NCBI RefSeq assembly: GCF_000203915.1
Contig: NC_008392.1
Location: 372,001-436,000 of the forward strand
Direction of reading: 5' to 3'
Length of the DNA: 64,000 bases
Source: Burkholderia ambifaria AMMD
GTDB lineage: Bacteria; Pseudomonadota; Gammaproteobacteria; Burkholderiales; Burkholderiaceae
Part shown: piece by piece, positions 1-64,000 of the stretch
Layout: each line of letters begins with the position of its first letter
Numbering within the stretch: position 1 is the first letter of the stretch
Position numbers and translations under genes: made by a program
Notes under the pieces: model-generated
Told to the model about the DNA's origin: nothing
Seen by the model: the letters and a program-made list of their open reading frames with translations, nothing else
The model's database searches: none

Positions 1-45
1 ATGGAGGGCTGAATCGGGACATCGGTTGCGCCGGTAAACAACGAA

Positions 46-79
46 GCGGCCGCGCTGCGGTGTTTCGCAGCGCGGCCGC
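46..79 (-). terminator. Perfect 14-bp GC-rich hairpin, candidate terminator of the harpin gene
   Basis: Positions 46-59 and 66-79 form a perfect 14-bp inverted repeat around a 6-base loop. It lies about 100 bases past the stop of the harpin-like gene on the minus strand. Reading leftwards the flank is only mildly T-rich (TTCGTTGTTT), so it is a plausible but not textbook intrinsic terminator. It could also end a convergent gene lying left of the window. Confidence 0.5.
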
Positions 80-120
80 CGATTGTCGCCGATTGTCGCC
101 GCTTGTCGCTTCCTGCAGCC

Positions 121-153
121 CCCGATCGGCGGCCGCTCGGGTCGCCGATCGGG
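121..153. repeat. Second hairpin, 10-bp stem, between harpin stop and the terminator
   Basis: CCCGATCGGC at 121-130 pairs with GCCGATCGGG at 144-153 across a 13-base loop. Next to it, 81-109 holds three tandem copies of a GATTGTCGCC-like unit (the third diverged). The role is unknown; it may assist termination or stabilise the 3' end of the harpin transcript. Confidence 0.4.
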
Positions 154-178
154 ATGATCGCCGGAACTGCCGACGACG

Positions 179-1321
179 TTACTTCGTGCTGACGCCGGCG
201 ATCGTACCCGTGTGAATGCCGGTGATGTTCTCGAAGGCAACCGCGGCACGCGTCTTGCCCGGCGTCAGCACGTTCGCACCGCCCAACGCATCCGAAAGCG
301 CCTTGCTCGCGTCGTGGCTGATCTTGCCACCGCCATGCGCGTTCGCCGTCTGCTGGAGTTGTGCGCCGATCGCCGCCGCATCCGACTGGCTCAGCTTGCC
401 CGACTTCACTGCGTTGGCGAGCGTCTTCGCCGCGGCATTGCCGTCGCCGTGCGACAACGCGCTTTCCATGGCCTGGAAGTCGGCACCATCCTGCGCGTTG
501 AAGTTGGCCAGCGCCTTGCCTTCGTCGGCCATCTGCAGCGGCTTGCCGTCCTTCAGGAGGTCGCCCGTGCCGGGGGTGAAGCCTGCCGTCGCGCCCGTTG
601 TCGGTAAGCCACCCGTCGTCGGCAGCGTACTGGTGTTCGCCGGAAAACCGCCCGTGCCCGGCAAGCCGCCGGTCGTCCCCGACTGCCCCGCCACGCCGCC
701 CGCGCCACCCGTTGCGTTGCCCGCCGCGCCGAGTCCGCCTTGAGCCGCCCATTGGAAATTGCTGACCGCGGACTTGCCGTCGGTGCCCGCCACGTCGTGC
801 GTCTCGATCTGCTGGTAGGCACCCGGGTTCGCGAGCATTGTCTGCGCCGCTTGCTGCACCGTGGGTGGCGTGGCGCCGTCGGCGTTCGTCGAGAGTTTGT
901 ACATCGTGTTCGGGTCCGACGCGCTGAGGCCATGCTGCCCCATGTACGAGGCCAGCACGCCCGCCGCGTTTTGCACCGTCATCCCCCCGGTGCCGCCCGG
1001 CATGGCGCCCGCGCCCCCCATGCCGCCGGGCGTCGCCCCCACACCGCCGGGCATTGCGCCCGCGCCGCCACCGGACATGCCACCGGGCGTGCCGCCGGGC
1101 ATGCCACCGGGCATGCCGCCAGCACCGCCGGCGCCGCCCGGCATGCCGCCGGCCTGCCCGTTCTGCCCGGCCTGCATCTGCTTGAGCAACTGGCTGATGA
1201 GGCCGATGAGATCCTTGAGCACGTCCTGCGTCGAGCCTGTCGAGGCACCGTTGGTCAGCCGTTGCAGGTAGCTCGCCGGATCGGTGGGGTAGGTGTTCAT
1301 ACTCGGAACGTTCAGATTCAT
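179..1321 (-). CDS. Glycine-rich harpin-like type III secreted protein
   Basis: A 380-residue protein with the classic harpin composition: very rich in Gly, Ala and Ser, no cysteine, no signal peptide. Residues about 33-52 form an amphipathic helix (DLIGLISQLLKQMQAG), as in PopA/Hpa1/HrpZ-type harpins. Residues about 57-113 are GGMPGG-type repeats, a second Gly/Thr-rich stretch covers about 190-255, and the C-terminal 120 residues are helical and Ala-rich. Harpins leave through the type III apparatus and act in the plant apoplast or at the host membrane. The start is supported by AGGAAGG seven bases before the ATG. A full hrpII-box promoter lies 97 bases upstream, and an HrpB1-family gene comes next. 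Exact family (PopA, HrpW or Hpa1 type) cannot be fixed by eye; no pectate-lyase domain is visible. Confidence 0.75.
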   Translation of the reverse strand: MNLNVPSMNTYPTDPASYLQRLTNGASTGSTQDVLKDLIGLISQLLKQMQAGQNGQAGGMPGGAGGAGGMPGGMPGGTPGGMSGGGAGAMPGGVGATPGGMGGAGAMPGGTGGMTVQNAAGVLASYMGQHGLSASDPNTMYKLSTNADGATPPTVQQAAQTMLANPGAYQQIETHDVAGTDGKSAVSNFQWAAQGGLGAAGNATGGAGGVAGQSGTTGGLPGTGGFPANTSTLPTTGGLPTTGATAGFTPGTGDLLKDGKPLQMADEGKALANFNAQDGADFQAMESALSHGDGNAAAKTLANAVKSGKLSQSDAAAIGAQLQQTANAHGGGKISHDASKALSDALGGANVLTPGKTRAAVAFENITGIHTGTIAGVSTK

Positions 1322-1380
1322 GATGTTTCCTTCCTGTCGGGTAAGTGGTTGCGTGACCGTGGGTACTACGAGGCAAAGTC

Positions 1381-1441
1381 AGTCTAGGTTGCTGTCGCTG
1401 CTACAAGCGCACCGATGCGAAGGCTGCGATTGAAATGCGAA
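1381..1441 (-). promoter_or_regulatory. hrpII box with -10 element upstream of the harpin gene
   Basis: On the minus strand TTCG (1441-1438), 16 bases, then TTCG (1421-1418), followed after 31 bases by TAGACT (1386-1381). This fits the consensus for HrpB/HrpX-type AraC activators exactly: TTCG-N16-TTCG with YANNNT 30-32 bases downstream. The harpin start codon lies 60 bases beyond the -10. Expression is therefore probably tied to the plant-inducible hrp regulon. Confidence 0.85.
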
Positions 1442-1473
1442 TCGCCCGGCGCGCGGAAAGTGAAAACGGATGC

Positions 1474-1962
1474 TCATGCGCGGACCCACGTCATCGACGC
1501 GGAGAATCCGCTGTGGTCGGCCGGCACGCCGTGCGTGCTCGCCGGTGCGTCGGTGGACGCAGGCGCTTGCACGCTGGCGTCGAGCTTTGCGGCACGCTCG
1601 AGCAGACGCGCGCCGATCGTCGCGCCCTCGATGCTTTCGCGCTGCTCGGCCGCGCTGAGCGCATAGCTGTGCCACAGCGGGTCTTCGAGGCCGAACAGAC
1701 ACACCGCCATCAGTGCGGCATGAAGCCCCGAGCGCTTCGCTTCGGTGTCGTCGTCTTCGAGCACGCGGCGCGCGTCGCCCCATGCCTGGCGCCGGACGTA
1801 GCGCCACGCGGCGACCGTCCCCGCGCCGGGCCACTTGGGCCGAAGCACGCGGATCGCTTCGAGGAGATCCTCGAAATCGGCTTCGTCGTCGAGCTGCGAA
1901 GCCGTCCACAGCACCTTGGTTAGGCCGCCGGCAATCTCATCCCTGCATCCTGTGTAAGTCAC
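1474..1962 (-). CDS. hrpB1: Type III secretion protein of the HrpB1/HrpK family
   Basis: A 162-residue protein matching the HrpB1/HrpK family of Ralstonia and Xanthomonas hrp clusters. It has an early C..E..GGL segment, then EAIRVLRP, an Arg/Trp-rich middle helix pair (AAWRYVRRQAWGDARRVL), and the ALMAVCLFGLEDPLWHSYA block near the end. The family is required for type III secretion, with a cytoplasmic or periplasmic accessory role that is not well defined. I chose the GTG at 1962 because GAGGA precedes it and it gives the usual family length. A longer frame back to 2199 reads through the promoter and has no homology. An hrpII box lies at 2109-2132. The tail past residue about 125 is Ala/Ser/Thr-rich and unlike the family. 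Confidence 0.75.
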   Translation of the reverse strand: MTYTGCRDEIAGGLTKVLWTASQLDDEADFEDLLEAIRVLRPKWPGAGTVAAWRYVRRQAWGDARRVLEDDDTEAKRSGLHAALMAVCLFGLEDPLWHSYALSAAEQRESIEGATIGARLLERAAKLDASVQAPASTDAPASTHGVPADHSGFSASMTWVRA

Positions 1963-2108
1963 GATGTCCTCGTCTGCTGGAGTGCTGCAATCAAAAAGCG
2001 CACGGCGGCGCCGCGCACAGCCGTGCCGCGCTTGCTGCCGGCTCGTGCGTCGTGGGCGTCCCCTGGCGGTTAGTCTCTTGTATCGGGTCGGCTTTCGCCG
2101 ACGCGATG

Positions 2109-2132
2109 CGAACGGAACGATCGGGATGCGAA
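2109..2132 (-). promoter_or_regulatory. hrpII box upstream of the HrpB1-family gene
   Basis: On the minus strand TTCG (2132-2129), exactly 16 bases, TTCG (2112-2109). The expected YANNNT at 30-32 bases is not perfect here (best is TACAAG about 26 bases on), so strength is uncertain. It stands about 147 bases before the GTG start, and the insertion-sequence debris begins about 70 bases further upstream. Confidence 0.7.
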
Positions 2133-2204
2133 GAGAGAACGGAGAAGAAAATCGACCGCGGCGATGGGATCGATCGGTGCGGGAGGCCGGATCGGGCATT
2201 GGAC

Positions 2205-2390
2205 CGTGCAGCTCGCTTCCGTGGCTATACCAAGGCGGTGCGAACAGACCAGGGGCCCGAATTGACGAGCCGCGCGCTTGACCAGTGGGCGTATGCGAAC
2301 GGCGTCACGCTGAAGTTGGTTCAGGCGGGCAAGCCGACGCAGCATGCGTACAGCGAATCGTTCAACGGCAAGTTCGCGACGAATGCCTTA
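2205..2390 (+). pseudogene. IS3-family transposase orfB fragment
   Basis: The frame reads FRGYTKAVRTDQGPEL, then ...ALDQWAYANGVTLKL and ...ESFNGKF-type sequence. This is the rve integrase core (second catalytic Asp and the following helix) of IS3-family OrfB proteins, IS407-like group. Only about 60 residues remain: the 5' part is absent and the 3' side is cut by the IS5-family element at 2391. The expected RDECLNEHWF block is not found beyond the insertion. Confidence 0.75.
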
Positions 2391-3129
2391 GAGACGGTTT
2401 CAAAATGGCCCCTTGGGGCTGTTAACTTTCGCGGCGAGCTGTTAACCTCAGGCATCGGAACAACCGAATCTGCCCGCCGAGATAGGTTGCGGCTCGGGCG
2501 TGACATGTTGGCGACGGCTACGCGACTGGCAGGCTGCGGGCGTGTGGGACCGCTTGCACGAGTTGCTGCTCGCGAAGCTGCGAGCAGCAGACCAGATCGA
2601 CTTCTCGCGAGCCGCTGTCGATTCATCATCGATTCGCGCCGTTGGGGGGGCCAAAAACTGGGCCAAACCCTACCGATCGTGCGCGCCCCGGTTCCAAGCA
2701 CCACATCATCACCGACGCCAACGGCACGCCGCTTGCCGCGATCCTGACCGGCGCGAACGTCAACGACGTCACGCAATTGCTGCCGCTGATCGACGCGATC
2801 CCGCCGATTCGCGGATTGCGCGGCCACCCGCTGCACAGACCGCGTGTGGTCTACGCCGATCGCGGATACGACTCCAAGCGACATCGAAGAGCGTTGCGCA
2901 ATCGCGGTATCGAGCGGTGATCGCCAAGCGCCGTACCGAACATGGCAGCGGCCTTGGCAAATATCGCTGGGTCGTGGAACGCACGCATGCCTGGCTGCAT
3001 CACTTCCGTCGTCTCCGTATTGGTTTCGAGCGCCGTGCTGACCTTCACGGCACGTTCCTCAAACTCGGTTGCTGCCTGATCTGCTGGAATACCCTCCGGC
3101 GCGCCGAGCAGCCTTTATGAAACCGTCTC
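2391..3129 (+). mobile_element. IS5-family (IS427-like) insertion sequence, decayed, ends intact
   Basis: GAGACGGTTTCA at 2391-2402 and its exact complement TGAAACCGTCTC at 3118-3129 form 12-bp terminal inverted repeats, extending imperfectly to about 18 bp. TTA flanks both ends (2388-2390 and 3130-3132), a 3-bp target duplication as expected for this group. At 739 bp it is shorter than usual for the group, because the start of the transposase is missing. It inserted into the older IS3 fragment. Confidence 0.85.
2464..3120 (+). pseudogene. Broken IS5-family transposase inside the 2391-3129 element
   Basis: Three frames must be joined: 2500 to about 2655 (WRRLRDWQAAGVWDRLHELL... VDSSSIRA, the first catalytic Asp), then about 2655-2915 (GSKHHIITDANGTPLA... 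VYADRGYDS, second Asp), then about 2915-3120 (KYRWVVERTHAWLHHFRRL, the Y-R-E signature). The first shift is at a run of seven G near 2644 and could be a programmed slippage site. The second has no such excuse. The N-terminal about 80 residues of the family are gone, so the element is probably immobile unless helped in trans. Confidence 0.75.
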
Positions 3130-3157
3130 TTATGAATTGCTTCAATGCAGTTCGGCA

Positions 3158-4072
3158 TTAGCGCTGCACGTCGCCGGTCAACTGGTTCGATGCAAACGCC
3201 GTTTCCACGTGTGCAAGAAAGTCGGACGCGGGCCGTGTCAGTTGCAGCCCGGGCGGCGTGAGCCGGTACAACTGAAGCGGTGGCGGCGACATCGGCAACG
3301 GAAGCGGCGTCAGCTTCTGGCCGAACACGGTTTCCGCGAGCGAGAGCCGGGTCCACGAGAAAATCGCGTCGTTGGTCATGAGCAGGCTGTAGAACAGCGC
3401 ATACGACGTGCAGCGCGTGATGCAGCGCGGCGGGGGCAGGCCCGCATGGGCATGCAGGTCGCGGATATAGGTCGGGAAGCTGTCGCTCGCATCGGCGTGG
3501 ATCCATTCCGCGTCGCGCAGCGCGTCGAGCGATGTCGCGCCCGCAAAGCGCCCGTTCTCGCGGGTGACGAACGCGGTGTCGAACGTGCGGATCGCCTTGA
3601 TGTCGACGGACTCGGAAAGGGGGCCCGTGACGGCGACGAAGGCGAGATCGAGCGTGCGATTGCGTAACTGTTCCGTGAGCAGGTTGAACGTCAGTTCACG
3701 CAGTTCGCACTCGACGTTTGGCCAGTGGCGGCGGAAAGCGGCGTAGGCCTCCGCAAAACCCGTCACCGCGACGATCGGCGTGAAGCCGATCACGAGCCGC
3801 CCGTCTCGCAGCCCCTTCATGTGCGCCATGTCCTCGTTCGCCCGTTCGAGCTCGCGCACGACTGCCTGGGCGCGCCCAAGCAACGCGTCGCCCTCCGGCG
3901 TCGGCACGACTCCCCACGGCTTGCGCTCGAGGAGCGGCACGCCGAACTCGTTCTCGAGTTCCTGGATCGCCTTGCTGATAGCCGGCTGCGTGACGTGCAT
4001 GGTTCTGGCAGCGGCCTTGATGCTGCCGGCCGTCGTGACCGCGACGAGTGCGCGCAATTGATGGATTTTCAT
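3158..4072 (-). CDS. LysR-family transcriptional regulator
   Basis: 304 residues. Residues 1-60 are the LysR winged helix (HQLRALVAVTTAGSIKAAARTMHVTQPAISKAIQELE), followed by a two-lobed effector-binding domain. The ATG at 4072 is the standard LysR start; a longer frame to 4192 has no homology. It is divergent from the amidohydrolase/porin/carrier operon with 118 bases between the start codons, the usual arrangement for a regulator controlling its neighbour. The resemblance to CbbR/TsaR/AbgR-type regulators is only general, so the effector is unknown; an N-acylated or conjugated amino acid is a reasonable guess from the neighbours. Confidence 0.85.
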   Translation of the reverse strand: MKIHQLRALVAVTTAGSIKAAARTMHVTQPAISKAIQELENEFGVPLLERKPWGVVPTPEGDALLGRAQAVVRELERANEDMAHMKGLRDGRLVIGFTPIVAVTGFAEAYAAFRRHWPNVECELRELTFNLLTEQLRNRTLDLAFVAVTGPLSESVDIKAIRTFDTAFVTRENGRFAGATSLDALRDAEWIHADASDSFPTYIRDLHAHAGLPPPRCITRCTSYALFYSLLMTNDAIFSWTRLSLAETVFGQKLTPLPLPMSPPPLQLYRLTPPGLQLTRPASDFLAHVETAFASNQLTGDVQR

Positions 4073-4080
4073 GATGCGGA

Positions 4081-4101
4081 AGATATTACCAAAAGTTATC
4101 T
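4081..4101. promoter_or_regulatory. Candidate LysR operator between divergent genes
   Basis: AGATA-N11-TATCT is an interrupted palindrome containing a T-N11-A motif, the typical LysR half-site geometry. It begins 9 bases from the regulator's start codon and about 90 bases before the amidohydrolase start, in an AT-rich pocket of a GC-rich region. Assignment is by position and symmetry only. Confidence 0.4.
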
Positions 4102-4190
4102 GCATCAAAATTCGTGAGTTTTTTGACCCGAAGCGCGTCTCTATGCTTGGCCGAGACGGTCGCGAGGCGGCCGATTCCACGGAGCCATCC

Positions 4191-5378
4191 ATGATGCAGA
4201 ACCTTGCTCACGTACTCGCGGCGATTCGCGAGTCGGAGCCCCGATTCGTTGCGATCCGCCGCGACATCCACGCCCATCCCGAACTCGGTTTCGCCGAGAC
4301 CCGCACCGCACAACTCGTCGCCGAGCAACTGGCCGCATGGGGTTACGACGTGACGACGGGCGTTGGCGGCACGGGCGTCGTCGGTCAATTGCGGCGCGGC
4401 GCGTCGGTGCGCACGCTCGGCCTGCGCGCCGACATGGACGCGCTGCCGATCGAGGAGGCGACGGGGCTGTCGTATGCGAGCACGGTTGCGCGCACGATGC
4501 ACGCGTGCGGACACGACGGTCATACGGCGATCTTGCTGGCCGCCGCCCACTATCTCGCTGAACAGGGCCGTTTCGACGGCACGCTCAACGTGATCTTCCA
4601 GCCGGCCGAGGAAGGGCTCGGCGGAGCAAAGCGAATGATTGACGACGGCCTGTTCGAACGTTTCCCGTGCGAACGCGTGTATGCGCTGCACAACGCGCCG
4701 GGCGTGCCGGTCGGCCATTTCGCGTTGCGCTACGGGCCGATGATGGCATCGTCCGATTCGGTGACGATCACCGTGACGGGCAAAGGCGGGCACGGTGCGA
4801 TGCCGCAACTCGCGAGCGACCCGATCGTCACGGGTGCGCATATCGTGACCGCGCTGCAATCGATCGTCTCCCGCAACGTCGATCCGCTGAAGCCGGCCGT
4901 CGTGACCGTCGGAACGTTCCATGCGGGCACCGCCCCTAACGTGATCCCGGAAACCGCGACGCTGCAGTTGTCCGTGCGCGCGCTCGACGCGGCCACGCGC
5001 GACGAAATCGAGGCGCGGATCCGCAGGATCGTCGACGCGCAGGCGCAGGCGTACGGAATGACCGCGCAGATCGAATACCAATCGATCTCGCGTGTCGTGG
5101 ACAACGACCGTGCGGCCTCGGATCTCGCGGTCGAGACGATCGAGGCGCTGGCCGGCGAAGGTGCGCTCACGCTGTTGCCCGACGGCGTGATGGGCAGCGA
5201 GGATTTCTCGTGGATGACCGAATGCGTACCGGGATGCTACGTGCTGATCGGTAACGGCGTCGATTCCCGGGGCGGGTGTTCGGTGCACAACCCGCATTAC
5301 GACTTCAATGACACTGCGCTGAGCTGGGGGGCGGCCTACTTCACCGGTATCGTCGAACGCTTCCTGAAGGCGGGCTGA
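4191..5378 (+). CDS. M20-family metal amidohydrolase (hippurate/N-acyl amino acid hydrolase type)
   Basis: 395 residues. Visible M20D signatures are HAHPELGF near the start, LRADMDALPIEE (metal-site Asp), MHACGHDGH (metal ligands), FQPAEEG..GA..M (catalytic and metal Glu) and the dimerisation segment GKGGHGA.P. These cytoplasmic enzymes cleave N-acyl or N-aroyl amino acids to the acid and the amino acid. ATG at 4191 is preferred (GGAG eight bases upstream, normal family length); an upstream ATG at 4071 would overlap the regulator's start. It leads an operon with a porin and a carrier, which suggests uptake and hydrolysis of an N-acylated amino acid. Confidence 0.85.
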   Translation: MMQNLAHVLAAIRESEPRFVAIRRDIHAHPELGFAETRTAQLVAEQLAAWGYDVTTGVGGTGVVGQLRRGASVRTLGLRADMDALPIEEATGLSYASTVARTMHACGHDGHTAILLAAAHYLAEQGRFDGTLNVIFQPAEEGLGGAKRMIDDGLFERFPCERVYALHNAPGVPVGHFALRYGPMMASSDSVTITVTGKGGHGAMPQLASDPIVTGAHIVTALQSIVSRNVDPLKPAVVTVGTFHAGTAPNVIPETATLQLSVRALDAATRDEIEARIRRIVDAQAQAYGMTAQIEYQSISRVVDNDRAASDLAVETIEALAGEGALTLLPDGVMGSEDFSWMTECVPGCYVLIGNGVDSRGGCSVHNPHYDFNDTALSWGAAYFTGIVERFLKAG

Positions 5379-5438
5379 CGAAGGCGCAAAGGAGACGTGC
5401 CGACCTGACACGGATTTAATTTACGATAAGGATTGCGA

Positions 5439-6611
5439 ATGAAGAAGCGATTTGCACTAGGCGCGGCCTGTCTCGCGCTCGGCGCCGGCAACGCGCGTGC
5501 CGTGCCCTATCAGGACGTGTTGCTTGCGGCGGTGCCCGAGTACAACGGTCGCCTGACCGAGGGGGTCGCGCTATACGGCTCGCTCGACATGGGGATCAAC
5601 TACCAGACGGTCGGCGGCCATTCGCTGTGGCAGACGCAGAGCGGCGGCGAGTGGACCTCCAAATTCGGCTTCTTCGGCCGCGAGAACCTCGGTGGCGGCT
5701 GGCGCGCCGAGTTCAACCTCGAAAGCGGTTTTCTCGCGAACAACGGCGCGCAGCAGGACAAGCAGTCGACTTACAACCGGCAGTCGTGGGTCGGCCTGTC
5801 GTCGGACAGCTACGGGCGTCTGCGTCTCGGTAAGCAGATCGGCACGGCGCTGCCGTTGTTCGTCGACGTGTTCGGCACGGTGGGCACGAACTCGGTCTAT
5901 ACGTGGCTGGGCGCGGCGGTCGTGCAGACGAGCCGCGGCGTCAGCTACAACTCGGACCTCGGGCCAGGGGCGACGCAATTGCCTGCGCGCGTCGACAACG
6001 CCGTCACGTACCGTACACCGATCGTCGCGGGCACCACGTCGCTGATGCTAATGTATGCGCCGAGCAACGTTGCCGGGCGCGCGCCCGCGGCGTCCGCGCA
6101 AGGCGCGCTGCTGCAGTGGTACAACGGCACGACCTATCTGGCCGCGAGCTACAACCAGGTGTGGGGCGTCAACGGGGCGAGCACCGTGCGCAACGACCTG
6201 TACGGGCTCGGCGCCGTCTATGACACGGGGCGGATCGTGCTGTCCGCATCGTTTAACCAGTACGCGCCGAAGCTGGCCGGCGACGGCATCGCGCGTGTCT
6301 ACACGGTCGGCGCGATCGTGCCGTTCGGCGTCAATGCGATTCGCGCGTCGGTCGTCTATCGCGATACGTCGGGCGTACGTGACGCGGCCGGCCAGCCGGC
6401 CAAGGACTCTGCGCTCGGTGCGATGCTCGGCTATGACTACCTGCTGTCGAAACGCACGGGCCTCTATGCGCGCGCGGGGTTCATCCGCAACTACGGCATC
6501 TCGACCGTGTTGCTGAACGGCAACCCGCTGCCGACCGAACCGGGCGGAACCGCACCGCGCACCGGGACGACACCCGTGACCGTGTCGCTCGGCATGTATC
6601 ACAACTTCTGA
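5439..6611 (+). CDS. Outer-membrane porin of the Burkholderia/Neisseria type
   Basis: 390 residues with a signal peptide (MKKRFALGAACLALGAGNARA). The mature protein has alternating beta-strand segments and family motifs: VALYGSLDMGINYQT at the start, FGFFGRENLGGGWRAEFNLESGF, NRQSWVGL, GRLRLGKQ and a terminal Phe (SLGMYHNF). It is a trimeric 16-strand general porin that passes small hydrophilic solutes. An unusual 20-residue insertion precedes the first strand. ATG at 5439 follows AAGGA; a TTG six bases earlier is possible but less likely. Lies 60 bases after the hydrolase, so probably co-transcribed. Confidence 0.85.
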   Translation: MKKRFALGAACLALGAGNARAVPYQDVLLAAVPEYNGRLTEGVALYGSLDMGINYQTVGGHSLWQTQSGGEWTSKFGFFGRENLGGGWRAEFNLESGFLANNGAQQDKQSTYNRQSWVGLSSDSYGRLRLGKQIGTALPLFVDVFGTVGTNSVYTWLGAAVVQTSRGVSYNSDLGPGATQLPARVDNAVTYRTPIVAGTTSLMLMYAPSNVAGRAPAASAQGALLQWYNGTTYLAASYNQVWGVNGASTVRNDLYGLGAVYDTGRIVLSASFNQYAPKLAGDGIARVYTVGAIVPFGVNAIRASVVYRDTSGVRDAAGQPAKDSALGAMLGYDYLLSKRTGLYARAGFIRNYGISTVLLNGNPLPTEPGGTAPRTGTTPVTVSLGMYHNF

Positions 6612-6625
6612 ACAGGAATTTTCCG

Positions 6626-7927
6626 ATGCATACCCTGAATCGCACGGCCGCAGCGCCAGTCGATGCCGAGCCGCGCGTGACGCGCCGCACGGTCGTTGCG
6701 GCCGCACTCGGCAACGGACTCGAGTTCTTCGACTTCACCGTCTACAGTTTCTTCGCCGCCCTCATCGGCAAGCTGTTCTTTCCCGCGTCAAGCGACGTAG
6801 GCGCGCTGATGCTGTCGCTCGCGACGTTCGGTGTCGGGTTCGTCGCGCGGCCGCTCGGCAGCGTCGCGATCGGCGCCTATGCGGACCGTGCGGGACGCAA
6901 GCCCGCGCTCGTGCTGACTGTCGCATTGATGGCGCTCGGCACCGGCATCATCGGTTTCGCGCCGACCTATGCGCAGATCGGCATCGCCGCGCCGCTGCTG
7001 ATCGTTATCGGGCGTCTGTTGCAGGGCTTTTCGGCCGGCGGCGAAGTCGGCGCCGCGACGACACTGCTGATGGAGTCGGGCGACGCCGGCAGGCGCGGCG
7101 AGCGGGTGAGCTGGCAGATGGCCAGCCAGGGCGGCGCGACGCTGGTCGGCGCGTTCGTCGCGCTGACGCTGTCGCGCGCGCTGCCGCCCGAAGCACTGCA
7201 CGCGTGGGGGTGGCGCGTACCGTTCGTGCTCGGTCTGCTGATCGGCCCGGTCGGCTTTTACCTGCGGCGTCACCTCGACGATACGCTGCCGCACCCGGCG
7301 GCCGGCGCACCGCGCGAGCGTGCGCGCATTCCATGGCGGCAGGTCGCAGCCGGCACGCTGCTCGTGATCGGCGGCACGTCGACCACCTATACCATCGTGT
7401 TTTTCCTGCCATCGTTCCTGACGCTGACCGTCGGCATGCCGGCATCAGTGTCGCTGCTGTCGGGCTGCGCGGCCGGCGCCGTGCTGCTGATCGGTTCGCC
7501 TTTCGCGGGACGGCTCGCGGATCGCGTGCGTCATCGCAAGCGGCTGGTGAGCATGACGTGCGTCGCGTCGGCCGTGCTCGTGCTGCCGGCGTTTTACGCA
7601 ATGAACAAGTGGCCGTCGGTTGTCACCGCGGTCGCAGTCGTGATCGTGCTGATCGGCTTGATGACGCTGTCGAGTCCCGCCGGCTTCGTGATGATCCTTG
7701 ATGCGCTCCGGCCCGAAGTGCGTGCGATGTCGCTCGGGACGATCTATGCGCTCGGTGTGACGATTTTCGGCGGGTTCGCGCAATTGATCGTCGGCGCGAT
7801 GTGGCGCGCGACCGGCAGTTTCTATGCGCCTGCCTGGTATGTGCTGGCATGCAGTGCAGCGAGTCTCGTCGGTTTGATCTTGTTTCGGGAGAGCAGGGGC
7901 GTGGATACCATGCCGCCGGCAAATTGA
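6626..7927 (+). CDS. MFS transporter, metabolite:proton symporter family
   Basis: 433 residues with about 12 membrane spans. The MHS-family start is clear: LGNGLEFFDFTVYSFFAALIGKLFFP, then the loop GAYADRAGRKPAL and the long central region typical of citrate, shikimate and proline/betaine symporters. GGAA lies upstream of the ATG, 14 bases after the porin stop. It probably imports the organic acid or acylated amino acid processed by the M20 enzyme two genes upstream. Confidence 0.85.
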   Translation: MHTLNRTAAAPVDAEPRVTRRTVVAAALGNGLEFFDFTVYSFFAALIGKLFFPASSDVGALMLSLATFGVGFVARPLGSVAIGAYADRAGRKPALVLTVALMALGTGIIGFAPTYAQIGIAAPLLIVIGRLLQGFSAGGEVGAATTLLMESGDAGRRGERVSWQMASQGGATLVGAFVALTLSRALPPEALHAWGWRVPFVLGLLIGPVGFYLRRHLDDTLPHPAAGAPRERARIPWRQVAAGTLLVIGGTSTTYTIVFFLPSFLTLTVGMPASVSLLSGCAAGAVLLIGSPFAGRLADRVRHRKRLVSMTCVASAVLVLPAFYAMNKWPSVVTAVAVVIVLIGLMTLSSPAGFVMILDALRPEVRAMSLGTIYALGVTIFGGFAQLIVGAMWRATGSFYAPAWYVLACSAASLVGLILFRESRGVDTMPPAN

Positions 7928-7993
7928 CATGGCGGCCGGTCAACTCGCGCAGCTCGTCATCAAGCATCTGCTTGCGCGAGGTGTGGCTACCAG

Positions 7994-8391
7994 TCACATC
8001 GTGGCAGGTACCCGAAGCCCTGAGAAGCTGGCAGGCCTTGACGCGGCAGGCATCGAGGTGCGGCCTTGTTTAGAATGCCGCGCTCCTCGGTCACCCGCTT
8101 GAGTTCGGCCTCCGCCCGCGTTATTTCTTGCCGAGCGCGCAGTGGTTGCCATGACCTTGCCCGGTCGGCTTTCGAGAACGGCGCAGGGGGCTGACCCAGC
8201 ATCGGGTGGTCTTCGGCGTCCGGAGGACACCGCTTCTTAACGAGCACTGGTTCACGACACTCGCGCACGCTCGGGCTGTCAGCGTGGCATGGCGTCAGGA
8301 CTTCCGATACCCCAACACCTTCAGTCAACGCCAGTTTGACTGCTTCGTCGCGAAGCTCCTTCGTATAGACCGATCGTGGAATTCGATTCAT
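7994..8391 (-). pseudogene. IS3-family orfA remnant
   Basis: The frame starts with SVYTKELRDEAVKLALTEGVGVSEV, the helix-turn-helix start of IS3-type OrfA, and ends with EITRAEAELKRVTEERGILNKAA, the leucine-zipper end that leads to the orfA/orfB frameshift site. The stretch between (about 8090-8300) is out of register, and no orfB follows. It occupies the 540-base gap between the MFS gene and the reductase gene; nothing else is seen there. Confidence 0.65.
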
Positions 8392-8471
8392 CCATGCCTC
8401 CGTTTCTCGATTTTACGAAACGTCGGCTTCCATTTTTTCCGACCGGCCTCACACCGCCCCCCCGTGACGGC

Positions 8472-9443
8472 TCAGAGATCCAGCACCAGCCGTTCGCCAC
8501 GGCATCGCGACACGCACGGCATCATGCAATCGTTGCGGGCCTTTTCCGCCGCACTCAGGAACGCGTCCCGATGATCGGGCGTGCCCTCGAGCACGGTCGT
8601 CCGGCATGCGCCGCACACGCCCGCCTCGCACGACGTGGCGACCGCGATGCCGTGCTCGTACAGCACATCGGTGATCGACTGCCCCGGCGGCACGAGCAGC
8701 GCGCGCTGCGAGCGCGCGAGCTCGATCCGGAACGCGTCGGCCTCGCCGTCGGCAGGCTGCGCGGCTGGCGCGGAAAAATACTCGTGATGAAGCCGCGCAT
8801 CGCCGAGCGCCGGGCGCGCGATCGCGTCGACGGCCGCCATGAACGGCGCCGGTCCGCAGAAATACAGATGCGAGCGCGAATCCATCGCGCCGACGATCGT
8901 CGTGATCGCGTCGCGGGTCGCGTCGGGCGTCAGCCCCGTGTGCACCGTCGCGACGTCCGCGAGCCGCGACGCGAGCGTCGCCCCGTACGCGGCCGCGTCG
9001 GCCGAACGCACGAAGTAGTGGAACGCGAGCGACCGCCCCGCGTGCACCAGGCTATGCGCCATCGCGAGCAACGGCGTCACGCCGATCCCGGCGGCGAGCA
9101 GCACGGCCGGGCTGTCGTCCGGCGCGAGCGGGAAGTAATTCAGCGGCGCGCCGATCCGCAGCACGTCGCCTACCCGGATCGCATCGTGCACGTGCGCGGA
9201 GCCGCCGCTCGACGCCGGCTCGCGCTTGATCGCGATCTCGTACACGCCGCGCTCGACCGGATCGTTGCACAGCGAATACTTGCGCGTGAGCCCGTCGCGC
9301 AGATGCAGGTCGATATGCGCGCCGGCTTCGAACGCCGGCAGCGCGAGACCCGGCGCGTCGCTGACGAGCCGCAGCGAAATCACGTCGCACGCGACGCGCT
9401 CGCGCGCAATCACGCGCGCGGCAAGCAGATCGTTTTCGATCAT
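8472..9443 (-). CDS. PDR/VanB-type oxidoreductase (flavin plus 2Fe-2S), oxygenase reductase
   Basis: About 323 residues in the phthalate-dioxygenase-reductase layout: a flavin-binding barrel (RKYSLCNDP), an NAD-binding lobe (LAAGIGVTPLLAMA, YFCGPAPFM) and a C-terminal plant-type ferredoxin with CEAGVCGACRTTV and a final Cys about 30 residues on. It passes electrons from NAD(P)H to a Rieske oxygenase, most likely the one at 10860. ATG at 9443 or GTG at 9452 could start it; neither has a strong ribosome site. It is the last gene of a three-gene minus-strand unit. Confidence 0.85.
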   Translation of the reverse strand: MIENDLLAARVIARERVACDVISLRLVSDAPGLALPAFEAGAHIDLHLRDGLTRKYSLCNDPVERGVYEIAIKREPASSGGSAHVHDAIRVGDVLRIGAPLNYFPLAPDDSPAVLLAAGIGVTPLLAMAHSLVHAGRSLAFHYFVRSADAAAYGATLASRLADVATVHTGLTPDATRDAITTIVGAMDSRSHLYFCGPAPFMAAVDAIARPALGDARLHHEYFSAPAAQPADGEADAFRIELARSQRALLVPPGQSITDVLYEHGIAVATSCEAGVCGACRTTVLEGTPDHRDAFLSAAEKARNDCMMPCVSRCRGERLVLDL

Positions 9444-9465
9444 AGGATTCACCGTTCAGGAAAAC

Positions 9466-10821
9466 TCACAGCAGCCCGATCAGCCGCCACCACAACGCAT
9501 TGACCGGGATCACGAACACCACGCCCAGCAGCGCCGTCGCGATGCAGTACCGGAGCACCGCACCCCGGTCCAGCTGCGCGAGCGCGTTGCCGAACACGAT
9601 CGGCGGCGACTGGTACGGCAGGACCGTGGTCGCATAGCCCATCACCTGCGCGAGCAGGCCGGCCTTCAGGTGCAGCCCCTGCGCGAGCAGGCGCGACACG
9701 ATCGGCACGTACAGCGCCGGTTCCGCATTCGACGTGACCGCGAAGCAGACGACGATCGACAGCGCGGTCAGCGCGAAGTACATGAGCATCGGGCTGTCGC
9801 GCAGCGCGTCGAGCGCGAGCGTGTCCGGCACGCGCACGTCGAGATGGTTGACGAGCGCGGTCAGCCCGATGATCGCCGCGATGAACCACAGCAGGTCCAT
9901 CTTCAGCGTCGCGGTGAAGCGCTCGAGCTGCGCGGGCGGCGACGTGCCGAAGTAGACGAGCGCGAAGCCGAGCCCGACCCAGCCGGGCGCGATGCGATGC
10001 ACGGCGTCGGTGAACCAGAACGCGAGCGTGATCGCCAGCAGCACGATCGCGTGCCATTCGCGGCGGCCGAGCGCGACGCGCGCCGCCGGTATCTCGACTT
10101 CGCCGACCGTATCCGCGAACAGCCACCAGGACGCGAGCACCAGCACCGCGCCCCGCACGATCACGCCGGCCGGAAAGAACAGCAGCAGATATTCGGAGAA
10201 GCGCAGATGCATCCCGTGCGACTGCTCGAGAATCCCCGCCATGATCACGTTCGGCAGGTTCGCGGGCAGCACCGCGGCAGCCAGCTCGTACGAGCCGACG
10301 ATCACGAGCAGCAGGATGCCGCGCCGCCCGTTCGCGTGCGCGCCGAGCTTCACGACGTCGCAGTAGCCGATCGCGATCGGAACCAGGATCGCGATCCGCC
10401 CGAACGTCGACGGCATCACGAGCGACAGCAGGAAGCTCAGGATCGCGAATGCGAGCAGCGCCTTCAGATACGAGCCGCCGATCCGGCGCGCGAGCGCGAT
10501 GCCGATCCGTTCGCTCAGGCCGCTCTCCTTCAGCGCGAAGCCGATCGCCGCGCCGCTGAACACGAGCCAGAACGCGCTCGACCCGAAGCCGGAGAAGATC
10601 TCGGCGGTGGGCACCGCCGTGCAGGTCGCCGCGAGGAAGAAAAACAGCAGCGACACCCACAGGCTCGCGACGGCGCCAGTCGCCCACAGCACGATGCAGG
10701 TGAACACAATCGCGACGATGCGTGCGTCGCCGGCCGACAGCGTGCCGCGCGCGCCGAGCGCGGCGACGCTCGCGAGCCCCGCCACGAGCAGCGCGGCCGT
10801 GACGCGGCCGCCCGTCAGCAT
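9466..10821 (-). CDS. DASS/SLC13-type anion transporter
   Basis: 451 residues with 11-13 hydrophobic spans. It resembles the divalent anion:sodium symporter family: FGSSAFWLVFSGAAIGFALKESGL, the hairpin SLVMPSTFGRIAILVPI and the later TSNAEPALYVPI element containing the conserved Asn/Thr. These import dicarboxylates, sulfate or aromatic acids. The ATG at 10821 is the first in frame after the oxygenase stop (38-base gap). Its place between a Rieske oxygenase and its reductase suggests it imports the oxygenase substrate, perhaps an aromatic carboxylate. Confidence 0.8.
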   Translation of the reverse strand: MLTGGRVTAALLVAGLASVAALGARGTLSAGDARIVAIVFTCIVLWATGAVASLWVSLLFFFLAATCTAVPTAEIFSGFGSSAFWLVFSGAAIGFALKESGLSERIGIALARRIGGSYLKALLAFAILSFLLSLVMPSTFGRIAILVPIAIGYCDVVKLGAHANGRRGILLLVIVGSYELAAAVLPANLPNVIMAGILEQSHGMHLRFSEYLLLFFPAGVIVRGAVLVLASWWLFADTVGEVEIPAARVALGRREWHAIVLLAITLAFWFTDAVHRIAPGWVGLGFALVYFGTSPPAQLERFTATLKMDLLWFIAAIIGLTALVNHLDVRVPDTLALDALRDSPMLMYFALTALSIVVCFAVTSNAEPALYVPIVSRLLAQGLHLKAGLLAQVMGYATTVLPYQSPPIVFGNALAQLDRGAVLRYCIATALLGVVFVIPVNALWWRLIGLL

Positions 10822-10859
10822 GCCGGTGCCGCGGCCCGGCCCGCCGAGCGCACCGCCGC

Positions 10860-12086
10860 TCAAGCGCGCATCACCGGCGAGTTCGCCGGGATCTCGTATT
10901 CGACGTGCGACTCGTCGAAGATGTCGCCGAATTCGCGCTGCTGGCGGAACGTCGGGTCCGGCGCGCAGCTCATCGGCAGATAGCCGCCCATCCATGCGCG
11001 CAGGTCGGTCACGTCCGGCGCGCCGCCGTACACGTTCGCGACCGGCCGCTCGCCGCGCGCGACCGCGTCGATCTGCTCCTGCAGCATCTGGCGGAACATC
11101 ACGATCCCGCGATCGGACGCGCCGAGGTTCTCGCGCGAACGATCGAAGATCGGGCCCTGCGTCTCGACCGCCATCGCATCCTGGCTCATGAACGTGTCCA
11201 TCAGGTAGCGGCCCGCCGCGTCGGTGCGCGCCGGCTGCCGGACGATCTTCGGCGCCTCGTCCGCGGGCGGCTGCGCGCCGTCCGCGTTCGGCGTGAACGA
11301 CACCCAGACGATCCGCGTCGTCGTATCGTCGACCGGCACGCGCCAGTGCATCTCGGTCATGATCCGCAGCATGTTCGGGAACACCATCAGGTTGCCCCAG
11401 CCACGGCCCTCGCCTTCGTATTCCCAGCTCTTCACGATGCCCCAGTCGAAGCGCTGGAAGCCGAACCGCTTGAACGGCTTGCCGAACCCGGACGCGTCGC
11501 GCATGCCGAGGTGCTCGAAGTATTTCGAGTGCGTATAGAAGGTGTGCGTGACGTCGACGGCGTTTTCCTGCACCTGGAACCAGTTGCACGCGAGATCGTC
11601 CTGCACCTCGAAATGGCGGACGCCGTCGTTGCGCACGAGGATGTCCCAGTTCGGAAACGCGGGCTTCTGCTCCGCCGGCCCCATGTATGCGAAGATCAGC
11701 CCGCCGCATTCGTGCGTCGCATAGCTGTCGATCAGCTTCTTGCAGACGCGGCTCGCCTTCGCCGATTCGAACGGCCGCTCCACGCATTCGCCGGCCGCGT
11801 TGTACTGCCAGCCGTGATACGCGCAGCGGATCGTGGCTTCCTCGACGAAGCCGTACAGCAGCGATGCACCGCGATGCGGGCAACGCTCCTGCACGAGCAG
11901 CACGCCGCCGTTGCCGGTGCGCGCGAGCACCAGATCCTCGCCGAGAATCCGCACGCGTTTCGTCTGGCCGGCTTCGGCCAGCTCCGACGAATAACCGACC
12001 GGATGCCAGTAGCGACGCAGCAACTCGCCGCACGGCGTGCCGGGCCCCACGCGGGTCAGCAATTCGTTGGTGGCGTGGTCAAGCAT
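10860..12086 (-). CDS. Rieske non-heme iron oxygenase, large subunit
   Basis: 408 residues. The Rieske [2Fe-2S] site is CPHRG...C.YHGW at residues about 68-92. The mononuclear iron site is near NAVDVTHTFYTH (residues about 171-182) with a later Asp. The C-terminal half lacks motifs tied to one substrate; overall it resembles phthalate 4,5-dioxygenase and related single-component hydroxylases or demethylases. It works with the PDR-type reductase at 8472. The promoter region (12087-12360) is AT-rich and carries a degenerate copy of the local palindrome at 12181, suggesting control by the HTH regulator at 19403. Confidence 0.85.
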   Translation of the reverse strand: MLDHATNELLTRVGPGTPCGELLRRYWHPVGYSSELAEAGQTKRVRILGEDLVLARTGNGGVLLVQERCPHRGASLLYGFVEEATIRCAYHGWQYNAAGECVERPFESAKASRVCKKLIDSYATHECGGLIFAYMGPAEQKPAFPNWDILVRNDGVRHFEVQDDLACNWFQVQENAVDVTHTFYTHSKYFEHLGMRDASGFGKPFKRFGFQRFDWGIVKSWEYEGEGRGWGNLMVFPNMLRIMTEMHWRVPVDDTTTRIVWVSFTPNADGAQPPADEAPKIVRQPARTDAAGRYLMDTFMSQDAMAVETQGPIFDRSRENLGASDRGIVMFRQMLQEQIDAVARGERPVANVYGGAPDVTDLRAWMGGYLPMSCAPDPTFRQQREFGDIFDESHVEYEIPANSPVMRA

Positions 12087-12180
12087 GAATACACCTCTCT
12101 CTCAGGTTATAGCGGGCTGTATCGCCCCGGAGACGTCTGCGTACCGGCGAACCCTCGAGTCGCGATACGTCCGTCGATAA

Positions 12181-12196
12181 ATCTATTTTTTTAGAC
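12181..12196. promoter_or_regulatory. Degenerate copy of the 16-bp palindrome, Rieske promoter
   Basis: ATCTATTTTTTTAGAC matches 12 of 16 bases of the palindrome found at 17905 and 19164, with the right half TTTAGAC perfect. An overlapping TTTAGACTAAAT continues to 12201. It lies between the divergent Rieske gene (start 12086) and SLOG gene (start 12361), 95 bases from the former. Confidence 0.45.
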
Positions 12197-12360
12197 TAAA
12201 TAAAGTGAAGGGAAAATGCAAGACGGGAAAGTCCACAATTTTCAGCCCATCATCGCCGTCGCATCGCCAGAAATCGGCCGATGTGTATAATTAAAAAGAC
12301 GACCGGCACGCGCGATCGCTGAGATCGACGCGCCGCGCGTCGGCCAACCAGGAGGACAAG

Positions 12361-12921
12361 ATGGCGATCATTGGCGTGATGGGCTCGGGCAAGAACGAAT
12401 GGCCGGAGTTGGCGACGCCGCTCGGAACGTGGATCGCCGCGCAAGGATTCGACCTGCTGACCGGCGCCGGCCGCGGCGTGATGCTGTCGATCGCGCGCGC
12501 GTACGCGACGACGCCGGGGCGCCGCGGCCGCTCGATCGGCATCGTGCCGAGCGAAGCGCACCCGCTGTTCGGCTTCGTGCCGATCGCCGGCTATCCGAAT
12601 CCGTTCATCGACCTGCCTATCGTCACGCCACTGCCGCGCAAGGAAGCGGACGCGCCGGACGACGCATTGAGCCGCAACTACGTGAACGTGCTGACGAGCG
12701 ACGTCGTCGTCGCGCTGCCGGGGAGCAAGGGCACGCTCGACGAGATCCGCCTCGCGACGCGCTTCGCGAAGCCGTTGATCTGCACCGGCCCCGCGAGCGC
12801 GTTCGATGGCGTCGCGGCCGGCACGCGCATCGTGTCGGCGCTCGATGACGTCTATGCATTCGTGCTCGCGCACGTGAACCGCGCGGAAGGCGGCGCGGGC
12901 GCACACGTTCCGTCGGCGTGA
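12361..12921 (+). CDS. SLOG/LOG-superfamily Rossmann protein (TIGR00725-like)
   Basis: 186 residues. It starts IGVMGSG, continues with GAGRGVMLS and has ALPGSKGTLDE at about residues 119-129. The latter corresponds to the PGGxGTxxE nucleotide-binding motif of LOG cytokinin-activating and related phosphoribohydrolase or nucleotide-sensor proteins, with Ser in place of the second Gly. A strong AGGAGG precedes the ATG. It is divergent from the Rieske operon and stands alone. It may hydrolyse or bind a nucleotide or molybdenum-cofactor-like ligand; no specific substrate can be read from the sequence. Confidence 0.7.
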   Translation: MAIIGVMGSGKNEWPELATPLGTWIAAQGFDLLTGAGRGVMLSIARAYATTPGRRGRSIGIVPSEAHPLFGFVPIAGYPNPFIDLPIVTPLPRKEADAPDDALSRNYVNVLTSDVVVALPGSKGTLDEIRLATRFAKPLICTGPASAFDGVAAGTRIVSALDDVYAFVLAHVNRAEGGAGAHVPSA

Positions 12922-12978
12922 ACCGCACGCCTTCCGGATCCACGGCGCGTCGGCCGCCATCGCTTCCCGTGTCGCCGG

Positions 12979-14295
12979 TCACAGCCGCGCAATCGTGTCG
13001 GCGAGCACGCGCACGCCCAGCATGAAATCATCGATCGACATCGCCTCGCGCGGGTTGTGCGACCCGTGATCGTTGCGCACGAACAGCATCCCGCTTGGCA
13101 CGCCCGCGTTCGCGAACAGCGCCGCGTCGTGGCCCGCGCCGCTCGGCAGCGTCGCATACGGCACGTCGAGCCGCGTGCACGCGTCGGCAAGCGCGGCGCG
13201 CAGGGTGGCATCCATCCGCGCCGGCGCGCTCGCCAACCGCCGGTCGAAATCGAATCGCACGCCACGCTCGCGCGCGATCGAATTGCATTCGGCGATCAGC
13301 AGCTCATGGAAGACGTCGAGCGTCTCCGTGCTCTCGCTGCGCGCCTCGAAGCTGAAATGCACCTGGCCGGGAATCCGCGAAATCGAATGCTCGTCCTGGT
13401 CGGTCGACACGATGCCGGTCGTCACGACGAGATCGATGTTGCGTTCGAGCAGCCGGCGCCAGTGCTCGTCGAGCCGCGTGATCAGCTCGGCGACCGCGAA
13501 GATCGCGTCGTGCCGCAGGTCGCGCGGCACCGCGCCGGAGTGGCCGGCCTCGCCGATGCAGCTGATGGAGTTGTGCCGCACGTTGCCGCGAATGCCGGAC
13601 ACGACCGCGACCGGCAGCCCGCGCGCGACCATCACGGGCCCCTGCTCGATGTGGAGCTCCAGATACGCATGCGCGCGCCGCACGTCGAACAGCGGCTTGC
13701 GCGCCCGCACCGCGTCGATGTCGACGCCCGCCGCCGCCATGCAGTCGGCCAGCGGGCGGCCGGTGCTGCGATGCTTCATCGCGAGATCGTCCGGCGTCAG
13801 CCGGCCGAACAGCGCGCTCGATCCCATGTAGGCCTTGCCGAACCAGGCGCTCTCTTCGCCGCGCAGCGCGATCACGTTCAACGGGTGCGGCGACGCGAGG
13901 CCGCTACGCCGTTGCGCGACGAGGCATAGCAGCCCCGCGACGATGCCCGCGAGCCCGTCGTAGTTGCCGCCATGCGGCACCGAGTCGAGATGCGAGCCGA
14001 CCCAGATCGCACGCGCATGCGGGTCCGCGTCGGGCAGGCTGAAGATCAAGTTGGCCGCGCGGTCGGCGCGCACCGCGATGCCATCGCGTTCGGCGTGCGC
14101 CGCCAGCCGCTGCGCGGCCGCCGTTTCGCTGTCGCCGTAGCTCTCGCGCGTGACGCCCACGCCGTCGGCCGACAGCACGCGGATCTCGTCAAACCACTGC
14201 TCGGCGAGGGCCGTCAGTTCGGCAAGCGGCAGCGTCGCCGCGTCGTGCACGTCGATATCCGCCGGCGCGTCCGGCCTGTCGGTATGCGCGTTCAT
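12979..14295 (-). CDS. M20-family N-carbamoyl-amino acid hydrolase / ureidopropionase type
   Basis: 438 residues of the HyuC/AmaB/AllC group. GSHLDSVPHGGNYDG (metal ligands), RGEESAWFG (catalytic and metal Glu), LELHIEQGPVM (metal His), a dimerisation segment with GEAGHSGAVP, and SGAGHDA near the end. These zinc or manganese enzymes open N-carbamoyl-beta-alanine, N-carbamoyl-L-amino acids or allantoate. The start codon overlaps the stop of the PyrD-like gene (TGATG), so the two are translationally coupled. It completes a set that looks like reductive pyrimidine or hydantoin breakdown, although the cyclic amidase step is not encoded here. Confidence 0.8.
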   Translation of the reverse strand: MNAHTDRPDAPADIDVHDAATLPLAELTALAEQWFDEIRVLSADGVGVTRESYGDSETAAAQRLAAHAERDGIAVRADRAANLIFSLPDADPHARAIWVGSHLDSVPHGGNYDGLAGIVAGLLCLVAQRRSGLASPHPLNVIALRGEESAWFGKAYMGSSALFGRLTPDDLAMKHRSTGRPLADCMAAAGVDIDAVRARKPLFDVRRAHAYLELHIEQGPVMVARGLPVAVVSGIRGNVRHNSISCIGEAGHSGAVPRDLRHDAIFAVAELITRLDEHWRRLLERNIDLVVTTGIVSTDQDEHSISRIPGQVHFSFEARSESTETLDVFHELLIAECNSIARERGVRFDFDRRLASAPARMDATLRAALADACTRLDVPYATLPSGAGHDAALFANAGVPSGMLFVRNDHGSHNPREAMSIDDFMLGVRVLADTIARL

Positions 14296-15272
14296 CACGC
14301 CCCCGCCGTCGTGCCGCCCGCGCGCGCCGGCGCCGCGCAAAAGCGCTGCCAGCGCTCGCTCAGCTCCGCGTCGAGCCTGACCTGCCCGGTCAGCGACGCG
14401 ATCGCGCCGATGCCCTCGTCCGCGCAAAACTGCTCGAGCCCGTCGATGATCGTGCGCATCACGCCCGGATCGCGGAACGACGCAGTGCCCACCTGCACCG
14501 CGCTCGCGCCGGCGAGCAGGAACTCGATGGCGTCGGCGGCGCTCCGGATGCCGCCGCAGCCGATCACCGGAATCGACACGGCGCGGTAGCACTGGTGGAC
14601 GAGCCGCAGCGCGATCGGCTTGATCGACGGCCCGGACAGGCCGCCCATCACGTTGCCGAGCGACGGCCGGCGCGTGCGCACGTCGATCGACATGCCGAGC
14701 ACCGTGTTGCCCATCACGATCGCGTCGGCGCCCGCGTCCTGCGCCGCTTGCGCGATCTTCGCGATGTTGCCCGCGTTCGGCGTCAGCTTCACCCACAGCG
14801 GATGCCCGGTGCGCGTGCGGATCGCGTCGACGACCTGCCGGGTCATGCCCGCGTCCATCCCGAACGCCATGCCGTCCGCCTCGAGATTCGGGCACGAGAT
14901 GTTCGCCTCGATCGCCGCGACGTCCGGCCGCGACAGCGCCTCGCACGCGCGCGCGAACGCGTCCGCCGTATCGGCGGACACCGACGCGACGACCGGCGTG
15001 CCGTGGCCCGTGTACGCGGGCAGCACGTGTTCGAGATAGTCGTCGATGCCGCGGCTCGGAATGCCGATCGAATTCAGCATGCCGTCACCCGCGTCGGCGA
15101 CACGCGGCGTCGGGTTGCCCGGGCGGCTGACGGGCGACACGCTCTTGATCACGAGCGCGCCGAGCCCGGTCAGGTCGAGCGCATCGCGATACTCGATCGC
15201 GAAACAGCCGGATGCCGGCATCACGGGATTGCGCAGGCGCAGTTCGCCCACGCGTACGCTCAGGTCAGCCAA
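14295..15272 (-). CDS. Class 1B dihydroorotate/dihydropyrimidine dehydrogenase-like flavoprotein
   Basis: 325 residues, FMN-binding TIM barrel. Key features are NPVMPASG near the start, NISCPN, LTPNAGNI, IVMGNT and IPVIGCGGI with the phosphate-binding GASAVQVGTA. Class 1B enzymes (PyrD) partner a PyrK iron-sulfur subunit, whose gene lies directly upstream and overlaps by 8 bases. The start is the TTG at 15272, placed just after GGAGGTGGAAG inside the end of the pyrK-like gene; no ATG fits. Position among catabolic genes suggests reduction of a pyrimidine-like ring or oxidation of a dihydro-ring rather than orotate synthesis. Confidence 0.8.
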   Translation of the reverse strand: MADLSVRVGELRLRNPVMPASGCFAIEYRDALDLTGLGALVIKSVSPVSRPGNPTPRVADAGDGMLNSIGIPSRGIDDYLEHVLPAYTGHGTPVVASVSADTADAFARACEALSRPDVAAIEANISCPNLEADGMAFGMDAGMTRQVVDAIRTRTGHPLWVKLTPNAGNIAKIAQAAQDAGADAIVMGNTVLGMSIDVRTRRPSLGNVMGGLSGPSIKPIALRLVHQCYRAVSIPVIGCGGIRSAADAIEFLLAGASAVQVGTASFRDPGVMRTIIDGLEQFCADEGIGAIASLTGQVRLDAELSERWQRFCAAPARAGGTTAGA

Positions 15273-16131
15273 CTTCCACCTCCACCTCCGTCACCACGTC
15301 GCGAATTGCGAACACCGGGCCCTCGCGGCACACGCGCCGGAATGCGCGGGTCGCGCCGTCGTCGAACATCCGCACGCACGACAGGCAGACGCCCATCCCG
15401 CATGCCATCCGCTGCTCGAGCGCGACCTCGCCGCGCATCGACGGATGGTCGGCGAGCACGCGCTGCAGCAGCGCGAGCAACCGTTGCGAGCCGCACGTGT
15501 AGACCGCGTCCGGCCGATCGCGCGCGATCGCGGCGCGCAGCAGCGCGTCCACGTTCGCGACCGCCGACGAGCCGTCGCTGTCGAACACCGCATGCACGTC
15601 GGCCGGCGCGCCGCGCACGAATTCCGCGGTCATCAGGTCGTCCGGCGTGCGCGCCGACATCACGACCGTCAGCGCGATGCCCGCCCCCGCCGCGCGCTGC
15701 ACGAGCGGCGCCATCGTCGCGAGACCGACGCCGCGCGCGACGAGCAGCAGCCGTCGCGCACCGGCGTCGAGCGTGAAGGGGCGACCGAGCGGCCCGACGA
15801 TCGACAGCCGCGCGCCGACGCCGAGTTGCGCGAGCGCACGCGTGCCTTCGCCGGTCACGTTGTACAGGAACTCGATTTCGCCGGCGCCGGGGCCGACGCC
15901 GTACACGCTCATCGGGCGCGGCAGGAATGGCCGGTGCAGATCGCTGACGGGGCAGACGAGCTGATAGAACTGGCCGGCCTGCGTGACGCTCGCGAGCGGC
16001 GCGTCGGCGCGCACCCGCAGATAGCGATAGCGCCGGTTCACCGCGCGATGCGCGACCACGTCGCACGCGTGCGTGGCGACCGTGGCCGCCCACGGCTGCG
16101 CGCAGGCGCGCGCCCCGTCGATCACGTCCAT
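15265..16131 (-). CDS. PyrK-like electron-transfer subunit (FAD and 2Fe-2S)
   Basis: 288 residues. A flavin domain (RPFLPRPMSVYG), an NAD-binding lobe beginning about residue 122, and a C-terminal cluster site LEQRMACGMGVCLSC plus a later Cys in RVCREGP: the four-Cys pattern of PyrK. It shuttles electrons between NAD(H) and the PyrD-like partner. Start ATG at 16131 has GAGGAGAG upstream. It lies 39 bases after the MFS gene in a five-gene minus-strand operon (17892 to 12979). Confidence 0.85.
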   Translation of the reverse strand: MDVIDGARACAQPWAATVATHACDVVAHRAVNRRYRYLRVRADAPLASVTQAGQFYQLVCPVSDLHRPFLPRPMSVYGVGPGAGEIEFLYNVTGEGTRALAQLGVGARLSIVGPLGRPFTLDAGARRLLLVARGVGLATMAPLVQRAAGAGIALTVVMSARTPDDLMTAEFVRGAPADVHAVFDSDGSSAVANVDALLRAAIARDRPDAVYTCGSQRLLALLQRVLADHPSMRGEVALEQRMACGMGVCLSCVRMFDDGATRAFRRVCREGPVFAIRDVVTEVEVEVG

Positions 16132-16170
16132 CGTTCTCTCCTCGTTACGGTTGGGCGGGAGGCACGCGCG

Positions 16171-17418
16171 TCAGTCGAGCGCGCGGTCCTTCAGTTCCGG
16201 AATCAGCGTGACCGTGACGATCATGTCGAGCACGTACAGCGCGGCCAGCATCGCGATCGCGATCTGAAACGAATAGCGCGCGGCGAGCGCGCCGACGACG
16301 AGCGGCCCGAGGCCGCCGATCGCACGGCCGACGTTCCACAGCACGTTCTGCGCGGTCGCCCGCACCGCGGTCGGGTACGCTTCGGACATCAGCGTGCCGT
16401 AGCCGCCGACCATGCCGTTCACGAACATGCCCATCAGCGCGCCGGCCCACAGCATCGTGGCCGGGTCCGTCAGCCGCGAATACGCGAATACCATCGCCAC
16501 CGCGCCGAGCTGGTACAGCAGGAACGTCGGCTTGCGGCCGATCCGGTCGGCCAGGTGTCCGAACAGCCAGACGCCGGCCATCATCCCGAGCACCGTCACG
16601 GCGGTCCACAATCCGGATTTCGTCAGCGAGAAGCCGAGCTGCTTCGACAGGAACGTCGGCATCCAGATCATGATTCCGTAGTAGCCGAAGTTCTGCACCG
16701 CGCACAGCACGACGATGCCGATGCTCGTGCGGGTCGTGCGCGCATCGGCGAACAGCAGCCGGAAACGCGCGCCCGTGCGCGCCGGCTGCGGGCTCCGGAC
16801 GAACACTTCCGGCTCGTGCAGCTTGTTGCGCAGCACCCAGGCGACGATCGCGGGCAGCACGCCGATCGCGAACATGCCGCGCCAGCCGACGCTCTGCAGC
16901 AGCAGCGGCGTCAGCAGCGACGCCGCGAGCACGCCGCTCTGCCAGCCGAGCGCCACGTACGACGACACGCGGGCGCGCTTGGCTGCAGGCCACGCTTCGG
17001 CCGCGAGCGCCATGCCGATGCCGAATTCGCCGCCGAGGCCGATGCCGGCGATGGTCCGGTACGCGAGCAGATCCCAGAAGCCCTGTGCGAACGCGCACAG
17101 CCCGGTGAACACCGCGAAAAGCAGGATCGTCCAGGTCAGCACGCGCACGCGGCCGTAGCGATCGCTGAGCGCGCCGAAAATCACGCCGCCCGCGACCGCG
17201 CCGATCAGCGTCCACGTGACGAGCGCCCCCGCCTGCTGCGCGCCGAGGTGCAGCGACGCCGCAATTGCCGGCAGCATGAAGCCGAGGATCAGCAGGTCGA
17301 AGCCGTCCATCGCATAGCCGATGGCCGAGCCGGCCAGCACTTTCCACGCGTAGCGCGACACCCGTTCGGGCGGTGCGTCGGCGGGCGCGGCAGCGGAGGA
17401 TCGAAGGTTCGCTTCCAT
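16171..17418 (-). CDS. MFS transporter, aromatic acid:H+ symporter (AAHS) type
   Basis: 415 residues, 12 spans. AAHS signatures include the first helix AIGYAMDGFDLLILGFMLPAI, with the charged Asp used in aromatic acid uptake, the loop GALSDRYGRVRV, and GHLADRIGRKPT in the second half. Known members import 4-hydroxybenzoate, benzoate, protocatechuate and similar acids. ATG at 17418 gives a normal N-terminus; a GTG at 17502 is possible but adds a low-complexity tail. Upstream, at 17475, stands a partial copy of the local palindrome. Together with the hydrolase and PyrDK-like genes it probably feeds one degradation route. Confidence 0.85.
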   Translation of the reverse strand: MEANLRSSAAAPADAPPERVSRYAWKVLAGSAIGYAMDGFDLLILGFMLPAIAASLHLGAQQAGALVTWTLIGAVAGGVIFGALSDRYGRVRVLTWTILLFAVFTGLCAFAQGFWDLLAYRTIAGIGLGGEFGIGMALAAEAWPAAKRARVSSYVALGWQSGVLAASLLTPLLLQSVGWRGMFAIGVLPAIVAWVLRNKLHEPEVFVRSPQPARTGARFRLLFADARTTRTSIGIVVLCAVQNFGYYGIMIWMPTFLSKQLGFSLTKSGLWTAVTVLGMMAGVWLFGHLADRIGRKPTFLLYQLGAVAMVFAYSRLTDPATMLWAGALMGMFVNGMVGGYGTLMSEAYPTAVRATAQNVLWNVGRAIGGLGPLVVGALAARYSFQIAIAMLAALYVLDMIVTVTLIPELKDRALD

Positions 17419-17474
17419 GATTGTCCGTATCGTGAGGAGGGATATCGATGCCGGCCGTCCGCCTCGCGGCCGTT

Positions 17475-17490
17475 TGTCGTTTTTTTTAGA
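17475..17490. promoter_or_regulatory. Degenerate palindrome copy upstream of the AAHS carrier
   Basis: GTCGTTTTTTTTAGAC keeps both ends of the 16-bp palindrome (GTC...TTTAGAC, 11 of 16 matches) and sits 57 bases before the carrier start codon, between it and the small upstream gene. It may allow separate promoter control of the carrier operon. Confidence 0.4.
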
Positions 17491-17568
17491 CAGACGGACC
17501 ACAACCCGATCGTCGGCATCGCACAGCTTAAGGGCGTGGCCCGGGCGGATTCGCGCCGGCGTCGCGCA

Positions 17569-17892
17569 TCAGACGACCAGTTCCTTCGACACCTGCGCGG
17601 CGAAGCCGTTGAGCGCCGCGAGCAGCGCGTCGTCCGAGCGCCCGCTTGCATCGCTCAGCCGCCGCGCGTGCTCGCGCAGTTCGGCGAGAAACGCCTGCAC
17701 CGTCTCCGTGCAGACCGCCACGCCCTCCTGCCGTTCGGCGAACGTCGCGGCCGCCTGTGCGAGCAGCACCAGCGCCGCCGATTCCCGCCCGTGCGGCGCC
17801 GCCGCGTCCCGGCAGCGCGTCGCGAACCGGTGAATGTCGGAAAAGCCGACGACGTCCTGTGCCAGCCACTGCGTAGCGTCCATAAGGTTCAT
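17569..17892 (-). CDS. Small helical protein of unknown function
   Basis: 107 residues, predicted all-helical (LAQAAATFAERQEGV..., FLAELREHARRLS), no signal peptide, no membrane span, two Cys. I do not recognise a family. The start is sound: GAGGAGG five bases before ATG. The perfect palindrome 17905-17920 lies only 12 bases upstream, so it belongs to the same regulon as the neighbouring porin and catabolic genes. It may be a small accessory subunit or sensor for the pathway, but nothing in the sequence proves it. Confidence 0.6.
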   Translation of the reverse strand: MNLMDATQWLAQDVVGFSDIHRFATRCRDAAAPHGRESAALVLLAQAAATFAERQEGVAVCTETVQAFLAELREHARRLSDASGRSDDALLAALNGFAAQVSKELVV

Positions 17893-17904
17893 GCTTTCCT
17901 CCTC

Positions 17905-17920
17905 GTCTAAATATTTAGAC
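17905..17920. promoter_or_regulatory. Perfect 16-bp palindromic operator, copy 1
   Basis: GTCTAAATATTTAGAC is identical to its reverse complement and recurs exactly at 19164. It ends 12 bases from the small gene's start, immediately before its ribosome site. The placement suggests repression by a dimer bound at or just after the transcription start. Confidence 0.7.
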
Positions 17921-17996
17921 TACCCGCATCAAAAACGGAATGCAAGCGTCCGATGTATCGGGGTAAACCGGGAAGCCTCGCATCGCGATGCCTGCG

Positions 17997-19070
17997 TCAG
18001 AAACGCGTGCGCAGGCCCGCGCCGTACGTGATGCCGGTCGACAGCCCGCCGACGTGATCGACCTTGATCGCCGAATAGAGGTCGGTGCGCTTCGACAGCA
18101 GATAGTCGTAGCCGAGCGCGCCGGTGCTGCGATGCGCGCCGTCGGCGAGCGCCCCGCTCGAATGCGTATACGCGTAGCTCGCCAGCAGCGAACCCACGCC
18201 TATTGGCACGCTGACGCCGGCCTGCACCGTATCGCCGTGGAAGTTGCCGCGCTGCGCGCGGTTCGCGACGTTCATGTACTGCGCGAACAGCTTCACGACA
18301 CGCCAGTCGTACAACGCACTGACCTGCACCGTGCGCTGGCTCGACAGGCCCGGCGCCGCGGCGAGCGCGCCGTCGAGATCGCCAGGCGTCGCGCTGAAAT
18401 TCACGTACTGGAAGACCACGGCGGCCGCGAACGCGCCGCGCGCGTAGTTCGCGTTGACGCTCCATTTCTTCGCGCCGTTCCGGCCGGCCGTATTGCCGAG
18501 TGCATACAGCAGCCCCGCATTGAATCCGCCGAACGTCGGGCTCGTATAGGCGAGCGCGTTGTTCCACGCCGAATCGCCGACCACGCCCTCGGCGCCCACG
18601 CCCTTGAACGTATGGAAGATCATCGGCGAGAACGTGTACGAATTGAACAGCGGGTTGAACTGGATCGTCGCGAGATACAGCGGCGTCGTGATCCGGCCAA
18701 GACGAAGCTGGCCGAACCGCGACTGCAATCCCGCGTACGCATTGCGCGAAAACAGGCTGTCCCCGGCGTAGCGGCCGTACGCGCCGCTTTGTGGTTGAAA
18801 GTAGCTTTCGAGCACGAAGAACGCCTTGTTGCCGTTGCCGAGATCCTCGCTGCCGCCGAGCCCCCAGAACGACGTCGTCATCCCGCCGCCCGACTGCACG
18901 AGCGCCGTGCGCCCGCCGGGTTGCTTCACCGAACCGACGAAAGCGTCGGCGACGCCGTACAGCGTCACGCTCGACTGCGCGTGCGCGAGCGGCGCGACGC
19001 CAATGGCGCCTGCCGCGCCGGCCATCAGGAATCCTGCCCGAAATCGGGCGCGCGGGGTACGCAACGTCAT
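17997..19070 (-). CDS. Outer-membrane porin of the Burkholderia type
   Basis: 357 residues with signal peptide (RFRAGFLMAGAAGAIGVAPLAHA) and mature start QSSVTLYGVADAFVG. Family blocks: LGGSEDLGNGNKAFFVLESYF, RNAYAGL, GQLRLGR, and the end LRTRF with terminal Phe. A trimeric diffusion porin. The ATG at 19070 has GGAGGAG upstream. Its promoter holds the second perfect palindrome 94 bases before the start. It probably admits the same aromatic or heterocyclic acids handled by the adjacent carriers and enzymes. Confidence 0.85.
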   Translation of the reverse strand: MTLRTPRARFRAGFLMAGAAGAIGVAPLAHAQSSVTLYGVADAFVGSVKQPGGRTALVQSGGGMTTSFWGLGGSEDLGNGNKAFFVLESYFQPQSGAYGRYAGDSLFSRNAYAGLQSRFGQLRLGRITTPLYLATIQFNPLFNSYTFSPMIFHTFKGVGAEGVVGDSAWNNALAYTSPTFGGFNAGLLYALGNTAGRNGAKKWSVNANYARGAFAAAVVFQYVNFSATPGDLDGALAAAPGLSSQRTVQVSALYDWRVVKLFAQYMNVANRAQRGNFHGDTVQAGVSVPIGVGSLLASYAYTHSSGALADGAHRSTGALGYDYLLSKRTDLYSAIKVDHVGGLSTGITYGAGLRTRF

Positions 19071-19162
19071 GCTTTTCTCCTCCCGGCGCAATGGGCCGGC
19101 ACGTGTGAATGTCTGGAAGGGGTGATGCCTCTATCGCCGACAGCGTCTGCGCGCTCGCCGTT

Positions 19163-19180
19163 CGTCTAAATATTTAGACG
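19163..19180. promoter_or_regulatory. Perfect palindromic operator, copy 2 (18 bp)
   Basis: CGTCTAAATATTTAGACG, symmetric over all 18 bases, lies in the intergenic region between the porin (minus strand, start 19070) and the HTH regulator (plus strand, start 19403). One copy could serve both. A weaker half-site (AAATAGAC, ending 19303) lies 100 bases before the regulator start and may allow autoregulation. Confidence 0.7.
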
Positions 19181-19402
19181 ATGTGCACGCGCACGGACAC
19201 GGTCCGGGCGCAGGCCGTTACCGTGCACCAGACGAGCGCAAGCCGCGGATGTGCGAGCATCCGTTGTCGGCTACGTTAAAATACCCGATACAAAAAAATA
19301 GACAAACATCGATCTTCGCGATGCCCCCGGCAGGATGCCGGCGCGGCGCGGTCGCGCAACCCGGTGTCTGTCGATTTTTCACCCGCCACTCAGAGGTACT
19401 TC

Positions 19403-20317
19403 ATGTCCACCGCCGGTTCCCGAAAAACGCGTCTGCGCGGCGCGCGCTTCGACTTCGACAGCATTGGCGAGCGCTTGCGCGCGTACCGGATGGCTGCCGA
19501 GTTGCGCAGCGAGGATGTCGCCGAGCGCCTGAACATCTCGCGCGCGGCGGTCTACAAGCTCGAACGTGGCGAGATTGTAAAGATCGATACGCTCGAGCGG
19601 CTCGCCGCGCTGTTCGGCGTGTCGCTCGCGAACCTGATGGGCGTCGAGGTCGAGTATCACGATTCGGCGATCAGCTATTTCGAGCGCATGCGGCAGATCG
19701 AGAGCCGCTCGCAGCGGATCTTCGCGCATTTCGATCCGTTCTCGTTCCTGCTGACCTCCGACGATTACGACGGCTGGCTGCGCCAGATGCTCGAGGAAAG
19801 CATCCCGCCGTCGCTGACCGATGCCGCGTGGCGGCAGACGCTGTCGAAAGTGATGGCGATCCTCGCGGACCGGAAAGCCGCGTTCCGGCGCGCACCGCTG
19901 AACGTGACGAGCCTGATCGGGCTGCGCCAGATCGAGCAGTTCCTGCACCACGGCCTGGTCGGCCGCCTCGGGCTGCCGCCGGGCGTGCAGCTCGAGCGCA
20001 AGCTCGCCGCGCGGCGGGAAGTGATGCGGATTGTCGGGATGCTCGAGGACGATGCGAAAGGCGTGCGTATCGGCATCGTCAGCGACAACCTGCCGAACGA
20101 GACCTTCCAGATCTTCGAGGACGACGACAGCGCGCATATCGCGGTATCGCCGTTCCGGCTCGGCGAGCTGCCGAACATTCGTACCGGCATCGCGACGATC
20201 ACCACGTCGGCGGATGCCGTCGCGATGTACCGGAAGATGATCGACCGGCTGTGGACCGATTCCACGAAGGGGGCCGACGGGGCCAGGCTGCTCGTCGACC
20301 TGCTCGACCGGGCGTAG
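19403..20317 (+). CDS. HTH (Xre/Cro-type) transcriptional regulator
   Basis: 304 residues. Residues about 14-70 are a Cro/C1-type helix-turn-helix (GERLRAYRMAAELRSEDVAERLNISRAAVYKLERG... LAALFGVSLANLMG). The remaining 230 residues form an alpha/beta domain without a motif I recognise, perhaps the effector domain. ATG at 19403 follows AGAGG; an earlier in-frame start at 19364 has no ribosome site. It is the only regulator in the catabolic island, so it is the best candidate to bind the repeated GTCTAAATATTTAGAC palindrome. Confidence 0.75.
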   Translation: MSTAGSRKTRLRGARFDFDSIGERLRAYRMAAELRSEDVAERLNISRAAVYKLERGEIVKIDTLERLAALFGVSLANLMGVEVEYHDSAISYFERMRQIESRSQRIFAHFDPFSFLLTSDDYDGWLRQMLEESIPPSLTDAAWRQTLSKVMAILADRKAAFRRAPLNVTSLIGLRQIEQFLHHGLVGRLGLPPGVQLERKLAARREVMRIVGMLEDDAKGVRIGIVSDNLPNETFQIFEDDDSAHIAVSPFRLGELPNIRTGIATITTSADAVAMYRKMIDRLWTDSTKGADGARLLVDLLDRA

Positions 20318-20371
20318 TGGGGCGGCGTGTCGATCATGCGCGATTCCGGTTGATGCGCATCGCGCGAGCTC

Positions 20372-20713
20372 GTGCTCGGCGTTGCCTATGCGCTCCTGCA
20401 GTTCACGCCGAGCGTCGTCGACGCCGAGGAAGCCGTGGTGGTGCTCGACGTGACGGCGAGCCTGCGCCTGTTCCACGGCATCCGCGCGCTGCGCCAACGC
20501 GTGCGCGACGTCGTCGCATCGTTGCTCGACTGGCTCGACCAAGCCGCCGGCGTCGCGCCGGCCGCCTACGACTGGCTAGAAATGCCGCCGTCGTTCGATA
20601 CGCGCGTCGAACTGATGGACCGCGTCGAGCACGCCGAGGCGCTGCTATTCGTCGCGCGCCGGCTGATCCTGCGGCTGACCGGCTGGCTCACCGCGAAGCA
20701 GCTGGACGCTTGA
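20372..20713 (+). pseudogene. Remnant of an unidentified gene
   Basis: The frame gives about 113 residues (LGVAYALLQFTPSVVDAEE... ending LTAKQLDA) of plausible globular, GC-matched protein. It has no ribosome site and begins with GTG inside what looks like the middle of a domain. I do not recognise the family. Codon use matches neighbours, so it was probably once coding and lost its 5' end when the region beside the polyketide island was rearranged. Confidence 0.35.
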
Positions 20714-21466
20714 GCCGATCGTTCTCCGATTCCAGTTATTCGCATCGCACAACCTCTCAGTTCCAATTCGTCGCCCGTCATCTCAATGACTTGATTTTGC
20801 AACGCAAGATTTAAATTACATCGATTTGAACACCACTCGCCGGTGGTCTTCGTGTCAACGTTCGTCAGAAATTATTCACTGGATTTAGCTTATTCAGCCG
20901 ATTATTTACCAAGGCAGTGTCGCCGATGCCATGTGGAAACGAATGCAATGAAGGCAGTAAATACCGATCAGCCGAAGCACAAATTCGTATTGAACGAAGA
21001 TTGACAATCTTTTTGATCCGGGTGAAAATCCGCCCATGCTGTTTTGAGTCAACGCTGACCGGTGTGATTTCTATTTGTAAAATCGGCCAGAACTCCGTGG
21101 CATCCGGATTTTCCATGTTTTTTTTGCAAACCGGATTGGCAAGGCATTGCCACTCTTTACGGATATTGTCCGAAATTCCCGTTTCATCTTGATGGCGTTT
21201 CCCCGGGCATCGCTGAACCGCCATTGAACGCTTATCGGCCCGAGCCACCCTGTTTCACGCGTGATTCGGAGTCGCATCGATGCATGCGGATGCTGTTCCG
21301 AGATGCACGAAGTATGTCACATTGATTTCACCGATCAACGGCATGTCCCGTCTTTCCGAAATTTGCAGATCGCATTACAAACCGGCGACGCGCGCTTACG
21401 GAAACCTTGACTTACCGGACGCCCCGCCTCATTCAATCCCGAGCAAGCACAATTTTCCGTAACAAT
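20714..21466. other. AT-rich gap at the border of the polyketide island
   Basis: About 750 bases with no convincing gene and clearly lower GC than either side, most of all at 20800-21160. Short frames here have no homology or ribosome sites. It should hold the promoter of the LuxR-type gene (start 21467). Short symmetric elements are present (TCACGCGTGA at 21255-21264; GCATCGATGC near 21274), but I see no convincing lux box. The composition change suggests an island boundary or a foreign insertion. Confidence 0.5.
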
Positions 21467-22273
21467 ATGAGCGAAGACACCGATCATTGGATTTATTTTC
21501 CAGTCGAATCGCCTCGCGCAAGCGATGGGCCTTCCGTTGAAAGGGAATCGGGCACAAATTTGGCGAACTGGATGGAACAAATCCTGTACGAAATCGAAGC
21601 GACTCATTCTGAGCACGAGGCTTTCGGAAAAATCGCGAGCGCCGTCAAGGAAATCGGATTCGAATACAGCGCCTATTGCCTCCAGACGCCCTGGCCCTTG
21701 TCGCGTCGCAAGGTGCTGGTCTTCAGCAATTTTCCGGAACCCTGGCAGCGCCGCTACCACGACGCGCGCTACATCGACGTCGATCCGCTGCTGCGGCGCG
21801 GGCGCCAGTCCTACGCGCCGGTCATCTGGAGCGATGCCGTCTTCGAGGGGACGCCCCAGCTCTGGGAAGAGGCGCAGGCACACGGCCTGCGATACGGCTA
21901 CTCGCTGGCGGCGGTATCGAACTGCGGCGTGTCGGGCATGATGTCGATGGCCCGCAGCCACACGCCCCTCACCGTGCGCGAGCTGCAGCAGCAGGAACTC
22001 AAGATGCGCTGGCTGGTGAACGCGGCGCACCTGGCGATCACCCGCGCGGTGCTTCCCAAACTCTCGCCGGAAGGCGACATCGAGCTGACCGATCGCGAGG
22101 TCGAGGTGCTGAAGTGGGTCGCCGACGGCAAGACCGCTGCCGAGATCTCGATGATCATGCTGATCTCCGTCTACACCGTGAATTTCCACGTGAAAAACGC
22201 GGTCACCAAGCTCAATACCTCGAACGCGACCGCAGCGGTCGCGCGTGCCGCGATGCTCGGCCTGCTCATCTGA
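21467..22273 (+). CDS. LuxR-family quorum-sensing regulator
   Basis: 268 residues. The N-terminal acyl-homoserine-lactone-binding domain keeps the conserved pattern: W and Y in PEPWQRRYHD, D and P in YIDVDPLLRRG, W in VIWSD, and the GYSLAAVSNCGVSG strand. The C-terminal GerE-type HTH is LTDREVEVLKWVADGKTAAEISMIM... TVNFHVKNAVTKL. ATG at 21467 is the likely start despite a weak ribosome site. No luxI-type synthase is in the window, so it may be a solo receptor or pair with a synthase elsewhere. LuxR-type regulators control enacyloxin and other Burkholderia polyketides, so this probably activates the cluster. Confidence 0.85.
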   Translation: MSEDTDHWIYFPVESPRASDGPSVERESGTNLANWMEQILYEIEATHSEHEAFGKIASAVKEIGFEYSAYCLQTPWPLSRRKVLVFSNFPEPWQRRYHDARYIDVDPLLRRGRQSYAPVIWSDAVFEGTPQLWEEAQAHGLRYGYSLAAVSNCGVSGMMSMARSHTPLTVRELQQQELKMRWLVNAAHLAITRAVLPKLSPEGDIELTDREVEVLKWVADGKTAAEISMIMLISVYTVNFHVKNAVTKLNTSNATAAVARAAMLGLLI

Positions 22274-22309
22274 GCCGCCTCCGCCCTTCCAACCGCTCAT
22301 CTGGACAAC

Positions 22310-22657
22310 ATGGACCGCAAGAGAGAACTGAAACAGCAGTACAAGGACACGCCGCGCCTGATGGGCGTCTACCGCGTCGTCAACAAGACCACCGGGCGCT
22401 CGCTGGTGGAGGTCGGCCGCGATGTCAATGCCCGCCTGAACCGGCACCTGACCGAACTGCGCTTCGGCAAGCACCCGAACCGGCAGTTGCAGGCCGACTG
22501 GAACCTGCTCGGCGCCGAGGCCTTCGACTTCGAGCTGATCGAGGCCCTCAAGCCGCTCGACAAGCCCGACTACGACCCAGAGGAGGACCTCGAACTGCTG
22601 CTCGCGATGACGCTCGAGCGCAGCGAGTTCGACAAGGAGCGTCTCTACAACCGCTGA
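22310..22657 (+). CDS. GIY-YIG-domain protein
   Basis: 115 residues. After a basic start (MDRKRELKQQYKDTPR) come GVYRVVNKTTGRSLVEVG, where G-V-Y and V-x-V-G fit the GIY and YIG elements, then RLNRH and GKHPNRQLQADWN, and EAFDFELIEAL. It belongs to a small stand-alone GIY-YIG family found in diverse bacteria. The second Tyr is Val here, so nuclease activity is doubtful. It lies 36 bases after luxR and 140 before the TIM-barrel gene, apparently in the same transcript. No role in polyketide synthesis is known; it could be regulatory or a passenger. Confidence 0.65.
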   Translation: MDRKRELKQQYKDTPRLMGVYRVVNKTTGRSLVEVGRDVNARLNRHLTELRFGKHPNRQLQADWNLLGAEAFDFELIEALKPLDKPDYDPEEDLELLLAMTLERSEFDKERLYNR

Positions 22658-22799
22658 CCAGCGCTGGTCAGCGCCAACGCCCGCCGGCACTCGCCGTCCT
22701 ACCCGGGATGCCGGGCCCGGACCACCGCGCCGGCTCGTTCCGCCGAAGGCCAGAGCCACAAGGCAGGACCTTCGCGCGCGCCAACCTACCAGGATGCCC

Positions 22800-23627
22800 A
22801 TGGACTTCTTCCAGCCGGTTCCCCTCGCGCTCGCCCACCTGACGGCACTCGATCTGCCGCCGCCCGAGCTCGTCACCGCGGCGGCGGCGGCCGGTTACGC
22901 GGCGGTCGGCCTGCGGCTGTACCCGGCCTTCGCCGGTTCGCGCTTCTACTCGCTGCCGGCCGGCTCGGCTGCGATCGCCGAGGTACGGCATCGCCTCGAC
23001 GCCACCGGCCTCACGGTCAACGACATCGAGTTCATCGGCATCGGCGCCGACTTCGACGCCGCCGCGCTCGACCCGCTGCTGGAGACGGCGGCCGAGCTCG
23101 GCGCGCGCTGCCTCAGCGTGTGCGGGGACGATCCCGAGCGCGCCCGGCTGAGCGCGAACTTCGCCCGCCTTTGCGAGCGGGCGGCCCCGTTCGGCCTGCG
23201 CGTCGAACTCGAATTCATGGCCTGGCGCGCGGTCGCCCGCTTCGGCGATGCCGCCGAGGTGGTGACGGCGGCGCGCCAGCCCAATGGCGGCATGCTGATC
23301 GACGCGCTGCATGTGTGGCGCACCGGCGGCTCCGAGCGCGACCTCGGCAGCGTGCCGGCCGCGATGATCCGCACCGCGCAGCTCTGCGACGCGCCGGCCG
23401 CGCCGCCGCCCACGTCCGAGGCGCTGCTCGAGGAGGCCCGCGCCGGTCGGCTCGCGCCGGGCCGGGGCGGGCTGCCCGTGGCCGCCCTGCTGGCCGCGCT
23501 GCCCGACGACACCGCGCTGTCGCTCGAAGTGCCCGGCGGCGGGCAGGTCCCGCTCGAACGCCATGTGCGCGAGGTGTTCGAGGCGACGCGGAACCTGATC
23601 GCCTCGCTCGCGACGGTGCGCTCATGA
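22800..23627 (+). CDS. TIM-barrel sugar-phosphate isomerase/epimerase-like protein
   Basis: 275 residues of the AP-endonuclease-2/xylose-isomerase-like barrel. Metal-site residues are visible: Glu in VELEFMAW, Asp and His in MLIDALHVWR, Glu in LSLEVPG. Relatives include IolE-type enzymes and 3-dehydroshikimate dehydratases. ATG at 22800 is favoured because AGGA lies six bases upstream; ATG at 22794 overlaps that site. It overlaps the shikimate dehydrogenase gene by ATGA, so the pair is coupled. Inferred role: dehydration or isomerisation of a shikimate-pathway acid on the way to the cyclohexane carboxylic acid attached at chain release. Confidence 0.75.
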   Translation: MDFFQPVPLALAHLTALDLPPPELVTAAAAAGYAAVGLRLYPAFAGSRFYSLPAGSAAIAEVRHRLDATGLTVNDIEFIGIGADFDAAALDPLLETAAELGARCLSVCGDDPERARLSANFARLCERAAPFGLRVELEFMAWRAVARFGDAAEVVTAARQPNGGMLIDALHVWRTGGSERDLGSVPAAMIRTAQLCDAPAAPPPTSEALLEEARAGRLAPGRGGLPVAALLAALPDDTALSLEVPGGGQVPLERHVREVFEATRNLIASLATVRS

Positions 23628-24538
23628 CGCCCGCCTCGTTCGTTACGCCGCTCGCCCCCCCCGAACTCCCCGCGCACGACCCGGCTGATACCGCGCCGCT
23701 CCGGCTCGGCCTGATCGGTGCCGGCATCGCCCAGTCGCGCTCGCCGGCGCTGCACGAGGGCGAGGCCGCCGCGCGCGGCCTGCCCTGCCGCTATGCGCTG
23801 CTCGATCTCGACCGGCTCGGGATCGGCGTCGACGGGCTCGACGGCCTACTGCGCCGCCTCGAGGACGAAGGCTGGGTCGGCGTGAACATCACGCTGCCGT
23901 GCAAGCAGGCGGTGATCCCGCTGCTCGACGAAGTCGCGCCCGAGGCCGCCGCGATCGGCGCCGTCAACACGGTGCGCTTCGCGGCCGGCCGGCGCATCGG
24001 CTACAACACTGACGCCCATGGCTTCGGCCAGGGCTTTCGCAGCGGCCTGCCCGGGGCGCGGCGCGAGCGCGTGGTGCAGTTCGGCGCGGGCGGCGCCGGC
24101 GCGGCCACCGCCTTCGCGCTACTCGAACTCGGGGCAACGCGGCTGACGCTCGTCGACGAGGTGCCGGCGCGCGCCGCCGCGCTCGCCGCGCAGCTCGGCC
24201 GGCATTTTCCGGCCTGCCGCATCGACGCACCCGAGCACGCCGAGGCCGCGCTCGGCACGGCCGACGGCGTGGTCAACGCCACGCCGGTCGGCACCGCGCG
24301 CCATCCCGGCTCGGCCGTGCCGCTCGATGCGCTGCATGCGGGCCTGTGGGTCGCCGATGTGATCTACGCGCCCGCCGAAACGCTGCTGCTGCGCAGCGCG
24401 CGCGCCCTGGGCTGCCAGACGCTCGACGGCACGCACATGCTGGTGGTGCAGGCCGCGCGCGCCTTCGAGCTGTTCACCGGCTGCCGCGCCGATGTGGCGC
24501 GCATGCTCGAGCGCTTCCGCGCGGCATCCGCGCCCTGA
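23624..24538 (+). CDS. Shikimate dehydrogenase, dedicated copy in the polyketide cluster
   Basis: 304 residues. Shikimate-site residues: SRSPALHE (Ser-x-Ser), NITLPCK (Asn, catalytic Lys), AVNTV and YNTD (Asn, Asp). NADP site: GAGGAG. The C-terminal block is G-HMLVVQAARAFELFTG, normal for AroE. It interconverts shikimate and 3-dehydroshikimate. Start ATG overlaps the previous stop (ATGA). A biosynthetic aroE would not normally sit here, so it is probably a pathway-specific enzyme making the alcohol acceptor for the polyketide, as proposed for the 3,4-dihydroxycyclohexane carboxylate of enacyloxin. Confidence 0.85.
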   Translation: MTPASFVTPLAPPELPAHDPADTAPLRLGLIGAGIAQSRSPALHEGEAAARGLPCRYALLDLDRLGIGVDGLDGLLRRLEDEGWVGVNITLPCKQAVIPLLDEVAPEAAAIGAVNTVRFAAGRRIGYNTDAHGFGQGFRSGLPGARRERVVQFGAGGAGAATAFALLELGATRLTLVDEVPARAAALAAQLGRHFPACRIDAPEHAEAALGTADGVVNATPVGTARHPGSAVPLDALHAGLWVADVIYAPAETLLLRSARALGCQTLDGTHMLVVQAARAFELFTGCRADVARMLERFRAASAP

Positions 24539-24551
24539 ATTGCGGCGCAGC

Positions 24552-24578
24552 CGGGAGCCGGGCACGCCCGGCCTCCCG
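24552..24578. terminator. Bidirectional terminator hairpin between convergent genes
   Basis: CGGGAGCCGGGC (24552-24563) pairs with GCCCGGCCTCCCG (24566-24578) with one bulged base and a 2-base loop. It lies in the 47 bases between the stops of the shikimate dehydrogenase (plus) and the oxidoreductase (minus), where the plus-strand and minus-strand halves of the cluster converge. Confidence 0.6.
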
Positions 24579-24585
24579 CCCCACC

Positions 24586-25599
24586 TCAGACCAGCGCCTC
24601 GTCGCAGCGCACCACCACCTTGCCGAGCGCGCGGCGCTCGGCAAGTACGGCCAGCGCCTCGGGCGCCTGCGCCAGCGGAAACCGCGCCGAGATGAACGGC
24701 CGGATCAGCCCGCGCTCGTAGAACGCCACCAGCTCCTCCACGTTGCGCCGGTTCGCCTGCGCCTCGCCGCTCGCGAACGCGCCCCACAGCACGCCGATCA
24801 TGCGGGCCGCCTTGAGCAGCACCAGGTTGAGCGGGATCCGCGGAATCCCGGCCGTGAAGCCGATCACCAGGTAGCGGCCCTGGAACGCCAGCGAACGCAG
24901 CGCGGCTTCCGCGTAATCGCCGCCCACCGGATCGCAGACCACGTCGGCGCCGCGCGGCCCGCAGGCCGCGCGCAGAGCGTCCTTGAAGGCCTTGGCGGCC
25001 TCCAGGTCGAGCGGCCCGGCCGGGCAGACCACACCGGCATCGGCGCCGCGGCTCAGCGCCAGGTCGACCTTCTCGCGCGACGAGGCCACCGCCACCACGC
25101 GCGCACCCATCGCCTTGCCCAGTTCCACGCTCGCCACGCCGATGCCGCCCGCCGCGCCGAGCACCAGTAGCGTCTCGCCCGCCGCGAGCCGCGCGGCGTC
25201 CTTGAGCGCGTGCATCATGGTCGCGTAGGTCAGCAGCAGGGCCGAGGCATCGTCGAACGACATCGCCGCCGGCAGCGCGAAGCAGCCGTCGGCGGGCAGC
25301 GTGATCTTCTCGGCCAGGCCGCCGCGATTACCGGTCGCGCCGAACACGCGATCGCCAACGCGGATCCCCGCCACGCCGTCGCCCACCGCATCCACCACGC
25401 CGGCCACTTCCGAGCCCGGCGCGAACGGCCGCTCGGGCCGGTCCTGGTAGCGGTCCTGGATCACCAGCAGGTCGGGATAGTTGAGCGCGCAGGCGGCGAT
25501 GCGCACGCGCACCTGGCCGGCGCCCGGCATCGGCTCGGGCACCTCGTGCAGCGCGAGCGTCTCGGGGCCGCCCGCGACGGTGCTGAGTATGGCTTTCAT
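24586..25599 (-). CDS. NADPH:quinone oxidoreductase-like medium-chain dehydrogenase
   Basis: 337 residues, zinc-free MDR fold. GroES-like N-terminal half (ACALNYPDLLVIQDRYQDRPERPF, PGSEVAGVV), NADPH site with VLGAAGGIGVASVELGKAMGA, and the terminal ALGKVVV. Such enzymes reduce quinones or act as enoyl/crotonyl reductases on CoA or acid substrates. Strong GGAGG before the ATG, which overlaps the condensation gene's stop (ATGA). Last gene of the minus-strand operon; inferred to reduce a double bond of the shikimate-derived acid or CoA ester. Confidence 0.75.
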   Translation of the reverse strand: MKAILSTVAGGPETLALHEVPEPMPGAGQVRVRIAACALNYPDLLVIQDRYQDRPERPFAPGSEVAGVVDAVGDGVAGIRVGDRVFGATGNRGGLAEKITLPADGCFALPAAMSFDDASALLLTYATMMHALKDAARLAAGETLLVLGAAGGIGVASVELGKAMGARVVAVASSREKVDLALSRGADAGVVCPAGPLDLEAAKAFKDALRAACGPRGADVVCDPVGGDYAEAALRSLAFQGRYLVIGFTAGIPRIPLNLVLLKAARMIGVLWGAFASGEAQANRRNVEELVAFYERGLIRPFISARFPLAQAPEALAVLAERRALGKVVVRCDEALV

Positions 25600-27152
25600 A
25601 AAACCTCCGTGGTGAGGGGCGCCGCCGCCGGCGCGGCCTGCAGCAGGAAGCGGTCGAGCGCATCGAACAGCGCCTCGATCAGCGCGGCCTGCTCGGCGGC
25701 CGTCAGCAGCGTGTCGTTGAGTTCCAGCGAACCTTCCAGCGCGTGGCCGTAATCGATCAGCCGCAGGTAGATCGACGGCAAGGGAATCGGCCAGGGCTCG
25801 CCGGCCGAGCGCGTCAGCTGCGGCGGCCAGGGCGGATCGGCGCGCTCGTCGAGCGGCGCGCCGGCGCCGGGGATGCGCACCGAGAACATGTTGATGGTGG
25901 CCGCGATGCCGCGCGGATCCTCGATGCCGCTGCCGCCCCGGTGCAGCGGATGGCGCATCAGGGTCGGCACGCGCAGCATCATCGCGCTGTGCGATTCGAT
26001 CTCGCTGGCCTTCAGGATCGACACGAAATCGGCCTTGGCCGGCGCGTGGATCTCGATCACGTCGCTGCAGACCAGGTAACCGACGAGGTTCGCCAGCTCG
26101 GGCGAGGTGCGCAGGTCGCCGACGCAGCGCACCGGCACCCGCTCGCTGCCGGACCAGCGCGCCAGCGCCACGCCGAAGGCGCTCAGCAGCGCGCTGAAGA
26201 GCGAGGTCTGCAGGCGCGTGGCGGCGGCCTGCATGCGGCGCAGCTGCGCGGCCGGAATCACGAAGCGATGGTCGACCTTGCTGCCCGGCTGCCAGGCCAG
26301 CGAGCGACCCGTGAGCGGGCCGACCAGCTCGGGCAGCGCGCGAAAGCGCCGCGCCCAGTAGTCGATCAACGGCTGACGCGCGGGATCGGCCATCCAGGCC
26401 CGCTCCCAGGCCGCGTAGTCGAGGAACTGCGCGGCGGCTGGCAGCGCGCGCGGCGGATCGGCCAGCCGCGCGTCGAGCTCGGCGAGGATCAGCAGCAGCG
26501 AGGCCGCGTCGACGATGATGTGATGGAACACGCACAGCAGCAGGCTCTGGTCGGGCGCCAGCGAGACGACGCGCGCGCGCAGCAGCCACTGCCCGTCGAG
26601 CGGCAGCTGGCGCGCGGCATACTCGGCCGCCTGCGCTTTCAGCGCGGGCTCCAGCTCCTCGCGCGGCAGCGTGCCGTCGGCCTCGACGAACTCGATCGGC
26701 AGCGCCGCGGCTTCGTTGAGCGTGACGGTCAGCCGGCCGTCCTCTTCATGGAACGAGGAGCGCAGCGTGTGGTGGCGGGCCACGATGGCGCGCAGCGCCT
26801 CGGCCACGCGCCCGGCCGTCACGCCCGGGAACAGCTTGACGAGCGGCAGGCGCTCCTGGTTCAGCTGGCGCGGCGGCAGGCCGTACCAGTGCCACCAGAG
26901 TTCCTGGAGCAGCGAGGGACGCAGCTCGGCCGAGGGCGTGATCGTCACCGGATCGGTGCGGCGCGCGGCCTTGGCGGCCAGGTAGGCAACGATCGCTTCG
27001 CGCCTCGCCGACAGCGTCGCGCGATCGGCCGGCGTCAACGCGCCCTTGGGCGCGCGGAACGACAGCTCGCCATCGGCCAGGGACAGCGTGATGCCGCGCG
27101 CCTGCAGCTCGGACAGCAAGGCGGGAATCGTCATGTCGGGCCGCGCGCTCAC
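25596..27152 (-). CDS. Free-standing condensation domain with N-terminal beta-hairpin docking domain
   Basis: About 518 residues. Residues about 7-60 (ALLSELQARGITLSLADGELSFRAPKGALT...) are a TubC-type beta-hairpin docking domain, which binds short acidic tails of partner proteins. The rest is a single NRPS condensation domain with active site HHIIVDA (usually HHxxxDG; the last Gly is Ala, 26505-26525). There is no carrier domain. In enacyloxin synthesis such a protein esterifies the PCP-bound chain with a dihydroxycyclohexane carboxylic acid; the same is inferred here. GTG at 27152 overlaps the previous stop (GTGA); ATG at 27134 is the alternative start. Its partner is the PCP at 28483. Confidence 0.85.
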   Translation of the reverse strand: MSARPDMTIPALLSELQARGITLSLADGELSFRAPKGALTPADRATLSARREAIVAYLAAKAARRTDPVTITPSAELRPSLLQELWWHWYGLPPRQLNQERLPLVKLFPGVTAGRVAEALRAIVARHHTLRSSFHEEDGRLTVTLNEAAALPIEFVEADGTLPREELEPALKAQAAEYAARQLPLDGQWLLRARVVSLAPDQSLLLCVFHHIIVDAASLLLILAELDARLADPPRALPAAAQFLDYAAWERAWMADPARQPLIDYWARRFRALPELVGPLTGRSLAWQPGSKVDHRFVIPAAQLRRMQAAATRLQTSLFSALLSAFGVALARWSGSERVPVRCVGDLRTSPELANLVGYLVCSDVIEIHAPAKADFVSILKASEIESHSAMMLRVPTLMRHPLHRGGSGIEDPRGIAATINMFSVRIPGAGAPLDERADPPWPPQLTRSAGEPWPIPLPSIYLRLIDYGHALEGSLELNDTLLTAAEQAALIEALFDALDRFLLQAAPAAAPLTTEVL

Positions 27153-28390
27153 AGGCTTGCCGCTTCGGGCACGCGCGCCGGCGCGAACAGCACGCCGTCG
27201 CCCTCCATCCGGTCGATCTCGTGCTCCGCGTAACCGAGCTCGGCGGCGATCTCGCGATTGTGCTGGCCCAGCATGGGCGCCACGCGCATCTCGGGCGGCT
27301 CGAAGCCGGAGAAGCGGAACGGCACGTTCGGCAGCCGGATCGTGCCGAGCACCGGATGCTGCTGCTCGATCAGCATGCCGCGCGCCGCGACGTGCGGGTC
27401 TCCCAGCACCTGATCGATGCGCTGCACCGGCGCGGCCGGCACGCCGGCCGCCTCGAGCGCGGCCAGGCAGTCCTCGGCGCTGCGCGCGCGGCTCCAGGCC
27501 TGCACCAGCTCGACGGCCTCGCGCCCGTGCGCGTTGCGGCTGGCCGCATCGAGGAAGCGCGGATCCTCGGCCAGGTCCGCGCCGCCGATCAGGCGCGCCA
27601 GCCGCCGCCAGGCGTCGTCGACCTGCGCGGCGATCACCACGCTGCCGTCCTGGGTCGCGAACACGCCGTAGACGGTCGATTGCGGCAGGTAGTGACCGCT
27701 GCGCGTCATGCGCTCCTCGCCGCCGCTCAGCGTGTGGCACTGCACCGCGTAGTCGTGCATCGACACCATGCAGTCGTAGAGCGCGAGATCGATGTGCTGG
27801 CCGCGCCCCGAGGCCGCCCGGCCCAGCAGCGCCGCGCAGACCGCCGCCACACCGTGGCTGCCCGCGTACATGTCGGCCACCGGCATGCGGAACAGCGGCG
27901 GCGTCTCGTCGGGATTGCCGATCAGGTCCATCGCCCCGCTCATCGCCTCGGCGATCAGGCCGAAGCCGGCCTGCTGCGAGCGCGGCCCGGTCTGGCCATA
28001 GGCCGACACCGAGCAGTAGACCAGCCCCGGGTTCGTCTCGGCGCAGGCCTCGTAGCCGAGCCCGAGTTTGGCGAGCGCGCCGGGCCGGTAGTTCTCGACC
28101 AGTACGTCGGCCTCGCCGATCAGCCTCTTCATCAGCGCGAGCCCGCGCGGATCCTTCACGTCGACGCACAGGCCCTTCTTGCCCATGTTCTGCTGCAGGA
28201 AATAGCCGCTCTCGCCCTGGATGAAGTAGGGATGCGCGCGGCCCGCGTCGCCGCCGGCGGGCCGCTCCACCTTGATCACGTCGGCGCCGAGCGCGGCGAG
28301 ACAACGCGAGACATAGGGGCCCGCCAGGAAGTGCGTGTAGTCGACCACGCGGATGCCCTTCAGGGGTTGCAACTGTGCTTGGCTTGACAT
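27149..28390 (-). CDS. CaiB/BaiF-type (family III) CoA transferase
   Basis: 413 residues. N-terminal family block GIRVVDYTHFLAGPYVSRCLAALGADVIKVERP, then NMGKKGLCVD, VENYRPG, and the catalytic Asp in MPVADMYAGSHG. Two-lobed interlocked-dimer fold. It moves CoA between organic acids. GGAG lies seven bases before ATG 28390; an in-frame ATG at 28402 is possible. Within this cluster it probably forms a CoA ester of a shikimate-derived acid so that neighbouring reductases can act on it, as suggested for enacyloxin's cyclohexane unit. Confidence 0.85.
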   Translation of the reverse strand: MSSQAQLQPLKGIRVVDYTHFLAGPYVSRCLAALGADVIKVERPAGGDAGRAHPYFIQGESGYFLQQNMGKKGLCVDVKDPRGLALMKRLIGEADVLVENYRPGALAKLGLGYEACAETNPGLVYCSVSAYGQTGPRSQQAGFGLIAEAMSGAMDLIGNPDETPPLFRMPVADMYAGSHGVAAVCAALLGRAASGRGQHIDLALYDCMVSMHDYAVQCHTLSGGEERMTRSGHYLPQSTVYGVFATQDGSVVIAAQVDDAWRRLARLIGGADLAEDPRFLDAASRNAHGREAVELVQAWSRARSAEDCLAALEAAGVPAAPVQRIDQVLGDPHVAARGMLIEQQHPVLGTIRLPNVPFRFSGFEPPEMRVAPMLGQHNREIAAELGYAEHEIDRMEGDGVLFAPARVPEAASL

Positions 28391-28482
28391 GTCGATCTCC
28401 ATCGTTGTCAGGATGTCGGCGGCACGCGGGATGCCGCCGTCGATTCAGTGGGGAAACCGTGGACGGAACCGCCGGGGCGGCC

Positions 28483-29430
28483 TCAGCGGATCACGCCTTC
28501 TTCGTACTCCGATGCATCGTCCTGGTCGCCCGAAGGCGCCGGCGCCGCGAGCCGCACGATCGTCTCGGCCAGGCGGGCGACGGTGGGCGCCTCGTAGAGG
28601 CAACGCAGCGGCAGGTCGACGCCGTGGCGCTCACGCAGCTGGGCCAGCATGCGCAGGCCCAGCTGCGAATCGCCGCCGAGCGCGAAGAAATCCTGGTGGC
28701 GGCCAACCGCCGGCAGGGCGAACAGCGCCTGCCAGATCGCCGTCAGGTCAGGCTCGATGCCGGCCGCCGAGACGCCCGCGGCGGCGCCCTCGAAGGCTTC
28801 CGGCGCCGGCCGCGCGCCGGCCTCGAGCGGCGCCTGGTCGGGCCAAGCGAGGCGCCGCGGCGGCGGTCCCTCGCGCAGCGCGTCCCAGTCGAGCTGGCCG
28901 CCGCGCACCCAGATCAGCGCGAGGTTCTCGAGGTCGCGCGCGGCCCACAGCGCGCGCGCCATGGTCGCGGCCGCCGCGCCCGTGAGCAGGCGCGCCGTGC
29001 CCGAATCGGCGGCCAGGTCGCCGCGCAGGATGGTCACCAGTTCGCCGTGGCGGCCGGGCGTCACGCTGCGCGGCACGCTCGCCTCGGCCTGCGCATGCGC
29101 GCGCAGGTAGTGCTCGAGGCCGGCCGCGAGGTCATCGAGCTGCCGCGTCACGAAGGCGACGCGGCAGCCGCCGGCCTCGGGGCGCGACTTCAGCGTGTAG
29201 GCGAGGTCAGCCAGCGTGAACGGCTCGGCCGCGGCGTCGCTCGCGAGCGCGCGCAGCTGGCCCAGCAGCTGCCAGACGGCGCCGCGCAGCGCGTCGACGC
29301 CGGGCGCCGACAGCACGATGATGTCCGCCGTCTCGGCGGCTTGCAGGGTAGCGAGGGTCATGGCGTCGTCAGCCTGGTTGGAAACGGTCGGGGAAGCAGG
29401 GAGCACAGCCTGGCGCGGTGCGCTCACCAT
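28483..29430 (-). CDS. Stand-alone peptidyl carrier protein with KS-flanking remnant and docking tail
   Basis: About 315 residues. Residues about 35-200 are the post-ketosynthase flanking region, matching the tail of PKS-E in both the IVLSA...LADLAYTL block and the LALIWVRGGQLDWDALREG linker, but no KS precedes them. Residues about 225-295 are a PCP with FFALGGDSQLGL (phosphopantetheine Ser at 28666-28668). The last 16 residues are acidic and end EYEEGVIR, a short linear motif of the kind that binds beta-hairpin docking domains. It receives the chain from the terminal KS0 and presents it to the condensation protein. The start is uncertain: ATG 29430 overlaps the previous gene; ATG 29361 is the alternative. 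Confidence 0.85.
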   Translation of the reverse strand: MVSAPRQAVLPASPTVSNQADDAMTLATLQAAETADIIVLSAPGVDALRGAVWQLLGQLRALASDAAAEPFTLADLAYTLKSRPEAGGCRVAFVTRQLDDLAAGLEHYLRAHAQAEASVPRSVTPGRHGELVTILRGDLAADSGTARLLTGAAAATMARALWAARDLENLALIWVRGGQLDWDALREGPPPRRLAWPDQAPLEAGARPAPEAFEGAAAGVSAAGIEPDLTAIWQALFALPAVGRHQDFFALGGDSQLGLRMLAQLRERHGVDLPLRCLYEAPTVARLAETIVRLAAPAPSGDQDDASEYEEGVIR

Positions 29431-30482
29431 GCGCGCAGGTACTGCTCGGGCACCGCGATCGGCACGCCGAGCTCGGCGGCCGCGCGGCGCGGGAAGTAGG
29501 GGTCGCGCAGCGCCTCGCGCGCGACCAGCACGAGGTCGGCATCGCCGCGCTCGATGATCTCGGCGCCGCGCCGGCCCGAGGTGATCATCCCGACGGCGCC
29601 CGTCGCGATGCCGGCCTCGCGGCGGATGCGCGCGGCGAACGGCACCTGGTAGCCCTGGCCCACCGGGATCTTCGCGCTCGCGACATTGCCGCCCGACGAG
29701 GTGTCGATCAGGTCGACGCCGTCCTCGCGCAGCCAGCGGCACAACGCGACGCATTCCTCGATGTCCCAGCCGCCCGGCATCCAGTCCGTCGCCGACAGGC
29801 GCACCACCAGCGGCCTCCGGCGCGGCCACTGCTCGCGCACCGCGGCCACCACCTGGCGCAGCAGGCGGGCGCGGTTCTCGAGCGCGCCGCCGTAACGATC
29901 GCCGCGCCGGTTCGAGAGCGGCGAGAGGAATTCGTGGAACAGGTAGCCGTGCGCGGCGTGGATCTCGATCACGTCGAAGCCGGCCTCGCGCGCGCGGCGC
30001 GCGGCCGCCGCGTAGTCGGCGATTACCTTGTCGATGCCGGCCGCATCGATCTCGGTCGGCACGCTGTAGCCGGCATCGAAGGCCAGCGGGCTGGGCCCGA
30101 GCGGCTGCCAGCCGAGCGTGCCGGCCGGCAGCGGCTTGCCGCCGAGCCAGGGCAAATCCATGCTGGCCTTGCGCCCCGCATGCGCGAGCTGGATGCCCAC
30201 GGCGGCGCCGCGGGCCCGCACGAAGCCGGTGATGCGCGCCCAGGCATCGCGCTGCGTGTCGTTCCACATGCCCGTGCAGCCGAAGGTGATGCGCCCTTCG
30301 GGCGATACCGCGGTGGCCTCGGTGAACACCAGCCCCGCGCCGCCGATCGCGCGGCTGCCCAGGTGCACGAGGTGCCAGTCGTCGGGCACGCCCTCGCTGG
30401 CCGAGTAGACGCAGATCGGCGAGATCGCGATGCGATTGCGCAGGCTCACATTGCCGAGTTGGTACGGGGAGAACAGTGACAT
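29424..30482 (-). CDS. Old Yellow Enzyme family ene-reductase (YqjM/NamA type)
   Basis: 352 residues. YqjM-class features: start SLFSPYQLGNVSLRNRI, SPICVYSA with the flavin-tuning Cys, QLAHAGRK, the substrate His pair in IEIHAAHGYLFHEFLSP, and SNRRGDRYGG. FMN-dependent reduction of an activated C=C bond. ATG 30482 gives the usual family start; ATG 30533, four bases after the PKS-E stop, is possible. Inferred to reduce the ring double bond of a shikimate-derived acid or its CoA ester on the way to the cyclohexane unit. Confidence 0.85.
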   Translation of the reverse strand: MSLFSPYQLGNVSLRNRIAISPICVYSASEGVPDDWHLVHLGSRAIGGAGLVFTEATAVSPEGRITFGCTGMWNDTQRDAWARITGFVRARGAAVGIQLAHAGRKASMDLPWLGGKPLPAGTLGWQPLGPSPLAFDAGYSVPTEIDAAGIDKVIADYAAAARRAREAGFDVIEIHAAHGYLFHEFLSPLSNRRGDRYGGALENRARLLRQVVAAVREQWPRRRPLVVRLSATDWMPGGWDIEECVALCRWLREDGVDLIDTSSGGNVASAKIPVGQGYQVPFAARIRREAGIATGAVGMITSGRRGAEIIERGDADLVLVAREALRDPYFPRRAAAELGVPIAVPEQYLRAW

Positions 30483-30537
30483 GATCGTGGTGCGATCGGC
30501 TCGCTGGAGGAAGTGAAGGTCAGGTGCGTCCATCGGA

Positions 30538-33500
30538 TCAGGCCCGCCCATCGACGACACTGGGTTCGCTGGCCGCCTCGGCCGGCTCGGCAGGGACCTG
30601 CGGCTCGCCCGCGCCGCGGCCCGCGGCGTCGCTCGCGCCGGACAGCCAGTAGCGCTCGCGCTCGAACGGATAGGTCGGCAGCACCAGGCGGCGCGCCGGC
30701 CGGCCCTCGCGCAGGGCGGCCCAGGGCACGTTGCCGCCCTGGACCCAGTGCAGCATCAGCCCCTCCAGGTTGCGTTCGGCCACCAGGGTCTGCGCCATCG
30801 CGTCGCCGGCGGCGCCCGCCAGCAGGTTGCGCATCTCGAGCTGGTCCTGCACGTTGCCGTGGTAGATCGCGGGCTCGGCCGCGCCGGCCGATTCGCCGAG
30901 GAAACGCCGCAGGCCATCGCCAAGCGTGTCGAGGCTGTCGGCCAGCAGCGCGAGCCGGCAGTCCATCGCCTCGCGCCCGATCTGCAGCGTGTGCGCGAGA
31001 TTCGCGAGCGAGCAGGCGCGGCCGCGCTCGGCCAGCGGCACCGCCGATTCCGCCCTGCCCGCCGCCTGCCGCGTGGCGAGCCAGGCCAGCAGGCGCCGCG
31101 CCACCTCGCGCAACTGAGCCGGCGTGCGCGCCGACAGCACCACGATCTCGGCCGGCGGCGCCGCTTGCGCGACGGCTGGCGCGGGCTCCGCCTCGACCGT
31201 CTCGAAGGCCTCGACGATCAGGTGCGCGTTCGCGCCGCTCGCGCCGAACGAGCTGACCGTGGCGCGCCGCGGCCGCGCCGGATCGGACGGCCAGGCCGCC
31301 TGCCGCGAGAGCAGGCGGAACGGCGTGTGGGCCAGGTCGAGGTTGGGGTTGACGGGCTCGGTCTTGATCGAGGGCACCAGCGTCTCGTGCTGCATCTGCA
31401 GGATCACCTTGGTCAGTTGCGCGATGCCCGAGGCCGCCTCGGGATGGCCGATGTTCGACTTCACAGTGCCGATCGGCACGCGCCGGCCGTCGCGCGCGGT
31501 GCCGTCGAACACGCGCGCCAGCGCGCGCAGCTCGACCGCGTCGCCGAGGCTGGTGCCGTTGGCGGCGGCCTCGATGTAGTCGATCGACTCGGGCGACACG
31601 CCGGCCTTGCGGAAGCTGGCCTCCATCAGGTCGACCTGGGCGTTCGCGTTCGGCGCGTAGTAGCCGGTCGCGCGGCCGCCGTGGTTGACCGAGGAGGCTT
31701 TGATCACCGCCAGGATCCGGTCGTCGTCGGCCAGCGCGCGGGCCAGCGGCTTGAGCAGCACGGCGCCCACGCCCTCGGCCGGCAGGTAGCCGTCGCCGTC
31801 GCTGAAGCTGCGGCTGTCGGCATGGCTGCCGACGATCTGCGCCTGGCTCAGCCCGACGTACTTGCGCGGATGCAGCGACAGGTTCACGCCGCCCGCGATG
31901 GCCAGCGCGCAGTCGCCGTCGAGCAGGCTGCGGCAGGCGTAGTGGACCGCCGTCAGCGACGACGAGCACATTGTGTCGAGCGCGATGCTCGGCCCGCGCA
32001 GGTTGAAGAAGTACGAGGTGCGATGCGCGATCGCGTTGTAGGAGGACAGCGCGGTGGCCACGCGCTCGCCCTCGTCGGCCGCGCAGGCGCCATAGAGCTG
32101 GTACATCGCGCCGACGAACACGCCCACCTGCGCGCCATAGGCCTGCTGCATGCGCTCGCGCGTCTCGCCCGCCTCCTCCAGCAGGTTCCAGACCGTCTCG
32201 AGGAACAGCCGCTCCTTCGGATCGAGGTAGGCCGACATCCGCGGCGAGATGCTGAAGAAGGCCGGGTCGAAGGCGTCGACGTCCTCGATGAAGCCGCCCC
32301 AGGCGCTGTAGCTCTTGCCGGGCACGTTGCGCTGCCGGTCGAAGTAGGCGTCGTGGTTCCAGCGCTCGGGCGGGATCGGGGTGATCGCGTCGTGGCCGTC
32401 GCGCAGGTTGTCCCAGAACGCGCCGAGGTCGGCCGCGCCGGGGTAGCGGCCCGATACGCCGATGATGGCGATGTCGTCGGGGCCGGCGCCGGGCGGCAGC
32501 GCCGCGCCGCCGGCACGACGCGGCTCGGCCGCGAACGTGGCGCGCGACGGGGCGCCGGCTGCCGCTGCAGCGGATGCAGCGGATGCAGCGGCCGACGCGG
32601 CCCCGGCCGGCACGGGCGAGGCCGACGATACGGCATGCGCAGCCGCGGCCCCAGTGGCGCCGGCAGGCGCGCCGGTGCCTGCACCGGCACCGCCCGCGGC
32701 CCCTGCGCGAACCGTCCCCGCCGGCGGCGCACCCACGCGTTCGGCCAGGAAGCCCGCCAGCGCCTCGATGGTCGGATGGTCGTGCAGCACCGTGGTCGAG
32801 AGGCTGCAGGCCAGGTCCTTCTCGAGCTGCATGCGCAGGTCGATACTGAGCAGCGAATCGAGACCGAGATCGAACATGCTGGCGCGATCGTCGAGCGTAT
32901 CGGCGCGGTTGAGCAGCTTGCGGATCGCGGCCTCGAGATGGCGCTTCAGGCGCGCCGCGCGCGCCGCCGCATCGAGGCTCGCGAGGCCCGCCAGCAGTGC
33001 CGCGCCGGCCGTGCCGCCGGCGCGGCGCTCGACGCGCGGTGCTCCGCTCGCGCCCGTCGCGCCTGCCTCGGCCTCGACCAGCTCGGCCAGCAGCGCACGC
33101 AGCCAGGGCATGCGGTCCTGGCCGGCCAGCGCGGCGAGCCGCATCGGGATCAAGGCGAAATCGCCGTCGCGATGCGCGAACTGGCGGGCGATTACCTCGG
33201 CACCCTGCTCCGGCGGGATCAGGCCGATCGTGGCCTCGGCGCGCGCCTCGCCCCGGCCGGCGGCCATCCCCCCGCCCGCCCAGCCGGCCCAGCCGATCGC
33301 CAGCCCTGCCAGCCCGAGGCCGCGGCGATAGGCGGCGAAGCTGTCGAGGAAGGCATTGGCGGCCGCGTAGTTGGTCTGCCCCGGGTTGCCGAGCAGCGCG
33401 GCCGCCGACGAATAGAGCACGAAGAAATCGAGCGCATGCTTGCGCAGCGCGTGATGGAGATTGAGCGTGCCGGCCACCTTGGCGGCGAACACCGCGAGGT

Positions 33501-36500
33501 AGCGCCCCCAGTCCTGGTCGTCGAGCACGCCGTCGTCCAGGCTGCCCGCCGAATGGACCACGCCCTTGAGCGGCGGCAGCGTGCGCAGGCATTCGGCCAG
33601 GCGCGGCAGGAAGCTGGCGCGCTCGCCCACGTCGGCCGCCAGCGGCGTCAGTCGCACGCCCATCTCGCGCAGGCCGGCCAGCGCCGGGTCGCCCTCGGCG
33701 CGGGACGGATCGCGGCCCACCAGCACCAGGTGGCGCGCGCCCTGCCGCGCCAGCGCGGTGGCCGTCTCGATGCCGAGCTGGCCGTAACCGCCGGTGATCA
33801 GGTAGCTGGCCTCGGGATCGATCACCGGCGCTGGCGCCGCGAGCGGCGCGGCGCGCCGCAGCCGCGCCACCAGCAGGCGCGCCCCGCGCACCGCGTACTG
33901 CGTCTCCTCGCCGTCCGCGTGAAGCGCCTGCACCAGCAGCGCGGCATCCGCGCGGCCGTCGCGGCTGTCGGGGTCGAGATCGACCAGGCGCGCCGGGCGG
34001 CGCTGTTCGTTGACGAAGCTGCCCACCAGCCCCCAGGCCAGCGCGGCCAGCGGCGCCCGCACGCGCGAGCCGCCGGCCGGCTGGCTGCCGCGCGTGAGGA
34101 AATGCAGCGCCAGTTCGCGCCGGCCCGGCGCGAGCGCGGCCTGGCATAGCCACAGCGGCCCCTGCGCGCAGCGCGCCAGCGCCTCGTCCGACACGGCCTC
34201 GTGCCCCGGCCCGTGCGCCTCGGGATCGAAGCCGTCGAGCGACCAGCCGTGGATCACGCCGTCGAGGCCGCCATCGGCCGCCGCGCCATCGATCAACGCG
34301 CCGAAGCCGTCCGCGTCGGCCGGCGCGGCCTCGCGGCCGAGCACCGAGACGCGATCGCCGCGCGCGGCCAGCACCGTCGCGAGCGCCGCGCAGGCCGTGC
34401 CGCCGTCGCTGAGCAGCAGCCAGTGGCGCGCGGCACGCTCGGCCGACGACGACGAAGCCGCGCACGGCGCGGCCGGCACCCAGTGCCGGTCGTAGAGCCA
34501 GTGGGTCCAGTTCTCGGCAGCGGGCGCGACGGCGCCCGTGTAACGCGTGGTCTCGAAGCGGTCGATGCGCATCACCGGCTCGCCCTGCATGTCGACGATC
34601 GTCAGCTTGGCGTGCTGGGTGCCGCGCCCGCCGTCGTCGGCGAGGACCTCGACGCGGCACCAGATCAGTTCGGGCAGCGGCCTGAACAGGTGGATGCCGC
34701 GCATCGCGGCCGGGATCAGCAGCTCGCCGCCGGCATCGGGCGGCGAGGCTGCGGAAATCGCCTGCAGGCAGGCGTCGAGCAGGATCGGGTGGGTGCTGTA
34801 GCCGTCCAGCGACTGGTCGACGCCGGGCGGCAGCGCGATCTTGGCGAGCGCGCAGCCGGTGCCGCGCGACAGTTCGAAGATGCCCTGGAAGTCGGCCTCG
34901 TATTCGAGCCCGACCTGCGCGATCGCGTGATAGTGGCGGCGCACCGGCACCGGTTCGGCGCAGGCGGCGCGCCAGGCGGCCGGATCGACGGTGGCCGGCG
35001 CGTTGGCCGCGTGGGCCTCGTCCGGCGCGATGCGCGCCCGCGCGTGGAGCGTCCAGCCCGGCGCGCCGCGCGGCCGCCCATGCAGCTCGACGCGCCCGTC
35101 GGCGGGCCGCAGGTGGCAGTAGACTTCGAGCGGCTCGTCGCCGAGCACGCAGCGGTTCGGCAGCTGCAGCTCGTCGATCAGCAGCGGCTGGCCCGGCCAG
35201 CATGCGCGGCCCGCGGTGGCGATCAGGTCGAACTGCGCGCTGGCCGGCAGTACGATCTCGCCGAGGATGCGGTGCGCGGCCAGGTAGGGCAGCGCCGTGA
35301 GCGAAAGCTCGCCCGAGAAATTGCGTGCGCCCGACGGGCACGCGAACAGGCTGCGCAGCACCGGGTGATCGAGCGGCTCCGCGGCCAGCCCGGTGGCGAG
35401 CGCCGGCAGGCGCGGCGCCACGCCGCCGCCGGCGCGGCCGACGGTGGACGGCAGCGTCGCGTCGAACGAATACCCCCAGTCGGTCCACACGCGCTCGCGC
35501 TGGAACGGATAACCGGGCTGGCTCTGGCGGCGCGGCGCCTGCGCCTCGAACAGCGGCGCCCAGCGCACCGGCAGGCCCGCCATGTAGGCCTGCGCGAGGA
35601 AGGCCTCGAGCGGCCGGGCCGGGTCGCGATTGGTGCGGCCGTGGGTCCAGCGGAACAGGCGCTCGTCGGCCGCATCGCCGAGCCGCAGCGCGAGGCCCGC
35701 GCCCAGCTCGACCACGATGCCCTGCGCGTGCTCGGGCCAAGCCTCGTCGCCGAGCGGAGCCGCGTCGGCCGCCGCCGGGCCGCCGTCGCGCTGCCACGAC
35801 TCGGGCAGCTCGCCCGTGCCGAAGCGGCTGGTGAATTCGCAGCGCGCGCGGCCCGCCTTGAAGCCGGCCGGCAGTGCCTCGCCGGCCGCGAGGCCGAGCG
35901 CCGTGTCCCAGTCGACCAGGCCCGCGACGGCCGCCGCCACATACTCGCCGGCGCCATGGCCGCTCACGCGGGCCGGCTGCAGGCCGAGGTGGACTAGCAG
36001 CTGCGCGAGCGCCCAGCGGTGCACCGTGTGCGGTAGCGTCGCGTCGGCCGGCAAGCCGGCATCGCCGCCCGCGCAGAGCCGCGCGAACGCGGCGGCGCCA
36101 TCCGGCACGCGCGACGCGAGGCGCGCCCAGGCCTGCTGGACCCGCTCGCGATAGAAGCCGGGCTGCGCATGCAGCGCCCCGGCCACGCGCCAGTCGACAT
36201 CGGCCGCGCCGCCGATCACCCACTCGGCCGCGCAGGATTTCGGCACCGGCTCGCTCGGGTCGCCGCCGGCCACGTCGAGGTATTCGCGCAGGCAGGCGCG
36301 CAGGTCATCGAGCGTCTCGAAGCTCAGCGCGATCCGGCAGCCGGCCTCGCCGCGGCCCACCGCGGCCGTGTAGCAGAGCGCGGCCGGATCGAGCCGGGCT
36401 TGCCGCGCGTGCGCGTCGTCGAGCCAGTCGAGGTAGCGGCGCGCGTAGTCGGCCAGCGCGGCGCCCGAATGCGCGGCAAGCCGGAATAGCTGCAGCGGTG

Positions 36501-37929
36501 CAGCCTCCGCGTTGGCGGCGTCTTCATGTGCCGAGCCGTCCACGCCCACTCGATCGTCCCGCGGCGCATAGGCCTCGACGATCACGTGCGCATTGGTGCC
36601 GCTGAAGCCGAACGAGCTGACGCCCGCCAGCGCGCGTTCCCGTTCCGGCATCGCCACCGCCTCGGCGGCGATGCGCAGCCGCTCGAGGTCGACGCGAATC
36701 TGCGGATTGAGGGTCTCGAAATGCAGGTTCCTCGGCACCCTGCGATGGCGCACCACCTGGATGGCCTTGTGCAGGCCACCGATACCGGCCGCCGATTCCA
36801 TGTGGCCGAGATTGGACTTCAGCGCGCCGACCACCAGCGGCGCGCGCTCGCCCGCTTCGAGCACGTAGCTGGCCTCCAGCGCGCGCAGCTCGATCGGATC
36901 GCCCAGCGCGGTGCCGGTGCCGTGGCATTCGACGAAGCCGACCTCGGCGGCCGCCACGCCCGCGTCGGCCAGCGCCGCCGCGATCACGCGCCGCTGCGCC
37001 TGGCCGCTCGGCGCGGTCAGGCCCTGCGTGCGGCCGTCGTGGTTGACGGCCGAGCCGCGGACCAGCGCGAGGATCCGGTCGCCGTCGCGTTCGGCATCGG
37101 ACAAGCGCTTGAGCAGCACCAGCCCGCAGCCCTCGGCGCGCACGTAGCCGTCTGCGCTGGCGTCGAAGGTGCGGCAGCGCCCGCTCGGCGAGAGCATCTG
37201 CGAGCGGCAGGCCACCACCGTGCCCTGCGGCGAAAGGATCAGGTTCACGCCACCGGCCAGCGCCGCGTCGCATTCGCCGCGCCGCAGCGCCTGCACGGCC
37301 AGGTGCACGCCCACCAGCGACGAGGAGCAGGCGGTGTCGAGCGCCAGCGTCGGCCCCTCCAGCCCGAAGGTGTAGGCCAGCCGCCCCGCCGCGCAGCTCT
37401 TGGCGATGCCCGAGCCGATGTAGAGGCTGGCCGCCTCCAGCGGCCCCTGCAGCTGGCCGTAGTCGTCGTTCATGATCCCGACGTAGACGCCGGTGCGGCT
37501 GCCCGAGAACGCGTCCACCGCGTAGCCGGCATCCTCGAAGGCCTCCCAGGCCACTTCCATCAGCAGCCGATGCTGCGGGTCGATGTGGATCGCCTCGTCG
37601 TGGCGCAGGCCGAAATGCGCGGCATCGAAACCGTCGATCGCCTCGAGCAGGCCCATCGCATCGCTGTAGATGCCGCCGGGCCGGTGGGGATCGTCGGTGA
37701 GGAAGCGCTGCATCGGCCAGCGCTCGCCGACCATCGTGCGGATGCCGTCGCGGCCCGCCTCGAGCGCGGTCCAGAGCTGGTCGAGCGAGCCGATCCCGCC
37801 CGGGTAGCGGCAGGCCGCGCCGACAATCGCGATCGGCTCGCGGCGGGCCTGCTCGAGCGCCTGGTTGGCCGCCTTCAGGCGCTTGATTTCGGTCAGGCTC
37901 TTCGCGAGGAGCTGCTGAATGTCTTGCAT
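30538..37929 (-). CDS. PKS-E: KS-(AT relic)-DH-KR-ACP-KS0, last polyketide synthase
   Basis: 2463 residues. Order: coiled-coil docking start 1-28; active KS about 30-460 (Cys 201, HGTGT, KSNLGH); decayed AT about 580-810 with GHGAGEY in place of GHSxGE; DH about 870-1150 ([10 protein letters not shown], His 886; LDACLQ, Asp 1052); KR about 1180-1610 (LDD motif, Tyr 1521); ACP with Ser 1692; an Ala/Gly/Pro linker; terminal KS about 1820-2250 with Cys 1988 (DTMCSSS) but EAAANGT where HGTGT belongs (His replaced by Ala 2122); flanking region, no final ACP. The last KS should be non-elongating and transfer the chain to the PCP at 28483. AGGA precedes ATG 37929, 25 bases after the PKS-D stop. Confidence 0.9.
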
Positions 37930-37954
37930 GTTCCGGATTTCCTGGAAGGTGCGG

Positions 37955-40900
37955 TTAGTCGTCGCCCATCTCTTGCCTGAGCAGCGCGGACAGTTCGTCG
38001 ATCGGCAAGGCGGCATCGGCCGGCGCGGCCTGCCCGGCCGGGCCCGGCGGCGCCTGCCGCGCCTGTGCCGCCGCCAGCCGTTCGAGCAGGTAGGCGCTCA
38101 GGCTCGCGACGCTCGGGTAGTCGAAGATCGTGTCGACATGCAGGTCGAGCGCGAAGCAGGCGCCGAGCTCGTCGCTGAATTCGAGGGCCGACACCGAATC
38201 CATGCCGAGCTCGAAGAACGGCCGCTCGTCGGACACGGCGCCCGCGTCGATCTTCAGGAAGCGCACCAGCAGCTCGCGCACCAGCCGCGCGACCAGGTCC
38301 TGCTTCGCGTCGGGCATCAGCTGGGCGAACTCGTCGGGCAAGGCGATCGCCGGCTCGGCCGCCGCCGGCGCAGCCCGGGCGGCCTCGTCCTGCCCCGCCG
38401 CGGGCACGGCCTCGTCCTCGACTGCCAGCAGCGCGGCGCGGCGGAAACGCGCGTGCTCGATCAGCGCGAACACCCGCTCCTGCTCGTCGATCAGCGCGAG
38501 GTCGTAGACCAGTTCGCCGGCCGCGCCCGCCTCGGGCAGATGGCGCACCAGGCAGCGCATGCGCCGGCCAGCGGGCCAGCCGGCCAGCCAGACGCGCCGC
38601 AGCGCATAAGGCAGGTAGCTCGCGCCCGCCGGCTCGTCCGAGCCGGTGTCGATCGCGTTGACGGCCTGCAGGCAGGCGTCGAGCACGCGCGGATCGACCA
38701 GGAAGTCCGAATGGACGGTGGCGATCTCGGCCAGCGCGAGGCCGCCGTCGCAGACCAGCGCCTCGATGCGCCGGTAGCCCGCGCCGAGCCACAGCTGCGG
38801 CGGCAGGCGATCGCGATAGAAGGCCTCGCCGTCCTGACGCGCCGGCGCCTGCTCGCGCAGGGCACGCAGCGCGGCGAGCCAGGGTTCGGCCTGCGCCGGC
38901 GTCGGGCCGCCGCCCAGGCTCAGCTTCGCGACGGTCGCGAAAGCCCGCGCCGCCCGATCGGCAAGCGAGGCGGCCCGCTCATGCAGCGAGGCCTGGCCGT
39001 CGGCGCCGATCTCCAGCTGCACGTCGAGCCGCGCGCCGAAGCGCAGCGGCCGCAGGAAGCGCACCTCGTCGAGCGTGACGCCGCCCGCCAGCGCCTCGCG
39101 GCCCAGCGCATGCAGCACGAAGGCGAGCGAGCCGGCCGCGGGCAGCACGTTGTCGCGGCCGAGGCGATGTTCGTCGAGGAAGGGATGACGCTCGCGATCG
39201 AGTGCGAACTCGACATAGCGGCTGCCGTCGCGCGCGGAGGTCAGGTCGGCGACGACCAGGCCGCCCGCCGGGGTCGTCGAGGGCGCCGTCTGCGGCACCC
39301 AGTAGCGGCGCGCCGGGAAGTGGCTGGCCGGCAGCGCGATGCGGCGTGCCCGCGAGGGCTCGAAATAGGCATGCCAGTCGATGCGCTGGCCGCGCGCCGG
39401 CAGCGCGGCGACCAGCGCGGCCAGGCCGCCCAGCGGGCGCGCGTCGAGCGAAGCGGCCGGCAGGTCGATCACGGCCGGCATGCGCGTCGTCTTGCGCGCC
39501 GGCGCATGCGTGCGGCAGGCCAGCGCGGCCGCCTCGTTCAGCTCGACCTGCCAGGACGGCTGCGGCTCGAAGGCGAGCGAGACCTCGCTCTCGCGCTGGC
39601 CCAGCTGCGCCAGCGCGGCGCGCACGGCACGCGCATCCTCGGCCACGAGGCCGTCGAGCATGGTGTCGAGATCGAGCGCGCCGCCGAGCGCGGCGGCCAC
39701 AAAGCAGAGCGGGCCGCGCGCGCGGATCCGCTCGGGCTGCACGCCCAGACGCTGCAGCAGCCGCCCGAAGGCATAGACCAGGATCGCCGCCTCGAACGCG
39801 GCGGCATCACCCTGGCACAGCGCGCGGCCCGTGACGGGGGCGCGGCCGCGGACGCGCAGCCCCTCGACGCAGGCGTCCACGGCATCGCGGAAGGCCGGGT
39901 AGAGATCGTAGAAATGCACCGCCTGCGCGGCCCAGACCGGTCGCGCGCCGTCGCCGAGCCGCCATTCGAGCGGCACGCTCGCGGCGGGCCGCTCGAAGCC
40001 CGAGACGGTGCCGGCCGCCAGCGCCAGCAGCGCGTCGCGCAGCTGCGCGACCGAGCCGGCCGGCAGCACCGCCTGCAACGCGTGGCCGGCGCGCGAGACG
40101 CTCAGCGTGTAGGCGAGATCGGCCAGCTCGGCGCCGTTGGCCAGCGCCGCCGCGTAACGCTCGGCGTCGGCGGCCAGCTGCGCGCGATCGACCTGCGAGA
40201 GCATCGCCAGCGGCACGAAGCCGGCCGGCATGTCGGGCAGCGTCACCGGCGCGACATACTGCTCGACCAGCAGATGCGCATTCGTGCCGCTCAGGCCGAA
40301 CGAGCTGACGCCCGCCACCAGCGGCGCGGCCGCATGCCAGCCGCGGCGCTGGCCCACCACCTCGAGCGCGCCGCGCGTCCAGTCGAAATTGGGATTGGCG
40401 CGCCGGTAATGCAGGTGCGGCGGCAGGGTCTCGTGCCGCATCGCCAGCAGCACCTTGATCAGCCCGGCGATGCCGGCTGCCGCCTCGGCGTGGCCGATGT
40501 TGGTCTTGACTGAACCGAGCAGCAGCGGCGTGTCGCGCGGCGTGCGGCCATACACGGCCTGCAGCGCGTTCAGCTCGATCGGGTCGCCCAGATGGGTGCC
40601 GGTGCCGTGCGCCTCGACATAGGACACGCGCTCGCGCGCGATGCCCGCGTCGGCCAGCGCCTTCTCCAGCACGCGCTGCTGCGCCAGGCCGTTGGGCACC
40701 GTCAGGCCGCCGGCGCGGCCGTCGTGCGCGACCGCGCCGCCGCGGATCACGCCTACCACCGGATCGCCGGCCGCCACCGCGTCGGCCAGGCGCTTGAGTA
40801 CCACCACGCCGCAACCCTCGCCGCGCACGAAGCCGTCGGCATCGGCGTCGAAGGTGCGGCAGCGCCCGGTCGGCGAGAGCATCCCGCCCGCGCATTCGAG

Positions 40901-43900
40901 CACCAGCGGCTCGGGCGTGAGCTGCAGGCTCACGCCGCCGGCCACCGCCATATCGCAGGCGCCCGAACGCAGCTGCTCGCAGGCCAGTTGCACGGTCACC
41001 AGCGAGGACGAGCAGGCGGTGTCGATGGTCATCGCCGGCCCCATCAGGCCGAAGGTGTGCGCGATACGGCCCGAGACGATGCTGTTGGCAGTGCCGGTGC
41101 CGACGTAGAAGGCGTGGTCGCGCACATGCTGGGTCAGCTGCAGGTAGTCCTGCGTCATCACGCCCATGAAGACGCCGGTCTCCGAGCCGCCGAGCGAGGC
41201 CGGATCCAGCCCCGCGCGCTCGAAGGCCTCGTAGCAGACGTCGAGCAGCATGCGCTGCTGCGGGTCCATCAGCTCGGCCTCGATGCCGGCGATGCCGAAG
41301 CGCTCGGGATAGAAGCGGTCCACCGAGTCGACGAAGCAGCCTTCCTTGACATAGGCCTTGCCCGGCTTGCCCTTCTCGCTGTCGTAGTAGCGCGAGTGGT
41401 CCCAGCGCTCGGGCGGGATCGGGCCGGCCGTGTCGACGCCGTTGGCCAGCAGCTCCCAGAACGCCTCGGGCGAATTCGCGCCGCCCGGGAAACGGCAGGC
41501 CATCGAGATCACCGCGATCGCGCCTTCGGCGAATGCGGGCTCGGCCGCGTCCGCCGCGTCGGCCTCGACAACGCGCGCCGGCGCCGCATGTGCCGTGGAG
41601 GAAGCAGGTGCCGCCGCGGCGCGCGGCACCTGCTCCGCCAGCGCGCCGAGCAGGAATTCCGTCAGCGCCGCCACGCTCGGATGATCGAACAGCAGCGTCG
41701 ATTCGAAGCGCTGCTCGAAGCGTCGTTCGAGCGTGCCGCGCAGGTCGATCGCGAGCAGCGAGTCGAGCCCCTGGTCGAACAGGCTGGCCTGCCCGTCGAT
41801 CGCGCCGGGCCGCCTGAGCAGGCTTCCCGCCGTCTGTTCGAGATACTCGCCGAGCTCGCGGCGGCGCTCGCGCGTGCTCACGCGCAGCAGGCGGTCGAGC
41901 CAGGCATCCCCGGCCTCGGCATCGGCCGCCGCGCCGCCGGTCACACCGCCCGCGCCGGTCGCCTGCGTCGCCCCGCCGGCCGGTGCCTCGGCCAGCAATT
42001 CGGCCAGCAGGCGCCGCACCTGCGGCTGGCGGCTCGCGTCGATTGGCTGGTTCAGCTTCAGGGGCAGCACCGCTAGCTGCGTATTGGCGCAGCCGAACTG
42101 GCGCGCCATCACGGCCGCGCCCTGCTCGGGCGCGATCACGCCGGCGATCGAGCCCTCGGCGCCGAGCCGCGCGCCCACGTCGCGCGCGGCGGCCGCGCCG
42201 ATCTCGGACCAGGCGCCCCAGTCGAGCGCGACGGCCGGCACGCCCCGGCCGCGCAGATACCAGGCGAAGGCGTCGAGGAAGGCGCTCGCGGCGGCGTGAT
42301 TGGCCTGGCCGGGATTGCCCATCAGCCCGGCCGCCGACGAATAGAGCACGAAGAAATCGAGCGGGCGCGGCGCGAGCAGCCGATGCAGCAGCAGCGCGCC
42401 GCCCAGCTTCGGATGCAGCACGCGCTGGTAGCGCGCCCAGCTCTGCTGGCCGATCACGCCGTCGTCGAGCACGCCGACCGAATGCACCACGCCGCGCAGC
42501 GGCGGCAGCTCGGCCGGCACGCCGGCCAGTGCCGCGCGCAGCGACGCCTCGTCGCCGACATCGGCCAGCAGCGTGTGCACGGCGACGCCCTGCTCGCGCA
42601 GGCCGGCGAGCGCGACTTCGGCCGACGGCGGCAGGCGGCGGCCGAGCAGCAGCAGATGCCGGGCGCCTTGCGCGGCCAGCGCGCGGGCGGTCTCGATGCC
42701 CAGCGCGCCGAAGCCGCCGGTGACCAGGTAGCTGGCCTCGGCCGACACCACCGGCGCGCCGGCCTCGACGAGGGCGGCGCGGCGCAGCCGCGGCACGAAG
42801 CCGGCCTCGCCGCGCACCGCGATCTGGCAATCCTCGCGCTGCGCGAGCGCGCCGAGCAGGGCCGCGCCGGCCGGCTCGTCGCGATCGACGTCGATGATCC
42901 GCGCGAAGCGCGCGTTCTCGTTGACGAAGGCGGGCAGGTGGCCCCACAGCAGGGCCTGCAGCGGCTCGGACACGCGACCCGCGACGGCCTGCGCGCCGGC
43001 CGTCAGGAAGCTGGCCTCGAGCTGGCGCCAGCGCGGCAGCAAGAGCGCCTGGCACAGCGCGAGCGGCTCGCGCAGATAGGGCTCCGCGGCGGTCTCGGGA
43101 TCGACCGTATCGAGCGCGGCCGGACGTGCCGACCAGGCATAGACCAGTTCGTCGACGCCACCGTGCTCGGCCTCCAGCGCTTCCAGGCGCGCGGCGAAAT
43201 CGTCGCGCTCGAGCGGCGCGCGTTCGGCACCCGCTTCGGCCTCCACCACCGACACGCGCCGCCCGCTGTCGCGCAGCGCCGCCACCAGCCCGGCCGACCA
43301 GGCATCCCGGTCGGCGAACACCACGCAGTGCCCGGCCGCGCTCGCGGCAGTCCTGCGCGCCACGATCACGCTCTCGGTGCGGCCCGCCTCGGCGGTGGCC
43401 AGCGCCGGCTCGAAACCCTGTTCGCGCAACACCTGCTCCCATTGCGCCGCGTCGAGCAGCGGGCCGTGCTCGCGCAGCGGCGCATCGGCGAAACCCCACC
43501 AGCCCGGCGTGAGCCCGAAGCTCAGGTCGAGCCAGGCCTGCGGCTCGGTCACCTCGCGCAGCACCAGCATCCCGCCCTCGGTCAGGCAGCTCGACAGATG
43601 CGCGAGCGAACGCGCGATATCGGCCGTGGCATGCACCACGTTGACGGCGATCACCACGTCGAATTCGCCGGCCTCGAAGCCCTGCTCGCCCGGCGGGCGC
43701 TCCAGGTCGAGCGTGCGATAGCTGAGGAAGGCATCGCCGGCGAACTTGTCCTGGGCGCGATGCAGGAAGTGCGCGGAGATGTCGGTGAACACGTACTCGG
43801 CCGCGCGGCCGCGCAGCACCGGCAGCAGGCGGCTGGTGGTGGCGCCGGTGCCGGCGCCGACTTCCAGCACGCGCAGCGGCCGCCCCTCGGGCCGCGACGT

Positions 43901-46882
43901 CGCGAGCCGCTCCAGCAGCGCCGCGATCCGGTCGTTGAGCGCGCGGCTGCCAGCGCTGTCCTGGTAGACCGCCTCCACGTCGGCCGTACGGGCCGGCTCG
44001 AACAGCAGCGTCAGCGCGCCGACCCGGCCGCGCAGCACGTCGGCGAGCACCTCGCCGCAGCGCACCAGCAGGTCCAGCTCGCGCGTCTCGCCGCCCAGGG
44101 CGCGGCGCAGCTCGGCCTCGATCTCGGGCGTGCTGCGCGACGGCGCGGGCAGCGTCTCGCGCAGCGCCAGCAGCCGGCGCACCAGCCGGTGATGCTCGGG
44201 CGCGATCCGGTATTGCGACTCGAGCTGCTGCGCCGACGGCACCCCCTCGCGCAGCCGGGCCGGCGTCAGCTCGAGCGCGTCGAGCGCGCGCGCGACGTAG
44301 CCGGCGGCGATCTCGTCGAAGCCGCGGCGCAGCGCGTCGCTCACCACGTAGGAAGCCGCGTTGGCATCGGCGCCGAGGTCGGCGACCAGCGCCGCCGCCG
44401 TCAGCGCGAAGCCCGTCGCGCGCGGCGCGCCGGCCGGCAGCCAGTGCCGCTCCAGCAGCCAGTCGCGCCATGCCTCGGCGGCTGCCCGCGGGCGATAGCG
44501 CGCCGCCTCGAAGCGCTCGATCGACAGCAGTTCGCGGCCCTGCTCGTCGCACACGCGCAGCTGCACCGAGAAGTTGTCGCGACCGCGCAGGTAGTCGTGC
44601 AGCGAGGCATCGTCGGCCCAGGGCGCGCCGGGCCCGTCGATGCGCGCGACACACCAGAGCGTGGCCGCGCGCGGGCCACCGTCCTGCACGCCGTCGCGCA
44701 CGCCGTGCAGCGCGGCCGGCACGAACAGGCCGCGCGGGCCGTCCGCGCCGCCCTCGCCGGCCGCCGCCGCGCCGATCACCTGGAAGCAGGCGTCGAGCAT
44801 CACCGGGTGCAGGCCCGGGCCGTTCCAGCCGGCGCCCAGCGCGGCCGGCCGTACGATGCGGCCCAGCGCGACGCCGGGCCCGCGCCACAGGCCCTCGATC
44901 GCGCGGAATGCCGGCCCGTAGGCCACCCCGGCCTCGCGCGCCTCGCGCCGCAGCGCCTCGGGCGAAACCGGCTCGGGGCAGGCGGCGCGATCGGCAGCCA
45001 GGTCGTGCTGCCGCGCGGCCGCGGCCGGCACCGCGCGCACGCTCGCGCGCACATGGTGCTGCCAGTCCTCGCGGCCGGCGCGGCGCGTCAGGATGTCGAC
45101 GGCCAGCGTGTCGCCGCCGCGCGGGCCGACGCGGCAATAGAGGCCCAGCGGCGTCTCGCCGAGCACGCAGGGCTGCAAGAGGCTCATCTGTTCGATGCGC
45201 GCGGGCGCGCCGAGCGCGGCCGCGCAGGCATGCACCACCATATCGACGAAGCAGCTGGCCGGCAGCACCACCTCGCCGGCCACCACGTGGTCGCGCAGGA
45301 AGGGCTGACGCGCCAGCGACAGTTCGCCGGCCAGCAGGGAGCCGCCGTCGGGCTCGTTCATGCTGGTCGCGAAGAACGGATGGCGTACCGGCTCGAACAG
45401 CGCCGGCAGCGCGCCCGCGCGCGCCGTCATGTGGTCGGGCAGCCAGTAGCGGCGGCGCTCGAAGCGATGCGCGGGACGGGCCGCTTCGGCATCGGCGTCG
45501 AGCGCGTCGCCGGGCGAGAGCAGCAGGTGCGCATTGGTGCCGGTATAGCCGAACGAGCTTAGCGCGGCCACCGACGGGCGCCCTTGCGGCCACGCGGCGG
45601 CGGCGCCCTTCGGGAATAGCAGCTGGTCGCTGAGACCGTCGAAATGCGGATTCAGCGCATCGAGATGCGCGACCGGCGGCAGGCTGTCGTGCCGCAGCAG
45701 CTGCACCAGCTTGATCAGCCCGGCGATGCCGGCGGCCGATTCACCGTGGCCCATGTTGGCCTTCACGGCGCCCAGCGCGAGCGGCGAGCGGCGTCCCTCG
45801 GCGCGACCGTAGACGGTGTCGATCGCCTGCACCTCGACCGGATCGCCGAGCGGGGTGCCGGTGCCGTGCGTCTCCAGGTAGCCGACCTCGGCCGGGTCGA
45901 GCCGCGCGCGCGCCAGCGCATCGCGCATCACCTGCACCTGGGCCGGGCCGTTCGGGGCGCTCAGGCCGTGGCTGCGGCCGTCCTGGTTCACCGCCGAGCC
46001 GCGGATGACGGCCAGCACGGTGTCGCCGTCGGCGCGCGCGCGCGACAGCGTCTTGAGCAGCACCAGGCCGCAGCCCTCGGCGCGCACGTAGCCGTCCGCC
46101 TCGCCGCCGAAGGTATTGCAGCGCCCGCGCGCCGACAGCATGCGCGCGACGCAGGCGCCCACCGCCGTCTCGGGACTCAGCAGCAGGTTCACGCCGCCAG
46201 CCAGCGCCATCCCGCACTCGCCCAGGCGCAGGCTCTGGCTGGCCAAGTGCACGGCCACCAGCGAGGACGAGCAGGCCGTGTCGATCGTGATGCTCGGCCC
46301 CTTCAGGCCGAACACGTAGGACAGGCGGCCGGCCGCCGCGCTCGGCGCACTGCCGGCGCCCACGTAGGGATTGAGGTCCTCGGCGCGGCGGATCAGCCGC
46401 GCGTAGTCGTTGTTCATCTGGCCGACGAACACGCCGATGTCGCTGCCCTTCACCGTCTTCGCGTCGAGGCCCGCGTGCTCCAGGCAGAACCAGGCCTGTT
46501 CGAGCAGCAGCCGGTGCTGCGGATCGATGTAGGGCGCCTCCTCCTCGGAGATGCCGAAGGCGCCCGGCTCGAAGCCGTCGATGTCCTCCAGCAGGCCGAA
46601 GCGGCGCGTGTAGATGCGGCCGGCCTCGGCGGCCTCGGCCGAGGCCGCGTCGGTATGCCAGGCCTCCATTTCCCAGCGCTGGCCGGTCATGGTCGTCACC
46701 GTGTCGGCGCCGGCCTCGATCGCGCGCCAGAACGCTTCGGCGTCGGGTGCGCCGGGAAACCGGCACGACATGCCGATGATCGCCACCGGCTCGTCGACGC
46801 CGGACTCGAGTTCGCGGATGCGCCGATCCTGTTCCTGGATCTTGCGGATCGAGCTCTTGAGCAATGCCTTGTAGTCGTTCAA
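37955..46882 (-). CDS. PKS-D: KS-DH-MT-KR(inactive)-ACP, KS-(AT relic)-DH-ACP
   Basis: 2975 residues, two modules. Module 1: KS (Cys 204), DH (His 532, Asp 697), C-methyltransferase about 900-1170 ([11 protein letters not shown]), KR about 1220-1610, ACP (Ser 1708). The KR keeps TGGFGALG and LDD, but the catalytic Tyr is His 1529 and the next Asn is Ser 1533 (ANHAAASAF), so it is probably inactive. Module 2: KS (Cys 1957), decayed AT about 2245-2440, DH (His 2572, Asp 2735; the motif Gly is shifted one place), ACP (Ser 2896), and no KR at all. Start is the TTG at 46882 with GAGGAG upstream; there is no ATG before the KS core. Both ends carry short docking helices. Confidence 0.9.
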
Positions 46883-46892
46883 CTCGGGCTCC

Positions 46893-55849
<8,957 letters not shown>

Positions 55850-55850
<1 letters not shown>

Positions 55851-58800
55851 CAACGGTCCTCCAGCAGCGCCTGCATCGTCTGCAGCTCGCGTTCGATTTC
55901 ATCGGTCACGGCATCGCCGGCGGCGTCGCTCGCGGTGGGGGAGACAGTGGCGGCCAGCGGGCCGGCGGGCGGCGGCGCGTCGGTCGCGTCCGGATGCGTG
56001 GCATCGGCGGCACTGAAGGCGCTGGTGGCACCAGTAGCCCCAGCGTTACCGGTGCTGCCGGCAGCGGCCGGCGCGGCCGCGTAGAGCGCCTTCAGGCGCG
56101 CCGCGAGCCAGCCGCGCAAGCGCGCCGGATTCGCGTTGTCAAACACGTCGACCGAGGACACCGGCAAGCCGACGCGCGCGCCGAGCTTCTCGGCGAACGA
56201 CAGGGTCAGCAGCGAATCCATGCCGAGATCGTGGAAGCCCGTGCCGGCGTAGGCCGCGAAGTTGCCCGACAGGCCCAGCACCTCGCGCAGCAGCGCGTGC
56301 AGCAGTTCGTCGAGCATCGACTCGCGGTAGCCGGCCGCCGCGTAGGCACGCCGGAACGCGGCCGCGCCATCGGCGGCCTTGGCACCGGCCGCACCGCCGT
56401 CGGCGGGCGTGCCGAGTTCGGCGAACAGCGCGTCGAGCCAGCCGTGGCGGTAGATCGGCCGGAAGCGGGCCCAGTCGATGTCGAGTAGCGCGATGCCGGC
56501 GCGCGGCAGCGGCGCGGCGAGCCAGCCGGCCAGCTCGCGCAGCGTGAAGCTGCGCACCCCGACGCGCGCCGCGGCGGCCTTGCCGGCCGCGTCGAGCATG
56601 CCGCCGTCGATCGGGCCCAGGTGCACGATCGAGGCCGGCAGCCCGCGCGCGCGGCGCCATTCGACGACGCGCTCGGCGAAGTGATTGGCCAGCGTGTAGT
56701 GGGCCTTCTCGCGCGCGCCCCACAGTGCGAGCATGGTCGAGAGCACGGTGAAGGACTTCAGCGACGGGCCGGCATGCCGGTGCAGATGCCAGGTGCCGGC
56801 CAGCTTCGCGTCGACCACCTCGCGCAGTTCCCCGCGCCCGCTCGCGGCCAGCGCCAGGCTGCCGCCCACCCCGGCCGCGTGGATCAGGTGCGAGACCGCC
56901 ACGCCCTCGGCGACCAGCCGCGCGAACAGCGCCGCGACCTGCGCCTCGTCAGCGAGATCGGCGGCCAGCGCGATCACGCGCGCGCCGCGTTCGCGCAGCG
57001 CGGCGAGCTGCGCCTCGCGCTCGGGACCGCCGACCTGGCGCCCGACCAGCACCAGCGTCTCGACGCGCGCGGCCAGCGTGTCCGCCAGCGCCAGGCCGAT
57101 GCCGCCGAAACCGCCCGTGATCAGCACCGTGCCGTCGAAGGCAGCGCCGCCGGCCAACGACGAAGCACCGAGCGCGCCGGCATCGAGCGGCCGCAGGCGC
57201 GGCACATGGGGCCGGCCGCCGCGCAGCGCGAAGCAGCGCAGCTCGCCCGGCTCGCGCCAATGCGCGATGAGCGAGGCGAAATCGGCCGGCTCGGCCTCCA
57301 GATCGACCAGGCCGGCGACGCGGCCCGGGAATTCCAGCGCGGCGCACTTGAGCACGCCGGCCGCCACCGACTGGCCGAGCCCGTCGACGCGGTCGGCATC
57401 GACGGCGCGCTCGGCCTGGCGCGTCACGCACCAGAGGCGCGCGCCGGGCGCGGCCTCGGGGCCGAGCCAGCGCCGGCACAGCGCGATCATGGCCTCGTAC
57501 TGCGCGGTGGCCGCCGCGACGGGATCGGCGTTGTCGCGCTCGCCGGCATCGGCGAAGCAGACGATGTGCTGGTAGCTTTCGCGCGCCGGATCGGCCTCCA
57601 GCGCCTCGGCCCAGGACAGCTCGCGGCACGCGATCCGCTCGTGCGCGAGCTGCGCGACGCAGCCGACGCCCTGCCCGTCGTGCACCACCAGCCAGTGCTC
57701 CGCGCGATCGACGGCCGAGGCCTGCGCGACGATCAGCGCCTCGGCGCTGGCCTCGCTCGGCGGCAGGCCGAGCGTATGCTCGAAGCCGGCCAGGGCCAGT
57801 TGCCGCTCCCATTGCGCGACCGACAGCACCGGGTAGTCGGCGCGCAGCGCGTGGTCCTCGAAGCGCCACCAGCCCTCGGTCATCCCGAAGCTTAGGTCGG
57901 CGCTGAGGCGCTGCGCCGTGCACTCGCGCAGCAGCAGGTAGCCGCCCGGCGCCAGCAGCTCGCGCACCTGGCGCAGCGTGTCGGCGATCGAGCGCGTCGC
58001 ATGCAGCACGTTGGCGGCGATCACCAGGTCGAACTCGCCGGCCGTGAAACCCTGGTCGGCGATCGGCTGCTCGATGTCGAGCAGGCGGTAGTCGATGAAG
58101 CCCTCCTCGCCGAAGCGCGGCCGCGCGCGTTCGAGGAACAGCGGCGAGACGTCGGTGTAGCAGTAGCGCGCCACCGGCAGGCCGCGCAGCGCGTCGAGCA
58201 CGGTGCGCGAGGTGCCGCCCGTGCCGGCGCCGATCTCGACGATGCGCAGCGGCCGTTGCGCGGCGAGCCGCGCGGCCCATTGCGCGAGCTGGCCGTTCAG
58301 CACGCGCGCGATCGGCGAATCGACGTAGACGGCCTCGCTGCCGTCGAACGCGGAACCGCCGAACAGCACCTCGAGCGGATTGCGCCGGCCGCGCAGCACC
58401 TCGGGCAAGGCGGCGGCGCAGCGGCGCAGGAATTCGGTCTCGCCGTGGAACTGTGGGAACGCCGCGGCGACGCCGTCGAGCCGCGCGGCGCCCGCCGCGA
58501 GTGCAACGGCGTCGCCGCGCGCGCGCACCGCGAGCAGGTGCGCGAACAGCCGCTGCTGGGCCGGCGCGACGTCGGCGGCTTCCATGTCGGCGCCCTCGTG
58601 CCCGAGATCGGCTAGCGTGTCGGCCACGATGCCGGCGCAGGCCTGCTCGATCTGCCCGCGATAGGCGTCGTAGCTGTCGAGCCCGAAGCGCGCGGCCCAG
58701 GTGGCCGAAGCCTCGAGCCCATCCAGCGCGTCCGGGGCCGGCAGCGCCGCATGCATGGGCGCGGCGGCGCGCGCCGGCCACTCGACGGCTTCCCAGCCGG

Positions 58801-61800
58801 TCTCGTGGAACGGCGCGGCGCGCTGTGCCCCCTGCACGCGCCGGAACAGCACCTCGCGCAACCGGCCGACCGGCGCACCTTCGGCATCGGCCAGCATGAT
58901 CGTGAAGCGATAGCCCTCGTCGCAAGCCTCGCGCACCAGCCGCACGCGCAGGCGCTCGGGCAAGGCCACGGCGGGCGGCAGCACCACCTCGCCCACCCCG
59001 GCCAGCAGGAACAGGCCGTCGTCGACCTCGCGCGTGGCGGCGCTGGCCTGCAGGCAGGCATCGATCAGCAGGGCGGCACGCTGCGTCGCGTCGTGGCTGG
59101 CGCCCCGCGGCGGGCCGACCTCGGCCTCGCTGCGCGCGCCCCGCACGCGCAAGGCGGCGAGGCAGCGGAAATCCTCGCCGAGCACGATGTCGCCGGCCTG
59201 GTGGCGCGCATAGAGTGCACCGACATCGAGTTCGTGCCAGCCCTCGGCGGGCCAGTCGCGGCCTTCGGCCTCGACCTCGGCCGGCGGCGCGTCCTGCGCA
59301 TCCGTCGTCTCGGCGAGGCGGCAGGCGGCGCTCGCATGCTCGACCCAGGGCGCCGCCGCATCGTCGGCCGGCCGGCCCCACAGAGCGACGCGCGCGCCCT
59401 CGCCCGGCGCATCGACCTGGACCAGGTAATCGCAGGCGGCCGCGTCGAGATCGAAGGGGCGCCGGAAGCGCGCGTCGCTGAGCGTCACCGCCGCGCCGCG
59501 CGCATCGGCCGCCGCCGTGCGCATCAGTTCGAGCAGCAGCGAGGCCGGCAGCAGACGATGCCCCTGCACACGGTGGCCGTCGATGAAATCGAGCCAGGCC
59601 GTGGCCGTGCGCAGGCGGCAGCTCACGCGGCCGTCGGGCTGCGCCAGGCGATCGCGCACCAGCGGATGGATCGCGCTTTCGCTCTCGCGCGGCGCGTCGG
59701 CGCCGGCCAGTGCCGCGTCGATGCGAGGCGAGCGGAAGCTTCGGCGTGCGAAGGGCCGGCGCGGAAAGTCGCGGACCACGCGATGGCGTCGCGCATCGAG
59801 CGGCGTCCAGTCGATCTCGATGCCGGCCGTGAAGAGCGCGGCAAGCGTCGTGCGCAGTGCGGCCTCGTCGTCGAGGCGCAACCAGCGGGTCGACGACGAG
59901 GCCGGCAAGGCAAACGGCGGCGCGCCGAGCGCGAGCACCTCCGCGTCCTCGAACAGCTCGGCCGCTGCCGCCTCTGCGGCAATGACCTCGCCGGCGGCCG
60001 TCTCGCTGGTGGAAAAGCCGCGCAGCGCGTCGCCGGCCGTCTCGTCCAGGTAGGCGAGCCCGGTGGGCTCGGCATGCTGCCAGAGCCAGGCGCGCACGAA
60101 GGCGGGCGCGATGCCGCGCAGCACCACCCGATCGGGGAACAGGCCGAAGCCGGCGCAGCGCGCCAGCCAGCCGCGATGCAAGGCGGCCAGCGCGGCCGGG
60201 TCGGCCGTGCCGGCCGGCAGGTCGGCGCTCGACAGGTAGAGCACGATGCGGCCCGGCGCGCGCCGCGGCGCGCGCTCGGCCAGCGCGCGCCTTAGCCGCG
60301 CGGCCAGCTCGGCGCCGTCGCGCCCGGTCACGGCGATCCGCTCGCCGAGCGCGACGCGCCGGCAGGTCGAGGTTTGCGCGATCGCGGCCAGCTCGGCTGC
60401 GGGCTTGCCGGCCAGGTAGGCGGCCACTTCCTCGACATGACGACCCAGCGCCTCGGGCGTCTTCGCGCTCAGCGCGAGCACGTGCAGGCCGCCCGGCGGC
60501 TCGGCCGCCGGCTCGCCCTCCTCGGCCGCCAAGGGCGCCGCCGCGACGATCGCGTGCGCGTTGGTGCCGCTGAAGCCGAAGCTGCTGACGCCGGCCAGCC
60601 AGGGCCGCCCGTCGGCGGGCCGCAGCGGCGTGGGCTGCCGCACCACCTTGAACTTCGCGGTATCCCAGCCGATCGCGGGATTCAGCGTCTCGAAGCCGGG
60701 CTGCGGCGGCGCCTCGCCGTGGCGCACCACCAGCATCGCCTTGATCAACCCGGCCAGACCCGCCGCGGCCTCGAGATGGCCGAGGTTCGCCTTCACCGCG
60801 CCGATCACGAGCGGGCGGCCCGCCTCGCGCGCCTCGCCGTAGACGTCGGCGATCGCATGCGCCTCGATCGGATCGCCAAGCCGCGTGCCGGTGCCATGGG
60901 CCTCGGCGTAGTCGACCTCGGCGGGCGCCACGCCGGCGCGCCGCAGCGCCGCGCGGATCACCGCGCGCTGGGCCGAACCGTTGGGCACGGTCAGGCCGCT
61001 GCTGTGGCCGTCGTGGTTGATCGCCACGCCGCGGATCACGGCGTGGATGCGGTCGCCGTCAGCCTGCGCGTCGGCCAGGCGCTTGAGCACCAGCACCGCG
61101 CAGCCCTCGCCGCGCACGTACCCCTTGGCGCGCGCGTCGAAGGTATGGCAGTCGCGCTCGGTGCTCAGCATCCGTGCGCGCGAGAAGTTGATGCCCGCGT
61201 GCGGCGTCAGCATCGCGTTGACGCCGGCCGCCAGCGCCAGGCCGCATTCGCCCAGCTGCAGGCGCCGGCAGGCCTCGTGCACGGCCACCAGCGAGGACGA
61301 GCAGGCGGTGTCGATCGACAGCGAGGGGCCGCTGAAGTCGAAGAAGTAGGACAGCCGCCCGGCCGCCATGCTCAACGAGTTGCCGGAGGCCACGTAGGGA
61401 TTCGCGTGGGCGGGATCGGCCAGCAGCGCCATGCCGTAATCCTGGCTGCCGATCCCCACCACCACGCCGGTATCGCTGCCGCGCAGCCGGCCGATGTCGT
61501 AGCCGGCATCCTCGAGCGCGAGCCAGCTCTGTTCGAGCAGCAGCCGCTGCTGCGGATCGAGGTTCTCGGCCTCGAGCGCGGACAGGCCGAAGAATTCGGC
61601 GTCGAAATCGTAGATGTGCTCCAGCAGTCCCGCATACGGCGTCACCAGCTTGCCGGCGGCGGCATAGTCGGGATCGACGAACTGGCGGTTGCTCCAGCGT
61701 TCGGGCTCGACCTCGATCACCCCGCTGCGGCCTTCTCGCAGCAGCGCCCAGTAGCTGTCGAGATCGGTCACGCCTCCGGGAAAGCGCAGCGACACGCCGA

Positions 61801-61915
61801 CCACCGCCACCGCCACCGCCTCGTGATGGCCTTGCTCGGCCTGCGCGAGCCGCGTCTTCAGTTCGCGGATCGTCTGGATCGATTGCAGCAGCAGGTCCTT
61901 GTCCATGTCCGTCAT
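55850..61915 (-). CDS. PKS-B: KS-(AT relic)-DH-MT-KR-ACP
   Basis: 2021 residues, one module. KS about 30-460 (Cys 205, HGTGT, KANLGH); a highly decayed AT-like stretch about 540-730 with no GHSxG; DH about 765-1030 ([10 protein letters not shown], His 781; IDACLQ, Asp 952); C-methyltransferase about 1060-1360 ([12 protein letters not shown] near 1228); KR about 1390-1780 (TGGFGGIG; Tyr about 1740 in [10 protein letters not shown]; no LDD, Trp in ALWG suggests an A-type KR); ACP (Ser 1901). Expected output is an alpha-methyl enoyl unit. The C-terminal 70 residues are a flexible Ala/Thr linker ending in an acidic helix for docking to PKS-C. ATG 61915 overlaps the PKS-A stop and has GGAG eight bases upstream. 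Confidence 0.9.
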
Positions 61916-64000
61916 CAAAGTGCTCCGCGTGATTCGAGACCGCCGAGCTCGTGCGCGAGGATCCGGGCGAGTTCGGCGGCACTGTGGTCCCCCAGCGATG
62001 CGTCGGCCGCGGCGTTCGCCAGCTGCGCCGGCGCGGCCACGATGGCCGGCGCGAACAGCTCGGCCAGCGCACCGCGCGCGAGGCAGTCGGCGACGGCGGC
62101 CACCGTGGGGTGATCGAAGGCGATGGTGGCCGGCAGCGCGGCGCCGAATTCGCGTTCGAGCTGCCGGTGCAGCACCGTGGCGTGCAGCGAATCGATGCCG
62201 ATCTCGGCAAAGCCGTCGGTATCGGTGATCGCGGCGGCGTCGCGCCCGATGCAGGCGGCGACGATCTCGCGCAGCCGCGCGCGCAGGGCACGCCGGCGCC
62301 GCTCGGGCGGCACCTCGGCGAGCCGCTCGGCGAACGAGGGCGGCTCGGCCGGCGCGCCGCCATCGCCCAGCAGCCCGGCCCACAGCGGCGCCGGCGCGTA
62401 GGTGGCCGCATGGCGCCGCCAGTCGAGATCGAACACGCCGACGCAGGCTTCCTGGCCCGCGCCGGACGCGAGCCGCGCCGACAGCACGCGCAGATAGTCG
62501 TCGGCGCCGCGCGCGGCCAGGCCGATCGCGCGGTACTGGGCGGCCAGCGCCTCGCCGCCGCGCGCCGCCATGCCGACGCCGGCCCACGGCCCCCATTGGA
62601 TCGCCAGCGCGGGCAGGCCGAGTGCGCGGCGCCGTTCGACCACGGCCTCGGCCAGCGCATTGGCCAGCGCGTAGGCGGCTTGCCCCGGCTGGCCGAGCAG
62701 CGCCGACAGCGAGGAGAACACCACGAAGTGATCGAGCGGCTGGCCCAGCGTGGCGCGGTGCAGATGCCAGGCGCCGGCGCCCTTGGGCCGCAGCACCTCC
62801 CGCGCCGCGTCCCAGGCCTGCGCCGCGAACGGCTGGTCGTCGAGCACGGCGGCGCAATGGAACACGCCGGCCAACGGCGTGCCGCCGAGCGTGGCCCGCA
62901 GCGCCTCGCGCAAGGCCTCGGGATCGTCGAGGCCGAGGTCCAGCGTGTCGATGCGCGCGGCGTGGCGTCGAGCCAGGCGCTCGAGCGCGGCTGCTTCGGC
63001 GGCATCGGGCGCGCGGCGGTTCAGGCTGACGACATGACGCGCGCCTTGTTCGAGCAGCCAGCCGAGCACGCGCGCGCCGACCCCGCCGAGCCCGCCGCTG
63101 ACGAGATAGGCATGCGCGTCGCGCGCGCGGAACGCGGCGGCAGGCAGCGGCGCGGCGGCGGCCAGGCGCGGCACCACGAGGCCCGCGCGCGTGAGCCGGC
63201 AAGCCGGTTCGCGGATCGCGAGCAGCGCATCGAGATGGGCGTCGAGCAGGCTGTCGAGCCCGGCCTCGCCAAGGCCCGGTTCGCAGTCGAGCCAGGTGAG
63301 GGCCGGCCCCGCGCGCTCCTTGTCGACGCAGGCCAGCACCGCCGGCCAGCGCGGTTGCGCGGCGCCGCTCACGAGCACCGGCGGGGCCTCGGCCGGCAGG
63401 CTCGCGAGCGCGGACCAGCCGTGGCCGAGGCGCTCCAGCCAGGCCGTGTCGAGCGCCGCGTCGGGCCAGGCGGCGCCGTCGCCGAGACGCAGCACGATGC
63501 GCTCGAAGCGACCGTGCGCGGCTGTCTGCGCGGCCAGCACCGCCGCCAGGCCGAGGCCCGGGGCCGGCTCGCCGTCGGCCTCGATCACGCGGATGCCGCG
63601 CGCGCGCATCGCCTCGATCAGGCCGCGATCCAGCGCGTCGTACAGGGGATCACCGGCCGCGACCGGCATGCGCAGCACCAGCACCTGCCGCATCGCGACG
63701 GCGGCCGGGGCCGCGAACGGCGCCCAGCGCGTCACGTAGCTGGCCGGCGCGAGGCTCGCCGGCGCGGCACCGAAGGCCTGCGCGAGCCCGCTGCTGGCCG
63801 ACAGCGGGCGCGCCGAGTACCAGCAGCGCACCCGCGCGAACGGCGCGCCGGGCAGGCGCCGCGAGGGCCGCTCCTCGCCGCGCTCGACGATCACGTGCGC
63901 ATTGGTGCCGTTGAAGCCGAAAGCGCTGACGGCGCCCAGCACGCGCCCGTCACCGCCGAGCGCGCGCGCGCCACGCGGGATCTCGATCCGCTCGCTGGTC
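61915..64000 (-). CDS. PKS-A (partial, 5' end outside window): ...KS-KR-ACP
   Basis: The frame is open to the right edge; about 694 C-terminal residues are visible. They begin with the end of a ketosynthase ([19 protein letters not shown]), followed by a short linker without AT or relic. Then a KR about 150-480 (SGGLGGVG; LDD motif, so probably B-type; Tyr about 442 in GQAAYALANA) and an ACP (IGIDSLHA, Ser 604). The C-terminus is a helix (AELARILAHELGGLES) for docking to PKS-B. The module makes a beta-hydroxy unit. An in-frame GTG at 63942 lies inside the KS and is not the start. Confidence 0.9.
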   Translation of the reverse strand, partial: TSERIEIPRGARALGGDGRVLGAVSAFGFNGTNAHVIVERGEERPSRRLPGAPFARVRCWYSARPLSASSGLAQAFGAAPASLAPASYVTRWAPFAAPAAVAMRQVLVLRMPVAAGDPLYDALDRGLIEAMRARGIRVIEADGEPAPGLGLAAVLAAQTAAHGRFERIVLRLGDGAAWPDAALDTAWLERLGHGWSALASLPAEAPPVLVSGAAQPRWPAVLACVDKERAGPALTWLDCEPGLGEAGLDSLLDAHLDALLAIREPACRLTRAGLVVPRLAAAAPLPAAAFRARDAHAYLVSGGLGGVGARVLGWLLEQGARHVVSLNRRAPDAAEAAALERLARRHAARIDTLDLGLDDPEALREALRATLGGTPLAGVFHCAAVLDDQPFAAQAWDAAREVLRPKGAGAWHLHRATLGQPLDHFVVFSSLSALLGQPGQAAYALANALAEAVVERRRALGLPALAIQWGPWAGVGMAARGGEALAAQYRAIGLAARGADDYLRVLSARLASGAGQEACVGVFDLDWRRHAATYAPAPLWAGLLGDGGAPAEPPSFAERLAEVPPERRRRALRARLREIVAACIGRDAAAITDTDGFAEIGIDSLHATVLHRQLEREFGAALPATIAFDHPTVAAVADCLARGALAELFAPAIVAAPAQLANAAADASLGDHSAAELARILAHELGGLESRGAL

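Follow-up and report, generated by a model that had tools for sequence, protein, structure and literature searches.

Off-loading end of the Burkholderia ambifaria enacyloxin IIa assembly line, with possible ketosynthase remains in its carrier protein

The enacyloxin release route of Burkholderia ambifaria is already known and well studied; the experiment on chain transfer by its non-elongating ketosynthase (KS0) and the acceptor acid reportedly come from Masschelein 2019 and Kosol 2019. According to PMC13324335, Bamb_5917 and Bamb_5915, the latter being the protein of PDB entry 6CGO, mediate release of the chain from the enacyloxin IIa polyketide synthase (PKS). The interaction of the two proteins through a short linear motif (SLiM) and a docking domain, and the release that they bring about, are shown there and in PMC9113145, which also describes Bamb_5919 as a PKS subunit docking to Bamb_5920. 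An enacyloxin cluster is likewise reported for B. gladioli, in 43 of 206 strains (PMC8115902); in the collection of PMC7912996, only isolates of B. ambifaria and B. gladioli were producers, and the passage of PMC9958762 dealing with enacyloxin names these two species only. A literature search on release terms gave no match, and none of the listed matches for enacyloxin with host names joined it to Janthinobacterium or Aquabacterium.

The region described here lies in a 64,000-nucleotide stretch of the B. ambifaria AMMD genome (the window) and, judged by sequence identity, is the B. ambifaria enacyloxin IIa cluster itself, the reference system and not merely one of its type. The condensation protein aligns with chain A of PDB 6cgo (Bamb_5915) over 512 residues (query 4–515), and the printed alignment shows no mismatch. 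In the PCP protein, the last 101 residues (203–303 of the 303-residue query) are identical to 5mti, which Foldseek lists under the title "Bamb_5917 Acyl-Carrier Protein"; the two residues that start the aligned stretch differ. These matches support the proposal of an earlier note on this DNA that the cluster uses enacyloxin-type off-loading, and the gene order that the note likened to the enacyloxin cluster matches because the window is that very cluster. The sequence comparisons of this analysis yielded no evidence against the enacyloxin identity. With the genes, the active-site residues, the sequence identity to solved proteins and the absence of a thioesterase domain from the scanned PKS frames established in this analysis, we put the probability that the region as a whole is best explained as the off-loading end of the B. 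ambifaria enacyloxin IIa assembly line at roughly 97%.

The terminal ketosynthase and the release genes

PKS-E (30538–37929, minus strand), which by its place would be Bamb_5919, is composed of a KS, an acyltransferase remnant, DH, KR, ACP, the terminal KS0 and a post-KS linker, as defined by Pfam and motifs. The KS0 occupies 31207–32478 and its RhiE-like linker domain (Pfam PF22336) 30643–31206, both on the minus strand. As had been claimed from the sequence, this final KS retains its Cys (TGC at 31966–31968, minus strand, in the motif DTMCSSS) and has Ala in place of the HGTGT His (GCC at 31564–31566, minus strand), with EAAANGT aligned to ECHGTGT of the first KS of PKS-E; the second catalytic His is retained in a NIGHPEA motif (31435–31455). 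A search of the cluster from window position 20001 through 40 kb beyond the window, in open frames of at least 300 residues with hits above 80 bits, found 11 KS domains; 10 of them have HGTGT, the terminal KS alone being without that His. The AAANG motif occurs in the terminal KS of all four clusters compared (the window, B. ubonensis, Aquabacterium sp. A7-Y and Janthinobacterium lividum), so that, with only one of the cluster's own KS domains affected, the loss of the His is not a matter of chance. Both the Cys and the second His are kept in the same four clusters. No ACP follows the terminal KS, again as the note had it: the sole carrier domain that Pfam detects in PKS-E precedes it (residues 1669–1732 of the frame 30538–37941), and the phosphopantetheine Ser of this last PKS ACP, the chain donor, lies at 32854–32856 (minus strand; LGLDSLL motif, Pfam PP-binding).

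Pfam lists no acyltransferase domain in PKS-E, and the module concerned therefore probably needs an acyltransferase in trans. Between its KS and DH, the stretch around 35944–35961 (minus strand) looks like a truncated acyltransferase with GHGAGE, Ser being replaced by Ala; the expected acyltransferase motif is GHSxGE, and J. lividum has GSGFGE at the same site. Beyond the window, the first PKS protein of the cluster (L010:9802–17838, minus strand) starts with AprA-like N-terminal, winged-helix, methyltransferase and GNAT domains, which we take to be an apratoxin-type loading unit.

Downstream of PKS-E, Pfam identifies a separate protein with one carrier domain, the stand-alone PCP protein Bamb_5917 (28483–29430, minus strand, with its start at 29430 or 29361). 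Its PCP domain spans 28543–28761 (minus strand; residues 201–273 from the ATG at 29361), with the phosphopantetheine Ser at 28666–28668. The C-terminal docking tail, the SLiM ASEYEEGVIR (28486–28515, minus strand), keeps YEEG in all four clusters; its role is taken from PMC13324335. The condensation protein Bamb_5915 (25596–27134, minus strand) joins a β-hairpin docking domain (TubC_N) to a C domain with HHIIVD at 26508–26525. The separate PCP and condensation proteins had been described as encoded next after PKS-E; both are indeed present downstream, but two genes intervene, one for an FMN oxidoreductase of the old yellow enzyme type (29424–30482, minus strand; PF00724) between the PKS-E and PCP genes, and one for a family III CoA-transferase (27149–28402, minus strand; PF02515) between the PCP and condensation genes. 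A zinc-type alcohol/quinone dehydrogenase family protein is encoded at 24586–25599 (minus strand; PF00107/PF08240). Genes for a shikimate dehydrogenase (23624–24538, plus strand; PF08501) and a xylose-isomerase-like TIM-barrel protein (22794–23627, plus strand; PF01261), identified with Pfam, adjoin the release cassette; their products probably serve the cyclohexane acid, presumably in the making of a shikimate-derived acceptor.

Relationships of the terminal ketosynthase and distribution of the cassette

A tree built from 75 KS rows unites the four terminal KS0 domains (99/94) and sets them apart from the 20 other KS domains of the J. lividum and B. ambifaria clusters (99/95); within its own cluster, the terminal KS of the window is distant from all 10 others. 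The KS0 clade belongs to a group (91/85) that also holds 16 KS rows of PKS systems on plasmids; 15 of these have HGTGT and one lacks it. Six KS rows lack the His, requiring two changes on the tree and forming one group in 0% of 200 bootstrap trees. The notion of KS0 domains as a single phylogenetic clade was rejected, the terminal KS not being grouped with all other His-less KS domains. The phylogeny of the last KS, offered in the note as a check and as a possible refutation, does not discriminate KS0 from elongating KS, because the His-less domains are not one group and the rows that group with the KS0 clade are mostly HGTGT-intact. The tree, rooted at the midpoint for drawing only, excluded rows shorter than 380 residues and three divergent KS-like rows (L020_33833, L023_37210 and L023_6356), the incomplete 'half-KS' domains of J. 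lividum and Aquabacterium being added by hand; L019_23865 and the Aquabacterium half-KS were flagged for long end branches, and their places are therefore less sure. Among the best solved relatives of the terminal KS0 are chains that bear the names AT-less PKS and PksL and have a full post-KS linker. These relatives and the grouping in the tree suggest that the KS0 was probably taken from a trans-AT system, its His being lost there or later. Second among the plasmid matches to the KS0 is one on a Streptomyces globosus plasmid (L018), with 49% identity and an intact HGTGT; facT, a predicted gene for elfamycin efflux, lies nearby. Elfamycins act on EF-Tu, as enacyloxins do.

The cassette recurs in B. 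ubonensis, in Aquabacterium sp. A7-Y and on a J. lividum plasmid. One genome from each of 84,980 species was scanned with an aligned pair of condensation proteins as query, by a method that needs conserved peptide words and may miss the window's own genome. The scan gave two relatives by name, B. ubonensis LMG 20358 and Aquabacterium sp. A7-Y, in both of which the frames from PKS-E to the condensation protein follow the order of the window. At an E value of 1e-60, matches turned up in 2 of 65 genomes of the genus, the window's own included; a sample of the order had one in 1 of 399 genomes, again the window's own. The plasmid collection yielded J. lividum HAMBI_1919 (NZ_CP139977.1). On that plasmid (L012 and L009), what seems to be an entire enacyloxin-type cluster lies close to a gene for an acyl-homoserine-lactone synthase; the annotation lines shown for the record do not name enacyloxin. 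B. gladioli was not named among the cassette matches of these scans.

The release route and its alternatives

In the proposed route, the finished chain would sit on the last ACP of PKS-E, from which the terminal KS0 would take it on its Cys and, lacking the HGTGT His, would not extend it. Passage from the KS0 to the stand-alone PCP would constitute the first transacylation. With the C-terminal tail of the PCP bound to the β-hairpin docking domain of the condensation protein, the HHxxxD site of the latter would join the chain to a hydroxyl of a dihydroxycyclohexane carboxylic acid in the second transacylation, freeing the antibiotic.

The product could instead be released by a thioesterase, with the condensation protein acting later or elsewhere, and one thioesterase-family protein is encoded at the far end of the cluster (L010:17780–19087), about 18 kb beyond the window's end. 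This protein is discrete, however, and its gene lies beside the first, loading PKS gene; equated by position, it would be the bamb_5926 product, which PMC13324335 calls a type II thioesterase while having Bamb_5917 and Bamb_5915 mediate release. No thioesterase domain was detected by Pfam in the PKS frames scanned from 30538 up to and including the first PKS gene, namely 30538–37941, 37955–46966, 46893–55853, 55850–63202 and 61915–63996 in the window and L010 3–3170, 3201–10040 and 9802–17838 beyond it, the bases joining the two pieces not being scanned as one and only a few frames being scanned at window 1–22000. A thioesterase releasing the product had been named in the earlier note as evidence against its off-loading proposal; with a single discrete protein and no such domain in the scanned PKS frames, the proposal stands, and release by a thioesterase is scarcely credible. 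The absence of the HGTGT His could also mean that the terminal KS is a dead leftover, the last ACP passing the chain directly to the PCP or the condensation protein. Against this stand the Cys and second His kept in all four clusters, the constraint on the KS0, which is the most constrained part measured (dN/dS 0.15, 95% bootstrap 0.09–0.23, between B. ambifaria and B. ubonensis), and its short end branches in the tree, 0.02–0.18 as against 1.33 and 1.66 for the half-KS domains of two PCP proteins. We regard a dead KS as very improbable, and transfer through a working KS0 as the preferred reading.

Probable ketosynthase remains in the carrier protein

The first part of the PCP protein, which the solved 5mti construct leaves out, appears to be an orphan post-KS linker domain, the relic of a lost ketosynthase (28846–29328, minus strand; about residues 12–172 from the ATG at 29361). 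It could be taken for an independent fold that merely resembles such a linker, since its Pfam match to the RhiE-like linker scores 25.9 bits, just below the curated cut-off of 27, and its structure model has a modest mean pLDDT of 62. Several comparisons nevertheless make this very improbable. In a phmmer alignment, residues 22–186 of the 303-residue query match the region after the KS in 7zma (chain residues 1514–1659; whole-sequence E 8.4e-11), and in Foldseek the predicted structure matches KS structures such as 7zmc over 159–184 columns with TMq of 0.38–0.43. Each of the four PCP linkers, used as query, ranks its three fellows and the linkers of the four KS0 domains above 35 other linkers, these being from other KS domains with a recognizable end motif, those without one being dropped, and the ranking resting on the best 14 rows per query. 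In J. lividum and Aquabacterium, finally, the domain comes after a half-KS. A chance resemblance of the N terminus to a linker was rejected on the 7zma alignment, the half-KS orthologues and the linker ranking.

The two orthologues (L009:16951–18693 and L014:7099–8688) carry their half-KS at the N terminus, ahead of the linker, and the plasmid record annotates the J. lividum protein as a beta-ketoacyl synthase N-terminal-like protein. The Cys motif reads DTVASGT in J. lividum and DSAAALS in Aquabacterium, with no Cys in either, and in both the segment for HGTGT and NIGH is missing from about the same point. In the tree, the two half-KS domains pair with each other (94/89) and group with the four KS0 domains (99/98), on longer end branches. 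The best BLAST rows of the J. lividum half-KS after itself are the four KS0 domains; for that of Aquabacterium, the top rows are the J. lividum half-KS and three KS0 domains, and the fourth KS0 ties with a Bacillus KS. The PCP proteins of B. ambifaria and B. ubonensis have kept only the post-KS linker. We infer that Burkholderia lost the KS part, rather than that J. lividum and Aquabacterium gained it, because such a linker would hardly be expected where there had never been a KS.

Between B. ambifaria and B. ubonensis, a plain Nei–Gojobori count on this one species pair gave a dN/dS of 0.42 (95% bootstrap 0.24–0.71) for the relic linker, 0.43 (0.25–0.71) on 169 codons or 0.46 on 188 codons for the KS0 linker, 0.28 (0.12–0.68) for the PCP and 0.93 (0.32–2.8, 24 codons) for the segment that separates the relic from the PCP. 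The inactive-looking acyltransferase remnant of PKS-E, its Ser lost, stands at 0.39, and such values alone therefore show no docking or catalytic role. On these figures, the constraint on the relic is about that of a working linker. This fits a structural or a docking role, the two not being separable on a single species pair. We tentatively suggest, giving it somewhat less than an even chance, that the free PCP descends from a KS–linker–PCP unit whose KS was duplicated from the terminal KS0 and decayed stepwise, losing its Cys and C-terminal part in Janthinobacterium and Aquabacterium and all but the linker in B. ambifaria and B. ubonensis, and that selection kept the linker as a means for the working KS0 to recognize the PCP or hold it near.

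The ketosynthase remains seem to be the one fresh detail of this locus and, if new, a modest lead. They would suggest that duplication followed by decay gave rise to a free carrier protein next to a KS that does not elongate, and the linker part may explain how the KS0 finds its partner in trans, which is relevant to the engineering of hybrid assembly lines.

Set beside the dual-transacylation release of enacyloxin IIa by Bamb_5915, Bamb_5917 and Bamb_5919, the locus is the same, the condensation protein and PCP being identical where compared, and no difference from the B. ambifaria system was found. The J. lividum HAMBI_1919 plasmid cluster shares the gene order from PKS-E to the TIM-barrel gene, a condensation protein of 58% identity and a KS0 with the same AAANG motif, whereas in its PCP protein a half-KS, in which DTVAS replaces DTxCSS, precedes the linker and PCP. 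The retained Cys and lost HGTGT His are also those of KS0 domains of trans-AT polyketide synthases, in which the chain usually goes to the next module of the same chain; the enacyloxin KS0, in contrast, would hand it to a carrier on another protein. With TubC_N on the condensation protein and a conserved YEEG tail on the PCP, the two proteins resemble the SLiM and β-hairpin docking pairs of PKS–NRPS junctions, but the enacyloxin pair serves release and not elongation.
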